A DNA stretch of 64,000 bases. Source: Parahaliea mediterranea (GTDB lineage: Bacteria; Pseudomonadota; Gammaproteobacteria; Pseudomonadales; Halieaceae). The notes below the pieces were generated by a model. That model searched no databases, was not told the origin of the DNA, and saw nothing but the letters and a program-made list of their open reading frames with translations. The DNA is taken from NCBI RefSeq assembly GCF_003402235.1, contig NZ_QEWO01000001.1, forward strand, positions 186,001 through 250,000, in the 5' to 3' direction. Each line of letters starts with the position of its first letter. The stretch's first letter is position 1. The position numbers were made by a program, and so were the translations under genes. Positions 1 through 64,000 of the stretch are shown in pieces.

Positions 1-140
1 GCCTGGTGGCCGGGTCGCGGCAATCGGTGAACAAGATTCTGCGCCAGTGGCAGGCCGATGAGATCATCGATCTCGCCTACGGCAGCCTCATCATTCGCGA
101 TCTGCCAACGCTTGAGCGCCTGAGCCAGAAAGGTGACTGA
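1..140 (+). CDS. Crp/Fnr-family transcriptional regulator, C-terminal fragment
   Basis: Only the last 45 codons lie in the window; the reading frame enters at base 3 and stops with TGA at 138-140. The peptide contains SRQSVNKILRQWQ, which matches the recognition helix of the Crp/Fnr winged helix-turn-helix, followed by IIDLAYGSLIIRDLPTLERL, the wing and terminal strand usual at the C-terminus of this family. The cyclic-nucleotide-like sensor domain lies upstream of the window, so the effector cannot be judged. It is on the same strand as the following hydroxy-acid operon, but about 180 bases of non-coding DNA separate them, so a direct regulatory link is only possible. Confidence 0.75.
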   Translation, partial: LVAGSRQSVNKILRQWQADEIIDLAYGSLIIRDLPTLERLSQKGD

Positions 141-200
141 CTAGCGGTTTCACTCTGGCGCCAGTGGCGTTGGCGCTGTTCGCACACTATCGCATGGGCG

Positions 201-230
201 ACAAACTTTTGTGTAGTCGCGTCCTATACT
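201..230 (+). promoter_or_regulatory. Candidate operator/promoter of the hydroxy-acid operon
   Basis: The 181-base gap before the aldehyde dehydrogenase gene holds an inverted repeat ACAAA-CT-TTTGT at 201-212 and a -10-like TATACT at 225-230. No convincing -35 hexamer is at the right spacing, which would suit an activated promoter. This is the only visible start point for the seven-gene operon downstream. Confidence 0.3.
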
Positions 231-321
231 GCGTGCCACTTAGCGGGCGCAGCGGTACTGTATTGCAGGTCGCACCGCCCCCGGGCAACCAACGCAGCAC
301 ACTGCGAGGAGCGATAGCATC

Positions 322-1764
322 ATGAACCAGCCACTGCCGGCGGACGCCACCGCAATCCCTCAGGAATTTCTTGATGTCTTCGCCGAACAGAAGGCGCACT
401 ACCACGCCCATCGCAACCCCAGCTATGAAGAGCGGGTGGCGGATCTCAAAGCCCTGCATCGGCTGCTGGTGGAGAATCGCGAAGCGCTGATTGATGCGGT
501 GAACACCGACTACGGCTGCCGGGCACGCTTTGAAACCATTCTCTCGGAACTGCTGATGAACCAGGAGGGCATCCTGGACGTCATCAAACACCTGAAAAAA
601 TGGATGAAGCCCCAGAAGCGGGCGCTGGATGTCACCCAGTATCCCCTGGCCAAGGCCCGCGTTGTGCCGCAACCGCTGGGTGTTGTGGGCATTGTGGTGC
701 CCTGGAACTTCCCGATTTCCATGGCCTTTGCGCCGCTGACCGGCATCTTTGCCGCCGGCAACACCGCCATGATCAAAATGTCGGAGAACTCCAACGCACT
801 GGCGGCCCTGTTCAAGGCACTGGCGCCGAAGTACTTCAGCGCCGGCAAGCTGGCCTTCTTCGAAGACGGCAACGGCCGCGGCCCGGCCTTTACCCAGCTG
901 CCTTTCGATCACCTGTTCTTCACCGGCTCGCCCGCCACCGGCAAGGCGGTGATGGCCAACTGCGCCAAAAACCTCACGCCGGTGACCCTGGAACTGGGCG
1001 GCAAGTCGCCGGCCGTTGTGGCGCCGGACTACGCCATCACCACCGCCACCGAGCGTGTGATGTGGGTGAAGATGTTCAACGCCGGCCAAATCTGCACCAA
1101 CGTGGATTACCTCTACCTGCCCGAGGGCAAGGAGGAGGAGTTTGTGTCCGAGGCGCGACGCATCTGCAATGCACGCTACCCGGACATCAACAACGGCGAT
1201 TACACCGCGGTGATCGACCAGCGCTCCTACGACCGCCTGCAGGCGACCCTGGAAGACGCCCGCAGCAAGGGCGCCCGGGTAATCAACCTGTTCGACAACC
1301 AGCAGCCCGACGCCAGTCGCCGCATCTTCCCGCCCCATGTGGTGCTGGATGTGACCGACGACATGGAGATCATGCAGCGCGAGGTCTTCGGCCCCCTGTT
1401 GCCAGTGAAGACCTACCGCAACCGCGACGAAGTGATCGACTATATTGATGGCAAGCCCCGCCCGCTGGCCTTTTACGTGTACACCAACGACAAGGCACTG
1501 GCCGACTGGTACATCCAGCACACCCTGTCCGGCGGCGTTACGGTGAACGACGGCCTGATTCACGCCGCCCTGCACAGCCTGCCCTTTGGCGGCGTGGGCA
1601 ACTCGGGCATGGGGCATTACCACGGTTACGAAGGCTTCACCACCTTCTCCAAAATGCGGCCTATTTTCTACCAGGGCCCGGTCCGTGCAATGAACATGCT
1701 GATGCCTCCCTACGCGGGCAAGGCCAACCGAATGCTCAACTTCATGTTGAAGATGAAAAGCTGA
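322..1764 (+). CDS. Coniferyl-aldehyde-dehydrogenase-type aldehyde dehydrogenase
   Basis: A 480-residue NAD(P)-dependent aldehyde dehydrogenase, normal length for the CalB-like branch (coniferyl aldehyde dehydrogenase family). The fold signature is clear: PWNFP at 127-131, the general-base glutamate in LELGGKSP (Glu224) and the catalytic cysteine in NAGQICTN (Cys258). A GCGAGGAG Shine-Dalgarno lies about 10 bases before the ATG. It is first in a plus-strand operon with a ThDP enzyme, an IlvD-type dehydratase and hydroxyacid oxidoreductases. There it probably oxidises an aldehyde released by the ThDP decarboxylase-like enzyme or by sugar-acid cleavage, such as glycolaldehyde or lactaldehyde. 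The family name does not establish coniferyl aldehyde as substrate; the context argues against it. Confidence 0.88.
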   Translation: MNQPLPADATAIPQEFLDVFAEQKAHYHAHRNPSYEERVADLKALHRLLVENREALIDAVNTDYGCRARFETILSELLMNQEGILDVIKHLKKWMKPQKRALDVTQYPLAKARVVPQPLGVVGIVVPWNFPISMAFAPLTGIFAAGNTAMIKMSENSNALAALFKALAPKYFSAGKLAFFEDGNGRGPAFTQLPFDHLFFTGSPATGKAVMANCAKNLTPVTLELGGKSPAVVAPDYAITTATERVMWVKMFNAGQICTNVDYLYLPEGKEEEFVSEARRICNARYPDINNGDYTAVIDQRSYDRLQATLEDARSKGARVINLFDNQQPDASRRIFPPHVVLDVTDDMEIMQREVFGPLLPVKTYRNRDEVIDYIDGKPRPLAFYVYTNDKALADWYIQHTLSGGVTVNDGLIHAALHSLPFGGVGNSGMGHYHGYEGFTTFSKMRPIFYQGPVRAMNMLMPPYAGKANRMLNFMLKMKS

Positions 1765-1814
1765 GCCCGGCCTTTAGCAACGGCCCTGATGACACCAAAT
1801 AAGAGGATAGACGA

Positions 1815-3377
1815 ATGAACGGCGCCGAAAGCCTGATCCAGACCCTGGTCAACAACGGGGTGGACGTTTGCTTCACCAACCCGGGAACGTCCGAAATGCA
1901 CTTCGTGGCCGCCCTGGACGAAGTGGAGGGCATGCGCTGCGTGCTGTGCCTGTTTGAAGGCGTCGTCAGCGGCGCCGCCCTTGGCTATGCGGCCATGGCC
2001 GAAAAGCCCGCCTCGACCCTGCTGCACCTGGGCCCCGGCCTTGGCAATGCGCTGGCGAACATCCACAACGCCAAAAAGGGCAACCTGCCGCTGGTGAATA
2101 TTGTGGGCGACCACGCCACATACCACCTGGAATATGACGCGCCCCTGACCTCGGATATCGCCGGTATCGCGGGCCCGGTATCCCACTGGGTGCACAGTTC
2201 GCCAACGCCGGCCCATATCGCCCGCGATGCCGCCGAAGCGGTGCAGCAGGCGGGCATCGGGCATATCGCCACGCTGGTGCTGCCGGCGGATGTGTCCTGG
2301 GGCGACAACCCCGAAGGGGCCGCCCCGGCGGTGGACAAAGCCGAGGCCGCCCCGGTGGCCGAGGACAAACTGCAGGAAGCGGCAGAGCGCCTGCGCGCCG
2401 GCAAGAACACCGTCATCATGGTGGGCGGGCGCCACGTCAGCGAAGCGCAGGGCATCAAGCTGGCCCGCCTGGCGACGGCGACCGGCGCCCGCCTGATGAC
2501 CGAAACCTTCCCCACGCGGGTGCGCCGTGGCGCCGGCACGGCGGTGATCGACCGGCTGCCCTATCTGGCGGAACTGGCCATCGACGCCCTCAAGGATGCC
2601 GAGCAACTGATCCTGCTGGGCTGCGCCAGCCCGGTGTCGTTCTTCGCCTACCCCAACGTGCCCAGCGTACTGGAGCCGGAGGGTTGCAGCGTCTACCCCC
2701 TGGCCGGGCCCAACGACGATATTGATGCGGCGCTGGATGCGCTGCTGGCGGCTTTTTCCGCCGAGGCCCAGGCGGTTGAGCTGCGCGAGCTGCAGGTGCC
2801 GCCAGCCCCCACTGGCGAGTTGGATGCCAACAGCGCGGCCCAGGCCCTGGCCCACCACCTGCCGGAAAACGCCATTGTGGTGGACGAGGGCATCACCACC
2901 GCGCTGGCCTGCTTCCCCTTCACCCAGGGCGCCCGCGCCCACGACTGGGTGAACCTGGCTGGCGGCTCCATCGGCTTTGGCCTGCCCGCCGCGGTGGGCG
3001 CGGCCATTGCCTGCCCGCAGCGCAAGGTGATTTGCCTGGAGGGCGATGGCAGCGCCATGTACACCATCCAGTCCCTGTGGACCATGGCGCGGGAGAACCT
3101 GGACATTACCGTGCTGCTGTTTAACAACCGCAAGTACTCCATCCTGGAGCTGGAGTTTGCCCGCACCGGCGCGCGGGGCGGCAAGCCCGGGCCCAAGGCC
3201 GCCAGCTCACTGGATATCGGCAGCCCCGACATGGACTTTGCCAGCATGGCCCAGGGCATGGGTGTGCCCGCCTTGGTAGCCACCACCGCCGAGGAACTCA
3301 ATGCCGCCCTGGCGCGGGGCATGGCCGAGGCCGGCCCGCTGCTGATTGACGCCCGGGTGCCGCCGCTGCAGTTCTAA
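1815..3377 (+). CDS. Thiamine-diphosphate enzyme, acetolactate synthase large-subunit-like / 2-keto acid decarboxylase-like
   Basis: A 520-residue ThDP enzyme with the usual Pyr, central and PP domains. The cofactor-activating glutamate is Glu48 (CLFEGVVSG), and the ThDP/Mg motif runs from GDGS at 410-413 to NN at 437-438. Such proteins are usually annotated as acetolactate synthase large subunit, but there is no ilvN-like small subunit beside it and the protein is shorter than typical IlvB. A benzoylformate-decarboxylase-like 2-keto acid decarboxylase is therefore equally plausible. AAGAGGAT precedes the ATG. It is 50 bases downstream of the aldehyde dehydrogenase and 64 bases upstream of the dehydratase, so keto-acid decarboxylation feeding the aldehyde dehydrogenase is a reasonable inference. 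Confidence 0.82.
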   Translation: MNGAESLIQTLVNNGVDVCFTNPGTSEMHFVAALDEVEGMRCVLCLFEGVVSGAALGYAAMAEKPASTLLHLGPGLGNALANIHNAKKGNLPLVNIVGDHATYHLEYDAPLTSDIAGIAGPVSHWVHSSPTPAHIARDAAEAVQQAGIGHIATLVLPADVSWGDNPEGAAPAVDKAEAAPVAEDKLQEAAERLRAGKNTVIMVGGRHVSEAQGIKLARLATATGARLMTETFPTRVRRGAGTAVIDRLPYLAELAIDALKDAEQLILLGCASPVSFFAYPNVPSVLEPEGCSVYPLAGPNDDIDAALDALLAAFSAEAQAVELRELQVPPAPTGELDANSAAQALAHHLPENAIVVDEGITTALACFPFTQGARAHDWVNLAGGSIGFGLPAAVGAAIACPQRKVICLEGDGSAMYTIQSLWTMARENLDITVLLFNNRKYSILELEFARTGARGGKPGPKAASSLDIGSPDMDFASMAQGMGVPALVATTAEELNAALARGMAEAGPLLIDARVPPLQF

Positions 3378-3441
3378 CCTCCCACAGGGCGCCGACGCCA
3401 ACCGGCGCCGCAGACCGATCTTACCGAGAGGAATAACAACC

Positions 3442-5181
3442 ATGGCGGACCGTAAAGCCAGTCACAAACCTCCCTATCGATCCAGCGTCATGAAAAACGG
3501 CCCGATCAAGGCCGCCGCCCGCGCCATGTTGCGTGGCATGGGGCTGGACGACGAGGACATCGCGCAGCCCTTTGTGGGCGTGGTGTCCAGCCACGGTGAA
3601 ATGAGCCCGTGCAACATACGCCTTGCTGAGGTTGCCGAACAGGCGCGCTTTGGCATTTACCGCGGCGGCGGCACGCCGCGGGAGTTCACCACCATTTCCG
3701 TGTCCGACGGCCTGGTGAACGGTCACACCGGCATGCATTTTTCCTTGATGTCGCGGGAGCTGATTGCCGACAGCATTGAGATAGTGATGCGCGCCCACCA
3801 GTACGACGGCCTGATGTGTATCGGCGCCTGCGACAAGAACTTCCCCGGCATGATGATGGCCCTGACCCGCCTGAACGTGCCCGGTGCCTTCGTCAACGGC
3901 GGCCCGGCCATTGCCGGGCGCTACAAGGATGCGCCGGCGGAAGTCAAAACCGTGGGCGAGTACACCGGCAAATTGATCGCCTCCCAGACCGACGAGGAAG
4001 AGCTGGAGGCGGTGTCCCGTGCCGCCTGGCCTGCATCCGGTTGCTGCGCCGGGCAGTTCACCGCCAACACCATGGGCATGGTGGCCGAGGTACTGGGCTT
4101 TTCGCCCCTTGGGTCCAGCACCATTCCCTCGGTACACAGCCAGCGTCGCGCCATGGCGCGGCGAGCAGGGCGGCAGTTGATGCAGGCCGTAGAGGCCAAC
4201 TTCCCGCTGCCGCGCGACCTAGTGACCCGCAAAAGCCTGGAAAACGCCTGCGCGGCGGTAGCGGCCACCGGCGGCTCCACCAACTCCGTGCTGCACATCC
4301 CGGCCATTGCCAACGAAGCGGGCATTGCCTTCACCATCGAGGATGTGGCCGAGGTGTTTGACCGCACCCCGCTGCTCACCCACCTCAGCCCCTCTGGCCC
4401 CTATCTCTACCCGGACCTGCACGAGATTGGCGGTGTGCCGGTTATCCTCAAGCAATTGCTGAAAGGCGGCTTCCTGCACGGCGACTGCCTGACCCTCAGC
4501 GGTGAAACCCTGGCCGATGCCCTGGCGGATGCCCCCGAGGCGGATGGGCGCATAGTCGAGCCGGTGGAAAAACCCCGTTCCAGCCACGGCGGCCTGAAAA
4601 TTCTCAAGGGCAACCTGGCTCCGGCGGGGGCGGTGATCAAAACCGCCGGCCTTGAGCGCGAGCGCTTCACTGGGCCTGCCCGGGTGTTTGAATCCGAGGA
4701 GGCCTGCCTGCAGAGCCTGCTGGCCCACGAAATCCAGGACGGCGACGTGGTGGTGATTCGCAACGAAGGGCCTGTGGGTGGCCCCGGCATGCGCGAGATG
4801 GTGACCATCACCGCGCTGCTTTATGGCATGGGCAAGGGCGAAAGCGTCGCCATGGTGACCGACGGGCGCTTCTCCGGCGCGTCCCGCGGCTTCTGCGTGG
4901 GTTATGTCACACCCGAAGCGGCACGCGGGGGGCTCATTGCCCTGGTGCAGAGCGGCGATGTGATCGACATCGACCTCAATGCCGAAACCCTGGTGCTTGA
5001 CGTGGGCGAAGACGAGCTGCGCGAACGGGAGCGCACCCTCAAGCGCGACGACCCCAGCGGCAAAGGCTATATCGCCGCCGCCGGTTACGCCCAGAAGTAC
5101 ATCGCCAGTGTCGGCCCGGCCAACCGTGGCGCCGTGACCCACAACGGTAACGTCGACTGGCGCAACGAAGCCGATCAGTAA
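3442..5181 (+). CDS. IlvD/Edd-family dehydratase (dihydroxy-acid or sugar-acid dehydratase)
   Basis: A 579-residue iron-sulfur dehydratase of the IlvD/Edd family that converts 2,3-dihydroxy acids to 2-keto-3-deoxy acids. Three cysteines sit where DHAD-type enzymes ligate the cluster: SPCN (Cys57), GACDKN (Cys130) and CCAGQFTANTM (Cys202). The terminal region has the family motif DGRFSGASRG. I chose the ATG at 3442 because GAGAGGAAT precedes it; a frame extension 32 codons upstream lacks a ribosome site and overlaps the preceding gene. The absence of branched-chain biosynthesis neighbours and the presence of UxaA, hydroxyacid oxidoreductases and GntP suggest a sugar-acid substrate rather than valine/isoleucine synthesis. 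The name ilvD would be misleading here. Confidence 0.85.
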   Translation: MADRKASHKPPYRSSVMKNGPIKAAARAMLRGMGLDDEDIAQPFVGVVSSHGEMSPCNIRLAEVAEQARFGIYRGGGTPREFTTISVSDGLVNGHTGMHFSLMSRELIADSIEIVMRAHQYDGLMCIGACDKNFPGMMMALTRLNVPGAFVNGGPAIAGRYKDAPAEVKTVGEYTGKLIASQTDEEELEAVSRAAWPASGCCAGQFTANTMGMVAEVLGFSPLGSSTIPSVHSQRRAMARRAGRQLMQAVEANFPLPRDLVTRKSLENACAAVAATGGSTNSVLHIPAIANEAGIAFTIEDVAEVFDRTPLLTHLSPSGPYLYPDLHEIGGVPVILKQLLKGGFLHGDCLTLSGETLADALADAPEADGRIVEPVEKPRSSHGGLKILKGNLAPAGAVIKTAGLERERFTGPARVFESEEACLQSLLAHEIQDGDVVVIRNEGPVGGPGMREMVTITALLYGMGKGESVAMVTDGRFSGASRGFCVGYVTPEAARGGLIALVQSGDVIDIDLNAETLVLDVGEDELRERERTLKRDDPSGKGYIAAAGYAQKYIASVGPANRGAVTHNGNVDWRNEADQ

Positions 5182-5236
5182 TCTTTTGCCCGCCCCGGGT
5201 CGTACCGGGGCCGGCACGCCAAGCACAGGAAATGAC

Positions 5237-6169
5237 ATGTCCGAGATAAAAATAGCACTACCCGCTGAGTTGCCGCCGGCCCTGATGCAGGGCCTCGGCC
5301 AGTTAGGCCAGACCGTTGTGGCCGGCCGCGACGCCGCTGCCATGGCCGGCTGCAGCGTGTACGTGGCCAGCCCCATGAGCGCGGTAGACGCCGAACTGAT
5401 TGCCAGCTTCCCCGACTCAATGGGGCTGGTGGCCAGCGTTGGCGTGGGCACCGATCACATCGACCTCAAGGCCGCAGGAGAGCGCGGCCTGATGGTGAGC
5501 AATACCCCGGTGGTGACTGAAGATACGGCCGACCTCGCCATGGCCCTGCTGCTGGCTACCTGCCGGCGCCTCAGCACCTGTGAGCAGCACCTGCGCGCCG
5601 GCGACTGGGCCGGCGCCCAGCAACAACTGGGGCAACGAGTGCACGGCAAAACCCTGGGTATTGTCGGCTTTGGCGATATCGGCCAGGCCCTGGCACGCCG
5701 CGCCGGCGGCTTTGCCATGGAGATTCTGTACCACGGCCCCAACCGCAAGGCCGAGGCAGAGCGCCTTACCGGCGCGCGCTACTGCGAAAGCCTTGAAGAA
5801 CTGCTGGCGGCCAGCGATATCGTGTCGCTGAACTGCCCCCTGACCCCCTTTACCCGGCACCTGATGAACGCCATTACCCTGCAGCAGATGAAAGCCGGCG
5901 CGGTGCTGATCAACACCGGCCGCGGCCCGCTGGTGGATGAGGCAGCACTGGTGCAGGCACTGGCCAGCGGCCACCTGGGCGGTGCGGGGCTGGATGTGTT
6001 CGAGTTCGAACCCGAGGTCACCCCGGCGCTTAAAGACTTCAGCAACGTGACCCTGCTGCCCCACATTGGCAGCGCGACCGGCGAGTGCCGCATGGACATG
6101 GCCCTGCGCCTGTTGGGGAATATCCAGGCCTACCTGCAGCAGGGAGCGCCGGGCGATCGCTGCGTGTGA
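5237..6169 (+). CDS. D-isomer-specific 2-hydroxyacid dehydrogenase
   Basis: A 310-residue NAD(P)-dependent 2-hydroxyacid dehydrogenase/2-ketoacid reductase of the GhrB/hydroxypyruvate reductase type. The nucleotide site is GIVGFGDIG, followed by the family signatures NCPLTPFTRHLMN (substrate arginine) and INTGRGPLVDE. The catalytic histidine is in LLPHIGSATGE. The start at 5237 is preceded by ACAGGAA; an in-frame extension upstream reads into the intergenic gap without a ribosome site. It lies third-to-fourth in the hydroxy-acid operon, 55 bases after the dehydratase. Together with the FMN oxidase that follows, it would let the cell interconvert D- and L-2-hydroxy acids with 2-keto acids. The exact substrate cannot be read from the sequence. 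Confidence 0.88.
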   Translation: MSEIKIALPAELPPALMQGLGQLGQTVVAGRDAAAMAGCSVYVASPMSAVDAELIASFPDSMGLVASVGVGTDHIDLKAAGERGLMVSNTPVVTEDTADLAMALLLATCRRLSTCEQHLRAGDWAGAQQQLGQRVHGKTLGIVGFGDIGQALARRAGGFAMEILYHGPNRKAEAERLTGARYCESLEELLAASDIVSLNCPLTPFTRHLMNAITLQQMKAGAVLINTGRGPLVDEAALVQALASGHLGGAGLDVFEFEPEVTPALKDFSNVTLLPHIGSATGECRMDMALRLLGNIQAYLQQGAPGDRCV

Positions 6170-6197
6170 TCGCCGACAATAACAACTGGAGAACACC

Positions 6198-7370
6198 ATG
6201 AGTATTTTTGACGTAGTGCCGATAACCGCCGATGACCACCGCCGCCGCGCGCGCAGGCGGTTGCCGCGCTTTCTGTTCGACTACATCGATGGGGCCGCCA
6301 ACGACGAGCTGACCCTGCGCGACAACGCCGGCGACCTGCAGCGCCTGCGCCTCAAACAGCGGGTGATGCGCGATGTCTCCGCCGTGAGCACCGAATGCGA
6401 GCTGCTGGGCTTTCGCGCGCAATCGCCGCTGGTGCTGGCCCCGGTGGGCATGACCGGCATGTACGCCCGGCGCGGCGAAGTACAGGCGGCCCGGGCCGCC
6501 AATACGCAACAGGTGCCATTCACCCTGTCCACCATGAGCATCTGCTCGCTGGAAGAGGTGCAAGCTGCCACCCGGGGGCCGTTCTGGTTCCAGCTGTACA
6601 TGCTGCGCGACCGGGAGTTTATCCAGCGCCTGCTGGAGCGGGCACGCGCCGCCGGCTGCACCACCCTGGCCTTTACCGTGGATTTGCCCATACCCGGCAT
6701 GCGCCTGCGCGACTACCGCAACGGCATGCTGGGCGGCGGCCTGCCCGGCACCCTCAGCAAGCTGGCCCAGCTGGCCACCAGCCCGGCCTGGGCTTGGGAC
6801 GTTGGCATCAAGGGCAAGCCGCACAACTTCGGCAACCTGGCCGAGAAAATACCCGACCCGGATGACCTGGACCTGTACAAGGCCTTTATCGACTCCCAGT
6901 TCGACCCCAGCTGCACCTGGGACGACATTCGCTGGTTGCGCGACCAGTGGCAGGGCAAGTTGCTGGTCAAAGGCATTATGGAGGCCGACGATGCCCGCGC
7001 CGCGGTGGACGCCGGCGCCGATGCGGTGCTGGTGTCCAACCACGGTGCGCGCCAGTTGGATTCAGTGGCATCCACCATCGCCAAATTGCCGGGTGTGGTT
7101 GATGCGGTGGGCGAGCAGGTGGAAGTCTATCTCGATGGCGGCGTGCGCAGCGGCATTGACGTGGTCAAGGCGCTGTGCCTGGGCGCCCGCGGGGTGTTCC
7201 TGGGGCGGGCCTGGGTGTATGCACTGGCCAGCAAAGGGCAGGGCGGTGTGGAGCAACTGCTCGCCCTGATGCAAAAAGAAATGGCCACCGCAATGGCCCT
7301 GATGGGCGTGAACCGCCTGTCGGAATTGACGCCGGCACTACTTGATGGCGGCAACGGCGGGGAGCAGTAA
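6198..7370 (+). CDS. FMN-dependent alpha-hydroxyacid oxidase/dehydrogenase (LldD-like)
   Basis: A 390-residue TIM-barrel flavoprotein that oxidises (S)-2-hydroxy acids such as L-lactate or glycolate. Visible family features are the N-terminal RLPRFLFDYIDGAANDE segment, the FMN loop TVDLPIPGMRLRDYRNG, the catalytic pair in SNHGARQLD (His and Arg) and the phosphate-binding DGGVRSG plus GRAWVY. TGGAGAACACC precedes the ATG. The gene is 28 bases after the D-hydroxyacid dehydrogenase and 3 bases before the UxaA gene, so co-transcription is very likely. Whether electrons go to oxygen or to the respiratory chain is not visible. An L-lactate-like product of sugar-acid breakdown would fit. Confidence 0.88.
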   Translation: MSIFDVVPITADDHRRRARRRLPRFLFDYIDGAANDELTLRDNAGDLQRLRLKQRVMRDVSAVSTECELLGFRAQSPLVLAPVGMTGMYARRGEVQAARAANTQQVPFTLSTMSICSLEEVQAATRGPFWFQLYMLRDREFIQRLLERARAAGCTTLAFTVDLPIPGMRLRDYRNGMLGGGLPGTLSKLAQLATSPAWAWDVGIKGKPHNFGNLAEKIPDPDDLDLYKAFIDSQFDPSCTWDDIRWLRDQWQGKLLVKGIMEADDARAAVDAGADAVLVSNHGARQLDSVASTIAKLPGVVDAVGEQVEVYLDGGVRSGIDVVKALCLGARGVFLGRAWVYALASKGQGGVEQLLALMQKEMATAMALMGVNRLSELTPALLDGGNGGEQ

Positions 7371-7373
7371 GTC

Positions 7374-8867
7374 ATGAACAACGCCTATACCCTGTTGCAT
7401 CCCAACGACGATGTACTGATTGCCCTGCGTGACATAGCGGCCGGCAGCGAGGTGGTGGACGGTATCGTCGCCAATGCCGACATTACCGCCGGCCACAAAC
7501 TGGCCCGGCGAGCAGTGAAGGTGGGGGATGCCGTACACCGCTACAACCAGATCATCGGCTTTGCCAGCGCGGATATCGCCGTGGGCGACCACGTGCACAC
7601 CCACAACCTGGCGATGGGGGAATTCGAGCGCGATTACAACTTCTGCGGCAACGCCAAACCCACCGAGTACGTTGCCGAGCCGCGCACCTTTATGGGCATT
7701 CGGCGCGCCGACGGCCGGGTGGCCACACGCAACTATGTCGGTGTGATCGCCAGCGTCAATTGCTCTGCCACCGCGGTGAAACAGGTGTCGGAGCATTTCA
7801 AAGACCGCCTGGGTGACTACCCCAACGTGGATGGCGTTGTCGCGCTCACCCACAAAAGCGGCTGCGGGCTGGACACCCCGCTGGAAGGCTTCACCCTGTT
7901 CAAGCGCGCCCTGGGGGGCTACGTGCGACACCCCAATTTTGCCCACATCGTGGTGATTGGCCTGGGCTGCGAAATCACCAACCTCGGCGACATTCTGGAC
8001 GGCTGGCCGGGTGATTCCCTGTCCATCCAGGAGGCCGGTGGCACCCCGGCCACCGTGGCCGAAGCCATCCGCCGTATCGAGGCCGTGTTGCCTGAGGTCA
8101 ACCGGGTGGAGCGCGAACCCGTTCCCCTGAGCGAGCTAAAGCTCGCCATGCAGTGCGGCGGCTCCGACGGCCATTCCGGCATCAGCTGCAACCCGGCGCT
8201 GGGCTATGCGGTGGACTTGCTGGTGCGCCACGGGGGCACCGCCATCCTGTCCGAAACCACCGAATGCTACGGCGCCGAGCATGTGCTCACCGCCCGGGCC
8301 GCCAGTGAGGAAGTGGGGCAGAAGCTGGTGGATCGGGTCAAGTGGTGGGAGGAGTTCACCGCCGCCCGCGGCCTGGTGATCAACAACAACCCGTCGCCGG
8401 GCAACAAGGCCGGGGGTTTGACCACCATCATCGAAAAATCCCTGGGCTCCATTGCCAAGGGGGGCACCACCAACCTGAACGCTGTCTACCAGTACGCAGA
8501 GCAGGTAGAGGCGGGTAAGGGGTTGGTGTTCATGGATGCGCCATCCTTCGACCCGGTGGGCGCCACTGCCCAGGTGGCCGGGGGCGCCACGGTGATGGTG
8601 TTTACCACCGGGCGCGGTTCCGCCTTTGGCTGCAAGCCCACGCCGTCCATCAAACTCATCGACAACACCCGCATGTTCAAGCTGATGCCGGAGGATATCG
8701 ACATCAACACCGGCACCATCCTGGAAGGCAGCGAAACCGTCGAAGAGAGCGGCGCGCAGATTTTCGAGCGCATCATCGCCGTGGCCTCCGGGGAGAAGAC
8801 CAAGAGCGAAATTCTCGGCTATGGCGAAGAGGAATTCTGCCCCTGGGATCTGGGTATTATGCTCTGA
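7374..8867 (+). CDS. UxaA-family hydro-lyase with N-terminal SAF domain (altronate dehydratase-like)
   Basis: A 497-residue iron-dependent hydro-lyase combining a SAF domain (about 1-95, with VHTHNLAMGEF at its end) and the UxaA/GarD body. Family motifs include the cysteine segment HKSGCGLDTP, GLGCEITN, and CGGSDGHSGISCNPALG. The product is annotated as D-altronate dehydratase in many genomes, but the same fold includes galactarate dehydratase and the SuyAB sulfolactate sulfo-lyase, so the substrate is uncertain. It starts 3 bases after the FMN oxidase stop. With the IlvD-type enzyme it gives this operon two dehydratases, both producing 2-keto-3-deoxy or pyruvate-type acids. Confidence 0.85.
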   Translation: MNNAYTLLHPNDDVLIALRDIAAGSEVVDGIVANADITAGHKLARRAVKVGDAVHRYNQIIGFASADIAVGDHVHTHNLAMGEFERDYNFCGNAKPTEYVAEPRTFMGIRRADGRVATRNYVGVIASVNCSATAVKQVSEHFKDRLGDYPNVDGVVALTHKSGCGLDTPLEGFTLFKRALGGYVRHPNFAHIVVIGLGCEITNLGDILDGWPGDSLSIQEAGGTPATVAEAIRRIEAVLPEVNRVEREPVPLSELKLAMQCGGSDGHSGISCNPALGYAVDLLVRHGGTAILSETTECYGAEHVLTARAASEEVGQKLVDRVKWWEEFTAARGLVINNNPSPGNKAGGLTTIIEKSLGSIAKGGTTNLNAVYQYAEQVEAGKGLVFMDAPSFDPVGATAQVAGGATVMVFTTGRGSAFGCKPTPSIKLIDNTRMFKLMPEDIDINTGTILEGSETVEESGAQIFERIIAVASGEKTKSEILGYGEEEFCPWDLGIML

Positions 8868-8963
8868 GTCCATCGCATCGCGGTGGGTATTTTTTGACCC
8901 CGCCGCGGGCGAACGCAATAACAACAACCCAATGACAACGATAAAACGGCAACAGGAATCACT

Positions 8964-10346
8964 ATGACGCTCACCGCACTCATGGGCTACCTCGGGCTTT
9001 TCGGTGGCCTGGTACTGCTGATCTGGCTGGCGCTGCGCGGCGTCAACATCATCCTCGCGGCGTTGCTGAGCTCGGCGCTGGTGATTGTCACCAACGGCTT
9101 GCCCATCGCCGAGGGGCTGGGCGAGTACTTCTCTTTCGGGGGCCTGGGGGCCTTCACCTTCGCTGGCAAATTCTTCCTGCTGTTTGCCGCCGGAGCTATG
9201 TTTGGCCGGGTGATGGGTGACAGCCACGCGGCCTCCAGTATCGCCATGGCCATGGTGCGCAAAATGGGTGCCCAACGGGTGCTGTGGATCACCGTGTTGG
9301 CATCAACCCTGCTCACCTACGGGGGCGTGGTGGTATTCGTGGTGATTTTCGCCATGTACCCGCTGGGGTTGAAGCTACTGCAACAGGCAAACGTTCCCAA
9401 GCGGTTGTTCTGCGCGGCGCTGGCGTTGGGCTCTGGCACCTATACCCTGACGGCCTTGCCCGGCACGCCCTCCATCCACAACGTGATTTCCTCGGTGGCC
9501 CTGGGCACCGACCTGTTCGCCGGCGCCTGGCTTGGCGTGCTGGGTGGGCTGATCATGTTCGGCCTTGGCATGTGGTACCTGGAGCGCCAGCGCCTGCAGG
9601 CCCTGCAGCAAGGAGAGGGCTTTCAGCCCGGGCCCACCGACCACAGCCTGCAGGCCGACCCGGGCGAGTCAGCCTATCCAGTCTGGCCCCTGGCCCTGCT
9701 GCCGCCGGTGGTGGTGCTGGGCACTATCCTGCTGCCGCGCCTGCTCACCATCGTGCTGGGCGATGCAGCGGCGGATTACGCCCTGCTGCAATTTGCCAAC
9801 AGCCAGCCCGTGGTGTGGCCGAGCCTGGCCCTGATGGGTGGCACGCTGCTGTGTGTCATCCTGTTCCGGGAATTGCGTGGCAAGGCCCTGCACACTGTGG
9901 GGCAGGGCACCCAGGACTCCATTATGCCGCTCATCAACACCGCCGCAGTGATCGGCTTTGGCGGGGTGGTGACTCACACTGCCGGCTTCCAACAGTTCGT
10001 CCAGCTGATGTTGGAAGCACCGCTGCCGCCGCTGCTGTCCATGTTCACGTCTATCAGCATGATTTCGGCCATCACCGGCTCCGCCTCTGGCGGCCTGCAG
10101 ATATTCATAAGCACCATGGCGCCAGGTTACCTGGAGGCGGGCATCGCCCCCGAGGTGTTGCACCGCCTGGCCACCATGGCCGCCGGCGGCTTTGACTCGC
10201 TGCCCCACTGCGGAGCGGTGGTGGCCATGCTCACCATCACCGGCCTGACCCACAAGCAGGCCTATCGGGATGTCGGCATGGTGACCGTGGTCATTCCGGT
10301 GGTGGCAACGCTGCTGTGTATCGCAGCGGTGGCGGTGGTCGGTTGA
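8964..10346 (+). CDS. GntP-family permease
   Basis: A 460-residue inner-membrane permease of the GntP/gluconate:H+ symporter family with about 12 to 13 hydrophobic helices. The opening helix region GLVLLIWLALRGVNIILAALL and the motif GTYTLTALPGTPSIHNVI are typical of the family. The late signature GFDSLPHCGAVV is also present, a common GntP motif preceding the last helices. It closes the hydroxy-acid operon after a 96-base gap with GGAATCACT before the ATG. It probably imports the acid that the operon degrades; family members carry gluconate, lactate-like and other hydroxy acids, so the substrate stays open. Confidence 0.88.
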   Translation: MTLTALMGYLGLFGGLVLLIWLALRGVNIILAALLSSALVIVTNGLPIAEGLGEYFSFGGLGAFTFAGKFFLLFAAGAMFGRVMGDSHAASSIAMAMVRKMGAQRVLWITVLASTLLTYGGVVVFVVIFAMYPLGLKLLQQANVPKRLFCAALALGSGTYTLTALPGTPSIHNVISSVALGTDLFAGAWLGVLGGLIMFGLGMWYLERQRLQALQQGEGFQPGPTDHSLQADPGESAYPVWPLALLPPVVVLGTILLPRLLTIVLGDAAADYALLQFANSQPVVWPSLALMGGTLLCVILFRELRGKALHTVGQGTQDSIMPLINTAAVIGFGGVVTHTAGFQQFVQLMLEAPLPPLLSMFTSISMISAITGSASGGLQIFISTMAPGYLEAGIAPEVLHRLATMAAGGFDSLPHCGAVVAMLTITGLTHKQAYRDVGMVTVVIPVVATLLCIAAVAVVG

Positions 10347-10368
10347 TGAGTTTATTGAAGGACAGCGA

Positions 10369-10926
10369 CTAGCTGCGCCGTACAATCTCCGCCAGAGGCT
10401 TGCGCTGGCGCGGCGCTTCGTCGCGCTCGATATAGGCGGCGGGAAGGCTTGGGTTATCACCGGCATAGCCAATGGCCAGGGCTGTCAGCGCTTGTTGGCT
10501 GTCGCCCAGTTGAAAGTCCGCGTGGGCTTTTTCCGGCTCGATGCCGATCATCTGGTGGACCACCAGGCCCCGGGCCGTGGCTTCCAGTGTGAGAAAGGCT
10601 GACGCTGCCCCCAGGTCATGGGCGGCCGCCTTGTTCGGCTCGCCGTTGTGCTCAAAGGCCGTCTCCATCACTCCCAGCGCCAGAACCGGCGCATGCTGGG
10701 CCCAGGGCTGGTTGCCTTCCACCAGCACCTCGAAAATCGCCTGCCAGAGCGCGGGATTCTCCGCCTTCACCCCAACAATGTAGCGCCACGGCTGGGCATT
10801 GTAGGACGACATCGTCCAGCGGGCCGCTTCGAACAGGGCATCCACATCCGTGCCGCTGACATTGCGGGCCGGGTCAAACTGGTAGGGGCTACGGCGCTGG
10901 CGGAACAGGGGGTGAATCTCACTCAT
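10369..10926 (-). CDS. Nitroreductase-family protein
   Basis: A 185-residue FMN-binding oxidoreductase of the nitroreductase fold. The N-terminal RRSPYQFD and the segment ARWTMSSYNAQPWRYIV are the FMN and dimer-interface signatures, and the C-terminal part has the LGAASAFLTLEATARGL and IGYAGD motifs. I start it at 10926 because AAGGAGAACGCC lies directly upstream; a six-codon upstream extension has no such site. It converges with the GntP gene, whose stop is 22 bases away. It is followed upstream by 370 bases without a gene, so it is probably monocistronic. The substrate (quinone, nitroaromatic or other electrophile) cannot be deduced. Confidence 0.85.
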   Translation of the reverse strand: MSEIHPLFRQRRSPYQFDPARNVSGTDVDALFEAARWTMSSYNAQPWRYIVGVKAENPALWQAIFEVLVEGNQPWAQHAPVLALGVMETAFEHNGEPNKAAAHDLGAASAFLTLEATARGLVVHQMIGIEPEKAHADFQLGDSQQALTALAIGYAGDNPSLPAAYIERDEAPRQRKPLAEIVRRS

Positions 10927-11298
10927 GGCGTTCTCCTTGTGCAAATTCTCAGTGTCGTGCAGGCAGGTATGGGGCCGGCACGGGGGTTATTGTTCAGGTA
11001 GCCGCCGCGCCTCAAGCGCCGGCCACCCGCTGCAATACCCCTGTAGTGTGCCGGGAGTGAGTGAGCGAATAAATCGAATAAATTTTGTAGATACTTTCGA
11101 AATAAACGAAAAGTAATGTATGTTGCTGGCCGTGCAAATGTCCGGGACGGACACGTTACGCTAGCGGCAAGGGTGGCCGCGAAATATCGTAAAGGCAGCA
11201 CAGCCCTCCAAGCGGTGGTTGGCCAAGCCAACATTTTGACAAGAAAAGGACGACCTGTTTCGAAAAACGGTCCAGAGAGCGACTAGGCAAGGCACTTT
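10927..11298. other. Gene-free interval with AT-rich promoter-like block and short hairpin
   Basis: No credible gene in about 370 bases. An AT-rich block at roughly 11065-11115 contains CTTTCG and CGAAAAG arms around AAATAAA and could carry the nitroreductase promoter reading leftward. A short inverted repeat GTTGGC-CAA-GCCAAC at 11218-11232 is followed by ATTTT, a weak terminator-like hairpin for the plus strand with no obvious upstream gene. Confidence 0.3.
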
Positions 11299-11916
11299 CT
11301 AAGCGAGGTACTTTCGCCCCCTCTTATTTTTGCGACTGTAGAGTCGCTGATAAGCCCGCCTCTGCTTGGTGATTTCATAGAGGACGATGCCAGAAGTGGT
11401 GCCCAGATTCAGACTCTCGATAATGCCAAGCATCGGGATGTTGATGCAGGCTTTGCTTCGCTTCACTGCTTCATCGGTAATACCCCTCGACTCGCTACCA
11501 AACCAAACAGCGAGTTTGTGGTCCTCAGTGAAATCACCTTCATGCAATACGATATTCGTCCGTCCTTTGACATGAGGGGATGTGACCACTGAGGTGAAGT
11601 TGTTTTTTTCAAGGTGATCAAAGCAATCTGAAGTGCTATCGAACCGTTTTACAAATGTCCATTTTATGGCAGACACCGAAGTAGACGACAGGGACTTCCT
11701 GGCCCGCATATCCTCCCACTCATCCGGCAGCTTCTTCCGCGGATCAACCACATAAACTTTCTCAACCCCTAGAGCATTTACATTACGAATCACGGTTCCA
11801 ATGTTCCTAATGTCGTGAGGGTCTTCAATTACGGCTATTAGATTTTTGCACCGATACGCCTTGATTTTATTGGCGCGGCGCCTGACGGCACTCTTTTGCT
11901 TTTTGTCTTCTTCCAT
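11299..11916 (-). CDS. TrmH/SpoU-family RNA 2'-O-methyltransferase
   Basis: A 205-residue SPOUT methyltransferase, close in size and motifs to tRNA guanosine-2'-O-methyltransferase TrmH. Motif 1 is EDPHDIRNIGTVIRN with the catalytic arginine, motif 2 is LAVWFGSESRGIT, and motif 3 is IPMLGIIESLNLGTTSGIV, which forms the AdoMet-binding trefoil knot. The N- and C-termini are rich in Lys/Arg, suitable for RNA binding. The gene is visibly lower in GC than everything around it and uses many A/T-ending codons, pointing to recent acquisition. It stands alone on the minus strand, without obvious operon partners. The target RNA and position are inferred from the family only. Confidence 0.85.
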   Translation of the reverse strand: MEEDKKQKSAVRRRANKIKAYRCKNLIAVIEDPHDIRNIGTVIRNVNALGVEKVYVVDPRKKLPDEWEDMRARKSLSSTSVSAIKWTFVKRFDSTSDCFDHLEKNNFTSVVTSPHVKGRTNIVLHEGDFTEDHKLAVWFGSESRGITDEAVKRSKACINIPMLGIIESLNLGTTSGIVLYEITKQRRAYQRLYSRKNKRGRKYLA

Positions 11917-12034
11917 GTTTTACAGTGTGCTCCCTGAGATAGTCCGCTGTAGCTCGAAAGGCGGAATCTGCCCATTTTAGGCCAAATGTCCGCTTTTGGC
12001 CGGGAATTCAACCGATCAACAAGGGGTAAAGTCA

Positions 12035-12574
12035 TCAGACTGACTGTTTTTTGGGGCCGCTCCTCGCTACAGAAAATTCGTCGGCGGGATCTGGCGGATT
12101 TGTGCGTTGCTCACAAATCAAGGACATGATTTCGGCCCCGAGTAGCAGATCGGGCTCATGTCCAAACTTGTGCTTGCGCAGTTTTCCTTTGTGGTCGATC
12201 AGTAGCAGGCTCGGGGTGCCCTGCAGACCATAGGCACGCATTGTCTTGGGCAGCATGCCATTGTCCGACGGTGTGTCCATACCAACGGGGAAAGTTATGC
12301 GGTACTCATGAAGGAAGGCTTGTAGCGCTTCCTGGCTGCCCTGAGCGGCGTGATGCTCAAATACAGTATGTACTCCGATTACCGCGACATCTTCCTTGTG
12401 GAAGGTTGTCGCAACTCGTTGAGCTTGCGGCAATCCGTGGGAAACACACCCAGGGCACAACATTTGGAACGCCTCGATGAGCACCACTCGCCCCCGCAAG
12501 GATGCCAGCGTCAGGGGCGCGTCCGCGTTGAACCAATGGGTGGTCTGCAGTTCCGGGGCTTCACACACGCTCAT
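12035..12574 (-). CDS. Thioredoxin-fold redoxin (TlpA/AhpC-like)
   Basis: A 179-residue thioredoxin-fold protein without a signal peptide. The active site CPGC (Cys40-Pro-Gly-Cys43) follows a typical beta strand VVLIEAFQM. The cis-proline loop is seen as GLQGTPSLLLIDHKGKLR. The arrangement resembles TlpA/redoxin proteins that reduce or oxidise client thiols. It is the last gene of a three-gene minus-strand unit (a 42-residue thiol peptide, a secreted protein, this redoxin) with a 14-base gap to the secreted-protein gene. An HxlR regulator, a family that often senses thiol-reactive stress, is divergently transcribed. Role in thiol or peroxide stress is inferred. Confidence 0.75.
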   Translation of the reverse strand: MSVCEAPELQTTHWFNADAPLTLASLRGRVVLIEAFQMLCPGCVSHGLPQAQRVATTFHKEDVAVIGVHTVFEHHAAQGSQEALQAFLHEYRITFPVGMDTPSDNGMLPKTMRAYGLQGTPSLLLIDHKGKLRKHKFGHEPDLLLGAEIMSLICEQRTNPPDPADEFSVARSGPKKQSV

Positions 12575-12588
12575 CGGTTATCGTCTCG

Positions 12589-13341
12589 CTATCGGTTGGT
12601 CTTGCCCGGAAGACTGAGATCACCGGATGCCACGTCAAATACGTCAACCACGCAGAGCAAAGGGGCGTGGATGCTGTCGTTGACGCGCAGACCGGCGGTG
12701 ACGCCGTCAAACGAGGCCGCTTTAACCATGCCAATATCATGAAATGGCACGCGAACTTCAACGGTATCGCCACTGATCACCGGTGACCAGCCGGGGCTAT
12801 CGATCAGAATGGGCAGCCCAGGCCAGGTGGGCGGCAGGCTTGGCTTTGATCCTTCAGGAATATCCTTGACCTTGAGATTTCCAGCGCCGCACGCCTCATC
12901 CGGTGCCAGTACCACCCAGTGGCTGTGCCAAAGGTCACCATCGTTATCCAGTTTGCCATCGCCATTTTCGTCAAACAGCGGGGTATCATCAAAATCGGGA
13001 TGTGCCGTGACAGCGAAGGCGAGAATACCCGCTTTCTCGTCGAAACCCACACCGGCAGTATCGATGCTGGTAGGCCAAACGTAGGAAAAAACTCGAGAGC
13101 CCGCCAATTTGCCAGAAGCGCTGGGCTTAGAAGCGCCTGCATTGCCCGAGACTCCCATATGGAATACCGCTACATTGCCATCCGTGGTAATCCGGGCATG
13201 AATAATGTCAAACGGGGCGGCAACGCCTTTTCCATCGGGCGCCATAATTCCGCCATCTTCTGGCCCGTGGGCGAAGGCGACGCTAAAACCTGTGCCGAGC
13301 GCCAGTGCGCCGATGGCCATGCTGCGAAGTATTACGTTCAT
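12589..13341 (-). CDS. Secreted protein of unknown function with EF-hand-like Asp/Asn loop
   Basis: 250 residues. A clean signal peptide (about 1-24, ending AFAHG) predicts export. I do not recognise the family. The mature protein has several His/Asp-rich beta segments and an Asp-rich loop at 124-136 (DENGDGKLDNDGD) that looks like a calcium-binding EF-hand or dockerin-type loop. It begins in a 4-base ATGA overlap with the small thiol peptide gene and is followed 14 bases later by the redoxin gene, so the three are translationally linked. A periplasmic metal-binding or redox partner of the redoxin is possible but unproven. Confidence 0.65.
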   Translation of the reverse strand: MNVILRSMAIGALALGTGFSVAFAHGPEDGGIMAPDGKGVAAPFDIIHARITTDGNVAVFHMGVSGNAGASKPSASGKLAGSRVFSYVWPTSIDTAGVGFDEKAGILAFAVTAHPDFDDTPLFDENGDGKLDNDGDLWHSHWVVLAPDEACGAGNLKVKDIPEGSKPSLPPTWPGLPILIDSPGWSPVISGDTVEVRVPFHDIGMVKAASFDGVTAGLRVNDSIHAPLLCVVDVFDVASGDLSLPGKTNR

Positions 13342-13466
13342 TTTAGTGCCTCCAATGCTGCACCGAAGTTAATAGAGCGATCAGGATCGACTGCCTTGGC
13401 AGGGTTTTTCTGCTCTATAGCGGCCACAGGGCAGCCAGCGTGGTACAAGATCGATTTTTCAGTCAT
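13338..13466 (-). CDS. 42-residue thiol peptide, possible truncated glutaredoxin-like protein
   Basis: A short gene with GTGAGGAACATC before its ATG at 13466, and its stop overlapping the start of the next gene as ATGA, so it is very likely translated. The start, ILYHAGCPV, resembles the N-terminus of small glutaredoxin/thioredoxin-like proteins in which YHAGCPVC carries the active cysteines. Here the second cysteine is replaced by Ala and the protein ends after 42 residues instead of about 80 to 100. It may be a decayed remnant kept as a leader for translational coupling, or a genuine single-cysteine peptide. The frame can be extended 23 codons upstream, but no ribosome site supports that. 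Confidence 0.5.
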   Translation of the reverse strand: MTEKSILYHAGCPVAAIEQKNPAKAVDPDRSINFGAALEALK

Positions 13467-13545
13467 GATGATGTTCCTCACGTCGAACGTCGAAACATTG
13501 TTTACACGCCCAAGGATAGCGCCCGGGCTCAGCAAAAAAAGCGGT

Positions 13546-13557
13546 AACCTATAGGTT
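13546..13557. promoter_or_regulatory. Perfect 12-bp palindrome in the HxlR divergent promoter
   Basis: AACCTATAGGTT is a perfect palindrome located between the divergent thiol-peptide operon and the HxlR gene, 47 bases before the regulator ATG. Size and position fit a dimeric winged-helix operator used for autoregulation and control of the opposite operon. Confidence 0.5.
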
Positions 13558-13604
13558 CAGTAGGCACTTATTGGTGTAAATTGGCGAAATCTAAAGAGAA
13601 AAAA

Positions 13605-13928
13605 ATGAGCGTCCGCAGCAGCCCCAGCGCTTATCGAAAACTGGAGGACGTTGTCGGGTGCAAGTGGTCCGTATCTGTGCTGCTGGCCGTCGGTGACGGT
13701 GTCAACCGTCCTGGTGCATTGGAGAGGCGCATTGCCGGTATCTCCAAAAAAGTACTGTCTGAACGATTACGTAAATTGACATCCTATGGTCTGCTTGAGA
13801 AGACAAGCTTCCCTGAAGTGCCCCCGCGCACAGAGTACTCACTCACGTTACAAGGGGAAGAACTCCTAAGTATCATTCGACAGATACAGGACCTCGATCA
13901 GGAGATTCGAGACAGAGAATCGGGGTAA
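13605..13928 (+). CDS. HxlR-family winged-helix transcriptional regulator
   Basis: A 107-residue MarR-like winged-helix protein of the HxlR family. The family core is visible: CKWSVSVLLAVGDG, the recognition segment KVLSERLRKLTSYGLLEK, and the wing EVPPRTEYSLTLQGEEL. A cysteine sits directly before the KW motif, which could be redox-sensitive as in YodB/QorR-type regulators, though its position differs from theirs. I prefer the ATG at 13605 (AAAGAG upstream); a TTG eight codons earlier is the alternative. It is divergent from the thiol/secreted-protein/redoxin operon with a perfect palindrome between them, which suggests it controls that operon. Confidence 0.82.
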   Translation: MSVRSSPSAYRKLEDVVGCKWSVSVLLAVGDGVNRPGALERRIAGISKKVLSERLRKLTSYGLLEKTSFPEVPPRTEYSLTLQGEELLSIIRQIQDLDQEIRDRESG

Positions 13929-14338
13929 TTGGCTGATACGTTTTACTGGCATCAGATTTTACCCCAGCGGTTGCATGCCAGAGGGGCCTACTGGACCCTG
14001 CCCCTGTGCCCTTCGCTGCCAGCATCCAGAAACGCTAAATCTTGTCGGATAGCAGCATGTGCTTGTTTTACCAGGGAGATAGCTGCTTGGGAACTTGGGA
14101 AATGCACTCTTAAATTTACCGCTTTCCTTTCCTTTCCTTTGCTGGGCTTTCTGTACGTTTTTGCGCGCCCCAACCAATAGCTTGGAATGCTGGTTGGCTA
14201 CGAAACCGCATCTATGGGGGAGTGGGAGGACGGCGGGAGCCGTCCCGCGTCCTTCCCGACTTCAGGTGCAAGCGTGACGCGCTAGGAGAGTAGGCGGCCT
14301 CAAGCGATCCGACCCGTATACGATGTGCCTGCGCCAGT
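13929..14338. other. Gene-free interval
   Basis: About 410 bases between the HxlR gene and the convergent DUF11 gene. Short open frames on both strands have no ribosome site or recognisable product. The only structure I see is a TTTCC triplet repeat near 14125-14140. Confidence 0.4.
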
Positions 14339-15994
14339 TTACCCGTGCCGGCTTCTCGCACCCGCGACCAACAGCGCGATAATCATTAACGCCAGGCCGG
14401 CGGGGCCAGTGACCGGGATAGCATGTGCGCCGGTGCCGGGTGCAGGCGGTGGTGGTGGCGCGGCGGCCAGAGCCACCACCGTGGCATCGCCTACGGCTAC
14501 GGTGCCAGGATCGTCGGTATTGAAGGCAACAAAGTTGCCGCCGCTGAGTTGGCCTTGAACACTCAATTGGCTTAGGCCGACGGGCAACGGCGCCGGCAGC
14601 ATCACTTCCACGCTGACGGTGGCGGAGGCTCCCCCGGGTAGATCACCCAGGGCCACCTCGACGCTGGAATCGCCCGCGCCATTGCCGCTGGTCACCACCC
14701 CCCGGGACGTATTGACGCTGTCGTTTCGCAGTTGCGCGTTGGCCGGATCGGGCAGCTTGAACACCAGGGCCGTCGCGGGGCCGCCGGTGTTGGTGACGCT
14801 CATCTGCAGGAGCAAGGTATCGCCGGCGCCGGCCTGGGAGTCGCCGTTACTATCCACTGCGAGCGTGCTGCCCAGGGTGGCGGAAAGTACAGGCGGCACC
14901 ACCACGGCAGTGACCGTCGCGTCGTTTGGCGGGCCGGTGTCTGGGTCGTTGGTGAGCAGGGTCGTCAGGCTGTCGGCGGATACCGTGCCCTGGTTGGCCA
15001 CCTGAGTGAGCCCGGCCGGGCCGGGGTTGTCGATGGTCGCATCAAAACTCAAGGTCACCGTGGTGCCGTCGATCAGGGTGCCGAGGTCCATGCTCACAGC
15101 CGTGTCGCCGGGGTTGTTGCCTGACAGGACGACACCCTGGGTGGTGCTGATGGAGCCTGCCACCAGGCTGGTATGGCTATCCAGGGTGTCGCTGAACATC
15201 ACGTTGTCTACCTGCCCGCTGCCATCGCCCATGGCGTTGACGACCTGCACGGTATAGCGCAGCACATCTCCCGGGTTGGCCACGCCGTCGTTGTTGACAT
15301 CCAGCAGCAGGCTATCGCGCTTGGTGGCGCTGAGAGTCGATGTGGTTTGCACCCGGTCTATGACCAGGTTCTGCGCAGGCATCGATGAAATCTGTAATTG
15401 CAATGCGCCGATGTCGTCGAAGCTGGCCGGGCCGTTGAAGCCCAATGTCGAAAAAACTGAAAAGGGTACGGTAAAGGTACGTGGTGAAGCCACGCCGCCG
15501 GGGAGATTGAGCGCCGCCCGGGACGAATACCCGAAGCCGGAATCGGCCACGACATACACCGTGGCTGGATTACTGTTGTTGCGCACGCTAATTGAGATGG
15601 CGTCGTGACTGCCGGCTTCGGTCAAGTCGACGCTGCTCAGGCCATTGGGGTCGACGGTACCGCTACCGTCGACGCCATCCCAGACAATGTAGGCGTATGA
15701 AAATGAGCCCGCCGTGGAGTCTTTGTTGAGATTGTAGGTGCCGCCTGAAACCTCGGCGTTCAGGCGGGTGCCGTCACCAACAGTGGGGTTCAGGGTGAGC
15801 GTAAGCTCGCGTTCGCCGCCGAGAATGCCCGCGCCGGATACCCACGCGTCGACACGGGTACCGGTATCGGTCGGCGCGGTCCGGCTGATTGCCGGTTGGC
15901 CGGTATCGAAGGTGTCAATGACCACGGCGTGGGCAATGTTGTTAAGGCAGCCCAGTGCAAGGCCGGTTGTTAGGTAGCGTAAGGTGCGTAGCAA
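14339..15994 (-). CDS. Secreted DUF11-repeat protein with IPTL-like C-terminal sorting tail
   Basis: 551 residues. An N-terminal signal peptide (about 1-23, ending NIAHA) is followed by a beta-rich choice-of-anchor-like domain (about 25-225), then two DUF11-type repeats. Each repeat opens with a DxNxDxxxxxGD calcium-type loop (VNNDGVANPGD and VDSNGDSQAGAGD) and carries N-terminal Asn/Asp-rich strands. The C-terminus is a proline linker, AIPVTGPAG, a hydrophobic helix (LALMIIALLVAGA) and RSRHG. This is the layout of IPTL/PEP-CTERM-like sorting tails that are processed and retained at the cell surface. It stands alone on the minus strand. A cell-surface adhesion or matrix role is inferred from the architecture. 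Confidence 0.72.
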   Translation of the reverse strand: MLRTLRYLTTGLALGCLNNIAHAVVIDTFDTGQPAISRTAPTDTGTRVDAWVSGAGILGGERELTLTLNPTVGDGTRLNAEVSGGTYNLNKDSTAGSFSYAYIVWDGVDGSGTVDPNGLSSVDLTEAGSHDAISISVRNNSNPATVYVVADSGFGYSSRAALNLPGGVASPRTFTVPFSVFSTLGFNGPASFDDIGALQLQISSMPAQNLVIDRVQTTSTLSATKRDSLLLDVNNDGVANPGDVLRYTVQVVNAMGDGSGQVDNVMFSDTLDSHTSLVAGSISTTQGVVLSGNNPGDTAVSMDLGTLIDGTTVTLSFDATIDNPGPAGLTQVANQGTVSADSLTTLLTNDPDTGPPNDATVTAVVVPPVLSATLGSTLAVDSNGDSQAGAGDTLLLQMSVTNTGGPATALVFKLPDPANAQLRNDSVNTSRGVVTSGNGAGDSSVEVALGDLPGGASATVSVEVMLPAPLPVGLSQLSVQGQLSGGNFVAFNTDDPGTVAVGDATVVALAAAPPPPPAPGTGAHAIPVTGPAGLALMIIALLVAGARSRHG

Positions 15995-16202
15995 GTCCTG
16001 TTCCTCTGTTTATGTAACGACTCGATATCCGCGCCGGGGCAATACTTGGGCTTGCCACCGGGAGCGGGGCGTTTGTCAGAGATTGTCGAAACCGGGGAGC
16101 GTCTCGGCGAGGACATTTTAGTGGATTACATGCTGACCGTACTACAAAAAACTGACCATCGGTCTAAAATGGGTTAAATTCTTTTGGCAGTGACACGCGG
16201 GC

Positions 16203-16829
16203 CTATGCCGGCCCGTGCCGCGCCTCGGCCAGTACGCCTTGCAGGTAAACAAGGGCGTTGGTGCGCAACATGTCTTCGATGCTGTTGTCGCGGCGAATTT
16301 CGGTAAAGGCCCGGTGGTTTTGCAAAAGGCTGAGGCCATGGGCCATGGACCAGAAGGCGAGGGCGATGTCTTCCGGAGCGCGGTGGGTGACTCCGTTCAG
16401 GCGGCACCAGTCCGCCAGGGCGGCAACGAAGAAGTGCAGGCCGCGTACCCGGCCGGCGAAACACTCCGGAGTGGCCATCTCCGCTGCCAGGCTGCCCCAC
16501 ATCAATTCGTAGAATGGTTGGTGGCGCTGAAGAAAGTGCAGATAGGCCGTGCCCAGGGCTACCAGGCAGTCCTCAGTACCGGGCTCAAAGCGGTCGACGG
16601 CGGCTTCCATCTCATTGTTGAGCGCATAGAAGGCCAGGTCGGTTACCGCGTTGAGCAGTGCACTGCGGTCACGAAAGTGGCGATAGGGGGCGGCACTGCT
16701 GACCCCCAGGCGGCGAGCCGCCGCTACCATGGAAAAGCCCATCAGGCCCTCTTCCTCGATCAACTCGGCGGCGGCGACGATCAGGGATTTGTAGAGGTCG
16801 CCGTGGTGGTAGGGCGCGCTGTTGGCCAC
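16203..16829 (-). CDS. TetR-family regulator with WHG-type C-terminal domain
   Basis: A 208-residue TetR/AcrR repressor. The DNA-binding domain covers about residues 8-60, including LIEEEGLMGFSMVAAARRLGVSSAAPYRHFRDRSALL. The C-terminal half (HFLQRHQPFYELMWG) resembles the WHG ligand domain seen in regulators of fatty-acid-like catabolism. No ATG lies near the conserved start; GTG at 16829 gives the expected length, while the longest frame begins 51 codons earlier and would overlap the divergent PurU gene. The HTH begins immediately after this GTG, supporting it. Target and ligand unknown; the head-to-head arrangement with purU may be incidental. Confidence 0.82.
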   Translation of the reverse strand: MANSAPYHHGDLYKSLIVAAAELIEEEGLMGFSMVAAARRLGVSSAAPYRHFRDRSALLNAVTDLAFYALNNEMEAAVDRFEPGTEDCLVALGTAYLHFLQRHQPFYELMWGSLAAEMATPECFAGRVRGLHFFVAALADWCRLNGVTHRAPEDIALAFWSMAHGLSLLQNHRAFTEIRRDNSIEDMLRTNALVYLQGVLAEARHGPA

Positions 16830-16975
16830 GTGCTGGAGTCCGCTGTGCAAAAGGGGCCAGTGTGTCCCAGGCAGCGGCGCGGCGCAATTGCCTGTTCGTG
16901 GGCTGCGCCGGAATCCACTTAGTGCTAGTGTTAGCCCCCTTTTTCGCAGCATGTACCAGCAGGAAGCCAACAGGT

Positions 16976-17839
16976 ATGACACAGCGCAGCTACCGACTCG
17001 TGGGCATCTGCCCGGACCAGGTGGGTATTGTGGCCCGCATTGCGGGGTTCATTGCCGAACAGGGCGGTTCCATTATCGGCGCCAACCAGTACGAAGACAC
17101 GGAAACCCGCATGTTCTACATGCGTTATGTGGTGGATGCCGACAGCCTGGCGATGGATGCGGATGCCTTCCGGGCGGCCTTTGAACCGGTGGCTCGCGAC
17201 CTGCAAATGACGTGGCGCCTGACGGAGTCCCAGCGGCCCCAGCGGGTGGTGCTGATGGTGAGCAAGCTGGACCACTGCCTGGCGGACCTGCTGCACCTGT
17301 GGCGCAGCGGTGACATGCCCTTCGACCCGGTGTGTGTGATTTCCAACCACGAAGACCTGCGCCCACTGGTGGAGTGGCACGGGGTGCCCTATCACTGGGT
17401 GCCGGTGCCGGGCGACAGCGCGGGCAAGGCGGCGGCCTTTGAGGCCACCTCGGACCTGATCCGCGCCGCGAACCCAGACACCATTGTGCTGGCGCGCTAT
17501 ATGCAGATACTCCCACCCTGGCTGTGTTCGGACTATGGCGGGCGCATCATCAACATTCATCACAGTTTTTTGCCGTCCTTCGTGGGTGCCAGGCCCTATC
17601 ACCAGGCCTTCCAGCGCGGGGTCAAGCTCACGGGTGCCACCTGCCACTATGTCACCGAGGAACTGGACGCGGGGCCGATCATTGAGCAGGACGTGATCCG
17701 TATTCGCCACCACGATACGGTGGAAGACCTGGTGCGCTTGGGCAAGGATGTGGAAAAAACCGTGCTGGCCCGGGGCCTGCGCTATCACCTGGAGGACCGA
17801 GTGCTGGTGCAGGGCAACAAGACGGTGGTGTTTTCCTGA
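16976..17839 (+). CDS. purU: Formyltetrahydrofolate deformylase PurU
   Basis: 287 residues, the normal PurU length. The N-terminal ACT domain (about 5-80) contains CPDQVGIVARIAGFIAEQGG, and the C-terminal formyltransferase-like domain has NIHHSFLPSFVGARPYHQA, GATCHYVTEELDAGPI and the catalytic His and Asp. It hydrolyses 10-formyl-THF to formate and THF, balancing the one-carbon pool in the cytoplasm. The ATG at 16976 starts directly at the ACT domain; AGGAAG lies upstream, whereas the longest frame adds 38 residues without homology. It is divergent from the TetR gene. A formate-generating role during catabolic growth is possible, but this is mostly a housekeeping gene. Confidence 0.93.
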   Translation: MTQRSYRLVGICPDQVGIVARIAGFIAEQGGSIIGANQYEDTETRMFYMRYVVDADSLAMDADAFRAAFEPVARDLQMTWRLTESQRPQRVVLMVSKLDHCLADLLHLWRSGDMPFDPVCVISNHEDLRPLVEWHGVPYHWVPVPGDSAGKAAAFEATSDLIRAANPDTIVLARYMQILPPWLCSDYGGRIINIHHSFLPSFVGARPYHQAFQRGVKLTGATCHYVTEELDAGPIIEQDVIRIRHHDTVEDLVRLGKDVEKTVLARGLRYHLEDRVLVQGNKTVVFS

Positions 17840-17975
17840 GTGCTGGCGCTGGCATCGGAGGTTGAAATGTCGGCGCTGTTGACGATGGGGCCGTCGCAGC
17901 TGTCCACCTGGGCCTGGAAGGTGAAGGTCGCTCCGGTGAGTTCAGCGTAGCCCAGCCTTGGGGATGCGCCAGTAG
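17838..17975 (-). pseudogene. Possible remnant of a DUF11-type secreted protein
   Basis: On the minus strand between the SDR and PurU stops, one frame reads AELTGATFTFQAQVD then SCDGPIVNSADIST and DASASTQENTTV, with strongly GC-ending third positions. The composition resembles the ends of DUF11/beta-sandwich repeats in surface proteins such as the one at 14.3-16.0 kb. It has no start, is preceded by an in-frame stop and runs into the purU antisense strand, so at best it is a gene fragment. Confidence 0.25.
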
Positions 17976-18036
17976 GGGTTGCGATGGCCCGGCTGGCGGG
18001 GAGGGCGAGGGGTTATCGCTCGCCCAGTCGAATGCG

Positions 18037-18813
18037 CTATCGCATGATCGTCCCGCCATCCACATGGAAGGCCTGGCCGTTGATCCACTGGCCGTCGTCC
18101 GACAGCAGCAGGGCCACCATGGCGGCAATGTCGTTGGGGTGGCCCAGGCGCGGGTGGGGTGTGCCGGCCAGGGCCATTTTCTGGAATTCGGGCGACAGCA
18201 GCCCGCTGGCGCGCATTTCATCGGTGATGGTCAGCCCCGGGGACACGCAGTTGGCGCGAATGCCCTCGCGGCCCCAGCCGCTGGCCACGTGGCGCATGAG
18301 GGCGTTGATGCCGCTCTTGCTCATGGCGTAGGCGGGGCGGGTGGGTTCGGCGGCTTCCACCGCGCCGGAGCTGGTGTACACCAGGGCGCCGCCGCCGTTT
18401 TCCAGCAGTACCGGCAGCAGGGCCCGGGTGGCCAGAAAGTGGCCACGCAGGTTTACCGCCATGGTGCGGTCGAACACCGCCATCGGTTGCGACAGGACAT
18501 CGCTGTCTTCATGGATGATCTTGAGATCGGCGGCGTTGATGTGGGCGCCATCCAGTGCGCCCAGTTCGCTTATGGCCGCCTTGACCACGGCGTTCACCGA
18601 ATCCTCGTCGGCAATGTCGAAGGCCAGGGCAAAGGCCTGCTGGCCGGCGTCACGAATGTCCTGTGCTACCGCCTCGGCGGCCTCACTGTTGATGTCCGCG
18701 AGGCACACGCGGGCGCCTTCGGCGGCCACCCGGCGCGCGGTGGCGGCGCCAATGCCGGTGCCGGCGCCGAGAATGAGCAGGGCTTTGTTGGTGAGTCGGG
18801 CGTCATGGGTCAT
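18037..18813 (-). CDS. Short-chain dehydrogenase/reductase
   Basis: A 258-residue classical SDR. The NAD(P) motif is GAGTGIGAATA near the N-terminus, the active-site serine is in YTSSGAVEAAEPTRPAYAMSK with Tyr-x-x-x-Lys as YAMSK, and the C-terminus ends INGQAFHVDGG, typical of this superfamily. The usual NNAG motif is altered to NAAD. The start at 18813 has AGGATAAACGCG upstream; the longer frame adds about 80 unrelated residues. It lies 191 bases downstream of the thiolase gene on the same strand, so it may share that transcript. A 3-hydroxyacyl-CoA or alcohol dehydrogenase role alongside the thiolase and crotonase is inferred. Confidence 0.87.
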   Translation of the reverse strand: MTHDARLTNKALLILGAGTGIGAATARRVAAEGARVCLADINSEAAEAVAQDIRDAGQQAFALAFDIADEDSVNAVVKAAISELGALDGAHINAADLKIIHEDSDVLSQPMAVFDRTMAVNLRGHFLATRALLPVLLENGGGALVYTSSGAVEAAEPTRPAYAMSKSGINALMRHVASGWGREGIRANCVSPGLTITDEMRASGLLSPEFQKMALAGTPHPRLGHPNDIAAMVALLLSDDGQWINGQAFHVDGGTIMR

Positions 18814-19004
18814 CGCGTTTATCCTGTTTATCCGCTGGCATGAACGCCGACTATGGAGGGCCGGCCTGTGGCTTGCCAGCACGCAGGGCGCGAAAGTGGG
18901 GCTGGTTTGAATAGCTCGCCCGCCGGTGTGCAAAACGGCAGGCGGGCGGGTGTGACGGCAGGGGCGCGGCGCTAAACGCCAGTGATGCAGCGGGCCGCTG
19001 CGCC

Positions 19005-20237
19005 TCAGATGCGCTCGATGATAATGGCCGGGGCCATGCCGCCAGCGGCGCACATGGTGATCAGGCCAAACTGCTGGTCGCGGCGTTCCAGTTCATCCAG
19101 CACGGTACCAATCAGAATGGAGCCGGTGGCGCCAATCGGGTGGCCCAGGGCCATGGCCCCGCCGTTCACGTTCACCTTGTCGCGGTCCAGGTCGAGGTCG
19201 CGGATGAACTTCTCCGCCACCACGGCAAAGGCCTCGTTGATCTCGAACAGGTCGATATCCGACAGCGACATGCCGGCCTTCTTCAGCACTTTTTTCGCGG
19301 CGGGCACCGGCGCGTTCAGCATCAGCGTGGGCGAATCGCCCATATTGGCCATGGCCACAATGCGCGCCCTCGGCTTCATGCCGTGGGCGCGGGCGTAGTC
19401 GGGGGAGGCCAGCAGCAGGGCGGCGGCGCCATCGACCACACCGGAGGAATTGCCAGCGTGGTGCACGTGCTTGATCTGCAAATCGGGGTACACCTGGGCC
19501 ACCAGGCCGCGGTAGGTGGTGCCGGCGTCGTCCAGGGGGTAGTCCGCCATAGGCTCAAAGGCTGCCTTCAATTCCGCCAGGCTCTCCAGGGTGGTGCCGG
19601 GGCGGGGAAATTCCTCCCGATCCAGGGCCAGGCTGCCGTCCACCTTGTACACCGGTACCAGGCTTTTGCTGAAGTGCCCGTTCTCGATGGCGTGGGCGGC
19701 GCGGCGCTGGGATTCCACCGCGAGCTTGTCCAGGTCTTCCCGGGAGATGCCCTCCAGGGTGGCGATGGCGTCGGCGCAGATGCCCTGGTGGGGCTGCGGG
19801 TGCATGCTGCGCAGCAGCAGGTTGTCGCTGTCGATGAAGGGGGAGCTGCCGCCCATCTGGGCGTAGGCAGACATCATCTCGCAGCCGCCGCCGATTACCA
19901 GATCCTCCATGCCGGACATGATGGACGCCGCGGCCAGGTTGACCGCGGTGATGCCCGAGCCACAGAAGCGGTCCAGCGTCACGCCGGAGGAGCGCACGTC
20001 ATAGCCCGCTTCCAGGGCCGCCATGCGGGCCAGATCGCCGGTTTGCTGGCCGCGCTGGGCGCTGGTGCCAAAGATAATGTCGTCCACTTCGGCGGTGTCC
20101 AGTGCGTTGCGCTCGGCCAGGGCCTTGAGCACGGTGGCGCCCAGGTGCTGGGGATGCTCATCGGCCAGGGCGCCTTTGCCTTTTTTGCCAATGCCGCGGG
20201 GCGTGCGGCAGGCGTCGATAATCCAGGCTTCTGCCAT
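19005..20237 (-). CDS. Acetyl-CoA acetyltransferase (thiolase)
   Basis: A 410-residue thiolase II-type enzyme performing thiolytic cleavage of 3-ketoacyl-CoA. The nucleophilic cysteine is Cys92 in DRFCGSGITA. The second active-site motifs are NEAFAV, GGAMALGHPIGATGS (His) and ITMCAAGG (Cys) near the C-terminus. AAAGGAGAATCACC precedes the ATG at 20237. It follows the crotonase gene by 48 bases on the minus strand, giving a hydratase-thiolase pair that could handle two steps of a beta-oxidation-like spiral. The sequence looks more like the acetyl-CoA acetyltransferase branch of catabolic clusters than biosynthetic PhaA, but I cannot fix chain length. Confidence 0.9.
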   Translation of the reverse strand: MAEAWIIDACRTPRGIGKKGKGALADEHPQHLGATVLKALAERNALDTAEVDDIIFGTSAQRGQQTGDLARMAALEAGYDVRSSGVTLDRFCGSGITAVNLAAASIMSGMEDLVIGGGCEMMSAYAQMGGSSPFIDSDNLLLRSMHPQPHQGICADAIATLEGISREDLDKLAVESQRRAAHAIENGHFSKSLVPVYKVDGSLALDREEFPRPGTTLESLAELKAAFEPMADYPLDDAGTTYRGLVAQVYPDLQIKHVHHAGNSSGVVDGAAALLLASPDYARAHGMKPRARIVAMANMGDSPTLMLNAPVPAAKKVLKKAGMSLSDIDLFEINEAFAVVAEKFIRDLDLDRDKVNVNGGAMALGHPIGATGSILIGTVLDELERRDQQFGLITMCAAGGMAPAIIIERI

Positions 20238-20285
20238 GGTGATTCTCCTTTGATATTGCCGTTATTGTGGTTTGAATCCGGTGGC

Positions 20286-21053
20286 CTAGCGGCCCTTCCA
20301 CTGGGGCGCGCGCTTTTCGGCGAAGGCGGTGGCGCCCTCGATGGCGTCTTCACTGGTAAACACCGGCTGGGCGATCACCTGCTGGTTGGCAAACATCTCG
20401 TCGCTGTGCCAGTCCTGTGCCTTGTCGACAATCTCCTTGCTGGCGGCCACGGCCAGGGGGCCGTTGGCGGCGATGCGCGCGGCCAGTTTTTGCGCCGCTT
20501 CCAGGGCGGTGCCCGGGGCGACTACCTCGTTGATCAGGCTCAGCTCGTAGGCCCGCGCGGCGGAGATAAAATCGCCGGTCAGTGCCAGCTCCTTGGCGAT
20601 GCGCAGGGGAATCTGCTTGGGCAGCTTGACCAGGCCGCCGGCCCCGGCCACCAGGCCGCGCTTCACTTCCGGAATGCCAAAGCGGCTGTCTTCGGCGGCC
20701 ACAATGAGGTCGCAGCTGATGGCCAGCTCAAAGCCGCCGGCCAGGGCAAAGCCCTCCACCGCGGCAATCAGCGGCTTGGCGGTGCGGTATTCGCACAGGC
20801 CGGCAAAGCCACGGCCCTCCACAATGGGCACTTCGCCGGACACAAAGGCCTTCAGGTCCATGCCCGAGCAAAAAGTATTGGCGGCGCCGGTCAGAATGCC
20901 GGCCCGCAGCTCGCTGTTGGCTTCCAGTTCGTCGATGGCGGCGGCAATGCCCAGCGCCACGGCGCGGTTCACCGCGTTTTTGGCCTCGGGGCGGTTGATG
21001 GTGATAACCAGTACACCATCGCTGGCGTGGGTAAGAACGGGGGATTCTGACAC
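20286..21053 (-). CDS. Enoyl-CoA hydratase/isomerase (crotonase family)
   Basis: A 255-residue crotonase. Typical motifs are ITINRPEAKNAVNRA near the N-terminus, the oxyanion-hole loop FCSGMDLKAF and the second one, AVEGFALAGGFELAISCDLIVAAEDSRFGIPEVKRGL, quoted here in part only as family landmarks; the acidic residues of a hydratase fall in the latter segment. The start is GTG at 21053 with CAGGAG 8 bases upstream. It heads the minus-strand group crotonase-thiolase-SDR. The group may serve general or specialised acyl-CoA degradation; no nearby copy of the 24-61 kb regulatory box was found upstream of this gene. Confidence 0.9.
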   Translation of the reverse strand: MSESPVLTHASDGVLVITINRPEAKNAVNRAVALGIAAAIDELEANSELRAGILTGAANTFCSGMDLKAFVSGEVPIVEGRGFAGLCEYRTAKPLIAAVEGFALAGGFELAISCDLIVAAEDSRFGIPEVKRGLVAGAGGLVKLPKQIPLRIAKELALTGDFISAARAYELSLINEVVAPGTALEAAQKLAARIAANGPLAVAASKEIVDKAQDWHSDEMFANQQVIAQPVFTSEDAIEGATAFAEKRAPQWKGR

Positions 21054-21211
21054 GGGGGCAACTCCTGCGATTTATGATTGTGGGCCAGCGATAGTAACCC
21101 AGCCCCAAAGCGCGGGGCCAGCTGGCCGAACTGGCAGGGTCAAACTGGCACGGCCGAACTGGAAAGGCCAAGCAGGAAGCGGGGGCGAAGAGCGCCCACA
21201 GGGTGAGCCCG

Positions 21212-22387
21212 TCAGTGCTGGCTCAGCATCCGGGCGTCGAACTGGCGTGTGCGTAGGGCCGCGTTGTCGCGCACGGCGTTGTAGAACAGGCTGTAGTCCG
21301 CCAGGTGATAGTCCTTGGCCGGGCCGCTGTTAAGCTCGGCAAAGGGCCCGCTGACCTGCTCCGCCACCTGTAGCAGCCCCTCTCTGCACTCTGCCCAGGT
21401 CCACTGCTTGAGGGGGCGGGGCAGGGTGTGAAGCTGGATGTCGCTCGGCACGTTGAGCAGGGTGCCCAGCAGACTGTCGCCCCGGGGCACGTACAGGGCG
21501 CCGGGGTGGCGCGAGGCCGGCTCGCGGGCGCCGTCGCGCTGCCAGTTGAGGGGGTTGCTGCACAGCAGTGGCTTGCCGTCGGCCAGCTCCGGCCCGTCGG
21601 GGTACCAGTGGGGCACGCCATTGCGGCGCTGGCCGCCCTCGCCATAGGTGGACCAGTGCACCACGCAGCCGGTATCACCGGCCCCGTCGCAGGGGGGGAT
21701 GTGGGGCAGGGTGCGCTCGAAGGTGTCCAGCGGCAGCCAGTAGCCCACCAGGTAGGCCGCCACCAGCCGCCGTTGCAGTTCGCCGCCGTCGATGCGCTCC
21801 GCCATCAGGCGCAGGGCATGGTAGGTGCCCTGGCTGTGGCTGGCGATGATGAAGGGCCGCCCGTCGCTGTGCACCAGGAAGGCATCGAAGGCGCGCGCCA
21901 CGTCGGCATAGGCGAGCTCAAGGGCGGCGGCCCCGTCGGGGCTGTCGTGGGCCAAAAAGCTCGACAGCGCCGCCTGGCGGTAGTGCGGGGCGTAAATGTC
22001 GCAGCAATAGTTGAAAGCGCTGGCCTGGGCGCCCAGCATGATGTCCACCATCTCCCAGGCGCGGGTGTCGCTGAACAGCGGTGCGTTCCACTGCTGGGCG
22101 CTGATGTAGGAGGTGGGGTGAATGTAGAACACATCCGCCGGGGCGCTCTGGCGGCGTTCGGGCAGGCCCCGGGGCGTCAGGCGGGCGGCGCTGGCCTTGC
22201 CCGGGAAGGCGGCCCAGTAGCGCGGGTCGGTATAGTCCGGCGCCCGAGGCGCTGCGGTCGGGTCAAAGGGCGCAGCGGGCTGGATGTAATAGGCCAGCAG
22301 CTCGTCGCCCCATACGCTGAAGGCGGCCCACAACAGGCCGCAGGCGCACGCCACAACGGCCAGTGAATGCAGCAAAACCTTCCGCAT
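21212..22387 (-). CDS. DUF3089 alpha/beta-hydrolase-like protein
   Basis: 391 residues, matching the DUF3089 family, which has an alpha/beta-hydrolase fold and unknown substrates. An N-terminal hydrophobic segment (about 3-22) looks like a signal anchor or lipoprotein-free signal peptide. Landmarks are VFYIHPTSYIS, the nucleophile elbow IIASHSQGTYH (Ser in SHSQG) and a cysteine-bearing C-terminal lid region. It is probably an exported or membrane-tethered esterase. It is separated by 158 bases from the crotonase start and is transcribed the same way, so co-transcription is possible but not compelling. The stretch upstream of its start is AT-rich with a small hairpin (AATGC/GCATT). Confidence 0.8.
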   Translation of the reverse strand: MRKVLLHSLAVVACACGLLWAAFSVWGDELLAYYIQPAAPFDPTAAPRAPDYTDPRYWAAFPGKASAARLTPRGLPERRQSAPADVFYIHPTSYISAQQWNAPLFSDTRAWEMVDIMLGAQASAFNYCCDIYAPHYRQAALSSFLAHDSPDGAAALELAYADVARAFDAFLVHSDGRPFIIASHSQGTYHALRLMAERIDGGELQRRLVAAYLVGYWLPLDTFERTLPHIPPCDGAGDTGCVVHWSTYGEGGQRRNGVPHWYPDGPELADGKPLLCSNPLNWQRDGAREPASRHPGALYVPRGDSLLGTLLNVPSDIQLHTLPRPLKQWTWAECREGLLQVAEQVSGPFAELNSGPAKDYHLADYSLFYNAVRDNAALRTRQFDARMLSQH

Positions 22388-22677
22388 AAATTCAAAAAAA
22401 CGCCATAAAAATGCAATAAAAGCATTCTACCAGCGGCGCCAACGCGGCTGTGTGAAGGTTTTGTGACGGCGAAGGGGCAGGGTGGGGGAGCGCTGCCTAC
22501 CGGGGCCGCGGTTATTGCAAGGGGCTAAGACAGGAGCGGTGGCAGGAGCGGTGAGAGCATTGCCCGAACGCCCATGGAGGGTGCGCCGGCGCCACAGACC
22601 TGCTACAACCTACCCGGTGCCGCGCGGGCATACGCCCTGTACCGCGCATCCCATAACACCAAAAAGGAGAGCATACG

Positions 22678-24150
22678 GTGACAGACGCGTTGTGGACCCC
22701 CGGCAGGGCCTTGCAGGAATATGCCCGGCAACGGCCCGATGAAACCGTGCTGTTGTGCGCCGGCGACGATGGCAGCTGCCCAGCGCTGACCCGGCGCGAG
22801 CTGGACGAGTGGACCAGCCGCCTGGCCCACCGCCTGCAGGCCGAAGGCGCGGGCCGGGGGAGGCTGGTGGCGATTGTGCTGCCCACCTGCATCGAGCACA
22901 TGGTGGCCGTGTTTGCCGCCTACAAGGCCGGTGCCACGCCATTTCCGGTCAGCAACGGCATGCCACCCGCCGAGCGCGATGCCATGCTGGCGCTGGCCGA
23001 TCCGGTCTGCGTCATCAGTGACCAGGCTGATTTGCAGGGCATTACACGCGCCGACATGGCCGCGCTGGATCATTTTCCCGCCACACTGCCCCAGGCCGAG
23101 GTGCCAAATCCCATCAAGGCGGTGGGCTCCGGCGGCTCCACCGGCAAACCCAAGCTGATTGTGACGCCCGGGGATTTTGCCTTTGCCGACGGCCAGCACC
23201 CCATGGCGGCCCTGCTGCGCATGGATCAGAGCGACCTCAAATATTCACCCGGGCCCCTGTACCACAACGGCCCGCTATTGTTTTCCATCATCACGCTGTT
23301 TATTGGCGGGCGGGTGCTGCTGAACGCCCGCTTCAGGGCCCAGCGCGCCCTGGATCTGATCGAGCAATACCGGCCCACCGTGTTGAACCTGGTGCCCACC
23401 ATGATGCAGCGCATGCTGCGCGAAGCCGACATGGGGGCGCGGGATCTGTCCTCGGTCAAATGGGTGTGGCACCTGGCCGCTCCCTGCCCGGCGTGGGCCA
23501 AGCTCGGCTTTGTCGAGCACTTTGGCGGCGAGCGAGTGCTGGAACTCTGGGCAGCCACCGAGTCCACCGGCCTCACCGTGATCGACGGCAACGACTGGCT
23601 GGCGCACCGGGGCAGCGTAGGCCAGGGCGTGATGACGGAATTCAGGATTGTCGACGAACAGGGCCAGGACGTGCCCACCGGCGAAGTGGGCGAAATTTTC
23701 AGCCGTTTCCTCGGGGTGGAGGCCCAGTATGAATACCGTGGCGCCGAACCCCTGCGGCAATTGCCCGGGGGCTACACTAGCGTGGGTGACATGGGCTACC
23801 TGGATGCCGACGGCTACCTCTACCTCAGCGACCGGCGCACCGACATGATCATCTCCGGCGGCGCCAATATCTTCCCGGCGGAGATCGAGGCGGTGATAAG
23901 CGCCCACCCAGCGGTGCGCGATGTGGCGGTGATCGGCCTGCCGGATGAAGACCTCGGCCGGCGGGTGCACGCCGTGGTGGAGCCAATCGACAGCGCCAAT
24001 CCCCCAAGCCCGGCCGCTCTTGCCGCGCACTGCGAGGCGGCGCTGGCGCGCTACAAAGTGCCCCGGGGCTTTGAACTGGTCGCGGAGCTGCCGCGTAACG
24101 AGGCGGGCAAAATCCGGCGCGGCGCTCTCAGGGATGAGCGGGGAGGGTAG
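22678..24150 (+). CDS. AMP-dependent acyl-CoA synthetase/ligase
   Basis: A 490-residue ANL-superfamily ligase that activates a carboxylic acid as its CoA thioester. The P-loop is GSGGSTGKPKL, the A5-like region is LWAATESTG, and the hinge/A8 segment is SVGDMGYLDADGYLYLSDRRTDMI. The C-terminal catalytic lysine is in NEAGKIRRG. The start is GTG at 22678 preceded by AAAAGGAGAGC. It is somewhat short at the N-terminus compared with long-chain FadD, closer to bile-acid or aromatic/terpenoid acid ligases. It is a stand-alone plus-strand gene just upstream of the esterase gene and faces away from the DUF3089 gene. Substrate unknown. Confidence 0.88.
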   Translation: MTDALWTPGRALQEYARQRPDETVLLCAGDDGSCPALTRRELDEWTSRLAHRLQAEGAGRGRLVAIVLPTCIEHMVAVFAAYKAGATPFPVSNGMPPAERDAMLALADPVCVISDQADLQGITRADMAALDHFPATLPQAEVPNPIKAVGSGGSTGKPKLIVTPGDFAFADGQHPMAALLRMDQSDLKYSPGPLYHNGPLLFSIITLFIGGRVLLNARFRAQRALDLIEQYRPTVLNLVPTMMQRMLREADMGARDLSSVKWVWHLAAPCPAWAKLGFVEHFGGERVLELWAATESTGLTVIDGNDWLAHRGSVGQGVMTEFRIVDEQGQDVPTGEVGEIFSRFLGVEAQYEYRGAEPLRQLPGGYTSVGDMGYLDADGYLYLSDRRTDMIISGGANIFPAEIEAVISAHPAVRDVAVIGLPDEDLGRRVHAVVEPIDSANPPSPAALAAHCEAALARYKVPRGFELVAELPRNEAGKIRRGALRDERGG

Positions 24151-24245
24151 TCGCGCCATGCCTCCGGCAATGACTGGTTCAGATTGTTAAAACACGCGCT
24201 GGCATTGCGCCTGTATCTTTCGGGTGGGCTCCTGCACAATAAAAC

Positions 24246-24255
24246 TTACATCTAA
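24246..24255 (+). promoter_or_regulatory. Weak copy of the shared AT-rich box, before the esterase gene
   Basis: TTAC-AT-CTAA followed by TTAA, 57 bases before the esterase ATG. It matches the island consensus TTAT-NN-RTAAGWTAA imperfectly and is the weakest member of the set. Confidence 0.25.
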
Positions 24256-24311
24256 TTAAAATATGAGGTCGGCGCGCTTTGCCCGTCGACGCAGCCCAAA
24301 AGGAGACCCAC

Positions 24312-25304
24312 ATGCCCTATCCCATCGACGCAGACGGCACCGTCCATCTCGGCGACCATCGTGTGCCCATTCCCGATAGCATCAGCCCCGAGGCTCGTGC
24401 TTACCTGGCGTCCAACCCCTGGGGGGATGCGCCCGTGCCGGACGAGCCGGTGCCCATGTGGACCCTGCGCGATGCCATGGCCCCGGCCTTCGAGGGCCTG
24501 AATCAGCACGCCCAGGCGCTCTACCCGGTGGAGATACAGGAAGAGACGATCAATGGCGTGCGCTGCCACCGCATTCAGGCGGCAGATGCCAGCCAGCGGA
24601 TACCCGGCAAAGCGCTGCTGAACATGCACGGCGGCGGCTTTGTGGTCGGCTCCGGCGCGCTGGTGGAGGCCATTCCGGTTGCCTCGATGACCGGCATCAC
24701 CGTGATCGCCGTGGATTATCGCCTCGCGCCAGAGCACCCCTATCCTGCCGCGCTCGATGACATCATCGCGGTCTACCGCCACTGTCTCGAAGAATTCGGT
24801 GGCGGCAATATCGGGCTCTTTGGCAGCTCCGCGGGCGGGTTCTTGAGCGGGCAGGCGGTGATTCGCCTGCAACAGGTGGAGCAGCTGCCGCTGCCGGCCT
24901 GTGTGGGTATGTATTCCGCCGGCGGCAACCTGTTCGACTTTGGTGATACCCGTAACATCTTCACCCTCAGCGGGTTTTACGGCCAGCCCAGCCTGCCGCT
25001 GGGGCACGAACTCAGTGAGGTGGGCGCCTACCTGGGTGGCGCGGACCCGCACGACCCCATCCTCTCACCGGAAACGGCGGACCTCAGCCAGTTTCCGCCC
25101 AGCCTGCTGGCCTCCGGCACCCGCGACGCGCTGCTCAGCGCGGCCAGCAACTTCCACCGGGCCCTGCGCCGGGCCGGCAGGGCGTCGGAGATACTGGTTT
25201 ACGACGCCATGCCGCATTCCCACTGGTACGCCCTGGAACTGCCGGAAACCCGGGAGTTCTTTGCGTTTCAGGCTGACTTCTACCGCCAGCACCTCGGAGA
25301 GTAG
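24312..25304 (+). CDS. Alpha/beta-hydrolase, HSL-type esterase
   Basis: A 330-residue hormone-sensitive-lipase-family esterase. The oxyanion motif HGGG is at 106-109 (MHGGGFVVG), the nucleophile is Ser173 in FGSSAGGFL, and the acid and base lie near the C-terminus (SGTRDALLS, then MPHSHWY). The start is ATG 24312 with AAAAGGAGACCC upstream. It probably hydrolyses short esters or lactones in the cytoplasm; next to a Baeyer-Villiger monooxygenase, which makes esters and lactones from ketones, this is a natural partner. That pairing is inference from order. A 246-base gap separates it from the monooxygenase, with that gene's own promoter, so they are separate transcripts. Confidence 0.88.
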   Translation: MPYPIDADGTVHLGDHRVPIPDSISPEARAYLASNPWGDAPVPDEPVPMWTLRDAMAPAFEGLNQHAQALYPVEIQEETINGVRCHRIQAADASQRIPGKALLNMHGGGFVVGSGALVEAIPVASMTGITVIAVDYRLAPEHPYPAALDDIIAVYRHCLEEFGGGNIGLFGSSAGGFLSGQAVIRLQQVEQLPLPACVGMYSAGGNLFDFGDTRNIFTLSGFYGQPSLPLGHELSEVGAYLGGADPHDPILSPETADLSQFPPSLLASGTRDALLSAASNFHRALRRAGRASEILVYDAMPHSHWYALELPETREFFAFQADFYRQHLGE

Positions 25305-25428
25305 TGCGACCCCAGGCTGGCCGCAGCGCGCACAGCGCAAAGTACAAAGTCCTGTGGCCAGCCGGGCATCAAACCCGTCGCGTTGAGCGCTGCTGCCGCG
25401 CATCTGTAAAGCCCCGGAATGCGCTGGA

Positions 25429-25456
25429 TTGACAAATAAATTATATATAAGATAAT
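25429..25456 (+). promoter_or_regulatory. Sigma70 promoter overlapped by the shared box
   Basis: TTGACA (25429-25434), 16-base spacer, GATAAT (25451-25456): a near-consensus sigma70 promoter ahead of the Baeyer-Villiger monooxygenase. The AT-rich box TTAT-AT-ATAAGATAA at 25441-25455 occupies the spacer and -10, the position expected of a repressor operator. Confidence 0.6.
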
Positions 25457-25550
25457 TAATGCAAAGCGAGTTTTAACGCCTTTGGTCTGGCCAAGCCAGC
25501 CAGGCCAAACCAGCCCGGCGGTGAGTCGGGCGAACCGAGAGAGAGCCACC

Positions 25551-27488
25551 ATGAATCAACCCGTACTCGACTTCCGGCCGACACTGCCCATTCGCGACCA
25601 CCACGCCCTGCGGCGCGGCCTTGCAGAAGGTGATGTAGCGACACTGCTGATGGTGTTGGCGCAGTACCAGCCAGACACCCGCTTGTTGGATGACTGTGCG
25701 CCCCATATCGGCTCGATTTTTGAGCCCGAAAAACAAGTGCCAGAGGCCCTGGCCGAGCAAATCCGGCAGGCTCTGTTTAACCTGCTGACCCAGGATCCGC
25801 CCCCGGTGGCCACGGCGCTGGACGACGACACCCTGGCGCGCCTGTTGAGCGTGGAAGTGGGTGAGCCGGTGGGCCCCGAGTTTGTGCCGATGCTCAAGGA
25901 GCAAATGGGTTTTGACGGCCCCGAGCAGCGCAGGGCGCGGCCCGGGCGCAAGGCGCCAGCGGATGATTTCAAAGTGCTGGTGATCGGTGCGGGGCTTACC
26001 GGGCTGCTGGCCGCCATCAAACTGGACGAGGCCGGCTATAACTTCCAGGTGATCGAAAAAAACCCCGAAGTGGGCGGCACCTGGTGGGAGAACACCTACC
26101 CCGGTTGCGCGGTGGATACCCCCAGCCATTTCTATTCCTACTCCTTTGAGCTGAACCCCAACTGGTCGCACTTCACGCCCAATGGCCCAGAGTTCCAGCG
26201 CTATCTGCTGGCGGTGGCCGACAAGTACGGCTTGCGACGTCATGTGGTATTTGAAACCCGTGTAGTCGGCTTCGAGTGGGACGACGTAGAGAACGAGTGG
26301 GTCGTAACCCTGAAGGACGCCAACGGCGAGCGCACGGTGCGCGCCAATGCGGTGATCAATGCCCACGGCCCGGTCAATCGCTGGTCGCTGCCTAACATTG
26401 CGGGGCTGGACACCTTTGCCGGCCCGGTGATGCACACCGCCGGCTGGGACAGCAGTGTGGATTTAAAGGGCAAGCGAGTAGCCATGATCGGCACCGCCGC
26501 CAGCGGCGTGCAGTTGGGCGCCGCCATTGCGCCGGAGGTGGGCCACCTCACCGTGTTCCAGCGTTCGCGCCACTGGGTAATGCCCAATCACCTGCAGGCC
26601 GTGCCCGAGGCGGTGCGCTGGGCCCAGCAGCACATTCCCGGCTACAAGCAGTGGTTCCGCTTTCGCGCCTACTGGTTTGCCGCCGATGGCCTGTACGAAA
26701 ACATCCGCATCGACCCGGACTGGGAGTGCGAAGACGGCAGTTCGGTATCGGCCTACAACGAAGGCGTGCGCCAGTACTGCCTGCAGAACTACCATAGCAA
26801 GCTCAAGGACCGGCCCGACCTGCTGGAAAAACTCGTGCCCGACTACCCGGTGTTCGGCAAACGCATCTGCATGGACATCAACTGGCTGGACACCCTGTGC
26901 CGCGATAACGTCCGTCTTGAAGACAACACCCTCGATCACATTGAGGAGAACGCCATCGTGCTCAAGGACGGCAGCCGGGTGGAGGTGGATGTGATTCTGT
27001 GCGCTACCGGCTTCGATATTTCCGACATGACCGGCGGGCTGCGTATCATCGGCCGGGACGGGCGCAACCTGAAGAAAGAGTGGGGCGTAGATGACCCTCG
27101 CGCCTACCTTGGGGTAACGGTGCCAGGCTATCCCAACTTCTTCCTGACTGTGGGCCCCAACAGCGCGCCCAATCATGCCGGCGGACAGAACATCACCTCG
27201 GAAACCCAGATCCACTACATCCTGGAGTGCCTGGAGGCCCTGCAGGCCAACAACGCCGTTGCCCTGGAGCCCACTGCCGAGGCCACGCGGGCCTTCAATG
27301 AGCGTATAGACGACACCCTCAAGGGATTGATCTGGTCGCACCCCAAGGCCAGGAGTTACTATAAGAACGCGAGTGGGCGGGTATTTTTGTCCTGCCCCTA
27401 CAAGCTGGTGGATTACTGGGCGATGACCCGCGCCCCAGAGCTGGACGACTACCACTTCACCAAAACCAAAACGCGTGCAGTTGCCTGA
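25551..27488 (+). CDS. Baeyer-Villiger-type flavin monooxygenase (HAPMO-like)
   Basis: 645 residues, a class B flavoprotein monooxygenase using FAD and NADPH to insert oxygen next to a ketone. It has an N-terminal extension of about 140 residues, as in 4-hydroxyacetophenone monooxygenase, before the FAD motif GAGLTG (146-151). The Baeyer-Villiger fingerprint FxGxxxHxxxWD is intact at 289-300, followed by the NADPH motif GTAASG (314-319). The start at 25551 follows GAGAGAGCC; a longer frame lacks support. It is followed by an SDR after 25 bases. A paralogue lies at 55.8 kb. The substrate is inferred as a cyclic or terpenoid/steroid-like ketone. Confidence 0.9.
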   Translation: MNQPVLDFRPTLPIRDHHALRRGLAEGDVATLLMVLAQYQPDTRLLDDCAPHIGSIFEPEKQVPEALAEQIRQALFNLLTQDPPPVATALDDDTLARLLSVEVGEPVGPEFVPMLKEQMGFDGPEQRRARPGRKAPADDFKVLVIGAGLTGLLAAIKLDEAGYNFQVIEKNPEVGGTWWENTYPGCAVDTPSHFYSYSFELNPNWSHFTPNGPEFQRYLLAVADKYGLRRHVVFETRVVGFEWDDVENEWVVTLKDANGERTVRANAVINAHGPVNRWSLPNIAGLDTFAGPVMHTAGWDSSVDLKGKRVAMIGTAASGVQLGAAIAPEVGHLTVFQRSRHWVMPNHLQAVPEAVRWAQQHIPGYKQWFRFRAYWFAADGLYENIRIDPDWECEDGSSVSAYNEGVRQYCLQNYHSKLKDRPDLLEKLVPDYPVFGKRICMDINWLDTLCRDNVRLEDNTLDHIEENAIVLKDGSRVEVDVILCATGFDISDMTGGLRIIGRDGRNLKKEWGVDDPRAYLGVTVPGYPNFFLTVGPNSAPNHAGGQNITSETQIHYILECLEALQANNAVALEPTAEATRAFNERIDDTLKGLIWSHPKARSYYKNASGRVFLSCPYKLVDYWAMTRAPELDDYHFTKTKTRAVA

Positions 27489-27513
27489 GAAGGCCTGAGG
27501 AGATAGAGCAGTA

Positions 27514-28374
27514 GTGAGTATGGAAGATTTGCGCGGCGGTGTGGCCGTGATCACTGGCGCCGGTTCCGGCATCGGCGAGGGGCTGGCCCGGGTGGCCGCC
27601 GAGCAGGGCATGAAAGTGGTGGTGGCGGACATCGCGCTGGACCGCGCCGATTCGGTGGCCAATGCGATTGCAGAGCAGGGCGGCGAAGCCCTGGCGGTGA
27701 AGGTGGATGTGTCCGACCCGCAATCCATTGAGGCACTGGCCGCCACCGTTCACGACCACTGGGGTGATGTCACTCTGCTGGTCAACAACGCCGGGGTGGA
27801 GACGCTGGGCTTCAGCTGGGAGCTATCGGCACAGCAGTGGGAAAAAACCCTCAACATCAACATTCATGGCGCCATCCACGGGGTGCGCGCCTTTGCACCG
27901 CGCATGATTGCCGCTGGCAAGCCCGCCTGGATTGCCAACACCGCGTCCATCGGTGGCCTGGGCATGATGCCGATCCAGACCTCTTACATCCTCAGCAAGC
28001 ATGCGATGATTTCCTTTAGCGAATGCCTGTTCCTGGAAATGCAGATCAAGCAGGCGCCGATTACTGTCTCGGCCATTCTGCCCGGGCCAGTGGCTACGCG
28101 CATTTTTGAGGACGGCGGCACCACTACCGATACCAGCAGCGAGCAGCATCGGGTGATGATGAACACCATGCTTGAAGCTGACGGCATCAGTGGCTACGAA
28201 GCGGCCCAGCGCATTCTGCCGCAGCTGGCTGCCGGCGACTTCTGGGTATCCACCCACCCGGACATCACCCGGGAATTTGCCGCGGGGCGTGCGGCGCACC
28301 TGTCTGCGCTGGCAAAACCGGCCCTGCCTGAAGAAGTGCTGCGCGGCATGGGCCTTTCCGTCAACGGCAAATAG
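27514..28374 (+). CDS. Short-chain dehydrogenase/reductase
   Basis: A 286-residue classical SDR in operon with the Baeyer-Villiger monooxygenase. The nucleotide motif is GAGSGIGEGLA, followed by NNAGVE, the serine in TASIGG and the Tyr-x-x-x-Lys motif as YILSK. The C-terminal 60 residues extend beyond the standard fold. The start is GTG 27514 (CTGAGGAGATAG upstream); the ATG two codons later is further from that site. It may oxidise an alcohol to the ketone that the monooxygenase attacks, a common pairing. A strong terminator follows it. Confidence 0.88.
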   Translation: MSMEDLRGGVAVITGAGSGIGEGLARVAAEQGMKVVVADIALDRADSVANAIAEQGGEALAVKVDVSDPQSIEALAATVHDHWGDVTLLVNNAGVETLGFSWELSAQQWEKTLNINIHGAIHGVRAFAPRMIAAGKPAWIANTASIGGLGMMPIQTSYILSKHAMISFSECLFLEMQIKQAPITVSAILPGPVATRIFEDGGTTTDTSSEQHRVMMNTMLEADGISGYEAAQRILPQLAAGDFWVSTHPDITREFAAGRAAHLSALAKPALPEEVLRGMGLSVNGK

Positions 28375-28382
28375 GCGCGGAA

Positions 28383-28412
28383 GCGGCGGCGTGCAAGCGC
28401 CGCCGCGTTTTT
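28383..28412 (+). terminator. Rho-independent terminator after the monooxygenase-SDR operon
   Basis: Perfect 9-bp stem GCGGCGGCG/CGCCGCCGC (28383-28391 with 28398-28406), six-base loop, then GTTTTT at 28407-28412, nine bases downstream of the SDR stop. Confidence 0.85.
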
Positions 28413-28471
28413 AAACAGCCGGGGGAGTCTTGCCGCCCGCGGTTGGCGCGAGCTATAGTCACACCCTTAAA

Positions 28472-28482
28472 TTACGAGTAAG
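28472..28482 (+). promoter_or_regulatory. Copy of the shared box before the TetR gene
   Basis: TTAC-GA-GTAAG has perfect 4-bp arms and lies 27 bases before the TetR start, so the regulator may bind its own promoter. Confidence 0.4.
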
Positions 28483-28508
28483 TCCAGACGCAAGGGGAGC
28501 GTCGCGCC

Positions 28509-29453
28509 ATGCCACGCAAGACAAGCAATACGACGAGCAAGACCGGTAAAACCGGAAAAAAGCAGTCGGCCGGCGCCGCTAAGGCCGCCGCCAAATCACC
28601 TGCAACCCGCAAAACCCCGGTAAAAAAGCCCGCAGCCAGTAAAAAATCAGCGAAGGCGCCCGGGGCGGGCACAGCCAAGGTCAAGGCAGCAGCCAAGGCC
28701 AAAACAGCGACCAAGTCCAAGACGACGGCTAAAACAAAAGCCAGAGTAAAGAGCACACCGGCGCCCGGTAAGACAACAGCTGCAGCGGTAACTGCGCGGC
28801 GCGCGACGGCCGGGCGTCCGGCGCGGCTATCGCGGGAGAAGGTACTGGCCGCCTCTATGGAGCTGCTGGAGCAGGGGCCGGTGGAGCAGTTTACCCTGGC
28901 CAAACTGGCCAAGTCCCTCGATACCGTGTCCATGGCCTTGTACAACTACTTCCCCAGCCGCGATGCCCTGCTGGAAGCCATTGGCGACCATATCTGCATG
29001 CAGTTTGAAATGCCGCCGGCCAAGCCCAACCAGCGCTGGCAGGATACCCTGATGCAATGGCTGTGGACCTTCAAGGCCCACGCGGAACGCTATCCTATCG
29101 TGCTCAAGGTGATGGGTGTTAACGGCAATAGCTCCCCCGGCTGGTTGCGTATTACGCTCACGGTTTCGCGTACCCTGTACGCACAGGGTTTTCGCGGCCA
29201 CGACCTTGCCCTGCATGTGTGGCTGTTCTGCAGCTACGCGGTAGCGGTGGTGTTCAACGAGTTGCTGGGCAGCGTTTTCCGCAGTGGGATTTCCCTGTCG
29301 CACATCGACAAGTTGGAGCCTGACGAGCAGGAGTTCCTGCTGATGCTGCGCAAGCACAATATGACTCTGACCACCGACGAAGTGCTTGAACTCGCCTTCC
29401 AGCAGATGATCAGCAACCTCGAGCGCGAGGTGGAGCGCATTCAGGGCAGCTGA
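28509..29453 (+). CDS. TetR-family regulator with long histone H1-like Lys/Ala-rich N-terminal tail
   Basis: 314 residues. Residues 1 to about 102 are low complexity, made almost only of Lys, Ala, Thr, Ser and Pro (for example KKQSAGAAKAAAKSPA), like the tails of histone H1-type or AlgP proteins. Residues about 103-155 form a TetR helix-turn-helix (RPARLSREKVLAASMELLEQ, then SMALYNYFPSRDALLEAIG), and the rest is an all-helical ligand domain. The ATG at 28509 has AAGGGGAGCGTC upstream; the tail is therefore likely translated rather than an artefact. A box of the kind repeated through the island sits just upstream. I regard it as the best candidate for the island regulator. Confidence 0.85.
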   Translation: MPRKTSNTTSKTGKTGKKQSAGAAKAAAKSPATRKTPVKKPAASKKSAKAPGAGTAKVKAAAKAKTATKSKTTAKTKARVKSTPAPGKTTAAAVTARRATAGRPARLSREKVLAASMELLEQGPVEQFTLAKLAKSLDTVSMALYNYFPSRDALLEAIGDHICMQFEMPPAKPNQRWQDTLMQWLWTFKAHAERYPIVLKVMGVNGNSSPGWLRITLTVSRTLYAQGFRGHDLALHVWLFCSYAVAVVFNELLGSVFRSGISLSHIDKLEPDEQEFLLMLRKHNMTLTTDEVLELAFQQMISNLEREVERIQGS

Positions 29454-29513
29454 GCCAGCGCGCTCTGATCTATGCCCTTTAACCACCGGGGCGTTCTTGT
29501 CGCTCCGACCGAT

Positions 29514-29537
29514 GCGCGGCCCTGGCCGCGCTCTTTT
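29514..29537 (+). terminator. Terminator after the tailed TetR gene
   Basis: Stem GCGCGGC/GCCGCGC (29514-29520 with 29525-29531), tetraloop CCTG, then TCTTTT. It lies 60 bases past the TetR stop, against the convergent crotonase gene. Confidence 0.65.
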
Positions 29538-30322
29538 CAGTTTGACTTGTTCAGGAAGGCCGCCACCGCATCGTGGTGCTCGGCGGTGGTGTGCATCAGC
29601 GCCTGCACGGCGCCAGCGTTTTCCAGGTGGTGAGCCAGGTTGTTGTCCCGCGCCTGCTGCAGCAGGCGTTTGGTCTGCTGCACCGCGCGGGGCGGGTTGG
29701 CCGATATCCTGCCGGCCAGTTCCAGTGCGGTGGCCAGCAGGGCGTCGGGCTCGACAACCTGCGAAACCAGCCCGATCTCCAGGGCTGTTTGCGCGTCAAT
29801 CATGTCACCGGTGAGCGACAGCTCCGCCGCCTTGGCATAGCCCACAATGCGCTGCAGCAGCCAGGCGCCGCCGTCCCCGGGTATCAGCCCCAGTTTCACA
29901 AAGCTCTCGGCAAAGCGCGCCCGGCTTGAGGCAATGCGCAGGTCGCACATGCAGGCCAGGTCGCAACCGGCCCCCACGGCGGCCCCGTTGACGGCGGCAA
30001 TCACCGGTTTTTGCAGGCGCTGGAACAGCAGGGGGATGCGCTGGATGCCACGCCGGTAGTTGCCGGGTGTTTGCGCGGGTTCATCGGCGGCCAGGGCGCC
30101 GGGGGCGCCCGGCAGCATGGTTTTCAGGTTGCCGCCGCTGGAGAACGACTTGCCCGCGGCGGTAAGGATAATGACCCGCACCGTGTCATCACTGTCGGCG
30201 CTCTCCAGCGCTTCGCACAGGGCGTCCACCATGGGCCCATCGGAAATGGGGTTGTGACGCTCGGGGTCGTTCAGTGTGAGTATGGTGATGTGGTTTTGCT
30301 GCTGCTGTTGTATCAATGACAT
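29537..30322 (-). CDS. Enoyl-CoA hydratase/isomerase (crotonase family)
   Basis: A 261-residue crotonase, last gene of a minus-strand five-gene operon with a CoA ligase, CaiB-type transferase and two acyl-CoA dehydrogenases. The first oxyanion loop is SSGGNLKTM and the second contains AAVNGAAVGAGCDLACMCDL; the segment SRARFAESFVKLGLIPGDGG completes the family signature. The start at 30322 has CCGGGAGTCACC upstream; the longer frame has no homology. It hydrates the enoyl-CoA made by the dehydrogenase pair upstream. The gap to the dehydrogenase gene is 25 bases. A run of five glutamines (LIQQQQQNH) near the N-terminus is unusual but outside the core. Confidence 0.9.
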   Translation of the reverse strand: MSLIQQQQQNHITILTLNDPERHNPISDGPMVDALCEALESADSDDTVRVIILTAAGKSFSSGGNLKTMLPGAPGALAADEPAQTPGNYRRGIQRIPLLFQRLQKPVIAAVNGAAVGAGCDLACMCDLRIASSRARFAESFVKLGLIPGDGGAWLLQRIVGYAKAAELSLTGDMIDAQTALEIGLVSQVVEPDALLATALELAGRISANPPRAVQQTKRLLQQARDNNLAHHLENAGAVQALMHTTAEHHDAVAAFLNKSN

Positions 30323-30347
30323 GGTGACTCCCGGTAAACAGTGCCGG

Positions 30348-31319
30348 CTAGCTGAGCGCTGCCAGGGTGAAATCAAAGACGCGGCCGTCCTGTTCCAGGC
30401 AGGCGCGGCCCACCTGCTCGAACCAGCAGGATTCCGACCCGCCGGCAATACGCCCGGCGAGCAGGCGGCGTGTGTAGTGGTGCAGGGTATATTCCTCGGT
30501 GACGCCGATAGCCCCGTGCACGGCGTGGGCGGTGGCAACCACCGGCTGGCAGGCTGCCTTGATCACACCGCAGGCGCTGGCGATGCGCGGTGTGTCGAGC
30601 CGCAGCCCGGAATCCGCCTGCACCATGCCCGCTGCCAGCAACTGCGCCGCCATGACGGCGCTGTGGCAGTGCCCAGTCATCACGCTTATCTGCTGTTGCA
30701 GGGCCTGGTACTTGCCAATCGGGCGGCCAAACTGCTGGCGCGTGTTGGCGTAGTCGACAGTCAGTTCCAGCACCCGCTGCATGGCACCGGCCAGTTGCAG
30801 GCATTCGGCGGCGGTGCCCAGCAGATGGATATCCAGCTCCTGCGAGAGCGGCTTAACCTCGCCCTGGCTGCGCCAGCCCTGTTCAACATCGCCGCTTACC
30901 GGCACTACAGCGATGCCGCCATCCTTTGCGGTAACCAGTGCGCGCAGCCAGTGCAGGCCCTGGCGCAGGGGCTGTGCCGGCCCGCCAGGGCCGCAAGTGC
31001 CAACGGCAAGGGCCAGGTTGCCTTCGATGGTGTCTGCTGGGGCGTCTACAAGGGCGGCGGGCAAGGCGGCATAGAGCAGGGTGGTTTCCACATAGGGCAG
31101 GGGCAGGGCCCAGTAGCCGGCGGACATCAGCACCGGCAGCGCTTGGGCAATATCAAGGCCGGCGCCCTCGGCGCTCTCTGGCAGCAGCAAACGCAAAAAG
31201 CCTGACTGCACCAGCTCGTCCCACGCCGCCTGGGGGCTGAAGTCCGACTGGCCGGTAAAACGGGCATTAATATCCTGGAACAGGGGCTGGATGCTGTCCA
31301 GAAAGACGGAATCGCTCAT
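30348..31319 (-). CDS. Acyl-CoA dehydrogenase, short partner subunit
   Basis: A 323-residue acyl-CoA dehydrogenase-like protein. The middle beta domain is reduced; FAD-contacting RQQFGRPIGKYQALQQ and the C-terminal helices are present, but the end (AGRIAGGSESCWFEQVGRACLEQDG) lacks the usual catalytic-glutamate GTxEI context. Short subunits of this kind pair with full-length ones in alpha2beta2 enzymes of steroid side-chain degradation such as FadE28-FadE29. It overlaps the adjacent 386-residue dehydrogenase gene by 4 bases (ATGA), so both are made together in fixed ratio. I infer a heteromeric acyl-CoA dehydrogenase acting on a bulky substrate. Confidence 0.85.
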   Translation of the reverse strand: MSDSVFLDSIQPLFQDINARFTGQSDFSPQAAWDELVQSGFLRLLLPESAEGAGLDIAQALPVLMSAGYWALPLPYVETTLLYAALPAALVDAPADTIEGNLALAVGTCGPGGPAQPLRQGLHWLRALVTAKDGGIAVVPVSGDVEQGWRSQGEVKPLSQELDIHLLGTAAECLQLAGAMQRVLELTVDYANTRQQFGRPIGKYQALQQQISVMTGHCHSAVMAAQLLAAGMVQADSGLRLDTPRIASACGVIKAACQPVVATAHAVHGAIGVTEEYTLHHYTRRLLAGRIAGGSESCWFEQVGRACLEQDGRVFDFTLAALS

Positions 31320-32476
31320 CGCAGGCCCATCCCCCGGGCAATCAGCCCGCGCAGAATTTCGCGGGTGCCGCCCCGCAGTGAGTAGGTGGGGGCGATCATG
31401 CTGGTGTAGGCGAGGGTACGCATCAGTTCTCCGCTGCCGTGTTCACCACCGCGCCTGGCTATCTGGTCGGCCAGCCGGTCGGGTATGTCCTGTTCGAAGG
31501 TGGTGCCCAGGTCTTTGACCAGGGCTGCGGGTATTACCGGGCTTTGCCCTTGTTCCAGCTGGGCGGTGATGGACAGCGACAGGGAGCGTAGCACCGCCAG
31601 GCGGCTGGCCAGCTCGCCGAGGGTGCGCTGATCACCGGCATCGGCGCCGCTGCGTCGCAGTTGGTCGCACCAGCACTCCAGCAGCGCCATGGAGGAGAGA
31701 ATGCGCTCCGGGCCACTGCGCTCGAAGGCAAGCTCGGCGGTCACCTGTTGCCAGCCATCGCCCTCGGCGCCAATCAGGGCGTCGTGGGGCAATTGCACAT
31801 TGTCAAAAAACACTTCGTTAAAGTGGGCGTCGCCGGCCAGGTCGCGAATGGGGCGAATGGTGATGCCCGGCAGGGAGAGGTCTACCAGCAGTTGTGACAG
31901 GCCCTGCTGCCGGTCGCCGTGCTGGCCCGAGGTGCGCGCCAGGGCAATCATGTAATGGCAGCGGTCGGCGTTGGTGGTCCACAGCTTGCTGCCGTTCAGC
32001 AGCCAGCCCTGGTCGTTGGGCACCGCGCGGGTGCTGACACTGGCCAGGTCAGAACCGGCACCGGGCTCGCTCATGCCAATGCAGAAGTACAACTCGCCCG
32101 CGCAGATGCGCGGCAGCAATTCGCGGCGCTGGCTGTCGCTGCCAAAGCGCAGCAGCAGCGGCGCACTCTGGCGATCGGCAATCCAGTGGGCAGACACCGG
32201 GGCGCCGGCGGCCAGCAACTCTTCAAGGATGACGTAGCGATCAAAGGCGCTGCCACCGCCACCGCCGTATTGGGTGGGCAGGGTAATGCCCACCCAGCCG
32301 CGCTGGCCAAGGGCCTGCGAGAAAGCGGCGTCAAAGCCCATCCATGAGCGGGCGCGCACATCGGCGGCTGCCGCCGGCGGGTGGGCCGCCAGAAAAGCGC
32401 GCACTTCGCTGCGCAGGGCCTCTGCGGAGGTCGGCAGGGTCTGTCGTTGTGGCCAGGGAATCATTCGCTTACTCAC
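31316..32476 (-). CDS. Acyl-CoA dehydrogenase, full-length partner subunit
   Basis: A 386-residue acyl-CoA dehydrogenase. The FAD/substrate motifs are GWVGITLPTQYGG, CIGMSEPGAGSDLAS and WLLNGSKLWTTNA, and the C-terminus carries SLRGGTREILRGLIARGMGL, the flavin-proximal motif of active subunits. It is translationally coupled (4-base overlap) to the 323-residue partner downstream. The gene either starts with GTG at 32476, overlapping the CaiB stop by 8 bases, or with ATG at 32464; spacing does not decide. With its short partner it probably forms an alpha2beta2 dehydrogenase for polycyclic or branched acyl-CoAs, as known from steroid catabolism. Confidence 0.88.
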   Translation of the reverse strand: MSKRMIPWPQRQTLPTSAEALRSEVRAFLAAHPPAAAADVRARSWMGFDAAFSQALGQRGWVGITLPTQYGGGGGSAFDRYVILEELLAAGAPVSAHWIADRQSAPLLLRFGSDSQRRELLPRICAGELYFCIGMSEPGAGSDLASVSTRAVPNDQGWLLNGSKLWTTNADRCHYMIALARTSGQHGDRQQGLSQLLVDLSLPGITIRPIRDLAGDAHFNEVFFDNVQLPHDALIGAEGDGWQQVTAELAFERSGPERILSSMALLECWCDQLRRSGADAGDQRTLGELASRLAVLRSLSLSITAQLEQGQSPVIPAALVKDLGTTFEQDIPDRLADQIARRGGEHGSGELMRTLAYTSMIAPTYSLRGGTREILRGLIARGMGLR

Positions 32477-33743
32477 TGTCGGTGATCAGGTACTGGGCCG
32501 GGTTGCGCTCGATCTGCGCCAGCACTTCGAGGGTGTGCTCACCCAGGCCCGGCGGTGCCATCCGGTAGCTGGGTGGCGTGCGCGACATACGCAGAGGGTT
32601 GGCCACCAGGGGCAGGGTGTTGCCGCCCTCGTCCAGGGGCATGGTAATGGCCATGTTGCGGGCGCGGATGTGGGCGTCGGCAAACACCTGATCCAGTGTG
32701 TTGATCGGGCCGCAGGGAACGCCTGCCGCCTCCAGGCTGGCGATCCAATCTGCCCCGGTGCGCGCCGCCAGCACCGGGCGCAGGGTGGCGATGAGGGCAT
32801 CGCGGTTTTCCACCCTTGCGGCATTGGTGGCGTAGCGGGCGTCACTGGCCAGTTCCGGCACGCCGGCCTCGGCGCAAAAGCGCTGGAACTGGCCATCATT
32901 GCCGACCGCCAGAATCAGGTGGCCATCGGCCACGGCAAACACCTGGTAGGGCACTACATTGGGGTGGGCATTGCCCAGGCGCCGGGGTGGCTGGCCACTG
33001 GCCAGGTAGTTCTGTGCCTGGTTGGCCAGTAGGCTGACCTGGCAATCCAGCAGGGAGATATCGATATGCTGGCCTTCGCCGGTACGCTCGGCGTGGCGCA
33101 GGGCCGCCAGAATGCCGATGGTGGCATAGAGCCCGGCGGACAGGTCGGCAGTGGCTACGCCCACCTTGACCGGTTCGGCGCCGGGGCTGCCATCGGGCTG
33201 GCCGGTTATGCTCATCAGCCCGCTCATGCCCTGGATCAGAAAGTCATAACCGGCCCGGGGGGCGTAGGGGCCGCTCTGGCCAAAGCCGGTCACCGAGCAG
33301 TACACCAGGGCAGGGTTGATGGCCTTCAGGCTGTTGTAGTCCAGGCCGTAGGCCGCCAGCCCGCCCACCTTGAAGTTCTCCACCAGTACGTGGGCGCTGG
33401 CCGCCAACTGGCGCACCGCCGCCTGGCCTTCCGGCTGGCTGATGTCCAGCGCCACCGAGCGTTTGTTGCGATTGGCAACAAAGTAGTAGGCGGCATCGCG
33501 GGCGCCATCCTGGCGCTGTACAAACGGCGGCCCCCAGCTGCGGGTGTCATCCCCCGCGCCGGGGCGTTCAATCTTGATCACTTCCGCGCCCAGGTCAGCC
33601 AGTATCTGGGTGGACCAGGGGCCGGCCAGCACCCGGCTCAAATCCAGCACCCGCACCCCGTCCAGAGCGTGCGGGGTGTCCTGCTGGCGCGGCGGTGCTG
33701 CATCGCTCGCGCCATGGCCAGATTGTGCGGCGTTATCCGTCAT
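32469..33743 (-). CDS. CaiB/BaiF-family CoA transferase
   Basis: A 424-residue family III CoA transferase. Landmarks are LDGVRVLDLSRVLAGPW at about 30-46, DLGAEVIKIERPGAGDDTR, the loop FLIQGMSGLMSITG near the catalytic aspartate, and a C-terminal PPxxGEH-like end. The start at 33743 lies inside the last codons of the ligase gene (11-base overlap), a translational-coupling arrangement; the longer frame is unsupported. It transfers CoA between carboxylates, or acts as an alpha-methylacyl-CoA racemase, a related branch that handles branched side chains. Both functions fit an acyl-CoA pathway for terpenoid-like acids; the sequence alone does not separate them. Confidence 0.88.
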   Translation of the reverse strand: MTDNAAQSGHGASDAAPPRQQDTPHALDGVRVLDLSRVLAGPWSTQILADLGAEVIKIERPGAGDDTRSWGPPFVQRQDGARDAAYYFVANRNKRSVALDISQPEGQAAVRQLAASAHVLVENFKVGGLAAYGLDYNSLKAINPALVYCSVTGFGQSGPYAPRAGYDFLIQGMSGLMSITGQPDGSPGAEPVKVGVATADLSAGLYATIGILAALRHAERTGEGQHIDISLLDCQVSLLANQAQNYLASGQPPRRLGNAHPNVVPYQVFAVADGHLILAVGNDGQFQRFCAEAGVPELASDARYATNAARVENRDALIATLRPVLAARTGADWIASLEAAGVPCGPINTLDQVFADAHIRARNMAITMPLDEGGNTLPLVANPLRMSRTPPSYRMAPPGLGEHTLEVLAQIERNPAQYLITDSE

Positions 33744-35328
33744 TGCTGAAGGCGTCCTGATGAGCCAGGCGCAGCTCGCGCTTGAGGATTTTGCCGGAGG
33801 GGTTGCGCGGCAGGTCGTCGGCAAACACGATGCGTTTGGGCACCTTGAAGGTGGCCAGGCGCGACTGGCAGAAGCGTATCACCGCGTCCTCGTCCGGCTC
33901 GGCCCCAGCTTTGGGCACCACCACCGCGGTCACCGCCTCCACCCAGCGCTGGTGGGGCAGGCCGATCACGGCCACTTCCGCCACCCAGTCCAACTGGTAG
34001 ATGGTTTCCTCCACCTCGCGCCCGGACACGTTCTCGCCGCCGCTTTTGATCATGTCTTTCTTGCGATCGACAATGGTGAGATAGCCCTCGTCGTCGAGGG
34101 TGGCCAGGTCGCCGCTGTGAAACCAGCCGCCGGCAAAGGCCTCGGCGGTTTTCTCCGGGTTCTTGAAGTACTCCGTCAGCAGCTGCGGCGAGCGGTGCAC
34201 CACCTCGCCAATCTCGCCCACCGGCACATCGTTGCCAGCGTCGTCCACCACCCGGGTTTCTACGTGCAGCACCGGCTTGCCGGCGGAGCCCGCCTTGCGC
34301 AGCTGGTCGGCGGGCTTGAGGATGGTGGCGGTGGGGGCGATTTCCGTCTGGCCATAAAGGTTCCACAGCTGCAGATCGGGCAGGCGCGCCTGGATCTCCT
34401 TGAGCACCTCCACCGGCATGATGGAGGCGCCGTAGTAGCCTTTGCGCAGGGCCGACAGGTCGGTGCTGTCAAACTCCGGATGGCGCAGCAGCGAGATCCA
34501 CACCGTGGGCGGGGCAAAGAAGGAGGTAATGCCCTCGCTGGCCAGTAGGTGCAACAGGTTGCCCGGGCTGTTGTCGGCGGTGATGACGTTGCTGCCGCCA
34601 CAGTGAATGGACGGGCCCAAAAAACAGTCCAGCTGGGCGCAGTGGAACAGGGGCAGGGCGTGCAACAGCACATCATCCCCGGCGACCTCCGCATCCGCCA
34701 GGATGCTGCTGTACTGCCACAGCACGGCGGCGTGGCTGAGCACCGCGCCCTTGGGGGCGGATTCGGTGCCGCTGGTGTAGATGATCTGGGCGGGTTCCTT
34801 GTTGTCGATGGCCGGCAGCTCGGCCAGCGGGCTTGCCGCCGCCAGCGTATCAAAGGGCTGCAGGCCATCCGGTGCAGGGCTATCTGGTGAAAGGCTATCC
34901 GGTGAAGGGCTATCCAGCGCCAGCCAGAACAGCTGTTCCACCGCCGGGCACTGGCTGGCGGCGCTTTTTGCCTTTTCCAGCTCAGTATCGCCCACCAGCA
35001 GCAGGCGGGCGCCACTGTGGCCGATGATGTAGGCCGCTTCGTCGGCATTGAGCATGAAGTTCACCGGCACCAGCACCGCGCCACAGGCCGCTATGGCAAA
35101 GCGCGCCACGGCAAAGGCATTGGAATTGCGCGACAGGATGGCAACCCGGTCGCCGGGCCCGATGCCTTGGGCTTTGAGGCCCCCGGCAACGCGCAGGGCG
35201 AGGGCGTGGAATTCATGATAGGTCCAGCTGACATCGTGCTGGCGAATGGCCAGCTTGTCTGGGTAGCGCGCGGCGGTGCGGCGCAGCACATCGAACAGGG
35301 TCTGCTGTCTTAAATGACCGGTGGACAT
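33733..35328 (-). CDS. AMP-dependent acyl-CoA synthetase
   Basis: A 531-residue ANL-superfamily CoA ligase, first gene of the minus-strand ligase-CaiB-dehydrogenase-dehydrogenase-crotonase operon. The P-loop is IIYTSGTESAPKGAVLSH, the adenylation motif NLYGQTEIAPT, the hinge DRKKDMIKSGGENVSG, and the catalytic lysine is in NPSGKILKREL. TTAAGGAGCACTT precedes the ATG. A stretch of repeated SPSPDSLSPDSPAPDG-like tandem residues around position 170 is unusual and probably a surface loop expanded by slippage. It presumably activates the acid that enters this pathway. A copy of the shared AT-rich box lies in its divergent promoter region. Confidence 0.9.
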   Translation of the reverse strand: MSTGHLRQQTLFDVLRRTAARYPDKLAIRQHDVSWTYHEFHALALRVAGGLKAQGIGPGDRVAILSRNSNAFAVARFAIAACGAVLVPVNFMLNADEAAYIIGHSGARLLLVGDTELEKAKSAASQCPAVEQLFWLALDSPSPDSLSPDSPAPDGLQPFDTLAAASPLAELPAIDNKEPAQIIYTSGTESAPKGAVLSHAAVLWQYSSILADAEVAGDDVLLHALPLFHCAQLDCFLGPSIHCGGSNVITADNSPGNLLHLLASEGITSFFAPPTVWISLLRHPEFDSTDLSALRKGYYGASIMPVEVLKEIQARLPDLQLWNLYGQTEIAPTATILKPADQLRKAGSAGKPVLHVETRVVDDAGNDVPVGEIGEVVHRSPQLLTEYFKNPEKTAEAFAGGWFHSGDLATLDDEGYLTIVDRKKDMIKSGGENVSGREVEETIYQLDWVAEVAVIGLPHQRWVEAVTAVVVPKAGAEPDEDAVIRFCQSRLATFKVPKRIVFADDLPRNPSGKILKRELRLAHQDAFSNDG

Positions 35329-35504
35329 GACAGAAGTGCTCCTTAAAAGTCATTGTTGTTATCGGTTGATGCTACTACAGCAGATAGGGGTTGCGGGGCG
35401 CAATTGTACTGGGTTGAATTGATGTACCACTTGACAGCCGACCTGCAGGGCGAGCGGCATAGCGTTGACGCCGCCACCGAATGCCGATAGCTTTGCAGAA
35501 TAAA

Positions 35505-35520
35505 TTAAGCATAAGTTAAA
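35505..35520 (+). promoter_or_regulatory. Copy of the shared box in the ligase/VOC divergent promoter
   Basis: TTAA-GC-ATAAGTTAAA, with the right half RTAAGTTAA identical in type to the copy at 55.7 kb. The 390-base region 35329-35718 holds no gene and separates two diverging operons, so one site could govern both. Confidence 0.4.
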
Positions 35521-35718
35521 TGTCTACAGGTGTGCGCACATTGGTGCCAGGCAGGACGGTTTTTGCAGCCGGCAATCGCCCGGTGCTCACCCGGCGGCCA
35601 TTCATCTAACGCGGGCTTCAGCAATAGAACGACCGACAGCAGCCACCGATAAAATGCCAACGGCGAACAGGCGGCAAACTACAACCCAACCCACCGTTAC
35701 ACATAACAAGGAAACACT

Positions 35719-36120
35719 ATGTCAGGCACCCAGACCCATTTTGGCTTTAGCAAACTGCTGGTCAACGACCTTGAGGCTGCGGCGGCATTTTATGCCAGCG
35801 TGTGCGGGCTCACCGAATTGGCCCGGGTAGACAGCGAAATTGCCGGACGGCCCATCAGCGAGATTATGTACAACCCCACCGGCGAGGGGGCGGCCACCTT
35901 TGTGCTGCTGCAGTTTACCGACGGGAAAACCCGCGGCAGCGACGAGGTTATCACCGGCTTTCAGACGAATGACCTGGATGCCTTTGTCGCCCGGGTCGAA
36001 CAGGCCGGTGGCAGCGTTGTGGCCCCGATCAAGTCCATGCCGGAACACGGCGTTCGGGTGGCTTTTGTGGCTGACCCGGAAGGGCACCTGATTGAAGTTG
36101 TCGAACTGCTGGCAGGCTGA
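35719..36120 (+). CDS. VOC-family protein (glyoxalase/dioxygenase fold)
   Basis: A 133-residue single-module vicinal-oxygen-chelate protein. It starts FGFSKLLVNDLEAAAAFYASVCGL and ends KSMPEHGVRVAFVADPEGHLIEVVELL, a typical VOC beta-alpha-beta pair; the final Glu and an N-terminal ligand could bind a metal. The MPEHGVRV motif is shared almost exactly with a second VOC gene at 55.2 kb, so these are paralogues. AAGGAAACACT precedes the ATG. It leads a plus-strand operon with a Dabb-domain protein (9-base gap) and an SDR. Function may be lyase, isomerase or dioxygenase; not decidable from the sequence. Confidence 0.85.
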   Translation: MSGTQTHFGFSKLLVNDLEAAAAFYASVCGLTELARVDSEIAGRPISEIMYNPTGEGAATFVLLQFTDGKTRGSDEVITGFQTNDLDAFVARVEQAGGSVVAPIKSMPEHGVRVAFVADPEGHLIEVVELLAG

Positions 36121-36129
36121 GGGGGCGAT

Positions 36130-37173
36130 ATGATTACCGTTCAGGATCATCTCATCGTGCCAGCTGCCAATCTCGCAGCGCTGCGGCGCCTGTTTGCAAC
36201 GCAATACCAGGATGCGGCAGCAGCGCGCGGACTGGTGTTTCGCAGCGCGCAGGTATCACCGCCGGTGCTGACTGCCGAGCGCCCGGTGAGCCTCTGGCTG
36301 CAGTGGGAGGTTGCCGATGTCGGCGCCTGGTGGGCCATGCGCGCCCAGTCCAGCACACCGCAGGTGTTGGCTTTTTGGGCCGAGGTGGACGCTTTGGTGG
36401 ATTCCCGCGAGCGCCATTATCTGCAGGATTGCGATAGTCAGGCACTCGCCCCCGTGCTGCCCGCAGAGGGCCCAGTGGCAACCCGCGGCTATCGCGAGAC
36501 GGCTCAGCTGCAGGCAAAAGAAGGGCAACTGGATGCGCTGGAATCCGCCGTGCAGGATGCGGTGGCGGCGCTGCCGGGGCTCAAGGCCAGCGCTCTGTCG
36601 TGCAACTTCGCCCCCGAGTACGCCGCCGGCCACCTGACCTGGGACCTGCAATACGCGGATGAAAACGCCGCCCGCCTGGCGCGCCAGAGCGATGCCTGGC
36701 AGCAGCAGATTGCTCCGGCCCTGGCCGACCACTGCGAGGCAGTACACGCGCTGGCCATGGAGACCGTGGGCGCGGGCCTGCGCGATGCTGGCATGACGGG
36801 CGGGGTGAAGCGCACCGCCTTCTTCCGTCTGCTGCCGGGCGAGGACGATGAGACAGCCGCGCGCTTTGAGCGCGACCTGCTGGCGATGCCCCTGCACATA
36901 GGCGAAATCCGCAACTGGTGCCTGAGCCGGGCCCGGGCCACCGATTGGCACCGGGCCGACGTGCCTGCCTGGACTTGGGTATGGGAGCAGGAGTTCAACA
37001 ATCTGGATGGGCTGACCGGCCCCTATATGGCCCACCCGCACCACTGGGCCTACATCGATCGCTGGTTTGACCCGGAGTCCGGGGCCCAGGCTATCGACCT
37101 TCACCTGTCTCACGCTTTCTGCGCCTTGGGTGACAGCGTGCTGGCGGCTGAACTGGTGCCCGCAGGCGGTTGA
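36130..37173 (+). CDS. Protein of unknown function with repeated dimeric alpha-beta barrel (Dabb/EthD-like) modules
   Basis: 347 residues, no signal peptide. I do not recognise a named family for the whole chain. The C-terminal third (about 215-335: VKRTAFFRLLPGEDDE, then WVWEQEFNNLDGLTGPYMAHPHHWAYIDRWF) reads like a stress-response A/B-barrel (Dabb) domain, including the HPHHWAYIDRWFDPE segment. The middle (about 120-200) looks like another ferredoxin-like alpha-beta unit. Such folds make small acid-base enzymes or ligand sinks. It starts 9 bases after the VOC gene and precedes an SDR, so it belongs to the same pathway. A cyclase, isomerase or ligand-binding role on an oxidised intermediate is possible. 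Confidence 0.65.
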   Translation: MITVQDHLIVPAANLAALRRLFATQYQDAAAARGLVFRSAQVSPPVLTAERPVSLWLQWEVADVGAWWAMRAQSSTPQVLAFWAEVDALVDSRERHYLQDCDSQALAPVLPAEGPVATRGYRETAQLQAKEGQLDALESAVQDAVAALPGLKASALSCNFAPEYAAGHLTWDLQYADENAARLARQSDAWQQQIAPALADHCEAVHALAMETVGAGLRDAGMTGGVKRTAFFRLLPGEDDETAARFERDLLAMPLHIGEIRNWCLSRARATDWHRADVPAWTWVWEQEFNNLDGLTGPYMAHPHHWAYIDRWFDPESGAQAIDLHLSHAFCALGDSVLAAELVPAGG

Positions 37174-37259
37174 GCGGCGCCGGGCGCGCAGCACTGAGTA
37201 CTACCAATACCACACACAGCATAAGCAACCCCCACCAATAACACACAAGGAATAGCACC

Positions 37260-38129
37260 ATGGGAACACTGCTGCAGAACAAAATCGCGCTGGTCACCGG
37301 GGCCAGCCGTGGCATTGGCCGGGCTATCGCCCAGCGCCTGGCGGCCGAGGGTGCCACCGTTGTGGTAACCGCTCGCAGCCTCGACAGCGCCGGCAAATAC
37401 GAAGGCACCCTGAAGGAAACCGTGGCCCTGATTGCAGCCAGCGGCGGCACCGCCCACCCGCTGGTCGCCGACCTGGAGCGGGAGGATGACCTGCAGGGCC
37501 TGGTCGGGCGCGCCGTTGAACTGGCCGGCGGCCTGGATATTCTGGTGCACAGCGGCGGCAAGGCGGAATACGCGCCGACGGTGGACATGGCACAGTCGAT
37601 GTTCGACAACACCATCGGCCACTACCTGCGCGCGCCGTTTATTCTTTACCACCACGCCGTGCCCGAAATGCGCAAGCGCGGCGGCGGCTGGATTGTCACT
37701 TTGGGCTCGGTCACCGCGCTGCCACCGTTGCGGCCCTACGATGGCTTTGCAAGCCACGGCGGCGCCACCGTGTACGCGGCCATCAAGGCCGCTGTGCACC
37801 GCATGACCCAGGGGCTAGCAGCAGAACTGCAGGCAGACAACATCGCCGTCAACACGCTGGCTCCCAGCACCGCCATTCGGACGCCGGGCGCCAGTGAGTG
37901 GATTCCCGAGGAATACCCCTCGGAACGTATCGAGTACATTGCCGAGACCTGCCTGGCACTGTGCCATCTGCCGGCCAGTGAGCGCACCGGACTGACCGCC
38001 TACAGCCTGCATTTTCCCCACCACCACAAACTGCCGGTGTACACCCTCGATGGTAAAGAGCAGATCGAGGCCCCGGCGCTGCCGGAATACGCACACCCGG
38101 ATATCGTGCCTTCAGGGCTCGGTTGCTGA
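37260..38129 (+). CDS. Short-chain dehydrogenase/reductase with atypical NNAG motif
   Basis: A 289-residue SDR. The NAD(P) site is TGASRGIGRAIA with NADP-leaning TARS after the second strand. NNAG is replaced by HSGG. The catalytic serine is in TLGSVTALPPL and Tyr/Lys in VYAAIK. An insertion after the active site and a long C-terminal tail (HHHKLPVYTLDGKEQIEAPALP) are unlike textbook members. ACAAGGAATAGCACC precedes the ATG. It ends the VOC-Dabb-SDR operon, 86 bases after the Dabb gene. The likely role is alcohol/ketone interconversion on the island substrate. Confidence 0.87.
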   Translation: MGTLLQNKIALVTGASRGIGRAIAQRLAAEGATVVVTARSLDSAGKYEGTLKETVALIAASGGTAHPLVADLEREDDLQGLVGRAVELAGGLDILVHSGGKAEYAPTVDMAQSMFDNTIGHYLRAPFILYHHAVPEMRKRGGGWIVTLGSVTALPPLRPYDGFASHGGATVYAAIKAAVHRMTQGLAAELQADNIAVNTLAPSTAIRTPGASEWIPEEYPSERIEYIAETCLALCHLPASERTGLTAYSLHFPHHHKLPVYTLDGKEQIEAPALPEYAHPDIVPSGLGC

Positions 38130-38485
38130 AAACCGGTGAGCGCGGCCAGCAATGGCCCCGCAGCCGGCTGGCATTGGCAATACCCTATCCAAAACACCCG
38201 CCATGGCACGCCAGGCGGGCCCTAGCCGCTTGCCCGTGCTCTGACGCGACGCAAGCTGTGTCGAAAGTGTGCCGGCTTCACACGTCTGCGCGCCAGTATG
38301 AATAGCCTACCCGTGACGGTAATTAATTTGTTTTGAACGGTATTGACTATTACCGGAATTTAATAAATTATTTGTCATTATATTTATACGTAAGATAAGT
38401 ATAAACATGAAGTAGACCGGTAGTTGCGCCGCCCGCGCGGATCGTCCACATAATTTTTAGAACGGATCTTTCTGGAGTTTGAACA
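38130..38485 (+). promoter_or_regulatory. Regulatory region of the first TonB-dependent receptor
   Basis: A gene-free interval of 356 bases. It contains an inverted repeat CGGTA-N8-TACCG at 38338-38355 with another ACGGTAATT half-site about 20 bases upstream, and a strong copy of the shared box, TTTAT-AC-GTAAGATAA, at 38383-38398. Together these suggest two regulators acting on the receptor gene. No terminator for the SDR upstream was recognised. Confidence 0.5.
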
Positions 38486-40909
38486 ATGTATAAGACCCTC
38501 CCTCTGGCCGCGGCCGTATCGGTTGCAACCATGTCCTTCTACCCAACAGTTTCCTCCGCCCAGGGGGCGGGTGAGGCCGGCATGCTGGAAGAGGTGATTG
38601 TGACTGCCCAGCGTCGGGCAGAGAGCCTGCAGGAGGTGCCGATGACGGTCACGGCCATTACGCCCCAGGACATTGCCGACTATAACCTGTTCCGCTTTGA
38701 AGACCTGGCGCAGTTGTCGCCGGGCCTGTCGCTGGAAAGCAACGGCGGGTTCGGCTCGGTGGCGCAAATGCGCGGCGTGGGCTTTGACTCTAACGCCTCG
38801 GCCGCACCGGCGGTGGATGTGTACATCAACGAAACCCCGGTAGATGCCAACTACGCCTTCCAGAGTATCTACGATATCGGTCAGGTAGAAGTGCTGCGAG
38901 GCCCCCAGGGCACCCTGCGCGGCAGGCCGGCTCCAGGTGGCGCTATTACCGTCACCACGCGCCGTCCGGACCTGGACGCGGTAGGTGGCTCAATATCGGC
39001 TTCGGCTGGCGACCAGGGCAGTCAAAACTACCAGGGCGCATTGAACGTCCCGTTGATCGACAACCAACTCGGTTTGCGCGTGGCCGCAATGTTCGATGAA
39101 GACGAGGGCAATCGCGCCAAGAGCGTGAACTCCGGTATTGAATCCGAGCGCGAAACCAAAAGCTGGCGCGCTAGCCTGCTGTGGGCGCCCACCGATGGGT
39201 TTGAGGCGTTACTGACCCACCAGTGGCTGGAGTCGGATCGCATCAATATGGAAACCGTGAACGGCCCGGGCGCCGGCTATAACGGACTGGCCATCGGCGA
39301 TGATCGCGACCTATCGGTGATGGAAGGCAAATCCGGCGGCAAGCAGAAGTTCCAGACCACCACCCTGCACATGTCACTGGACCTGCCAGGCCACGTGCTC
39401 TATTACAACGGCGCCTACCAGGACAACTCCTTTGACTTCGATGTGGAACTGGACTCGCTGAACGCCGCCCTGGACTGGACTGAAGCGCAGAAGACCCGTT
39501 CCAGCTTTAAAGTCGATTCCCAAGAGCTGCGTCTGGAATCCGACAACCCGGATGCCTTCGCCGATTACCTGGTTGGACTGTGGTATATGAAAACCGATAC
39601 TGCAACCACGTTCGCACAACCCTCGGTGCTGGACGGGGCATTTGGCTCCCCACTCAATCCTGACCCCACCGGCGGCGTGAATAGCGACTACCTGATTCAG
39701 GCCAGCGGTGGCATTCCCATCGAGATGACCGAGTACGCGATCTACAGCAACACCACACTGCATCTTACTGATGCAACTGACTTGCAACTTGGCGTCCGCT
39801 ATTTGCAGTCAGAGGAAGAACGAGTTGAGACTATCAACACCAGCGCAGCTGAAATTGCCATCGGCATTGCACCGGGCGCACCCCTGAACGGGCTTTGCCA
39901 GGGCCTGGTTGGCCTGGGCGTGGGCTTTAACGGTGACGAGACCTACCCGGGTTACTGTGACCTTGTCCTTGCCAGTTCAAACTACACCCAGACAGCCTCC
40001 CAGGACCAAGAAGCCTGGGTGTACAACGTGGCGCTCAAGCACCAGTTTACCGACGATGTGATGGCCTACTTCAACTATGGTCACTCCTGGCGTCCGGCTG
40101 GCGTTACTGTCGGCGTTACTGCGCCAGTGACACCGGACCTCCTGCAGGGCGACCCGGAAGAATCAGATTCCTACGAAATCGGTGTGCGCTCGGAGTTGTT
40201 CGACCGCCGCATGCGCCTGAACGCGTCGATTTTCCACCAGAGCTTCGACAACTTCATCGGGCGCTTTAATGAGGTTCCCTACATTGGCGCCGGCGACTCG
40301 ATCCAGTCTGGCGGCTTCACCTATCCCGGTGACGCCACCGTTGACGGCTTTGAGCTGGATGTTTCCTACAGCCTGACGGAGAACTGGTGGGCCCAGTTCA
40401 ACACCGCCTATGCCGATGGCACCTTCGACGATGCCACTGTGCCCTGCCGTGACACCAACCTGGACGGCAACGCGGACTCCGGCGACATCGGCAACCTGAC
40501 GGTAGCTGATTTTGGCGGCAACTCAGTTATCTACTGCAACGTAGATACGCGCATTTCCACCACGCCCAAATGGACGGCCATGCTGCAAACCGAGTACTCC
40601 TTCGAACTGTTCTCCAACGACGCCTATGTGCGTGCGTTGTACAACTACTACAGCGACCAGGAAGACACCGGCATGGATTACGAGGCCGACGCCTACGGCA
40701 TTCTCAATGTGTTTGCCGGGCTCCGTGGCGTCAACTCACCCTGGGAGATCAGCGTGTGGGCCAAGAACCTGCTGGATGAAGACACCCTGCTGGAGCGCGG
40801 CCAGCCGCAAACCGTTTACGGCATGTTCCCTGCCGGCTATTACCAGGTGCGCTACGTACCCGAGCGCGAGATTGGCCTGACCCTGAGGTACGCCTTCGGC
40901 AACGGCTAA
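38486..40909 (+). CDS. TonB-dependent outer-membrane receptor
   Basis: 807 residues. The signal peptide is about 1-25 (ending VSSAQG), followed by the plug domain start LEEVIVTAQRRAESLQEVPM, RMRGVGF-like and VDVYINETPV motifs, and QVEVLRGPQGTL at the end of the plug. The rest is a 22-strand barrel ending LTLRYAFGNG, near the membrane-insertion terminus. Such receptors take up large or poorly diffusing molecules by TonB energy. The gene has its own promoter region with the shared box and is followed by a clear terminator, so it is monocistronic. It is unlike siderophore receptors in context: neighbours are a rhamnosidase and acyl-CoA genes, so a glycoside or hydrophobic substrate is inferred. 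Confidence 0.92.
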   Translation: MYKTLPLAAAVSVATMSFYPTVSSAQGAGEAGMLEEVIVTAQRRAESLQEVPMTVTAITPQDIADYNLFRFEDLAQLSPGLSLESNGGFGSVAQMRGVGFDSNASAAPAVDVYINETPVDANYAFQSIYDIGQVEVLRGPQGTLRGRPAPGGAITVTTRRPDLDAVGGSISASAGDQGSQNYQGALNVPLIDNQLGLRVAAMFDEDEGNRAKSVNSGIESERETKSWRASLLWAPTDGFEALLTHQWLESDRINMETVNGPGAGYNGLAIGDDRDLSVMEGKSGGKQKFQTTTLHMSLDLPGHVLYYNGAYQDNSFDFDVELDSLNAALDWTEAQKTRSSFKVDSQELRLESDNPDAFADYLVGLWYMKTDTATTFAQPSVLDGAFGSPLNPDPTGGVNSDYLIQASGGIPIEMTEYAIYSNTTLHLTDATDLQLGVRYLQSEEERVETINTSAAEIAIGIAPGAPLNGLCQGLVGLGVGFNGDETYPGYCDLVLASSNYTQTASQDQEAWVYNVALKHQFTDDVMAYFNYGHSWRPAGVTVGVTAPVTPDLLQGDPEESDSYEIGVRSELFDRRMRLNASIFHQSFDNFIGRFNEVPYIGAGDSIQSGGFTYPGDATVDGFELDVSYSLTENWWAQFNTAYADGTFDDATVPCRDTNLDGNADSGDIGNLTVADFGGNSVIYCNVDTRISTTPKWTAMLQTEYSFELFSNDAYVRALYNYYSDQEDTGMDYEADAYGILNVFAGLRGVNSPWEISVWAKNLLDEDTLLERGQPQTVYGMFPAGYYQVRYVPEREIGLTLRYAFGNG

Positions 40910-40946
40910 GTAGTCAGCGTTTGGCGGAATGCTGACTGCACCTTTT

Positions 40947-40978
40947 GCGCTGTACCCGCAAGGGTATGGCGCTTTTTT
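40947..40978 (+). terminator. Rho-independent terminator after the receptor
   Basis: GCGC-TG-TACCC stem with GCAA tetraloop and GGGTA-TG-GCGC (40947-40972), then TTTTTT at 40973-40978. An additional GTCAGC/GCTGAC inverted repeat (40913-40936) precedes it. Confidence 0.85.
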
Positions 40979-41070
40979 GTTTATGTTCATGCGGCTTTTT
41001 TCAGCGGGTAGGTGTTCAGCGGGTGCGTGCGCCACTGGCTTAATCCCCGTTTCAGGTTGGCTACTTAATA

Positions 41071-41084
41071 TCTTATAAATAAGA
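41071..41084 (+). promoter_or_regulatory. Shared box before the GH106 gene
   Basis: TCTTAT-AA-ATAAGA has perfect 6-bp arms, the most symmetric copy found. It lies 36 bases before the GH106 start, in an AT-rich block following the terminator. Confidence 0.55.
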
Positions 41085-41119
41085 AAATAGATTTTGGCCT
41101 GAACCCATGGAGGTAGGAG

Positions 41120-44100
41120 ATGCTAAGAAAACTGAGCTGGATTGTTGGGGGGCTGGCCCTGCTGGCGCTGTTGCTTATCGCCGGGGCCGGCGGCTGGGCC
41201 TACCAGCGCCTTAACCAGGCGCTGGTGCCGCCTGCTAACCCGGCAAACGCGCCCAGTATTGCCACCTACTCCAGTGGGCCAGAGCCCGTCGCGACCAACC
41301 GGCCAGGCCAGGCGGAATTGGTAGCCCCGGTGGATTGGCAAACCCTGGCAACACCGCCGCAAAGCGCCATGCCCTGGACGCGCTGGTGGTGGCCGGGTGG
41401 CGACGTGGACAGTGCTGTTGCCAGCACGCAACTGGATCGCTTGCAGGCAGCCGGTTTTGGCGGCGTGGAAATCCAGCCGTTCCTCAGCGGCATGATCAAC
41501 GTGGCAGACGACGAAACGGTGATGAGTAGGGTTTACAGCTTCGACACGCCAGCCTATTACACCACGCTGAATGCCACCATTGCCCATGCCGAAACGCTCG
41601 GCATGCAGGTGGATCTCACCCACTTCAGCGGCTGGCCGCCGGGCGGGCCTGAAATCCTGCTGGAGGATAGCGTTACCGCGCTGGTTTATGGCAGTGAGCG
41701 GGTGAGCGGTGGCGGCAGCGTGTCCATGGCCCTGCCCGAGCCGCAGCCGGGGCCTAGTGAGCGTATCTTCTCGATGCTGGAATTTGCCGGTGCCGACTTC
41801 ATCAATTTCCCTGCCGACCAGGCAAGGCTGCTCAGCGTTACCGCCGCCAGGGTAGTAGACGGAGGGCACGCCTGGAGCCCGTTCAATGTCGCTGACACCG
41901 TCGCGCTGGATGCCGACTCGCTCACCGTGCTGACTGATAAGGTCAGCGATGGCGAACTGAACTGGCAGGCGCCCGAGGGCGACTGGGAGGTGATTGCCAA
42001 TTACCTGATGCCCAGTGGCGAGGTGCCAATGGGTGCCGCCCAGAAGCCCCAGGGCTTTGTCGTGGACCATCTGCGTACGCCCCAGGTGCTCGGGCACTAC
42101 GAATACGCCTACGGTGAGCGCACCGGCCTGGCGCAACACTACGGCAAGGGTTTGCGGGGTTTCTTTAACGACAGCCTGGAATTTCGCATTACCCGCATGG
42201 GCGTTGTAGACATCCTGCCGGAGTTCGCCAGGCGCCGTGGCTACGACCTGGAACCCTGGCTGCCGGTGATCCATGTGGAAGGCACCGACAATGTCTACTT
42301 TCGCGAATTGCTGGGCGTACACGCCGGGCCGGAATTCAGCCTGACCGACGGTGACGAGCGCATCCGCTGGGACTACCAGAAAACCCTGTCCGACCTGATG
42401 ATCGAGCGCTTTGTGCAAACCTCCGCCAACTGGGCGGAAAACCGCGGCTTGATATCGCGCGGGCAAAGCTACGGCATGGATATCGACCTGCTGCGGGCCA
42501 TGGGCAGCAACACGATTGTGGAGACCGAGCAGTTATGGGCCGGTGGCGCTAATGTGGGGCTCAAGTTTGCCAGCTCCGCCGCTGCCCTGTACGGCCGGCC
42601 ACTGGTGAGCGCCGAGTCCTTTGTGTGGATCAACCGCGATTACCAACCCACCGCAAGGCGCCTGAAGGCCGCCGCAGACAAGCTGCTGCTGGCCGGCGTG
42701 AACCACATTATCTATCACGGCACGCCCTATCCCTGGCAGGGTAGCGGCAATGACTACGGCGAAGAGGGATGGCAACCATTCTCAGGGCCGCAGAATCCCG
42801 CTCATTTCTCGGGGCTGTATTCAGCCGCCAATACCAGCCTGTGGCCGGATATCCCGGCCCTGAACCAATACATCGGCCGCAGCCAGCACCTGTTGCGCCA
42901 GGGCGCGCCCTCGCTGGATGTGTTGGTTTACTACCCCTTTCTTGGCTTTCATGGCCCCAACATGGACAGGGAGGGCGAAGAAGTATTGGTGAGTGGCAGC
43001 CTGCCGGATGCTGACCCCGCCAACGTCATGCTGGAAGATCCGGCGCTGGCAGAGGGCAAGGCCCAGTTGATGAAACTGATGACGGTGCCAGAGAAAGCCG
43101 TTGACCCCAGGGTCGCGTGGATGGAATCCGTCCAGCCGCTGCTCGACGCGCTGGACCGGCACGGCATTACCTGGGGCTGGGTGAACGATCACGCCCTACA
43201 AATGGGCAAGGTTGAACACAACCGACTGACCGCCGCAGGAGGGCGCTACGGCAGTGTGTTGGTAGCCAACGTAGAGGTCATGGAACCTGCCACACTGTCT
43301 GCCCTGCAAAAACAGCTTGCGGATGGTGTGCCAGTGGTGTTTGCCGGCGATGTGCCAACGCGGCAGCCCTCGTTCCTTGATGCCGAGGCCGGCGACGCCA
43401 GTGTGCGCAAGGGTGTTGAGCGGCTTCTGGCAGGTGGTGCTGTTCGCACCGAGTTTGTGCCGCTCGCGCTTGCCAGCATGTTGCAAAAGGCGTCTGTGCC
43501 ATCGCTTCGCTATCAGTCACCTTCCAGCATTCGCCGTATCCGGCGGCAGCTGGCGGCCGGCGGTGAGGTGCACTTTTTTGCCAACCAAGCAGCGACTGCG
43601 GCCACCGCTGAGCTCTCTGCCCCCCCCGAGGGCAGCTGGTGGTTCGATGCCCGCACTGGCGCAATCTGGCCGGTTCAGGATGGGGCCGATCAGTTGCTGC
43701 TGGCGCTGGCGCCCTGGGAAAGCCGCTTCCTGGTGGCCGGTGTGGCGATGCCAGACAATGCCCTTAACCACGCCCCGGCGGAAAAGCGGGTGGCCGATGG
43801 GCCAGAGGCATTGCCACTGCAAAGCTGGATGTTGCTTGCCAATGGCCAACAGCGACAGCTGGACGCCTTGTTTGACTGGCGCGACAATGAGGGCCTGCGC
43901 TTCGCAAGCGGCCCGGTGCATTATCAGCACACAGTGAAAGTGAGCTCGCTGCAAGGCACCACGCGCTTTGTGCTCGACCTGGGCCTGGTCCAGGGCGGGG
44001 CGCAAGTCACCGTGAATGGCCAGCGCATCGGCCGAGCCAGCCTGCCGCCATCGCGTATTGATATTACCGATGCGCTTGAGCCGGGTGACAACCTGATTGA

Positions 44101-44323
44101 TATCGCCATCACTGCCCCCCTGCGCAATGCCTTTGTGGGTAAGGGGCTGGCGGAAGACCCCCTGTACTCGCACATGAAAGTCTACCAGGACCAACTGGTG
44201 GCCGCCGGCTTGCTCGGGCCGGTTCAGCTTCACCAGATAAAGGAGCCCTCATCAATACCGCAATACGATGATCAAAAGGGGAATCAAGGTGGCGGCGACA
44301 AAGCCGCAGCGGATCAGGAGTAG
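41120..44323 (+). CDS. GH106-type alpha-L-rhamnosidase-like glycoside hydrolase, membrane-anchored
   Basis: 1067 residues. A single N-terminal hydrophobic helix (about 6-28) with Arg/Lys before it anchors the protein in the inner membrane, facing the periplasm. The catalytic body opens with TRWWWPGGDVD and GFGGVEIQPF at about 90-120, the signature seen at the start of GH106 alpha-L-rhamnosidases, followed by HFSGWPPGGPE. The C-terminal portion is a carbohydrate-binding-like beta sandwich (VTVNGQRIG). The tail is Gly/Asp/Lys-rich. GGAGGTAGGAG precedes the ATG. A MaoC gene follows after 3 bases. Cleaving rhamnose from a rhamnoside is the likely role, consistent with RhaD and RhaI at 61-64 kb. 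Confidence 0.82.
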   Translation: MLRKLSWIVGGLALLALLLIAGAGGWAYQRLNQALVPPANPANAPSIATYSSGPEPVATNRPGQAELVAPVDWQTLATPPQSAMPWTRWWWPGGDVDSAVASTQLDRLQAAGFGGVEIQPFLSGMINVADDETVMSRVYSFDTPAYYTTLNATIAHAETLGMQVDLTHFSGWPPGGPEILLEDSVTALVYGSERVSGGGSVSMALPEPQPGPSERIFSMLEFAGADFINFPADQARLLSVTAARVVDGGHAWSPFNVADTVALDADSLTVLTDKVSDGELNWQAPEGDWEVIANYLMPSGEVPMGAAQKPQGFVVDHLRTPQVLGHYEYAYGERTGLAQHYGKGLRGFFNDSLEFRITRMGVVDILPEFARRRGYDLEPWLPVIHVEGTDNVYFRELLGVHAGPEFSLTDGDERIRWDYQKTLSDLMIERFVQTSANWAENRGLISRGQSYGMDIDLLRAMGSNTIVETEQLWAGGANVGLKFASSAAALYGRPLVSAESFVWINRDYQPTARRLKAAADKLLLAGVNHIIYHGTPYPWQGSGNDYGEEGWQPFSGPQNPAHFSGLYSAANTSLWPDIPALNQYIGRSQHLLRQGAPSLDVLVYYPFLGFHGPNMDREGEEVLVSGSLPDADPANVMLEDPALAEGKAQLMKLMTVPEKAVDPRVAWMESVQPLLDALDRHGITWGWVNDHALQMGKVEHNRLTAAGGRYGSVLVANVEVMEPATLSALQKQLADGVPVVFAGDVPTRQPSFLDAEAGDASVRKGVERLLAGGAVRTEFVPLALASMLQKASVPSLRYQSPSSIRRIRRQLAAGGEVHFFANQAATAATAELSAPPEGSWWFDARTGAIWPVQDGADQLLLALAPWESRFLVAGVAMPDNALNHAPAEKRVADGPEALPLQSWMLLANGQQRQLDALFDWRDNEGLRFASGPVHYQHTVKVSSLQGTTRFVLDLGLVQGGAQVTVNGQRIGRASLPPSRIDITDALEPGDNLIDIAITAPLRNAFVGKGLAEDPLYSHMKVYQDQLVAAGLLGPVQLHQIKEPSSIPQYDDQKGNQGGGDKAAADQE

Positions 44324-44326
44324 CGC

Positions 44327-44776
44327 ATGTCTCAATCCACCGGCCAAGTAGCGCACGGTTATTACCTTCACGAACTCGCTGTCGGTATGCAGGCCAGCTA
44401 CAGCAAAGCCATCACCGACGAAGCGGTACAGGCATTTGCAACGGTCTCGGGTGATGACAATCCCCTGCACCTGAACGACGACTTTGCACGCGAGACTCGC
44501 TTTGGTCGTCGCCTGGCCCACGGCATGCTCACCACCAGTTTGTGGTCAACCATTGTGGGCACCCAATTACCCGGCCCAGGCTGCGCTTACATGTCGCAGG
44601 AGCTGGTGTTTCTCAAACCCGTGTACATCGGCGATACCGTTGTGGCCGGGATGACGGTGACCGCTATCGATACGGAACGGCAGCAGGTTGTGTTGTCGGC
44701 GCAGGCCCGGGTTGGCGATGTTCTGGTCGCCCGTGGCGAGGGAAGGGTGTGGGTACCGCGGGCACAGGGCAAATAG
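44327..44776 (+). CDS. MaoC-family hotdog dehydratase/hydratase
   Basis: A 149-residue hotdog-fold protein. The hydratase-2 motif is intact: FATVSGDDNPLHLNDDFA, containing the Asp and His that activate water in R-specific enoyl-CoA hydratases (PhaJ-like). RFGRRLAHGMLTTSLWSTIVG is the adjoining helix. The start at 44327 follows the GH106 stop by 3 bases with AGGAGTAGCGC upstream, so the two are one transcript. It is unusual to see a CoA hydratase in operon with a rhamnosidase; it ties the sugar-removing step to the acyl-CoA pathway of the same island. Stereochemistry and substrate are inferred from the family. Confidence 0.88.
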   Translation: MSQSTGQVAHGYYLHELAVGMQASYSKAITDEAVQAFATVSGDDNPLHLNDDFARETRFGRRLAHGMLTTSLWSTIVGTQLPGPGCAYMSQELVFLKPVYIGDTVVAGMTVTAIDTERQQVVLSAQARVGDVLVARGEGRVWVPRAQGK

Positions 44777-44831
44777 CGATAGCGTGCGTTACCTGTAACG
44801 CCTTCAGATTGTGTTCAGGATGGCACAATAT

Positions 44832-44845
44832 ACTTATCAATAAAT
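44832..44845 (+). promoter_or_regulatory. Shared box before the DUF1592 operon
   Basis: ACTTAT-CA-ATAAAT, with perfect TTAT/ATAA arms, 28 bases before the DUF1592 gene start. It follows an AATAT run as in the copies at 41.07 and 50.99 kb. Confidence 0.5.
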
Positions 44846-44872
44846 AATAGGTAATTTCGAGGTGCTGTAAAG

Positions 44873-46498
44873 ATGGTGATGTGCAGGGTAAAGGCGGCCA
44901 TGGCCGGCCTGTTATGTGCAGCGGCCGTGTTGGCCCAGGGTGCGCCCGTGTCACCGTCAGTCGAGGCGTCGCATGTCGTTGCCATGAAACGACTGACCCA
45001 GGGCCAGTACCGCAACAGCATCGCCGATGTCTTTGGCGGCGATATCGAGATTGTCGGCCGCTTTGCGCCAGATTACCGACATGAGCGCTTGCTGGCTGCA
45101 GGCAGCGCCCTGGCCAGCCTGGCCCCCGCCGACTATGAGCAGTACGACCTGATGGCGCGTGAGATCGCCCGCCAGGTGCTCAGCGGCGAGCAGGGCGAGA
45201 AAAACCTGGGGTGTGAACCGCGGCTGACGGCAACGGGTACTGCGAATGACTGTATTGGCCATTTCATCGCGCACTACGGCCTGAAACTGTTCCGACGCCC
45301 GCTGACCGCTACCGAGCAAAGCCAGCGGGAAGCCGTGGTCAGCGAAGTGGTATCACTCGGGGGCAGTGTCAATGACGGGCTGCAACTGGCCCTGGCCAGC
45401 CTGCTGGTGTCGCCGGACTTCCTGTTTCGTATTGAAACAGCACAGCCAGCCAGCAACGGTCAGTGGCAGCTGGACAGCTACTCGCGGGCAGCGCGCCTCA
45501 GCTATTTCCTGTGGAACACCACACCCGATGCCACCCTGTTGCAGGCGGCCCATGAAGACGAGCTGATGCAGCCGGCGGGCCTTAGGCGGCAAGTGGAGCG
45601 CCTACTGGCGTCGCCCCGGCTGGAGCAGGGCATGCGAGCCCTGTTTACCGACATGCTGGCCTTTGATCGCTTTGGCGAGCTGTCCAAGGATGTGGCCCTG
45701 TACCCGGCGTTCACCCCGGCCGTGGCCGATGCCCTGCAGGAGCAGACCCTGCGCACGCTGACCCAGCACCTGCTGGATGCCGGCGGCGACTATCGGGACC
45801 TGTTTGTGCTGGACTGGATGCCGATGAACCGCACCCTCGGGCTCGTGTATGCCGTGCCGGTGCCCTGGGCGAGCGGCTGGCAAACCTATCAATTCGACAG
45901 CGAAGATGAGCGCCAGGGCCTGTTGTCGCAGGTCAGCTTGCTGTCACTGCACGCCCACGCCGGCAGCAGTTCGCCGACCCTGCGCGGGCGTTTTATTCGC
46001 GAAACCTTTCTGTGCCAGCCCATCCCGCCACCGCCAGCGGATGTGGATTTCACACTGGACGAGGCGTTTGCCGTGCTGCCCACCGCCCGTGAGCGCCTGC
46101 AACGCCACCGCAAGGAGAGCACCTGTGCCGCCTGTCATCACCTGATGGACCCGATCGGCCTGACGCTGGAGCACTACGACGGCATCGGCATGCTGCGCTT
46201 GCGCGAGAACGGCAGTCCCATCAATACCGCCGGCGAGCTGGATAGTGTGGCGTTTGAGGGCGCCAGGGGCCTCGGGGCCGCGCTGCAGAACCACCGGCTT
46301 GTGCCGGCCTGCTTTGCCGACACAGTGTATCGCTACGCAGCCAGTGGCACGGAGATTCCGCACGCACGCGACCTGCAGGCGGCGTTGAACGAGGCCTTTG
46401 CCGCGGGTGGCTATCAGCTCCCCGCATTGCTGCGAGCCATCGCCAACAGTCAGTCATTCTACGCAGCCGCCCCGGCGACCGAGGAGGATCAGTCATGA
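44873..46498 (+). CDS. Exported DUF1592-family protein with CxxCH motif
   Basis: 541 residues with a signal peptide (about 1-23, AVLAQGAP). Domain order follows the planctomycete-type family: DUF1595 (FRRPLTATEQ), DUF1592 (LLVSPDFLFRIE, LSYFLWNTTPD), DUF1588 (HAGSSSPTLRGRFIRETFLC and the CAACHHLMDPIGL motif), DUF1585 near the C-terminus. CAACH is a c-type heme attachment motif, though only one occurs and heme binding is not proven. GAGGTGCTGTAAAG precedes the ATG. It overlaps the DUF1552 gene by 4 bases. These proteins are nearly always found in pairs; the biochemical role is unknown, and a periplasmic redox step on the island substrate is a guess. Confidence 0.85.
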   Translation: MVMCRVKAAMAGLLCAAAVLAQGAPVSPSVEASHVVAMKRLTQGQYRNSIADVFGGDIEIVGRFAPDYRHERLLAAGSALASLAPADYEQYDLMAREIARQVLSGEQGEKNLGCEPRLTATGTANDCIGHFIAHYGLKLFRRPLTATEQSQREAVVSEVVSLGGSVNDGLQLALASLLVSPDFLFRIETAQPASNGQWQLDSYSRAARLSYFLWNTTPDATLLQAAHEDELMQPAGLRRQVERLLASPRLEQGMRALFTDMLAFDRFGELSKDVALYPAFTPAVADALQEQTLRTLTQHLLDAGGDYRDLFVLDWMPMNRTLGLVYAVPVPWASGWQTYQFDSEDERQGLLSQVSLLSLHAHAGSSSPTLRGRFIRETFLCQPIPPPPADVDFTLDEAFAVLPTARERLQRHRKESTCAACHHLMDPIGLTLEHYDGIGMLRLRENGSPINTAGELDSVAFEGARGLGAALQNHRLVPACFADTVYRYAASGTEIPHARDLQAALNEAFAAGGYQLPALLRAIANSQSFYAAAPATEEDQS

Positions 46499-47835
46499 GC
46501 AAGAAAGGGCTTACACGGCGCACAGTGCTGCGCGGTATGTTGCAGGGTAGCGCCGTCAGCGTGGCACTGCCGCTGCTGGATGGCTTCCTCAACACCAACG
46601 GGAATGCATTCGCATCGGAGGCGCCGCTGCCCCAGCGTTTTGGCACCTGGTTCTGGGGCTGCGGTATGACGCCGGAGCGCTGGAACCCCGAGGCAGAAGG
46701 TACAGACTTTGCACTACCGCCGGAATTGCAGGCGCTGGCGCGCCACCGGAGGGAGCTGTCGATTTGCAGCGGCTTCAATGTGCACTTGGACAACAAGCCC
46801 AATCAGGTGCATAGCAGCGGGGTGGTTGGCACGCTGACGGGGAACGCACCGAGCGTACCGGATGAGTTTGTCAGCCCCAGTCTGGATGTGCTGGTAGCCG
46901 ATGCCATCGGCAGCCGCAGCCGTTTTCGTTCGCTGGAGGTCGCCGCCAGCGGCGACCCGAGGCACAGTTACAGCCGGCGCAGCAGCAGTGTAATCAACGC
47001 CGCCGAAGTGTCGCCAGTGGCGTTTTACCAGCGGATATTCGGCACCGGCTTTCAGGACCCGAACGCCCGCAACTTCCAGCCCGACCCGCAACTGATGATG
47101 CGCCGCAGCGTGCTCTCGGCCGTTAAAGAAGACCGCCAGCGCCTGATGCGCCAGCTGGGGGCCGGCGACCGGGTTCGGCTGGACCAGTACTTCACTGCCG
47201 TGCGCCAGGCCGAGCAGCAACTGGACATCATGCTGAGCGAGCCAGAGCCGCTGGCCAGCTGCCGCGTGCCAGACGTGCCGGAAGCGAGCGCCACCGACAC
47301 CGAGATCGACGTGGTGGATCGCAACCATCGCCTGCTGGCCGAGTTGATGGCCCTGGCTGTGGCCTGCGACCAGACCCGCGTGTTCAACGTGGTTTACTCG
47401 CCGGGTGCCTCTAACCTGCGGCGTGGGGGCAGCACCGCCAATCACCATCAGCTGACCCATGAAGAATCCGTGGACCCAGCCCTGGGGTACCAGCCACAGG
47501 CCACCTGGTTTGTGGAGCGCAGCATGCAGGCCTTCGCCCACTACCTGGACATACTCAAGGCAGTACCGGAAGGGGATGGCACGCTGCTGGATAACTGCCT
47601 GGTGCTGGCCCATTCGGAAACCTCCCTGGCGAAAACCCACGATGTCAGCGGTTTGCCACTGATGCTCGCTGGCCGCGCCGGCGGCAAGGTACGTAGCGGG
47701 GTGCACGTTATGGGCCGCGGCGATGCAGTAACGCGGGTGGGGCTTACCGTTCAACAGGTGATGGGCCTGCCGGTGGCGCAGTGGGGTACACGCTCCATGC
47801 AGACCGACCGCCCGGTAAGCGAGGTGCTGGTATGA
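46495..47835 (+). CDS. Exported DUF1552-family protein (Tat-type signal)
   Basis: 446 residues. The N-terminus KKGLTRRTVLRGMLQGSAVSVALPLLDG has the twin-arginine RR and a hydrophobic stretch, indicating Tat export as a folded, perhaps cofactor-containing protein. The body matches DUF1552, including FGTWFWGCGMTP, HSSGVVGTLTGNAPS and the C-terminal VLAHSETSLAKTHDVSGLPLMLAG. The gene overlaps the DUF1592 gene at its start (ATGA) and the next gene at its end (ATGA), so three exported proteins are made in a block. The DUF1592/DUF1552 pairing is widespread in Planctomycetes and some proteobacteria, with no settled function. Confidence 0.86.
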   Translation: MSKKGLTRRTVLRGMLQGSAVSVALPLLDGFLNTNGNAFASEAPLPQRFGTWFWGCGMTPERWNPEAEGTDFALPPELQALARHRRELSICSGFNVHLDNKPNQVHSSGVVGTLTGNAPSVPDEFVSPSLDVLVADAIGSRSRFRSLEVAASGDPRHSYSRRSSSVINAAEVSPVAFYQRIFGTGFQDPNARNFQPDPQLMMRRSVLSAVKEDRQRLMRQLGAGDRVRLDQYFTAVRQAEQQLDIMLSEPEPLASCRVPDVPEASATDTEIDVVDRNHRLLAELMALAVACDQTRVFNVVYSPGASNLRRGGSTANHHQLTHEESVDPALGYQPQATWFVERSMQAFAHYLDILKAVPEGDGTLLDNCLVLAHSETSLAKTHDVSGLPLMLAGRAGGKVRSGVHVMGRGDAVTRVGLTVQQVMGLPVAQWGTRSMQTDRPVSEVLV

Positions 47836-48956
47836 AACGGGTAACTTTTACCAGACATGGCCTGGGTGGCGGATTGGCGGCGTTGCTGTGCGCCATCTCG
47901 TTAGCGGTGCAGGCACTGCCCGATGGCAGCGAAGTCAGCGATATCGTGCAGCGCGGTTACGTACTGACGGATTTTCGCCTGGTGACCCCCGGCGCTGGCC
48001 CCAACGACTGCCCCGATGGCTTCAACCTCGGCTATTCGCAGCGCTTTCTGGCGGCCCTGCCGGAGGCCGAGCGCCAACCCTACCTGGATGACCCCCAACT
48101 GCTACAGCAGGCGTTGGCGCCCTGGTACTACGACGACCCGGAACAGGACCCCTGTGCCAACCCCGCCAACTTCCCCGACACCGGCATGCTGACAATAGAC
48201 GGCCCGCTGGCCATGCAGCGCATGGAGGCCGACGGCAGCATCAGCGAGACAACCGCGCCCCCCAGCGCCTGCCCGGCAGCGAGTGCGGCCAATGAGGCTC
48301 GCACCATCGACAACCAGTACTGGCGGGTCATGGGTTGCGTGCGCGGTTACCAGCCCACCGGCCAGGCGGCGGCCTTTGCCAATTCCTTCATTACCGATGG
48401 CAGTATGACCGTTTTATTGCAGGTAACGCCGCTGGACGAAGACAGCGGCGCGGTAGAAGTGCTGCTGGCGTCCAGCCAGACCCCGGTTACGCTTGGCACC
48501 AATGGTGCACCGCTACCCTGGGCCAGCCTGCCGCTGGCCGCTGATACGCGCTATCACAATCGCGTGCGAGGGCAACTGGATGATGGCGTGCTGGTGACCG
48601 AGCGGTTTGACCTGCGCATCATCCGCGCCGCCCAGCGGCTGGACAGCGAACTCTACCTGCGCGATGCGATGCTGCGTTTGGAGATTGACCCGGACACCGG
48701 CAACGCCAGTGGCCTCCTGGCTGGTTACTGGGATCTCGATTCCCTGGCGCATTCATCCATTCGCATACAGGACCGCACCGGACTGTCGTCCGGCAAACCG
48801 GCGGCGGATACCCACGGCTATACCTGCCCGGGCAAGTACTACGCAGTAAAGCGCCTGGCGGACGGCAATCCGGACCCGGCAACCGGCGAGTGCACCTCTA
48901 TCTCGGTGCTGCACAGCCTGCAGGCGGTGCCGGCGTTCGTGGTGGCCAATCCCTGA
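47832..48956 (+). CDS. Secreted protein of unknown function, third member of the DUF1592/DUF1552 operon
   Basis: 374 residues with a signal peptide (about 1-32, ending SLAVQA). The ATG at 47832 overlaps the DUF1552 stop as ATGA; a longer frame starts inside DUF1552 and is not used. I recognise no named domain. The mature part has three Cys-containing loops (NDCPDGFN, DPCANPAN, SACPAASA), aromatic/Asp-rich segments and a C-terminal beta region (VTERFDLRIIRAAQRLDSELYLR), consistent with a disulfide-stabilised extracytoplasmic binding protein. Its fixed place after DUF1552 suggests it binds the same substrate. No function is asserted. Confidence 0.7.
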   Translation: MKRVTFTRHGLGGGLAALLCAISLAVQALPDGSEVSDIVQRGYVLTDFRLVTPGAGPNDCPDGFNLGYSQRFLAALPEAERQPYLDDPQLLQQALAPWYYDDPEQDPCANPANFPDTGMLTIDGPLAMQRMEADGSISETTAPPSACPAASAANEARTIDNQYWRVMGCVRGYQPTGQAAAFANSFITDGSMTVLLQVTPLDEDSGAVEVLLASSQTPVTLGTNGAPLPWASLPLAADTRYHNRVRGQLDDGVLVTERFDLRIIRAAQRLDSELYLRDAMLRLEIDPDTGNASGLLAGYWDLDSLAHSSIRIQDRTGLSSGKPAADTHGYTCPGKYYAVKRLADGNPDPATGECTSISVLHSLQAVPAFVVANP

Positions 48957-48995
48957 CTCTGACTCTGACGCTAACCCTAACCGAGGCCCTGGCCC

Positions 48996-49835
48996 TCAGT
49001 CCCCGTCGATAACCTGGGGCGGGGCCTCGCCACCAAGGAAGTTATTGATCGCGTGCTCCGCCATGTAGCGAATCAGGTCTTTTTTGGGTATCTGCAGCAT
49101 ATTGTCGGCATTGGCCCGGTGGTTTTTGCCGGCAATCAACAGGGGCTGCTGCCCCAGCGCCGCCATGGCCTCGTCCACCAGTTCGGTGGTGGTCTGGAAC
49201 TGAGAGCGATCCTCAATGTGCTCAAAGCCCGCCGCCGCGGTTGATAAGGTCATGCCGGCGGCAACTGCCAGTACGTCCACATTGTAGGGGGCAAACTCGC
49301 CCCACAAGGCCTCGCCCAGGGCGATGTCGTAGGCCTTGGTGGCGGAGTAGTGGGCGTAGTAGGGCGAGCCAGTCAGGCCGGCACCGGATGACATCAGCAC
49401 AATGCCGCCACGCCGGCGCGCCAGCATGGCCTTGCCGAAATGATAGATGAGCTTGAGTGGCCCGGTGACATTAACGGCAATTTTCTTCAGCTCGAAGTCC
49501 AGCCCGGAATCTGCTTTGTAGAACGGCCCGACATCCGCCAGGCCCGCGTTGTACACCAGCAGCCCGACTTCCCGCTTGCCGACTGCCGCGCGGATCACCT
49601 CCAGCATATCGTCGCCGGCGAGGTCGACCTCAACCGGCAGGCACTGCACGCCAAATTCCTCGCGCACGCTGGCGCTGATGGCGGCGAGGGCGTCGGCGGA
49701 AATATCCAGCACCATCACATTGACACCGCGCGCGGCAATATAACGAGTATAGGCTTCGCCGATACCCTGGGCGCCCCCGGCAATCACTGCCCAGGGGCCG
49801 TAGCTGGCCTCAAAACCCGCGTTATCTGTGCTCAT
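48996..49835 (-). CDS. Short-chain dehydrogenase/reductase
   Basis: A 279-residue SDR. The NAD(P) motif GGAQGIGEAY, NAG at LVYNAGLADVG, the serine in LMSSGAGLTGSP and YSATK are all present. It starts at 49835, one base after the TGA of the upstream 2OG-like gene on the same strand, so it is co-transcribed with it; a longer frame overlaps that gene and is not used. The pairing of an SDR with a putative oxygenase fits hydroxylation followed by alcohol oxidation. It converges with the DUF1592 operon across 39 bases. Confidence 0.88.
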   Translation of the reverse strand: MSTDNAGFEASYGPWAVIAGGAQGIGEAYTRYIAARGVNVMVLDISADALAAISASVREEFGVQCLPVEVDLAGDDMLEVIRAAVGKREVGLLVYNAGLADVGPFYKADSGLDFELKKIAVNVTGPLKLIYHFGKAMLARRRGGIVLMSSGAGLTGSPYYAHYSATKAYDIALGEALWGEFAPYNVDVLAVAAGMTLSTAAAGFEHIEDRSQFQTTTELVDEAMAALGQQPLLIAGKNHRANADNMLQIPKKDLIRYMAEHAINNFLGGEAPPQVIDGD

Positions 49836-49836
49836 A

Positions 49837-50922
49837 TCAGGCCGCGTCCGTGTACATAGGGGTAACAGGCGCATCCTCGGGGTAGCTGCTGGGGCCGCCC
49901 ATGTCGTAGGCGGCGTTGAGCTGGGCGATAAAGGTGGCGTCGTGCAGCGGGTCGGTGGGCGTCTCGATGCTGATACCCTGTGCGCGCACATCGTCGATCA
50001 TCATCTCGATGGCCTTTTCGTGGGTCAGGTCGTCACTGCCGTCCATGTTCTTCTTCAACTCATCGAAGTCCTCGAACACCTCGGCGGACCAGTGCACCAG
50101 AAAGCGCAGCTCATCAGTGCTGTGACGGGCGATCACATTGTCGCCGGTTTTCAGCAGCCATTGGTTGGTGTCATTCGGATCACCCGAGAACAGGGTGTCG
50201 AAGGCCAGCCCCTTCGGCCGCTGTTGCTCCAGCGGGCCGTTGGCCTCGCCGCGGTGGAACATCATTTCGTTCTGCACCAGCACACCGCGGTTGTAGATGG
50301 GTGGCATAAGGCGCTCTGGTGCTTCCAGCGGGCCGTTTGGCCAGTAGGTAAAGCCGCTCTGTGGGCAGTGGGAGAACCAGGTAATCACCTGGGCCATCTT
50401 GATCAGGTAATCCTGGAACAGGCCAGACTTGCCCATCACCGCACACAGCCAGGTGGGGGTATTTTCGTAGCGCACACCGCGAAAGCTGGGGCTGTCCAGG
50501 TGGCCCGGGTCCAGGTTGCCCGCGGGGCCGTTCACGTTGAACAGCATCATCTGGGGCTTCGCGTACTTGGCGCCCCAGTAGTCCTTGGCCATATTCAGGA
50601 AGGTTTCGTTGTAAAAGCAGTCATGAATTTCGGGGTAAAGCGGGGCCGAGTAATTGGCCAGAAAGCCGCGGAAGGTCGGCGTGATGAACATATCGAGCGA
50701 CAGGCCACCGCCGTCCGGTGCGCCGCCCGACAGGGTTGCGATCAGCTCTTCGGCAGAGGCAAAGTGCTGGGCGAGAATCAGCGGCCAGGGGCCGTTGTCG
50801 CGCATTACGCCAAGCAGGCGCTGCAACTGATCTTCACTGTAAACATTGCTCACCTCGCGCGGCGGCGCCGCCGGGCGCAGGATGCGGGAAAGTTCTTCGC
50901 GGCGTTGTTGGGTCATGGCCAT
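49837..50922 (-). CDS. Putative non-heme Fe(II)/2-oxoglutarate-type oxygenase, paralogue A
   Basis: 361 residues, no signal peptide, no family name recognised. A facial-triad candidate is visible: His141-x-Asp143 (GHLDSPSFRG) and a distal His223 (NEMMFHRGEANGP), about 80 residues apart as in jelly-roll dioxygenases of the PhyH type. About half the residues match the divergent gene at 51.25 kb, and the HxD and MMFH motifs are conserved there. The start at 50922 follows AAGAGGTTATCCC. It is in operon with an SDR. A copy of the shared box lies upstream (50991-51004). Iron-dependent hydroxylation is inference from residue pattern alone. Confidence 0.65.
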   Translation of the reverse strand: MAMTQQRREELSRILRPAAPPREVSNVYSEDQLQRLLGVMRDNGPWPLILAQHFASAEELIATLSGGAPDGGGLSLDMFITPTFRGFLANYSAPLYPEIHDCFYNETFLNMAKDYWGAKYAKPQMMLFNVNGPAGNLDPGHLDSPSFRGVRYENTPTWLCAVMGKSGLFQDYLIKMAQVITWFSHCPQSGFTYWPNGPLEAPERLMPPIYNRGVLVQNEMMFHRGEANGPLEQQRPKGLAFDTLFSGDPNDTNQWLLKTGDNVIARHSTDELRFLVHWSAEVFEDFDELKKNMDGSDDLTHEKAIEMMIDDVRAQGISIETPTDPLHDATFIAQLNAAYDMGGPSSYPEDAPVTPMYTDAA

Positions 50923-51253
50923 GGGATAACCTCTTGAATGACTGCAGTAGTCCTGCCGACTTGCGCGCAGGTGCCAGGTAAAGTTCAATATCTTATCGAT
51001 AAAATAAACAGGTGCGCAACAGCGCGGGCCCATATTCCTGAGGCTTCTTTCAATGCCTGTTTTTGAGGCGGGTATATATTGGCTAACCCGTCGGGCGCAT
51101 ATCGCTGCAGCGCCCCCTCGGGCTTGACGCGCCGATCGGCCCAAACCTATGCTTAGTATTAAAGTATCAATAAAATAAATAGTGCGGCGGTGATTGGGTG
51201 GGCGCTCAGGCCTGTTCCCTCAATCTGCAATCACCGCCAAAGGAGGAGTCATC
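50923..51253. promoter_or_regulatory. Divergent regulatory region of the paralogous oxygenase pair, two shared boxes
   Basis: The 331 bases between the two divergent paralogues hold no gene. Box 1, TCTTAT-CG-ATAAAA (50991-51004), faces the minus-strand gene; on that strand it reads TTAT-CG-ATAAGATA and overlaps a -10-like TAAGAT, with TTGCGC 18 bases upstream. Box 2, GTAT-CA-ATAAAATAAAT (51164-51180), faces the plus-strand gene. One site per promoter suggests coordinate control. Confidence 0.55.
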
Positions 51254-52312
51254 ATGGATATCGAACGCGCCAAGGTCTTTCGCCCGGTGGCAGAGCCCAG
51301 AATCATTGAGGGGGTTTACAGCGAAGACCAGCACCAACGGCTTTTGGACGTGGTGCGCCGCAATGGCCCGTGGACGCTTATTATTTCCCAGCATTTCAAA
51401 TCCGCCGAGGAATTGATCGCCACCACCTCCGGCTCTCTTCCGGAGGGGGTTGAGCCCAGCCTGGATATGTTCCTGAGTCCAGTGTTCCGGGGCTACTTTT
51501 CTCACGGGGGTGTGTGCAGCCAGCCTGAAATCGAGGACTGCTTCTATAACCCCGCGTTTCTGAAGCTGGTGCGCGACTACTGGGGGGCGAAGTACGCCGA
51601 GCCGGACAGCATGCTGTTCAATATCCAGGGGCCCAGCCAGGACAGCGGCAACCCGCATGTGGATGGCACACGGTTTCGCGGCCTGACCATCGAGAACACG
51701 CCAATCTGGCTGATGAACACCATGGTCAAGTCCGGCCTGTTCAAGCGCTGGCAGGCTCGCAAGGCCCAGGTGATCGCCTGGTACTATCGGGGCAAGATCG
51801 GCGGCGGCTTTAGCTACTGGCCGGATGGCCCACACCTGCAGCCAAAACAGATACAGGCGCCCATGTGGGGGCGTGCCGTGGTGGTAGAGAACGAGATGAT
51901 GTTCCACACCGCCCAGAGCTGTGGCCCCAAGGCCATGAGAAAGCCTGAGGGCCTGGCCTTTGACTCGGTGATGGAGGCAGACCCCAGTGTCGAGGGCGGC
52001 TGGCGCATTCGCACCGGCGACAGAGTCATCCAGCAGATACCCGAGGCGGAGTTCCGTTTTCTGGTGCACTGGGGCGCCAATGTCTACATGGATCTGGACG
52101 AGTTGAAACGCACCGTTGATCACACCGACGACATTACCCACGACCAGGTCTTCGATATTTTTATTCAGGACTTGAAGGCGCGGGGAGAGCACTTCGACAT
52201 GCCCTCGGACCCGTTGACCGACAAGGCGTTTATCGGCCTGCTCACCCGTGTCTACCATGTGGGTACGCCGCTGTACTTCCCGCCGGAGCCAGAGGACGGC
52301 ATCGCAGCCTAA
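51254..52312 (+). CDS. Putative non-heme Fe(II)/2-oxoglutarate-type oxygenase, paralogue B
   Basis: 352 residues, paralogous to the divergent gene at 49.8 kb. The same motif set is present: His135-x-Asp137 (PHVDGTRFRG) and distal His218 (NEMMFHTAQSCGP), with the shared segments NGPWTLIISQHF, SLDMFLSP and FRFLVHWGANVY. AGGAGGAGTCATC is a strong ribosome site before ATG 51254. It leads a plus-strand operon: this gene, an MFS transporter, a 3-hydroxyisobutyrate-dehydrogenase-like protein, an AA_synth protein and a VOC protein. Substrate unknown; a hydroxylase of the island substrate is the simplest inference. Similar proteins would normally be annotated hypothetical. Confidence 0.65.
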   Translation: MDIERAKVFRPVAEPRIIEGVYSEDQHQRLLDVVRRNGPWTLIISQHFKSAEELIATTSGSLPEGVEPSLDMFLSPVFRGYFSHGGVCSQPEIEDCFYNPAFLKLVRDYWGAKYAEPDSMLFNIQGPSQDSGNPHVDGTRFRGLTIENTPIWLMNTMVKSGLFKRWQARKAQVIAWYYRGKIGGGFSYWPDGPHLQPKQIQAPMWGRAVVVENEMMFHTAQSCGPKAMRKPEGLAFDSVMEADPSVEGGWRIRTGDRVIQQIPEAEFRFLVHWGANVYMDLDELKRTVDHTDDITHDQVFDIFIQDLKARGEHFDMPSDPLTDKAFIGLLTRVYHVGTPLYFPPEPEDGIAA

Positions 52313-52362
52313 CACAAGTCCGCCTGCTTTTGCCGCTGGCGCTACGCCAGGGAGGCTGTAAC

Positions 52363-53601
52363 GTGCCCAACAACAGCGCATGGCCCTGGATACAGGTTGC
52401 CGTAGCCTTTCTCATGCACGCGACCGGCGCTGGCGTCCTGTCCTATTCCTACAGCGTGATTGCCATACCCCTGGCGGAGGCCTACGCACCGAGTCGCATG
52501 GTGCTGATGCTGGGCCTGACGTGCATGACGCTGGGTGCCGGGGTGATTTCGCCCGCTGCAGGTATTGCGGTTGATCGCTATTCACTGCGTAACATCCTGA
52601 TTGCGGCCCTGTTGATAACGGCGGTGGGGTTTGTGGGTCTTTCGTTGACCCGTGCCATGTGGCAGGTACCGCTGATCTACGGCCTGTGCCTGAGTGCCGG
52701 CTATACCCTGCTGGGGCCACTGTGCGCATCCACCCTGTTGGCGCGGTGGTTTACCACCAACCGCGGCATCGCCCTGGGCATTGCCGCGGCGGGCACCTCC
52801 TTCGGCGGGTTCTTCTATCCCCCGTTCATTCAGTGGCTGGCCGACACGGTGGGCTGGCGTGACGGGCTGAGGGTGATCGCTGTGTGCATTGCCTCCATGG
52901 CCGTCCCGGTGTGGTTGTTGATAGTGGATCGGCCGCAGCAGAAGGGCTATGTGCCGCCCGAAGAAAAGGGCGGCGGCGCCCAGCACACCCAGGGGCATTT
53001 CAGCTCCACCCACGCCATCATTCGCCACCGCAGCTTTTGGCTCATCGCCCTGGTGGTCAGCGTCATGTTCGCCTGCTTCACTGCCACCATGGGCAATCTC
53101 ATGCCCTTTGTGATTGAGACCGGCGCCAGCCGGGATCAGGGCACGCGGATTATCGCCAACATCGCCCTGGCGGCCATTCCTGGCACGCTGCTGTTCGGCT
53201 GGCTGGCCGACCGCTGCGATGTGCGGCTTGTCCTTGGCGGCATCATCGGGCTGATTGCCACCGGCATTGGCTGCTTCTGGGGTGTGCCGGATACCTGGCG
53301 ATTGACACTGGGCAGCCTGGTCCTTGGCCTTGGCGGGGGCGGTATGTTGCCGGTGTGGAGCGCCCTGCTGGCCGGCACCTATGGCGCGCTCAATTACGGC
53401 AGGGTTATGGGGCTGATGAGCCCCATCCTGTTGCCCCTGAACCTGATAATGCCGCCCTTTACCGGCTGGATTCGCGATGTTTCCGGCAGTTATCACTGGG
53501 CCTTTGTGCTGTTTGCGGGGCTGCTGATGCTTTCTTTGGTGCTGATACCGCTCATCCGCAACGCAGCGCCCAACCAGGCAGGCCAGCATGCCCTGGCCTG
53601 A
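52363..53601 (+). CDS. Major facilitator superfamily transporter
   Basis: A 412-residue MFS permease with about 12 predicted helices. The A-type motif after TM2 is recognisable (GIAVDRYSLRN), and the second half repeats it as GWLADRCDVRL. The profile resembles the oxalate/formate-antiporter-like MFS branch. The start is GTG 52363 with CAGGGAGGCTG upstream; a TTG eleven codons earlier is less likely. It follows paralogue B by 50 bases and precedes the dehydrogenase by 13. Moving a carboxylate intermediate or the island substrate over the inner membrane is inferred. Confidence 0.9.
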   Translation: MPNNSAWPWIQVAVAFLMHATGAGVLSYSYSVIAIPLAEAYAPSRMVLMLGLTCMTLGAGVISPAAGIAVDRYSLRNILIAALLITAVGFVGLSLTRAMWQVPLIYGLCLSAGYTLLGPLCASTLLARWFTTNRGIALGIAAAGTSFGGFFYPPFIQWLADTVGWRDGLRVIAVCIASMAVPVWLLIVDRPQQKGYVPPEEKGGGAQHTQGHFSSTHAIIRHRSFWLIALVVSVMFACFTATMGNLMPFVIETGASRDQGTRIIANIALAAIPGTLLFGWLADRCDVRLVLGGIIGLIATGIGCFWGVPDTWRLTLGSLVLGLGGGGMLPVWSALLAGTYGALNYGRVMGLMSPILLPLNLIMPPFTGWIRDVSGSYHWAFVLFAGLLMLSLVLIPLIRNAAPNQAGQHALA

Positions 53602-53614
53602 ATCGGAGCGTTTA

Positions 53615-54553
53615 ATGACAGAATCTTCCCACCTGCGCACTGGCCGTCTGGTTGGTTTTATTGGCCTTGGCAAAATGGGTGAACCCATGGCCTGTCAGTT
53701 GGCCCGGGGGACGGTGGCAGGCGTCAAAGTGTTTGACGCGGACCATGCGCACGCCGCGCAACTTGCCAAAAACAGTGGCAAGACCATGCAAGCCGTTACC
53801 TCCCTCGACGCGCTGGCCGACTGTGACCTGGTAATAACCATGCTGCCCAACAGCCAGGTAACCTCGGCGGTGATAGCCGGTGAAGGCACCTCGCTTTGCC
53901 AGGTACTTCGGCCAGGGGCAACGATTGTCGATATGGGGTCTTCAGACCCCAGTGAAACCCGACGCTTGCATGCCGTGCTGAACGAGAAGGGGATGTCATT
54001 GCTGGATGCTCCCGTGTCCGGTTCGGTCGCCAAGGCGGAGACGGGGCAACTGTCGATCATGGTGGGTGGCGACAGTGAGACGCTCAAGCGGGCGCGGCCG
54101 GTGCTGGCCTGTATGGGCAGCGTCATCATTCCCACTGGCAGGGTTGGTTCGGCCCATGCGATGAAAGCCCTGAACAATTACGTTTACGCGGCTGGCCTGC
54201 TGGCCAGTTGCGAGGCCCTGCTGATGGCCCAGCAGATGGACCTTGATCTCGAAGTGTTTGTCGACATTCTGAATGCAGCCAGTGGCAGGAATGTGGCCAC
54301 GGAAACCAAGCTGTGCCAATTCATCCTGTCTGGCAGCTTTTCCGGCGGTTACGCCCTGGCGCTGCAGCATAAAGATCTGGGTGTGGCCAGCCAGCTGGCT
54401 GAGCGGGCGGGTTTGGCCCTGCCGCAATTGGCCATGGTTGAGTCCCTGTGGGCCAACGCCGCCCAGAGCCTGCCACCGCAGGCAGACAACACCGAGATAT
54501 TCAATTTTCTCAAACAACACCAGCAGCATTCAGAAGGGGAGGACACCGCGTGA
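53615..54553 (+). CDS. 3-hydroxyisobutyrate-dehydrogenase-family NAD(P)-dependent oxidoreductase
   Basis: A 312-residue beta-hydroxyacid dehydrogenase. GFIGLGKMGEPMA is the N-terminal nucleotide motif, DAPVSGSVAKAETGQLSIMVGG the substrate-binding signature and MKALNNYVYAAGLLASCEALL carries the catalytic lysine. The start at 53615 has AATCGGAGCG upstream. It overlaps the next gene by 4 bases (GTGA), and the preceding MFS gene is 13 bases away. It would oxidise a 3-hydroxy acid or its homologue, a typical late step in branched-compound catabolism. The substrate is not fixed by the sequence. Confidence 0.88.
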   Translation: MTESSHLRTGRLVGFIGLGKMGEPMACQLARGTVAGVKVFDADHAHAAQLAKNSGKTMQAVTSLDALADCDLVITMLPNSQVTSAVIAGEGTSLCQVLRPGATIVDMGSSDPSETRRLHAVLNEKGMSLLDAPVSGSVAKAETGQLSIMVGGDSETLKRARPVLACMGSVIIPTGRVGSAHAMKALNNYVYAAGLLASCEALLMAQQMDLDLEVFVDILNAASGRNVATETKLCQFILSGSFSGGYALALQHKDLGVASQLAERAGLALPQLAMVESLWANAAQSLPPQADNTEIFNFLKQHQQHSEGEDTA

Positions 54554-55134
54554 GCAATCTGGTTGCCATTCGCAAGCGAGCACTCAGCACAGAAACCATC
54601 TTTCACGAAGGTGGCCCCGTCACCGACACACCGCTGACGATGGCGGCGGCAACGGCGGTGATTCGCAACCCTTTTGCCGGCCGCTATGAAGCAGACCTGA
54701 TGCCCTTCATGTCGGAACTGCGCGCACTTGGCCGCGAACTGGCAGAAGAACTGGTGGTTACGCTTGGTGGCAGGGAGCGCGTGGAGGTGTACAGCAAGGC
54801 GGCCATCGTCGGCATCAACGGTGAAATGGAGCACGGTGCCGTGTGGCACGAAGCGGGGGGCTGGGCCATGCGCGAGGTGCTTGGCCAGCCCAAGGCCATG
54901 GTGCCGGCCAACAAAGCGGTGGCGTGCGCGGGCTATCGCATGATGGTGCCTGTTCACTATATCCACGCAGCCTTTGTGCGCAGCCACTTCAATTCCATGG
55001 AGGTTGGCCTGCAGGACGCTCCACGGCCGGATGAAATCCTTTTCTCGCTGGTCATGGGCACCGGGGGCAGGGTGCATTCGCGCCTTGGCGGTTTACTCAA
55101 GGACGAGGTGGAGGGGCTGGACGGCCTGCGCTGA
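54550..55134 (+). CDS. AA_synth family protein (PF06684-like), unknown function
   Basis: A 194-residue protein matching the amino-acid-synthesis (AA_synth) family, whose name reflects early annotation rather than known chemistry. Visible landmarks are IRNPFAGRYEADL near residue 40, KAAIVGINGEMEHGAV and a C-terminal HYIHAAFVRSHFNSMEV with PRPDEI. The start is GTG 54550 overlapping the upstream stop as GTGA (GGGGAGGACACC before it), so it is translationally coupled to the dehydrogenase. Family members often sit beside catabolic hydroxyacid genes; lactonase-like or isomerase activity is a guess. No signal peptide or transmembrane segment. Confidence 0.8.
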   Translation: MSNLVAIRKRALSTETIFHEGGPVTDTPLTMAAATAVIRNPFAGRYEADLMPFMSELRALGRELAEELVVTLGGRERVEVYSKAAIVGINGEMEHGAVWHEAGGWAMREVLGQPKAMVPANKAVACAGYRMMVPVHYIHAAFVRSHFNSMEVGLQDAPRPDEILFSLVMGTGGRVHSRLGGLLKDEVEGLDGLR

Positions 55135-55183
55135 GTACCCAATCCACCATTGAATACATAACTCGAACAGCAAGGAAACCACA

Positions 55184-55591
55184 ATGGCAGATAAACCCCG
55201 ATCCTTCTTTACCAAGCTTATTGTCGGTGATGAAGAGCGCATGGCGGCCTATTACATGGCGGTGTACGGCCTGCAGGAAGTGGCGCGCGTTGCCGGAGAC
55301 AGCGGCGGGCTGGGCGAACCCTTTCGGGAGGTTATCCTCGGCACCAGCGCCAGCATGCAGGGCGAGACGCTGGTGATGTTCAATTTCCTCGATCGCCCCA
55401 AGCCACGCGACCAGCAGGTCATCCTCGGCTTTGTGTGTGACGACCTGGAAGTCGTGCGCCAGCGCATTCTCGACAACGGCGGCAGCACCGTGGGCGATAT
55501 CAAGGACATGCCAGAACACGGCGTGCGGGTGCTGTTTGCCACAGACCCGGAAGGCGCGCTCAGCGAAAACGTACAGTTGCTGGGGTCCTGA
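55184..55591 (+). CDS. VOC-family protein, paralogue of the 35.7 kb gene
   Basis: A 135-residue VOC protein. It begins FFTKLIVGDEERMAAYYMAVYGLQEVARV and carries KDMPEHGVRVLFATDPEGALSENVQLL, the same motif as the VOC gene at 35.7 kb. It ends the five-gene operon starting with oxygenase paralogue B, after a 49-base gap with AGCAAGGAAACCAC before the ATG. Metal-binding residues are plausible but not verified. Two VOC paralogues each located in an oxygenase/dehydrogenase operon suggest parallel steps or two branches of one pathway. Confidence 0.86.
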   Translation: MADKPRSFFTKLIVGDEERMAAYYMAVYGLQEVARVAGDSGGLGEPFREVILGTSASMQGETLVMFNFLDRPKPRDQQVILGFVCDDLEVVRQRILDNGGSTVGDIKDMPEHGVRVLFATDPEGALSENVQLLGS

Positions 55592-55739
55592 TGGGGGGCT
55601 GCACCGAGCGTAGCGTATTTCCGATTGCAGTGTGCCGGGGGGCATTGCGGTCGCCCTGAGCCCTGGCCGGCCCCTCGCGTGCGCACCTTCCCTGCTTACT
55701 CTCAGGTGGTTCAAATTTTGAGGGTGACTAAAATAAATA

Positions 55740-55754
55740 TTATAGGTAAGTTAA
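55740..55754 (+). promoter_or_regulatory. Shared box before the second Baeyer-Villiger monooxygenase
   Basis: TTAT-AG-GTAAGTTAA 31 bases before the gene start, in an AT-rich block following the VOC operon. No clear terminator separates them. Confidence 0.5.
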
Positions 55755-55784
55755 ACATAATCAAATAAATAGAAAGCAACCCAA

Positions 55785-57722
55785 ATGAATCAGATACCAA
55801 CGATCCGCAGTACCGCCAACACGCCCGAAGGTGTGCTGCCCATCCGCGACCACGCCGGCCTGCGGGAAATGCTGACAGCGGGCGATATACCCACCCTGTT
55901 GATGGTCTACGTTCACTTGGGTGGGGATGAGTCGCTGTTGCAGCGCTACTCACCCCACATCAAATCCATGATGCAGGGTGGGGCAGCCGTGCCAGAGGCG
56001 CTGGCCGAGGACCTGCGCGAACGCCTGTTCACGCTGCTGACCAGGGAGCCCCCGCTGGCGGCCAGAGAGCCAGACACCAAAGCGATGCAGCGCATGATGA
56101 GTGTTGCCGTTGGCGAGCCCGTTGATGATGAGTTTGTGCCCCTGGTCCTGGAGCAATCCGGCTTTACGCATATCCCCGGAAAGGATGCCGTTCCCTACCA
56201 GAAGCCGCCGGCCGACTTTCGTGTGCTGATAATTGGCGCTGGCCTTACCGGCATCAATGCCGGTGTCCGCTTTGCGGAGGCGGGGTATGAATACGACATC
56301 ATCGAGCGTAACCCCGAGGTGGGGGGCACCTGGTTCCACACCCGCTACCCGGGCTTGGCGGTGGATACACCAAGTCACTACTACTCCTTCTCCTTTGAAC
56401 TGAACGGCGACTGGACGCACTGGTTCTCGCGCGGGCCGGACAACCAAAAATACCTGGTGCACTGCGCGCACAAATACGGTGTGCGGGACCGGGTTATCTT
56501 CAACACCGAGGTGGTCTCCTGCACCTGGAACGAGGCAAGCGAGGTGTGGGAGGTGCGCACGCGCGCCCGCGAGGATGGCCGTGAGGAGCTGAGGCACTAC
56601 CACGCCATCATGACCGCCGCTGGCTTCAGCACCCGCCCCAAGCCCTACAACATCGCCGGCCACGAGAGCTTCCGCGGCACCAAGATGCACACCGCCCGCT
56701 GGGACGACAGTGTGGATCTGGCCGGCAAGCGCGTAGCGGTGATAGGCACCGGCGCCAGCTCCATGCAGGTGTCGCCGGAGATGGCGAAGATCGCCAGCCA
56801 GCTCACGGTGTTCCAGCGCTCCAAGCACTGGGTGATGCCGGTGGCCAACCTGAACGACGAGATTCCCGAGGCCCAGGCGCGCGCCATGCGCGAAATACCG
56901 CACTACGCCCAGTGGTGGCGCCTGCAAACCTACTGGAATGCCTCCGACAACTGGTACAACAACGTGCTGATTGACCCGCACTGGCACCTGCCTGATGTCT
57001 CCGTCAACGCCACCAACGAACAGATTCGCCAGTACTTGCTGGGCTACATTGACGAGCAGCTGGCCGACCGTCCGGACCTGAAAGACAAGGTCACACCGGA
57101 CTATCCCCCAGGCGCCAAGCGCTTCTGCATGGATAACGGCTGGTTCGACATGCTCAAGCGGGACAATGTCGCCCTGGAGACCGACGGTATCGAGCAGATT
57201 GTCGAGGACGGCATTATTACCCGCGACGGGCGGCTCATCGAAGTCGACGTGATTATCTTCGCTACCGGGTACATGCACGCCAAGATGCTGTCCACCGTTG
57301 AGATTGTTGGCCGCGATGGCGTGAGCATCCGCGATGTCTGGGGAGAGGAAGACCCACGCGCTTACCTGGGCTTGCTGGTGCCGGGCTTTCCCAACCTGTT
57401 TGTTGGCTCAGGGCCGAACAGCGCCCCCAATCACGGTGGCGGCGTCAATATTCTGGCGGAAAGCCAGATTCACTACATTCTTGCCAGCCTGGATTTGCTT
57501 CACCAGCGCGGCGGCACGGCGCTGGAAATCAGCGAAACGGCCCACGACAACTACAACCAACAGCTGGATGCCAAGCTGGAGCAGATGATCTGGGGACATC
57601 CCCGCGTAAACAGCTACTACCAGAACAGCAAGGGGCGCTTGTACCTGTCTAGCCCCTGGCGTCTGGTGGACTACTGGAATATGACGCGCTCACCAGAGCC
57701 GGCGCATTTCACGCTCCGCTGA
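55785..57722 (+). CDS. Baeyer-Villiger-type flavin monooxygenase, paralogue of the 25.6 kb gene
   Basis: 645 residues, identical in length to the first monooxygenase and clearly paralogous, with the same 145-residue N-terminal extension (PIRDHAGLREMLTAGDIPTLLM). The FAD motif is GAGLTG (151-156), the fingerprint FxGxxxHxxxWD is intact at 296-307 and the NADPH motif GTGASS is at 321-326. The ribosome site before the ATG is weak (AGAAAGCAACC). It has its own box upstream and is followed by a TonB-dependent receptor after 76 bases. Two such enzymes may attack two ketones of one polycyclic substrate or two related substrates. Confidence 0.9.
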   Translation: MNQIPTIRSTANTPEGVLPIRDHAGLREMLTAGDIPTLLMVYVHLGGDESLLQRYSPHIKSMMQGGAAVPEALAEDLRERLFTLLTREPPLAAREPDTKAMQRMMSVAVGEPVDDEFVPLVLEQSGFTHIPGKDAVPYQKPPADFRVLIIGAGLTGINAGVRFAEAGYEYDIIERNPEVGGTWFHTRYPGLAVDTPSHYYSFSFELNGDWTHWFSRGPDNQKYLVHCAHKYGVRDRVIFNTEVVSCTWNEASEVWEVRTRAREDGREELRHYHAIMTAAGFSTRPKPYNIAGHESFRGTKMHTARWDDSVDLAGKRVAVIGTGASSMQVSPEMAKIASQLTVFQRSKHWVMPVANLNDEIPEAQARAMREIPHYAQWWRLQTYWNASDNWYNNVLIDPHWHLPDVSVNATNEQIRQYLLGYIDEQLADRPDLKDKVTPDYPPGAKRFCMDNGWFDMLKRDNVALETDGIEQIVEDGIITRDGRLIEVDVIIFATGYMHAKMLSTVEIVGRDGVSIRDVWGEEDPRAYLGLLVPGFPNLFVGSGPNSAPNHGGGVNILAESQIHYILASLDLLHQRGGTALEISETAHDNYNQQLDAKLEQMIWGHPRVNSYYQNSKGRLYLSSPWRLVDYWNMTRSPEPAHFTLR

Positions 57723-57798
57723 TCCGGCATGCGTTGCAGTTTTTTCAACATCCATTCGCCATCCACTCAATTGGCACCCTGCGTTTAGAGGACACATA

Positions 57799-60504
57799 AT
57801 GACAACGATCGCCTTTGCCTTAACATCCCCCCAACCCCGAGCGGCTATCACTCCCAGGCGTTTGCCACTTGCCATACAGTCCCTGGCGGCAAGCTTCGCA
57901 CTGGCGGCACCCCTTGTGGGCACGCCTGCCCAGGCGCAGGAAGTCGGGCGCCTGGAAGAGGTGATTGTCACCGCCCAGCGGCGCCAGGAAAGCATCCAGG
58001 ATGTGCCCATTGCCATTAGTGCGCTGGACAGCGATGCGCTGCGCAAGCAGAACATCAAAAATCCCTACGACCTGCTGGGCAAAGTGCCGTCGTTGAACGT
58101 GTCCAGCTCCGGTAACCCGCGCAACGCCGAGGTGGTGACCATTCGCGGGCAGGGGGCAACCTATCTGGCGCCGGTGGGCGTGGTAAATTATTTCGCCGAG
58201 GTGCCGCTGATTCAGTCTGGCATTATCGCCAACCAGGGCGGCCCCGGCACCTGGTTTGACCTCAGCTCACTGCAGGTGCTGCGTGGCCCGCAGGGTACAC
58301 TGTTTGGCCGCAACACCACCGGGGGCGCTTTGCTGCTGGAGCCAAAGCAGCCGAATGAAGTGCTGCATGGCTACCTTCAGGCCCAGGCCGGCAATTATCA
58401 GGATCGCGAATACGAAGGGGCCATCAACATCCCAGTCATCGACGACACCCTGATGGTTCGCGCCGCCGTGCAGCGAGTGAAGCGCGACGGGTTCACTGAA
58501 GACGTTGGCCCCAACCCCTTTGGCTACAACGATGTGTGCCTGCCCACCGCCCAGCCCCTGTGCGCGGCCTTTGCGCCGGGCGAGCGCGGCCCCGGCTTTG
58601 CCGGCAAGGACTACGACAACAAGGACTATTGGCATGCCCGGGTCGGCGTGCTGTGGCGCCCCACTGATCGCATTGAGAACTATCTGGTGATGCTGCGCTC
58701 GGTTTCTGAAGACAACGGGACGGGGTTTGTTTTCAGCGGTGCCGGAGACGGCCCGAATGTTGCCAACCTGTCCGGCAATATGGCCTACGGTGCTGGCAAT
58801 GTACTGGCGGGCAACGTGTTTGACCCTACCATTACCCAGGGCATTTTGGCGGTGCAAAAGCAACTGGGCGAGCGCAAGACGGCGATGAATACCGACCAGT
58901 TCACGCGTATCGAACACGAGGCCTACATTAACAAACTGTCCTTCGAACTGAGCGACAACCTGCAGGTTCGCAACATCATCAGCTACCAGGAAATGGACCT
59001 GGACTACGACTGGGATCTGGATGGCACATTGCTGCCAATGCTGGCCCAGATCAACTCCTACATTCTGGAGAACGACAACAGCAATCCCTATGGCGCGGCG
59101 GGCGAGGAGGGCTCCATCTCCAACAGCAGCCAGACCACCTTCGAGCTGCAACTGCAGGGCACGGCGCTGAATGACGATCTGGACTATGTCCTTGGCACCT
59201 ACTACGCCAAGGTGGAGCCGGAAGGTCTACAAGGCACCGGCTCTTTCAACGCCGCCAGCCTGAATACCGGGACGTTCTACGAACAGGAAATTACCGCACT
59301 GGCCTTTTACTCCCAGGGCACACTGAACATGGGCGCCTTTAGCGACAGCCTGGATGACTTCCGCCTGACGATTGGCGTGCGCCATACCGACGATGAAACC
59401 GACGCCTCGAGATTCACCAGTAATTTCTATTCCGACCGTGTCTACAGCTCGCCCACCGAATACGAGCTGGCCCTGCGCGAAGCGCGCCAGCAGAGCAAGG
59501 AGTGGACCTGGACCATCGGACTTGATTACCAGCTGAGTGATTCTGCGCTGTTCTATGGCAAGGTGACCCGTGGCTACAAAGCGGGCGGCTTCAACTACGC
59601 TGCCCCGCGGCAACTGACCTACGAACCGGAACTGGTCACCAGCTACGAGCTGGGCATGAAAACCGATTTCGCCCTGGGCACAGTGCCGGCGCGCTTGAAC
59701 CTGAACCTCTACAGCATGGATTACGACGACATCCAGCGTGCCTCGGCGGATAACTTCCCCATTGGTAACTTCCTGCCGGACGCCAATGACTTTAACGGCA
59801 ACAGCAGCACGGAAGACTTTGTGTGCACCGGCCCCAACGGTGAGGATTTTTCTGCTAACGCAACCTGCCTGGACCAGGGGGCCGTGACCTTCAACGCCGA
59901 TTCAGCCCGTATCCAGGGTGTCGAACTGGAGGCGAGTATCGCTCCTTTCGAGAATGTCGAAATCGCCTTCAATTATTCGTATACCGATGCCGAGTACCGC
60001 GATTACGACCTGACCATCTACGCGGATCCACTGCGTGGCGGCTCCACCATGTTCCCTTGCGATGGCCCGCTGACGGTGCCCTCGGTGGGGCAGGCCGATG
60101 TGGTGGCGGATTATTCCTGCATACCGTTCCAGAATACGCCGGAACATATCGCGTCGCTCAACTTCAACTATTTCCTGCCACTGGGTGAGAACCTGGGAGA
60201 CCTTGAGTTCTTCGCCAGCGTCAACTACCAGGGCGAAACCTACTCATCGGCAACTACCTCGCCCCTGGATGACCCGGGCGCCTGGATTGACGACTACACC
60301 ACCGTGAACCTGTCAATGGAATGGAACCGCCTGTTCGGCAGCAATCTCGACGCCAGGGCTTTTGTCACCAACGCCACCGATGAAACCTACGCCATCAACG
60401 AGTACGTGGGCTTGCGCCAGTCGTCGGGCTTTACCAACACGGTGTACGGCGAGCCTCGCATGTACGGCATTTCACTGCGCTATCGTTTTGGGGATGAACA
60501 GTGA
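57799..60504 (+). CDS. TonB-dependent outer-membrane receptor, second copy type
   Basis: 901 residues. A long signal region (about 1-48, ending TPAQAQ) leads to LEEVIVTAQRRQESIQDVPIAIS and a plug with QVLRGPQGTLFGRNTTGGALLLEPKQP. The barrel ends GISLRYRFGDEQ. It differs from the 38.5 kb receptor, sharing only family motifs. TTTAGAGGACACATA precedes the ATG, and the gap to the monooxygenase upstream is 76 bases, so co-transcription is likely. Having two receptors in the island suggests uptake of more than one glycoside or an outer-membrane step for both intact and trimmed substrate. Confidence 0.92.
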   Translation: MTTIAFALTSPQPRAAITPRRLPLAIQSLAASFALAAPLVGTPAQAQEVGRLEEVIVTAQRRQESIQDVPIAISALDSDALRKQNIKNPYDLLGKVPSLNVSSSGNPRNAEVVTIRGQGATYLAPVGVVNYFAEVPLIQSGIIANQGGPGTWFDLSSLQVLRGPQGTLFGRNTTGGALLLEPKQPNEVLHGYLQAQAGNYQDREYEGAINIPVIDDTLMVRAAVQRVKRDGFTEDVGPNPFGYNDVCLPTAQPLCAAFAPGERGPGFAGKDYDNKDYWHARVGVLWRPTDRIENYLVMLRSVSEDNGTGFVFSGAGDGPNVANLSGNMAYGAGNVLAGNVFDPTITQGILAVQKQLGERKTAMNTDQFTRIEHEAYINKLSFELSDNLQVRNIISYQEMDLDYDWDLDGTLLPMLAQINSYILENDNSNPYGAAGEEGSISNSSQTTFELQLQGTALNDDLDYVLGTYYAKVEPEGLQGTGSFNAASLNTGTFYEQEITALAFYSQGTLNMGAFSDSLDDFRLTIGVRHTDDETDASRFTSNFYSDRVYSSPTEYELALREARQQSKEWTWTIGLDYQLSDSALFYGKVTRGYKAGGFNYAAPRQLTYEPELVTSYELGMKTDFALGTVPARLNLNLYSMDYDDIQRASADNFPIGNFLPDANDFNGNSSTEDFVCTGPNGEDFSANATCLDQGAVTFNADSARIQGVELEASIAPFENVEIAFNYSYTDAEYRDYDLTIYADPLRGGSTMFPCDGPLTVPSVGQADVVADYSCIPFQNTPEHIASLNFNYFLPLGENLGDLEFFASVNYQGETYSSATTSPLDDPGAWIDDYTTVNLSMEWNRLFGSNLDARAFVTNATDETYAINEYVGLRQSSGFTNTVYGEPRMYGISLRYRFGDEQ

Positions 60505-60530
60505 GTAGTGATTTGGAAGATTGGAAACCC

Positions 60531-60549
60531 GGGGCTGCTGGGCAGCCCC
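60531..60549. terminator. Hairpin after the second receptor, without a clear T-run
   Basis: GGGGCTGC-TGG-GCAGCCCC has perfect 8-bp arms but is followed by AGTGACC, so it is not a canonical intrinsic terminator. The rest of 60505-60905 is non-coding, with a pyrimidine-rich stretch near 60650-60690. Confidence 0.4.
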
Positions 60550-60762
60550 AGTGACCCGATTGCCACCCTTGTGGCGTAGGGGTGCTCTACCGGCGTTGTG
60601 GTGGCAGTTCTATTTGCCACCTCTGCGCCAGCCCTGAGCATCCCCTGTTGTTTATCTTTCTTGTTTCTTCCTCTTTCCTCATTCCTCTTTGGCCCATCAG
60701 CGCCTGCGTTAACTTTGGCTTCACGCCGGTGACCTTGGGCTGGCTTCCTGTTTTCTAATAAA

Positions 60763-60772
60763 TTATTCATAA
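60763..60772 (+). promoter_or_regulatory. Shared box before the rhamnose aldolase gene
   Basis: TTAT-TC-ATAA has perfect arms within an A-rich block, 134 bases before the RhaD start. Its distance is larger than for other copies, so the transcription start may be between. Confidence 0.4.
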
Positions 60773-60905
60773 AAAAATATCGCACAGAGGGTGGCTGCTC
60801 ACCTGCTCGTGAGTGATAATGACTGAACATGATCGGCCGTGAGCCACAGAGCGCTTGCGAACAGACTGCGGCCGGTCGGCAATGCCATCATCAGGAGGCC
60901 GTTCA

Positions 60906-63101
60906 GTGACCCAAGGTGCCACACCCGCAGACCCCATTGTCGATAACCGCTGGAACATCGAAGACGCGCGGGACTTGTCGCCCCTGCAGGCACTGGTCTA
61001 CCGCTCCAACATCCTTGGCAGCGACCAGCGCATCACCAACACCGGCGGCGGCAATACCTCGGCCAAACTCACCGAGACGGATCCGTTGACCGGCGAGCCG
61101 GTTGAGGTGCTGTGGGTGAAGGGCAGCGGAGGGGACTTGCGCACCGCCGGCCCCAGTAACTTTGCCTCCCTTTATCAGGACAAATTGCTGCAACTGGAAG
61201 CCCTGTACCGGGCCGCGCCCGCAAGCGGCGCCAAAACCGCCATTGAAGACGAGATGGTGGGCCTTTATGCCCACACCACCTTCAACCTCAATGCCCGCGC
61301 GCCGTCCATCGACACGCCGCTGCATGCCTATATTCCGCACAAGCATGTGGACCACATGCACCCCAATGCGGTGATTGCGGTGGCGGCCTGCGCCGACGCG
61401 GAGCGCCTGACGCAGCAGATTTGGGGGGGCGAACTGGTGTACACGCCCTGGCAGCGCCCGGGCTTTGACCTTGGCCTTAAGCTGCGTGACCTTTGCCGCG
61501 CGCACCCCGAGGCCAGCGGGGTTATTCTTGGTGGGCACGGGGTGATCAACTGGGCCGACACCAGCAAGGCCTGCTACGAGCAAAGCCTCGACATCATCGC
61601 AAAGGCCGCGCGCTACATCGCACAGCACGACAGGGGCGAGCGCACCTTTGGCGGGCATAAGTATGCGGCGCTTAGCGAGAGCGAGCGCAACGCCGTGCTG
61701 GCGGAAGTATTGCCCTTCCTGCGCGGCCTGGTATCGGCTGACGCCAAGATGATAGGCACTGTGCAATACGACGATGCCATTTTGCGCTTTGTGAACTCAC
61801 ACGATGCGCCCCGGCTGGCGGAGCTGGGCACCTCCTGCCCCGACCACTTCCTGCGCACCAAAATCAAGCCACTGTTTGTGGACTGGAATCCCCAGTCTGA
61901 CGACATGGCCGGCCTCAAACGCATGCTGGAAGAGGGCATCGCGGCCTACCGCGAGGACTACCGCGCCTATTACGAGCGCTGCCACCACGACAATTCGCCG
62001 GCCCTGCGCCCGGCCAGCCCCACCGTGTGCCTGATCCCCGGTGTGGGCATGATCGCCTGGGGCAAGAACAAGAGCGAATCGCGGGTGACCGCCGAGTTTT
62101 ATAACTGTGCGGTGGAGGTGATGCGCGGTGCCGAGGCGATCAGCGAGTACGTGGCGCTGCCCCAGCAGGAAGCCTTCGACATCGAGTACTGGTTGCTGGA
62201 AGAGGCCAAGCTGCAGCGCATGCCCCCCGAACAGCCGCTGGCGCGGGACGTGGTGGTAGTGGTGGGTGCCGGCGACGGCATTGGCCGCGCCACGGCTCTG
62301 CGCGTCGCGCGGGAGGGCGCCCATGTGGTGTGTGCCGACTTGAATGCGGAACGCGCCCGGCAAACCGCCGAGGCGATCATGGCCGAACGGGGGCAGGGCA
62401 TCGGCGTGGCCGGCAGCGGCCTGTCGTCCTGCGGGCCGGCACTGGCGCTGGCGGTAGACATCACCTGCCGAAACAGCGTGCAAGACCTGTTTCGCAACAC
62501 CTGTCTGGCTTACGGCGGCATCGACAAAGTGATTGTTACCGCCGGTGTGTTCATGGCGCCGGGGCAGGGCGGCATGAGCGACGAGGACATGTTTGACCTG
62601 AGTTATGCGGTGAATGTGAAGGGCGCCTGGATTGTGGCCACCTCGGCGGCGCGCGTGTGGCAGGCCCAGCAGTTGCGTGGCGCCCTGGTGCTCACTACCA
62701 GTGTGAACGCGGCGGTGCCCAAGCGCGGCTCTCTGGCCTACGACACCAGCAAGGCGGCGGCCAACCACCTGGTGCGCGAGCTGGCGATGGAGCTGGCGCC
62801 GCTGGTGAACGTGAACGGCCTGGCGCCGGCCACGGTGGTGAAAGGCAGCACCATGTTCCCCCGCGACCGGGTGCTGGCATCGCTCAACAAATACAGCGTG
62901 CCCTACGGCGACTGCGACGATGACGACACCCTGCGCGACAAACTGGCGGGCTTTTATGCCCAGCGCACCCTGACCCAGCAACCCATCACGCCCGAGGACC
63001 AGGCGGAGGCCGCCTACCTGCTGGTGTCCGGCCAGCTGTCGAAAACCACCGGGCAGATCATCAGCGTGGACGGTGGCCTGCACGAGGCCTTTTTGCGCTG
63101 A
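60906..63101 (+). CDS. rhaD: Bifunctional rhamnulose-1-phosphate aldolase/short-chain dehydrogenase (RhaD type)
   Basis: 731 residues with two joined enzymes. The N-terminal class II aldolase domain (about 20-400) has NTGGGNTSAKL and the zinc histidines in HKHVDHMHPNAV. The C-terminal SDR (about 450-730) has GAGDGIGRATALRVAREGA, AYDTSKAAANHLVREL and a final VDGGLHEAF. The aldolase splits rhamnulose-1-phosphate to DHAP and L-lactaldehyde, and the dehydrogenase oxidises lactaldehyde to lactate. The start is GTG 60906 with CAGGAGGCCG upstream; TTG 60855 is less supported. RhaI follows after 45 bases; rhamnulokinase is not in the window. Confidence 0.88.
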   Translation: MTQGATPADPIVDNRWNIEDARDLSPLQALVYRSNILGSDQRITNTGGGNTSAKLTETDPLTGEPVEVLWVKGSGGDLRTAGPSNFASLYQDKLLQLEALYRAAPASGAKTAIEDEMVGLYAHTTFNLNARAPSIDTPLHAYIPHKHVDHMHPNAVIAVAACADAERLTQQIWGGELVYTPWQRPGFDLGLKLRDLCRAHPEASGVILGGHGVINWADTSKACYEQSLDIIAKAARYIAQHDRGERTFGGHKYAALSESERNAVLAEVLPFLRGLVSADAKMIGTVQYDDAILRFVNSHDAPRLAELGTSCPDHFLRTKIKPLFVDWNPQSDDMAGLKRMLEEGIAAYREDYRAYYERCHHDNSPALRPASPTVCLIPGVGMIAWGKNKSESRVTAEFYNCAVEVMRGAEAISEYVALPQQEAFDIEYWLLEEAKLQRMPPEQPLARDVVVVVGAGDGIGRATALRVAREGAHVVCADLNAERARQTAEAIMAERGQGIGVAGSGLSSCGPALALAVDITCRNSVQDLFRNTCLAYGGIDKVIVTAGVFMAPGQGGMSDEDMFDLSYAVNVKGAWIVATSAARVWQAQQLRGALVLTTSVNAAVPKRGSLAYDTSKAAANHLVRELAMELAPLVNVNGLAPATVVKGSTMFPRDRVLASLNKYSVPYGDCDDDDTLRDKLAGFYAQRTLTQQPITPEDQAEAAYLLVSGQLSKTTGQIISVDGGLHEAFLR

Positions 63102-63146
63102 TGCCCACTCACTACGGCTAGACAGACACGATAAGAGAACAGAACG

Positions 63147-64000
63147 ATGACCCCACTGATAGACGCCGGCCTGGTGAACGAGGCCAACCAACACAGTGCC
63201 GCCCATCTGCAGGCGGATTACGACCACCTCGGTTCGGTGCTTGCTCGCCGGGGCATTGAGATTGACGTGCTCACCGAGCAGGCCCGGCGCTTCGCCGTAG
63301 CGGTGCCCAGCTGGGGCACGGGCACCGGCGGCACGCGCTTTGCCCGCTTTCCCAGCCAGGGGGAGCCGCGCAATGTGTTCGAGAAACTTCAGGACTGCGC
63401 GGTCATCCAGCAGCTGGTGCGCTGTACACCGAGGGTGTCTCCTCACTTTCCCTGGGACCGGGTGGATGACTTCAAAGCACTGCGCCAGCACGCCGATGAA
63501 CTGGGGCTCGGCTTTGACGCGGTGAACTCCAACACCTTCCAGGACCAGCCGGGCCAGCCGCTGTCCTACAAATACGGTAGCCTGAGCCACACCGACCCGG
63601 CAGTGCGGGCCCAGGCGGTGGCGCACAACCTGCAATGCATGGAATGGGGCCAGGTGCTCGGCGCCAGTGCGCTCACCGTGTGGGTGGGCGATGGCAGCAA
63701 CTTCCCCGGGCAATCCCACTTCCAGCGCCAGTTGGAGCGCTACCTGGAAAGCACCCGCGCCATCTACGAGGCGCTGCCAGATGACTGGGCCATGTTCCTG
63801 GAACACAAAATGTTCGAGCCGGCCTTTTATTCCACCGTTATCCAGGACTGGGGCAGCAGCGTGCTGTGCGCCATGGAACTCGGCGACAAGGCGCGCTGCC
63901 TGGTGGATCTTGGCCACCATGCGCCGAATGTGAATATCGAGATGATCGTGTCGCGGCTGATCCAGTTCCACAAGCTAGCGGGCTTTCATTTCAACGACAG
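63147..64000 (+). CDS. rhaI: L-rhamnose isomerase (RhaI type), truncated by the window end
   Basis: 284 codons are present and the frame runs off the window. The protein is a TIM-barrel sugar isomerase of the RhaI type: VPSWGTGTGGTRF, HFPWDRVDDF, SLSHTDPAVRAQAV and LEHKMFEPAFYSTVI are seen before HLAGFHFND-like text at the edge. It converts L-rhamnose to L-rhamnulose, one step ahead of the kinase and RhaD. ATAAGAGAACAGAACG precedes the ATG, 45 bases after RhaD. With the alpha-L-rhamnosidase at 41 kb it completes a rhamnose-release and isomerisation route inside the island. Confidence 0.85.
   Translation, partial: MTPLIDAGLVNEANQHSAAHLQADYDHLGSVLARRGIEIDVLTEQARRFAVAVPSWGTGTGGTRFARFPSQGEPRNVFEKLQDCAVIQQLVRCTPRVSPHFPWDRVDDFKALRQHADELGLGFDAVNSNTFQDQPGQPLSYKYGSLSHTDPAVRAQAVAHNLQCMEWGQVLGASALTVWVGDGSNFPGQSHFQRQLERYLESTRAIYEALPDDWAMFLEHKMFEPAFYSTVIQDWGSSVLCAMELGDKARCLVDLGHHAPNVNIEMIVSRLIQFHKLAGFHFND

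Follow-up and report, generated by a model that had tools for sequence, protein, structure and literature searches.

The window (the whole 64 kb stretch of DNA that was analysed) contains two divergent genes, encoding proteins A and B, in a region rich in genes of catabolic type. The features considered here are the following:

24279-25304, + strand: alpha/beta hydrolase (esterase-like) of the A island
25482-27488, + strand: long-form Baeyer-Villiger-type monooxygenase (BVMO) 1
30351-32476, - strand: pair of adjacent acyl-CoA dehydrogenase genes (small subunit 30351-31319, large subunit 31319-32476)
35719-36117, + strand: small VOC protein 1
38486-40909, + strand: TonB-dependent receptor 1
41120-44323, + strand: GH106-type alpha-L-rhamnosidase (PF17132, E 4.3e-51)
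44873-48956, + strand: three genes for a DUF1592-type, a DUF1552 and an unknown protein, kept with A in G046, G083 and L059
48999-49835, - strand: SDR dehydrogenase directly downstream of A, its start inferred one base past the A stop (PF00106, E 2.6e-33)
49837-50922, - strand: protein A, 361 aa, predicted Fe(II)/2OG-type oxygenase without a family name; proposed Fe ligands H141, D143 and H223, proposed 2OG-binding Arg R273
50994-51010, + strand: box copy 1, 71 bases between box and A start codon
51165-51181, + strand: box copy 2, 72 bases between box and B start codon
51254-52312, + strand: protein B, 352 aa, paralog of A with H135, D137, H218 and R268 at the equivalent sites
52330-53601, + strand: MFS transporter (PF07690), downstream of B
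53588-54553, + strand: 3-hydroxyisobutyrate-dehydrogenase-like protein (PF03446/PF14833)
54448-55134, + strand: PF06684 (AA_synth) protein, true start probably further in; 77-79% identity in Haliea
55184-55591, + strand: small VOC (glyoxalase-type) protein 2
55785-57722, + strand: long-form BVMO 2
57799-60504, + strand: TonB-dependent receptor 2
60855-63101, + strand: bifunctional rhamnulose-1-phosphate aldolase/dehydrogenase (NF006189, 1048.8 bits against a cut-off of 634)

The initial annotation described A and B as paralogs sharing about half of their residues, and BLASTP of A against B gave 164 identical residues in 340 (48%; 66% similar), far beyond chance (E 5e-126 for that single comparison). 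The motifs are as claimed (GHLDSPSFRG and NEMMFH in A, PHVDGTRFRG and NEMMFH in B), and the gap of about 80 residues between HxD and the distal His is 80 in A (D143 to H223) and 81 in B (D137 to H218). A is 76-91% identical to its Halieaceae relatives and 66-70% identical to relatives on sphingomonad plasmids, while B is 86% identical to its Haliea ortholog. A recent local duplication as the origin of the pair was ruled out, because A and B fall into different, well-supported clades of the tree and because A-like and B-like relatives (assigned by identity and outside the tree) co-occur on the same sphingomonad plasmids. As judged by these comparisons, A and B are old, separate lineages.

Each of the two had been proposed to head its own operon, and the gene order is consistent with this: the SDR gene begins one base past the A stop and the MFS gene follows B. 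An SDR homolog (82%) adjoins the A ortholog in G001, the second genome of the genus, and an MFS homolog (67%) follows the B ortholog in Haliea sp. EAC94 (G018); no such MFS homolog was found beside the B ortholog of H. salexigens (G028).

Both promoters had also been said to carry a shared box. An exact copy of this 17-base sequence, TATCRATAAAATAAAYA, does lie upstream of A and of B, and there are exactly two copies in the 64 kb when 0.04 would be expected (none of 100 shuffles reached two), but both are on the + strand and therefore face opposite ways relative to the divergent genes. Copy 2 lies just after a weak sigma-70-like site at 51124-51153 (1 found, 0.3 expected). The 15-base core occurred in 4 of the 114 loci compared, each of which covers this very place, and hence shows no conservation. 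A role of the box as a family-wide operator is unsupported: the core is confined to this place, and eight other family genes (two with starts placed a few codons off) do not even have TATCNATA within 300 bases upstream.

What kind of protein are A and B? As the initial annotation had stated, they belong to no named family, with no Pfam match at E ≤ 1 and no NCBIfam match at E ≤ 0.1. Up to E 10, searches for sequence relatives in the PDB with phmmer and with a profile gave 1 and 3 rows, and to judge by the titles these include no oxygenase of this class. The AlphaFold models are confident (pLDDT 92.7 for A and 91.0 for B), and the predicted fold is the double-stranded beta helix on which the earlier reading depended: in VIA-align 2, all 50 PDB rows listed for each model are Fe(II)/2OG oxygenases (best match for A, Z 12.1 over 192 residues at 3.7 Å; for B, Z 12.4 over 181 residues at 3.6 Å), with AsqJ, OkaE, SnoN, PHD2 and P4H among the closest folds listed. 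Foldseek with A found 28 PDB chains at E ≤ 1e-3; 25 are titled 2OG oxygenases, AlkB or prolyl hydroxylases, and the remaining three are titled direct DNA repair protein, which we take to be ALKBH2. Also in this Foldseek list, at E 2e-3 and 6e-3, are two chains from an RNA-editing complex of trypanosomes.

The candidate catalytic residues are conserved throughout. Among 76 distinct family proteins compared, both His and the Asp are invariant in all 75 that cover those columns, and the Arg equivalent to R273 in all 74 that cover it (the remaining two proteins are fragments); the HxD...H triad is also invariant in alignments of 28, 38 and 37 rows. Together with the predicted fold of A and B, the invariant H/D/H supports the original interpretation as an Fe(II)/2OG facial triad, and from these models we consider A and B very probably to be Fe(II)/2OG oxygenases. 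R273 (R268 in B) opens the last long strand of the predicted model, which is where such enzymes hold 2OG, 50 residues past the distal His; as the corresponding spacing is 9 residues in one local PF13640 protein, the assignment of R273 as the 2OG ligand rests on its strand position.

PF13640 matched 6 of the 28 members scanned weakly (best E 6e-4, 21.2 bits), with none of the 28 reaching the gathering cut-off of 27 bits and no match for A or B at E ≤ 1. In all five distant members checked, HxD falls at PF13640 profile position 15 (an ungapped count starting where the match begins), which is also where five true members have it. The A/B-family profile in turn matched local PF13640 proteins weakly (E 0.07 local, 0.011 when forced global). 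Neither PhyH (PF05721) nor the Pfam TauD family had a match at E ≤ 1 in A, B or any of the 28 members, and TauD was absent from the structural matches listed (Foldseek for A, VIA for A and B).

Some soil and marine bacteria carry multiplied copies of the family, but its distribution is patchy: with at most five candidates scored per genome, so that members could be missed, it was found in 24 of 145 near genomes, in 1 of 368 other genomes of the class and in 0 of 397 others of the phylum. In one genome, that of Chol11, we found 13 family gene places; an attempt to assign them to its bile-acid cluster did not succeed. Among 22 plasmid records with a relative, the best-match gene is called a hypothetical protein in 18, no gene is listed in two and two have no annotation. 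The open-access literature searched, including the accessible portions of PMC8399759, PMC12882949, PMC5790920, PMC10653915 and PMC6938937, does not name the family, and the terms dioxygenase, monooxygenase and oxoglutarate were not found in the main text of the paper on tomatine (PMC10653915).

We then compared the island around A with related regions. All 14 genes compared (esterase to A, with GH106 and DUF1592/1552 included and the acyl-CoA dehydrogenases left out) are matched by relatives in the regions of G046 and G083, and 11 of the 14 in L059. GH106 is kept in these three; the regions read in G001, G018 and G028 showed none. A rhamnulose-aldolase homolog (89%) adjoins the A ortholog in G001; none was found in the regions read of G046, G083, G018 and G028. 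On a plasmid of Novosphingobium ES2-1, the neighbourhood of an A-type gene includes an acyl-CoA dehydrogenase pair and a GH78-type rhamnosidase without significant similarity to the GH106 of the window, and a P6W plasmid carries a family gene with rhaT ~8 kb and a rhamnulose-aldolase gene 12 kb away. On balance we lean slightly towards a rhamnoside as the substrate of A.

The A regions read in G046 and G083 lack the acyl-CoA dehydrogenase pair, whose large subunit has relatives of 59-62% near A-type genes on three plasmids. The two best PDB matches of each subunit come from the same complexes, 4x28 and 6wy8/6wy9, and are the two chains of these. Judging by the Tcur names, 6wy8/6wy9 would be the Thermomonospora acyl-CoA dehydrogenase that is called bile-acid specific in the accessible part of PMC8399759. 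All steroid-named NCBIfam matches (7beta-HSDH, BaiB, CasG, IpdE2, EchA19-type and steroid thiolase) were below cut-off. We give a terpenoid or steroid-like ring substrate an even chance. The substrate could instead be a flavonoid or another polyphenol rhamnoside, as the rhamnosidases near A-type genes would allow and as long BVMO 2 does too, since it matches phenylacetone monooxygenase (E 1e-59) as well as steroid monooxygenase (E 1e-56). We regard this as possible though rather unlikely, as the acyl-CoA dehydrogenase pair most resembles heteromeric enzymes of the steroid type and carriers of the family include, according to the accessible portions of the papers, degraders of bile salt (Chol11, PMC5754482), saponin (RC1, PMC10653915) and abscisic acid (P6W, PMC6938937).

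Family genes are strongly linked to BVMO and VOC genes. A family gene lay within 10 kb of 34 of 69 long-form BVMOs (1.5 expected) and of 29 of 48 small VOC genes (1.4 expected), compared with 3 of 35 short FMO-type genes (0.45 expected), which served as the control; the expectation assumes random placement, and catabolic genes cluster anyway. Conversely, 32 of 70 family genes had no long BVMO within 10 kb. The family genes counted were 57 of 61 matches (four second pieces of broken genes dropped) plus 13 from another search, and the BVMOs were 104 of 107 matches (three pieces dropped), five shorter matches without a full N-terminus being scored as long. In addition, identity distances between family genes and between their neighbouring BVMOs correlate (r 0.68, 16 pairs, 0 of 10000 permutations), with shared species history still included in this value. 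A catabolic role of the family is highly likely in our judgement, and the family probably acts together with a Baeyer-Villiger enzyme.

The same linkage bears on another account, in which these Fe(II)/2OG oxygenases would act on a CoA thioester in beta-oxidation, as phytanoyl-CoA hydroxylase does, and not on a ring before Baeyer-Villiger cleavage. The island in the window holds CoA ligases, hydratases and a thiolase besides the acyl-CoA dehydrogenase pair, and such a pair recurs near A-type genes on the three plasmids, but PhyH is unmatched and the BVMO and VOC linkage is strong; we consider this account unlikely.

The family, its invariant residues, the predicted fold and the gene linkage have direct support, and from them we infer 2OG use, hydroxylation, an order of steps and a rhamnoside with a terpenoid- or steroid-like ring. 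The His-x-Asp and distal His would bind iron and the conserved Arg after the long insertion would bind 2OG; O2 and 2OG would be turned into succinate and CO2 while the substrate is oxidised, most simply by hydroxylation. A and B would each hydroxylate a hydrophobic cyclic compound at one of its ring carbons, in an aerobic catabolic island. The neighbouring SDR could oxidise the hydroxyl to a ketone, which a long-form BVMO of the same island would convert to a lactone or ester, and esterase, CoA ligase, acyl-CoA dehydrogenase and thiolase would then complete the breakdown of the carbon skeleton. Here, at least the substrate of A probably enters as a rhamnoside via a TonB receptor; the rhamnosidase would trim it and the aldolase cluster would burn the rhamnose. 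Taken as a whole, we moderately favour this explanation, in which jelly-roll 2OG hydroxylases with an SDR ready cyclic rhamnoside aglycones for Baeyer-Villiger cleavage.

Might the chemistry be different? The proteins might desaturate or epimerise their substrate, or expand or close a ring, as AsqJ, SnoN and AndA do; this would fit with the nearest solved folds, which include AsqJ, SnoN (titled epimerase), SnoK (titled carbocyclase) and AndA. Z scores of about 11-12 at 8-14% identity carry no reaction type, however, and the P4H and PHD2 hydroxylases score equally, so we think such chemistry distinctly improbable. That the proteins keep fold and triad as non-catalytic binding or regulatory proteins of the islands is hardly credible despite the islands with two or more copies, including tandem copies in Sphingobium, since a pseudoenzyme is not expected where none of the family proteins covering these positions has lost the triad or the Arg.

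Degraders of cyclic natural products, steroids and saponins among them, occur in the sphingomonads and Halieaceae, and some steps of these pathways have no known genes. The family, which occupies up to 13 places in a genome and is linked to BVMOs and rhamnosidases, is a candidate set for the missing steps. Pfam, NCBIfam and PDB sequence searches do not recognise it, and naming it as a predicted 2OG oxygenase family would give genes still called hypothetical a testable function.

Finally, we compared A and B with known systems. The PF13640 2OG-FeII_Oxy_3 or prolyl-4-hydroxylase type (P4H, PHD2) is alike in fold (Z 11-12), in HxD followed by FRG-like residues, in the distal His and in an Arg before the last strand, whereas the A/B family stays below the Pfam cut-off in all 28 members scanned, its distal His and Arg are separated by ~40 additional residues, and nothing suggests a protein substrate. 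AsqJ, OkaE, SnoN, AndA and PrhA rank with the best structural matches, at Z 11-12 over some 180-206 residues, but identity is 8-14% and A and B lack a Pfam PhyH match. These enzymes act on polycyclic small molecules in a biosynthetic rather than a catabolic setting. With taurine dioxygenase (TauD) the triad is alike at the superfamily level, while both the Pfam match and a listed structural match are absent. The steroid and bile-salt clusters of sphingomonads and Halieaceae share the bacteria (Chol11, Novosphingobium, Halieaceae), SDRs, TonB receptors and the acyl-CoA dehydrogenase pair, although the window has no match above cut-off to any steroid-specific ring gene. The published ring oxygenases of those clusters are Rieske and flavin enzymes. 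As a tentative and rather doubtful extension, the family may open polycyclic terpenoid or steroid rhamnosides via ketones for partner BVMOs, a 2OG oxygenase/BVMO route unlike the Rieske/flavin-based 9,10-seco pathway.

The analysis concerns two paralogous proteins of an unnamed family, A and B, and features in the window around them:

49837-50922, minus strand, protein A, divergent neighbour of B
51254-52312, plus strand, protein B, divergent neighbour of A
44873-48956, DUF1592-type (PSD4/PSCyt3) gene, DUF1552 gene and an unknown third gene
54448-55134, PF06684 (AA_synth) protein, flanked by the dehydrogenase and VOC (small glyoxalase-type) genes
60855-63101, rhamnulose-phosphate aldolase

A and B are 48% identical over 340 compared residues. 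The initial annotation had described in both an HxD motif followed by FRG and a distal His in NEMMFH; motifs and spacings were as it stated. The proteins also had, as it proposed, no named family: neither matched Pfam (E<=1) or NCBIfam (E<=0.1), and a PDB sequence search matched nothing relevant. In a plasmid collection, a B relative occurred in 22 records, where the best-matching gene was labelled 'hypothetical protein' in 18, two had no gene there and two were unannotated.

The 5.09-Mb genome of P. mediterranea, which belongs to the same taxonomic family as Haliea, carries two copies of the family gene. Relatives were present in 24 of 145 near genomes (own genome counted), eight with close members and 16 with just 22-31% identical ones, and in 31 more named loci, among them Haliea, Halioglobus, Sphingobium, Novosphingobium, Sphingopyxis, Azospirillum, one Myxococcota MAG and two actinobacterial MAGs. 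Evenly drawn samples gave matches in 2/369 genomes of the class, one being the own genome, and in 1/398 of the phylum, again the own genome.

Family genes are strongly linked to genes for long-form Baeyer-Villiger monooxygenases (BVMOs). In 20 genomes or records, with a distance limit of 10 kb, 34 of 69 long-form BVMOs lay near a family gene (1.5 expected), as did 29 of 48 VOC genes (1.4 expected), against 3/35 for genes of the short FMO type (0.45 expected); conversely, 38 of 70 family genes had a long BVMO within that distance. Identity distances of neighbouring family gene/BVMO pairs were correlated (r 0.68, 16 pairs), a value that still includes shared ancestry. The link to rhamnosidases is suggestive. 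In the literature searched, we found no mention of the family with its BVMO and rhamnosidase links.

The A/B promoter region is the meeting point of two paralogous gene sets. Around A lie genes for an esterase, BVMO, SDR, TetR, CoA ligase, VOC and Dabb protein, a further SDR, a TonB receptor, a GH106 rhamnosidase and the DUF1592-type, DUF1552 and unknown proteins. Relatives of A and its 13 island genes (14/14) were found in the A regions of two other Halieaceae, G046 and G083, and of 11/14 in a shorter locus, L059; the DUF1592-type block has kept its place next to the A gene and GH106 in all three. The set does not move as one unit: the acyl-CoA dehydrogenase pair was not found in the G046 and G083 A regions, and the GH106 block was missing from the corresponding regions of three more genomes: a second one of the window's genus (G001), Haliea sp. 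EAC94 (G018) and H. salexigens (G028). Around B lie genes for an MFS transporter, a 3-hydroxyisobutyrate-dehydrogenase-like protein, the PF06684 protein (77-79% identity in Haliea), a VOC protein, a BVMO and a TonB receptor. Every B-side gene has a relative in the Haliea sp. EAC94 island, that of the BVMO (81%) lying 61 kb from the B ortholog. Past the window's right end, ~21 kb from B (G000:C11:259494-261859), there is a third pairing of VOC and long-form BVMO genes, with no family gene of its own nearby.

As to substrates, the rhamnosidase near A is GH106-type, and in the second genome of the genus an 89% homolog of the aldolase adjoins the A ortholog. In Novosphingobium sp. ES2-1, the neighbours of the A-type gene include a GH78-type rhamnosidase, which has no significant similarity to the window's, and a GH3 gene; P6W has rhaT and rhamnulose-aldolase genes 8-12 kb from a family gene. 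P6W, ES2-1 and S. herbicidovorans carry an adjacent acyl-CoA dehydrogenase pair near A-type genes (large subunit 59-62%, small 34-35% identical to the window's). For each subunit, the two best PDB matches were two chains of the same complexes, one of which we take to be the Thermomonospora enzyme, described in a review as bile-acid specific (PMC8399759). Among family carriers, Chol11 is described as a bile-salt degrader (PMC5754482), RC1 as a saponin degrader (PMC10653915) and P6W as an abscisic-acid degrader (PMC6938937); steroid degradation is ascribed to Halieaceae and Novosphingobium (PMC5790920). These clues point to cyclic, probably isoprenoid compounds as substrates; substrate and reaction are proposals. 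The steroid-named NCBIfam matches, however, all stay below cut-off, and flavonoid rhamnosides are a possible alternative; the dehydrogenase-pair and carrier clues favour the isoprenoid reading.

In a tree of 46 rows, A and B were not sisters: A grouped with four sequences from its own taxonomic family, and the group of B took in Haliea, Pseudomonadales MAGs and other sequences. By identity, the same sphingomonad plasmids carry A-like (67-70%) and B-like (62-69%) relatives, ~20 kb apart on pNL2 of N. aromaticivorans. On these sequence relationships, the pair consists of two old lineages, now adjacent. An actinobacterial MAG has its own head-to-head pair (L061:2825-5055), and the divergent layout may thus have arisen more than once. 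Family genes occupy 13 places in Novosphingobium sp. Chol11, nine in Sphingobium OAS761 and seven in S. quisquiliarum, the latter two counts including fragments. Broken copies with internal stops lie beside intact ones (G028:C4:286724-287748; NZ_CP030354.1:396149-396729), a sign of gain and loss.

The predicted fold and the invariant residues together make it likely that the family belongs to the Fe(II)/2-oxoglutarate (2OG) oxygenases. In an alignment of 28 members (identity down to ~21%), invariant columns include H141, D143, R148, G149, H223, W255 and R273 (protein A numbering). Among 76 distinct family proteins, H141, D143 and H223 were conserved in 75/75 covering the columns and R273 in 74/74; the exceptions are two fragments without those columns. 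Two Sphingobium plasmids carry tandem family genes (L115:9989-12177 and L116:9989-12200; 41% alike), and in the second copy NQHMFH replaces NEMMYH and WRG replaces FRG, with triad and Arg retained.

AlphaFold models were confident for both A (mean pLDDT 92.7, pTM 0.90) and B (91.0, 0.88). Of the 28 PDB chains that Foldseek matched to the A model at E<=1e-3, the titles of 25 name 2OG oxygenases, AlkB or prolyl hydroxylases; the other three bear the title direct DNA repair protein (ALKBH2). Further down the ranking, a trypanosome RNA-editing complex appeared with two of its chains. Fold comparison with VIA-align 2 supported the proposed oxygenase fold: all 50 rows listed for each protein were Fe(II)/2OG oxygenases, the best listed being 6eoz for A (Z 12.1, 3.7 A, 192 residues) and 5ep9_C for B (Z 12.4, 3.6 A, 181 residues). 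The HxD falls at PF13640 profile position 15 in five distant, weakly matching members, as in five true members. Comparing profiles directly with PF13640 gave a weak match (E 0.07 local, 0.011 when forced global), although it aligned H223 to the distal His; the global form also aligned the two HxD motifs. In the A model, H223 is on a strand and R273 is the first residue of strand 273-283, preceded by an insertion that includes strands 243-248, 251-259 and 262-268. A and B appear to represent a new sequence family within a known superfamily, in which the insertion before the Arg is unusual.
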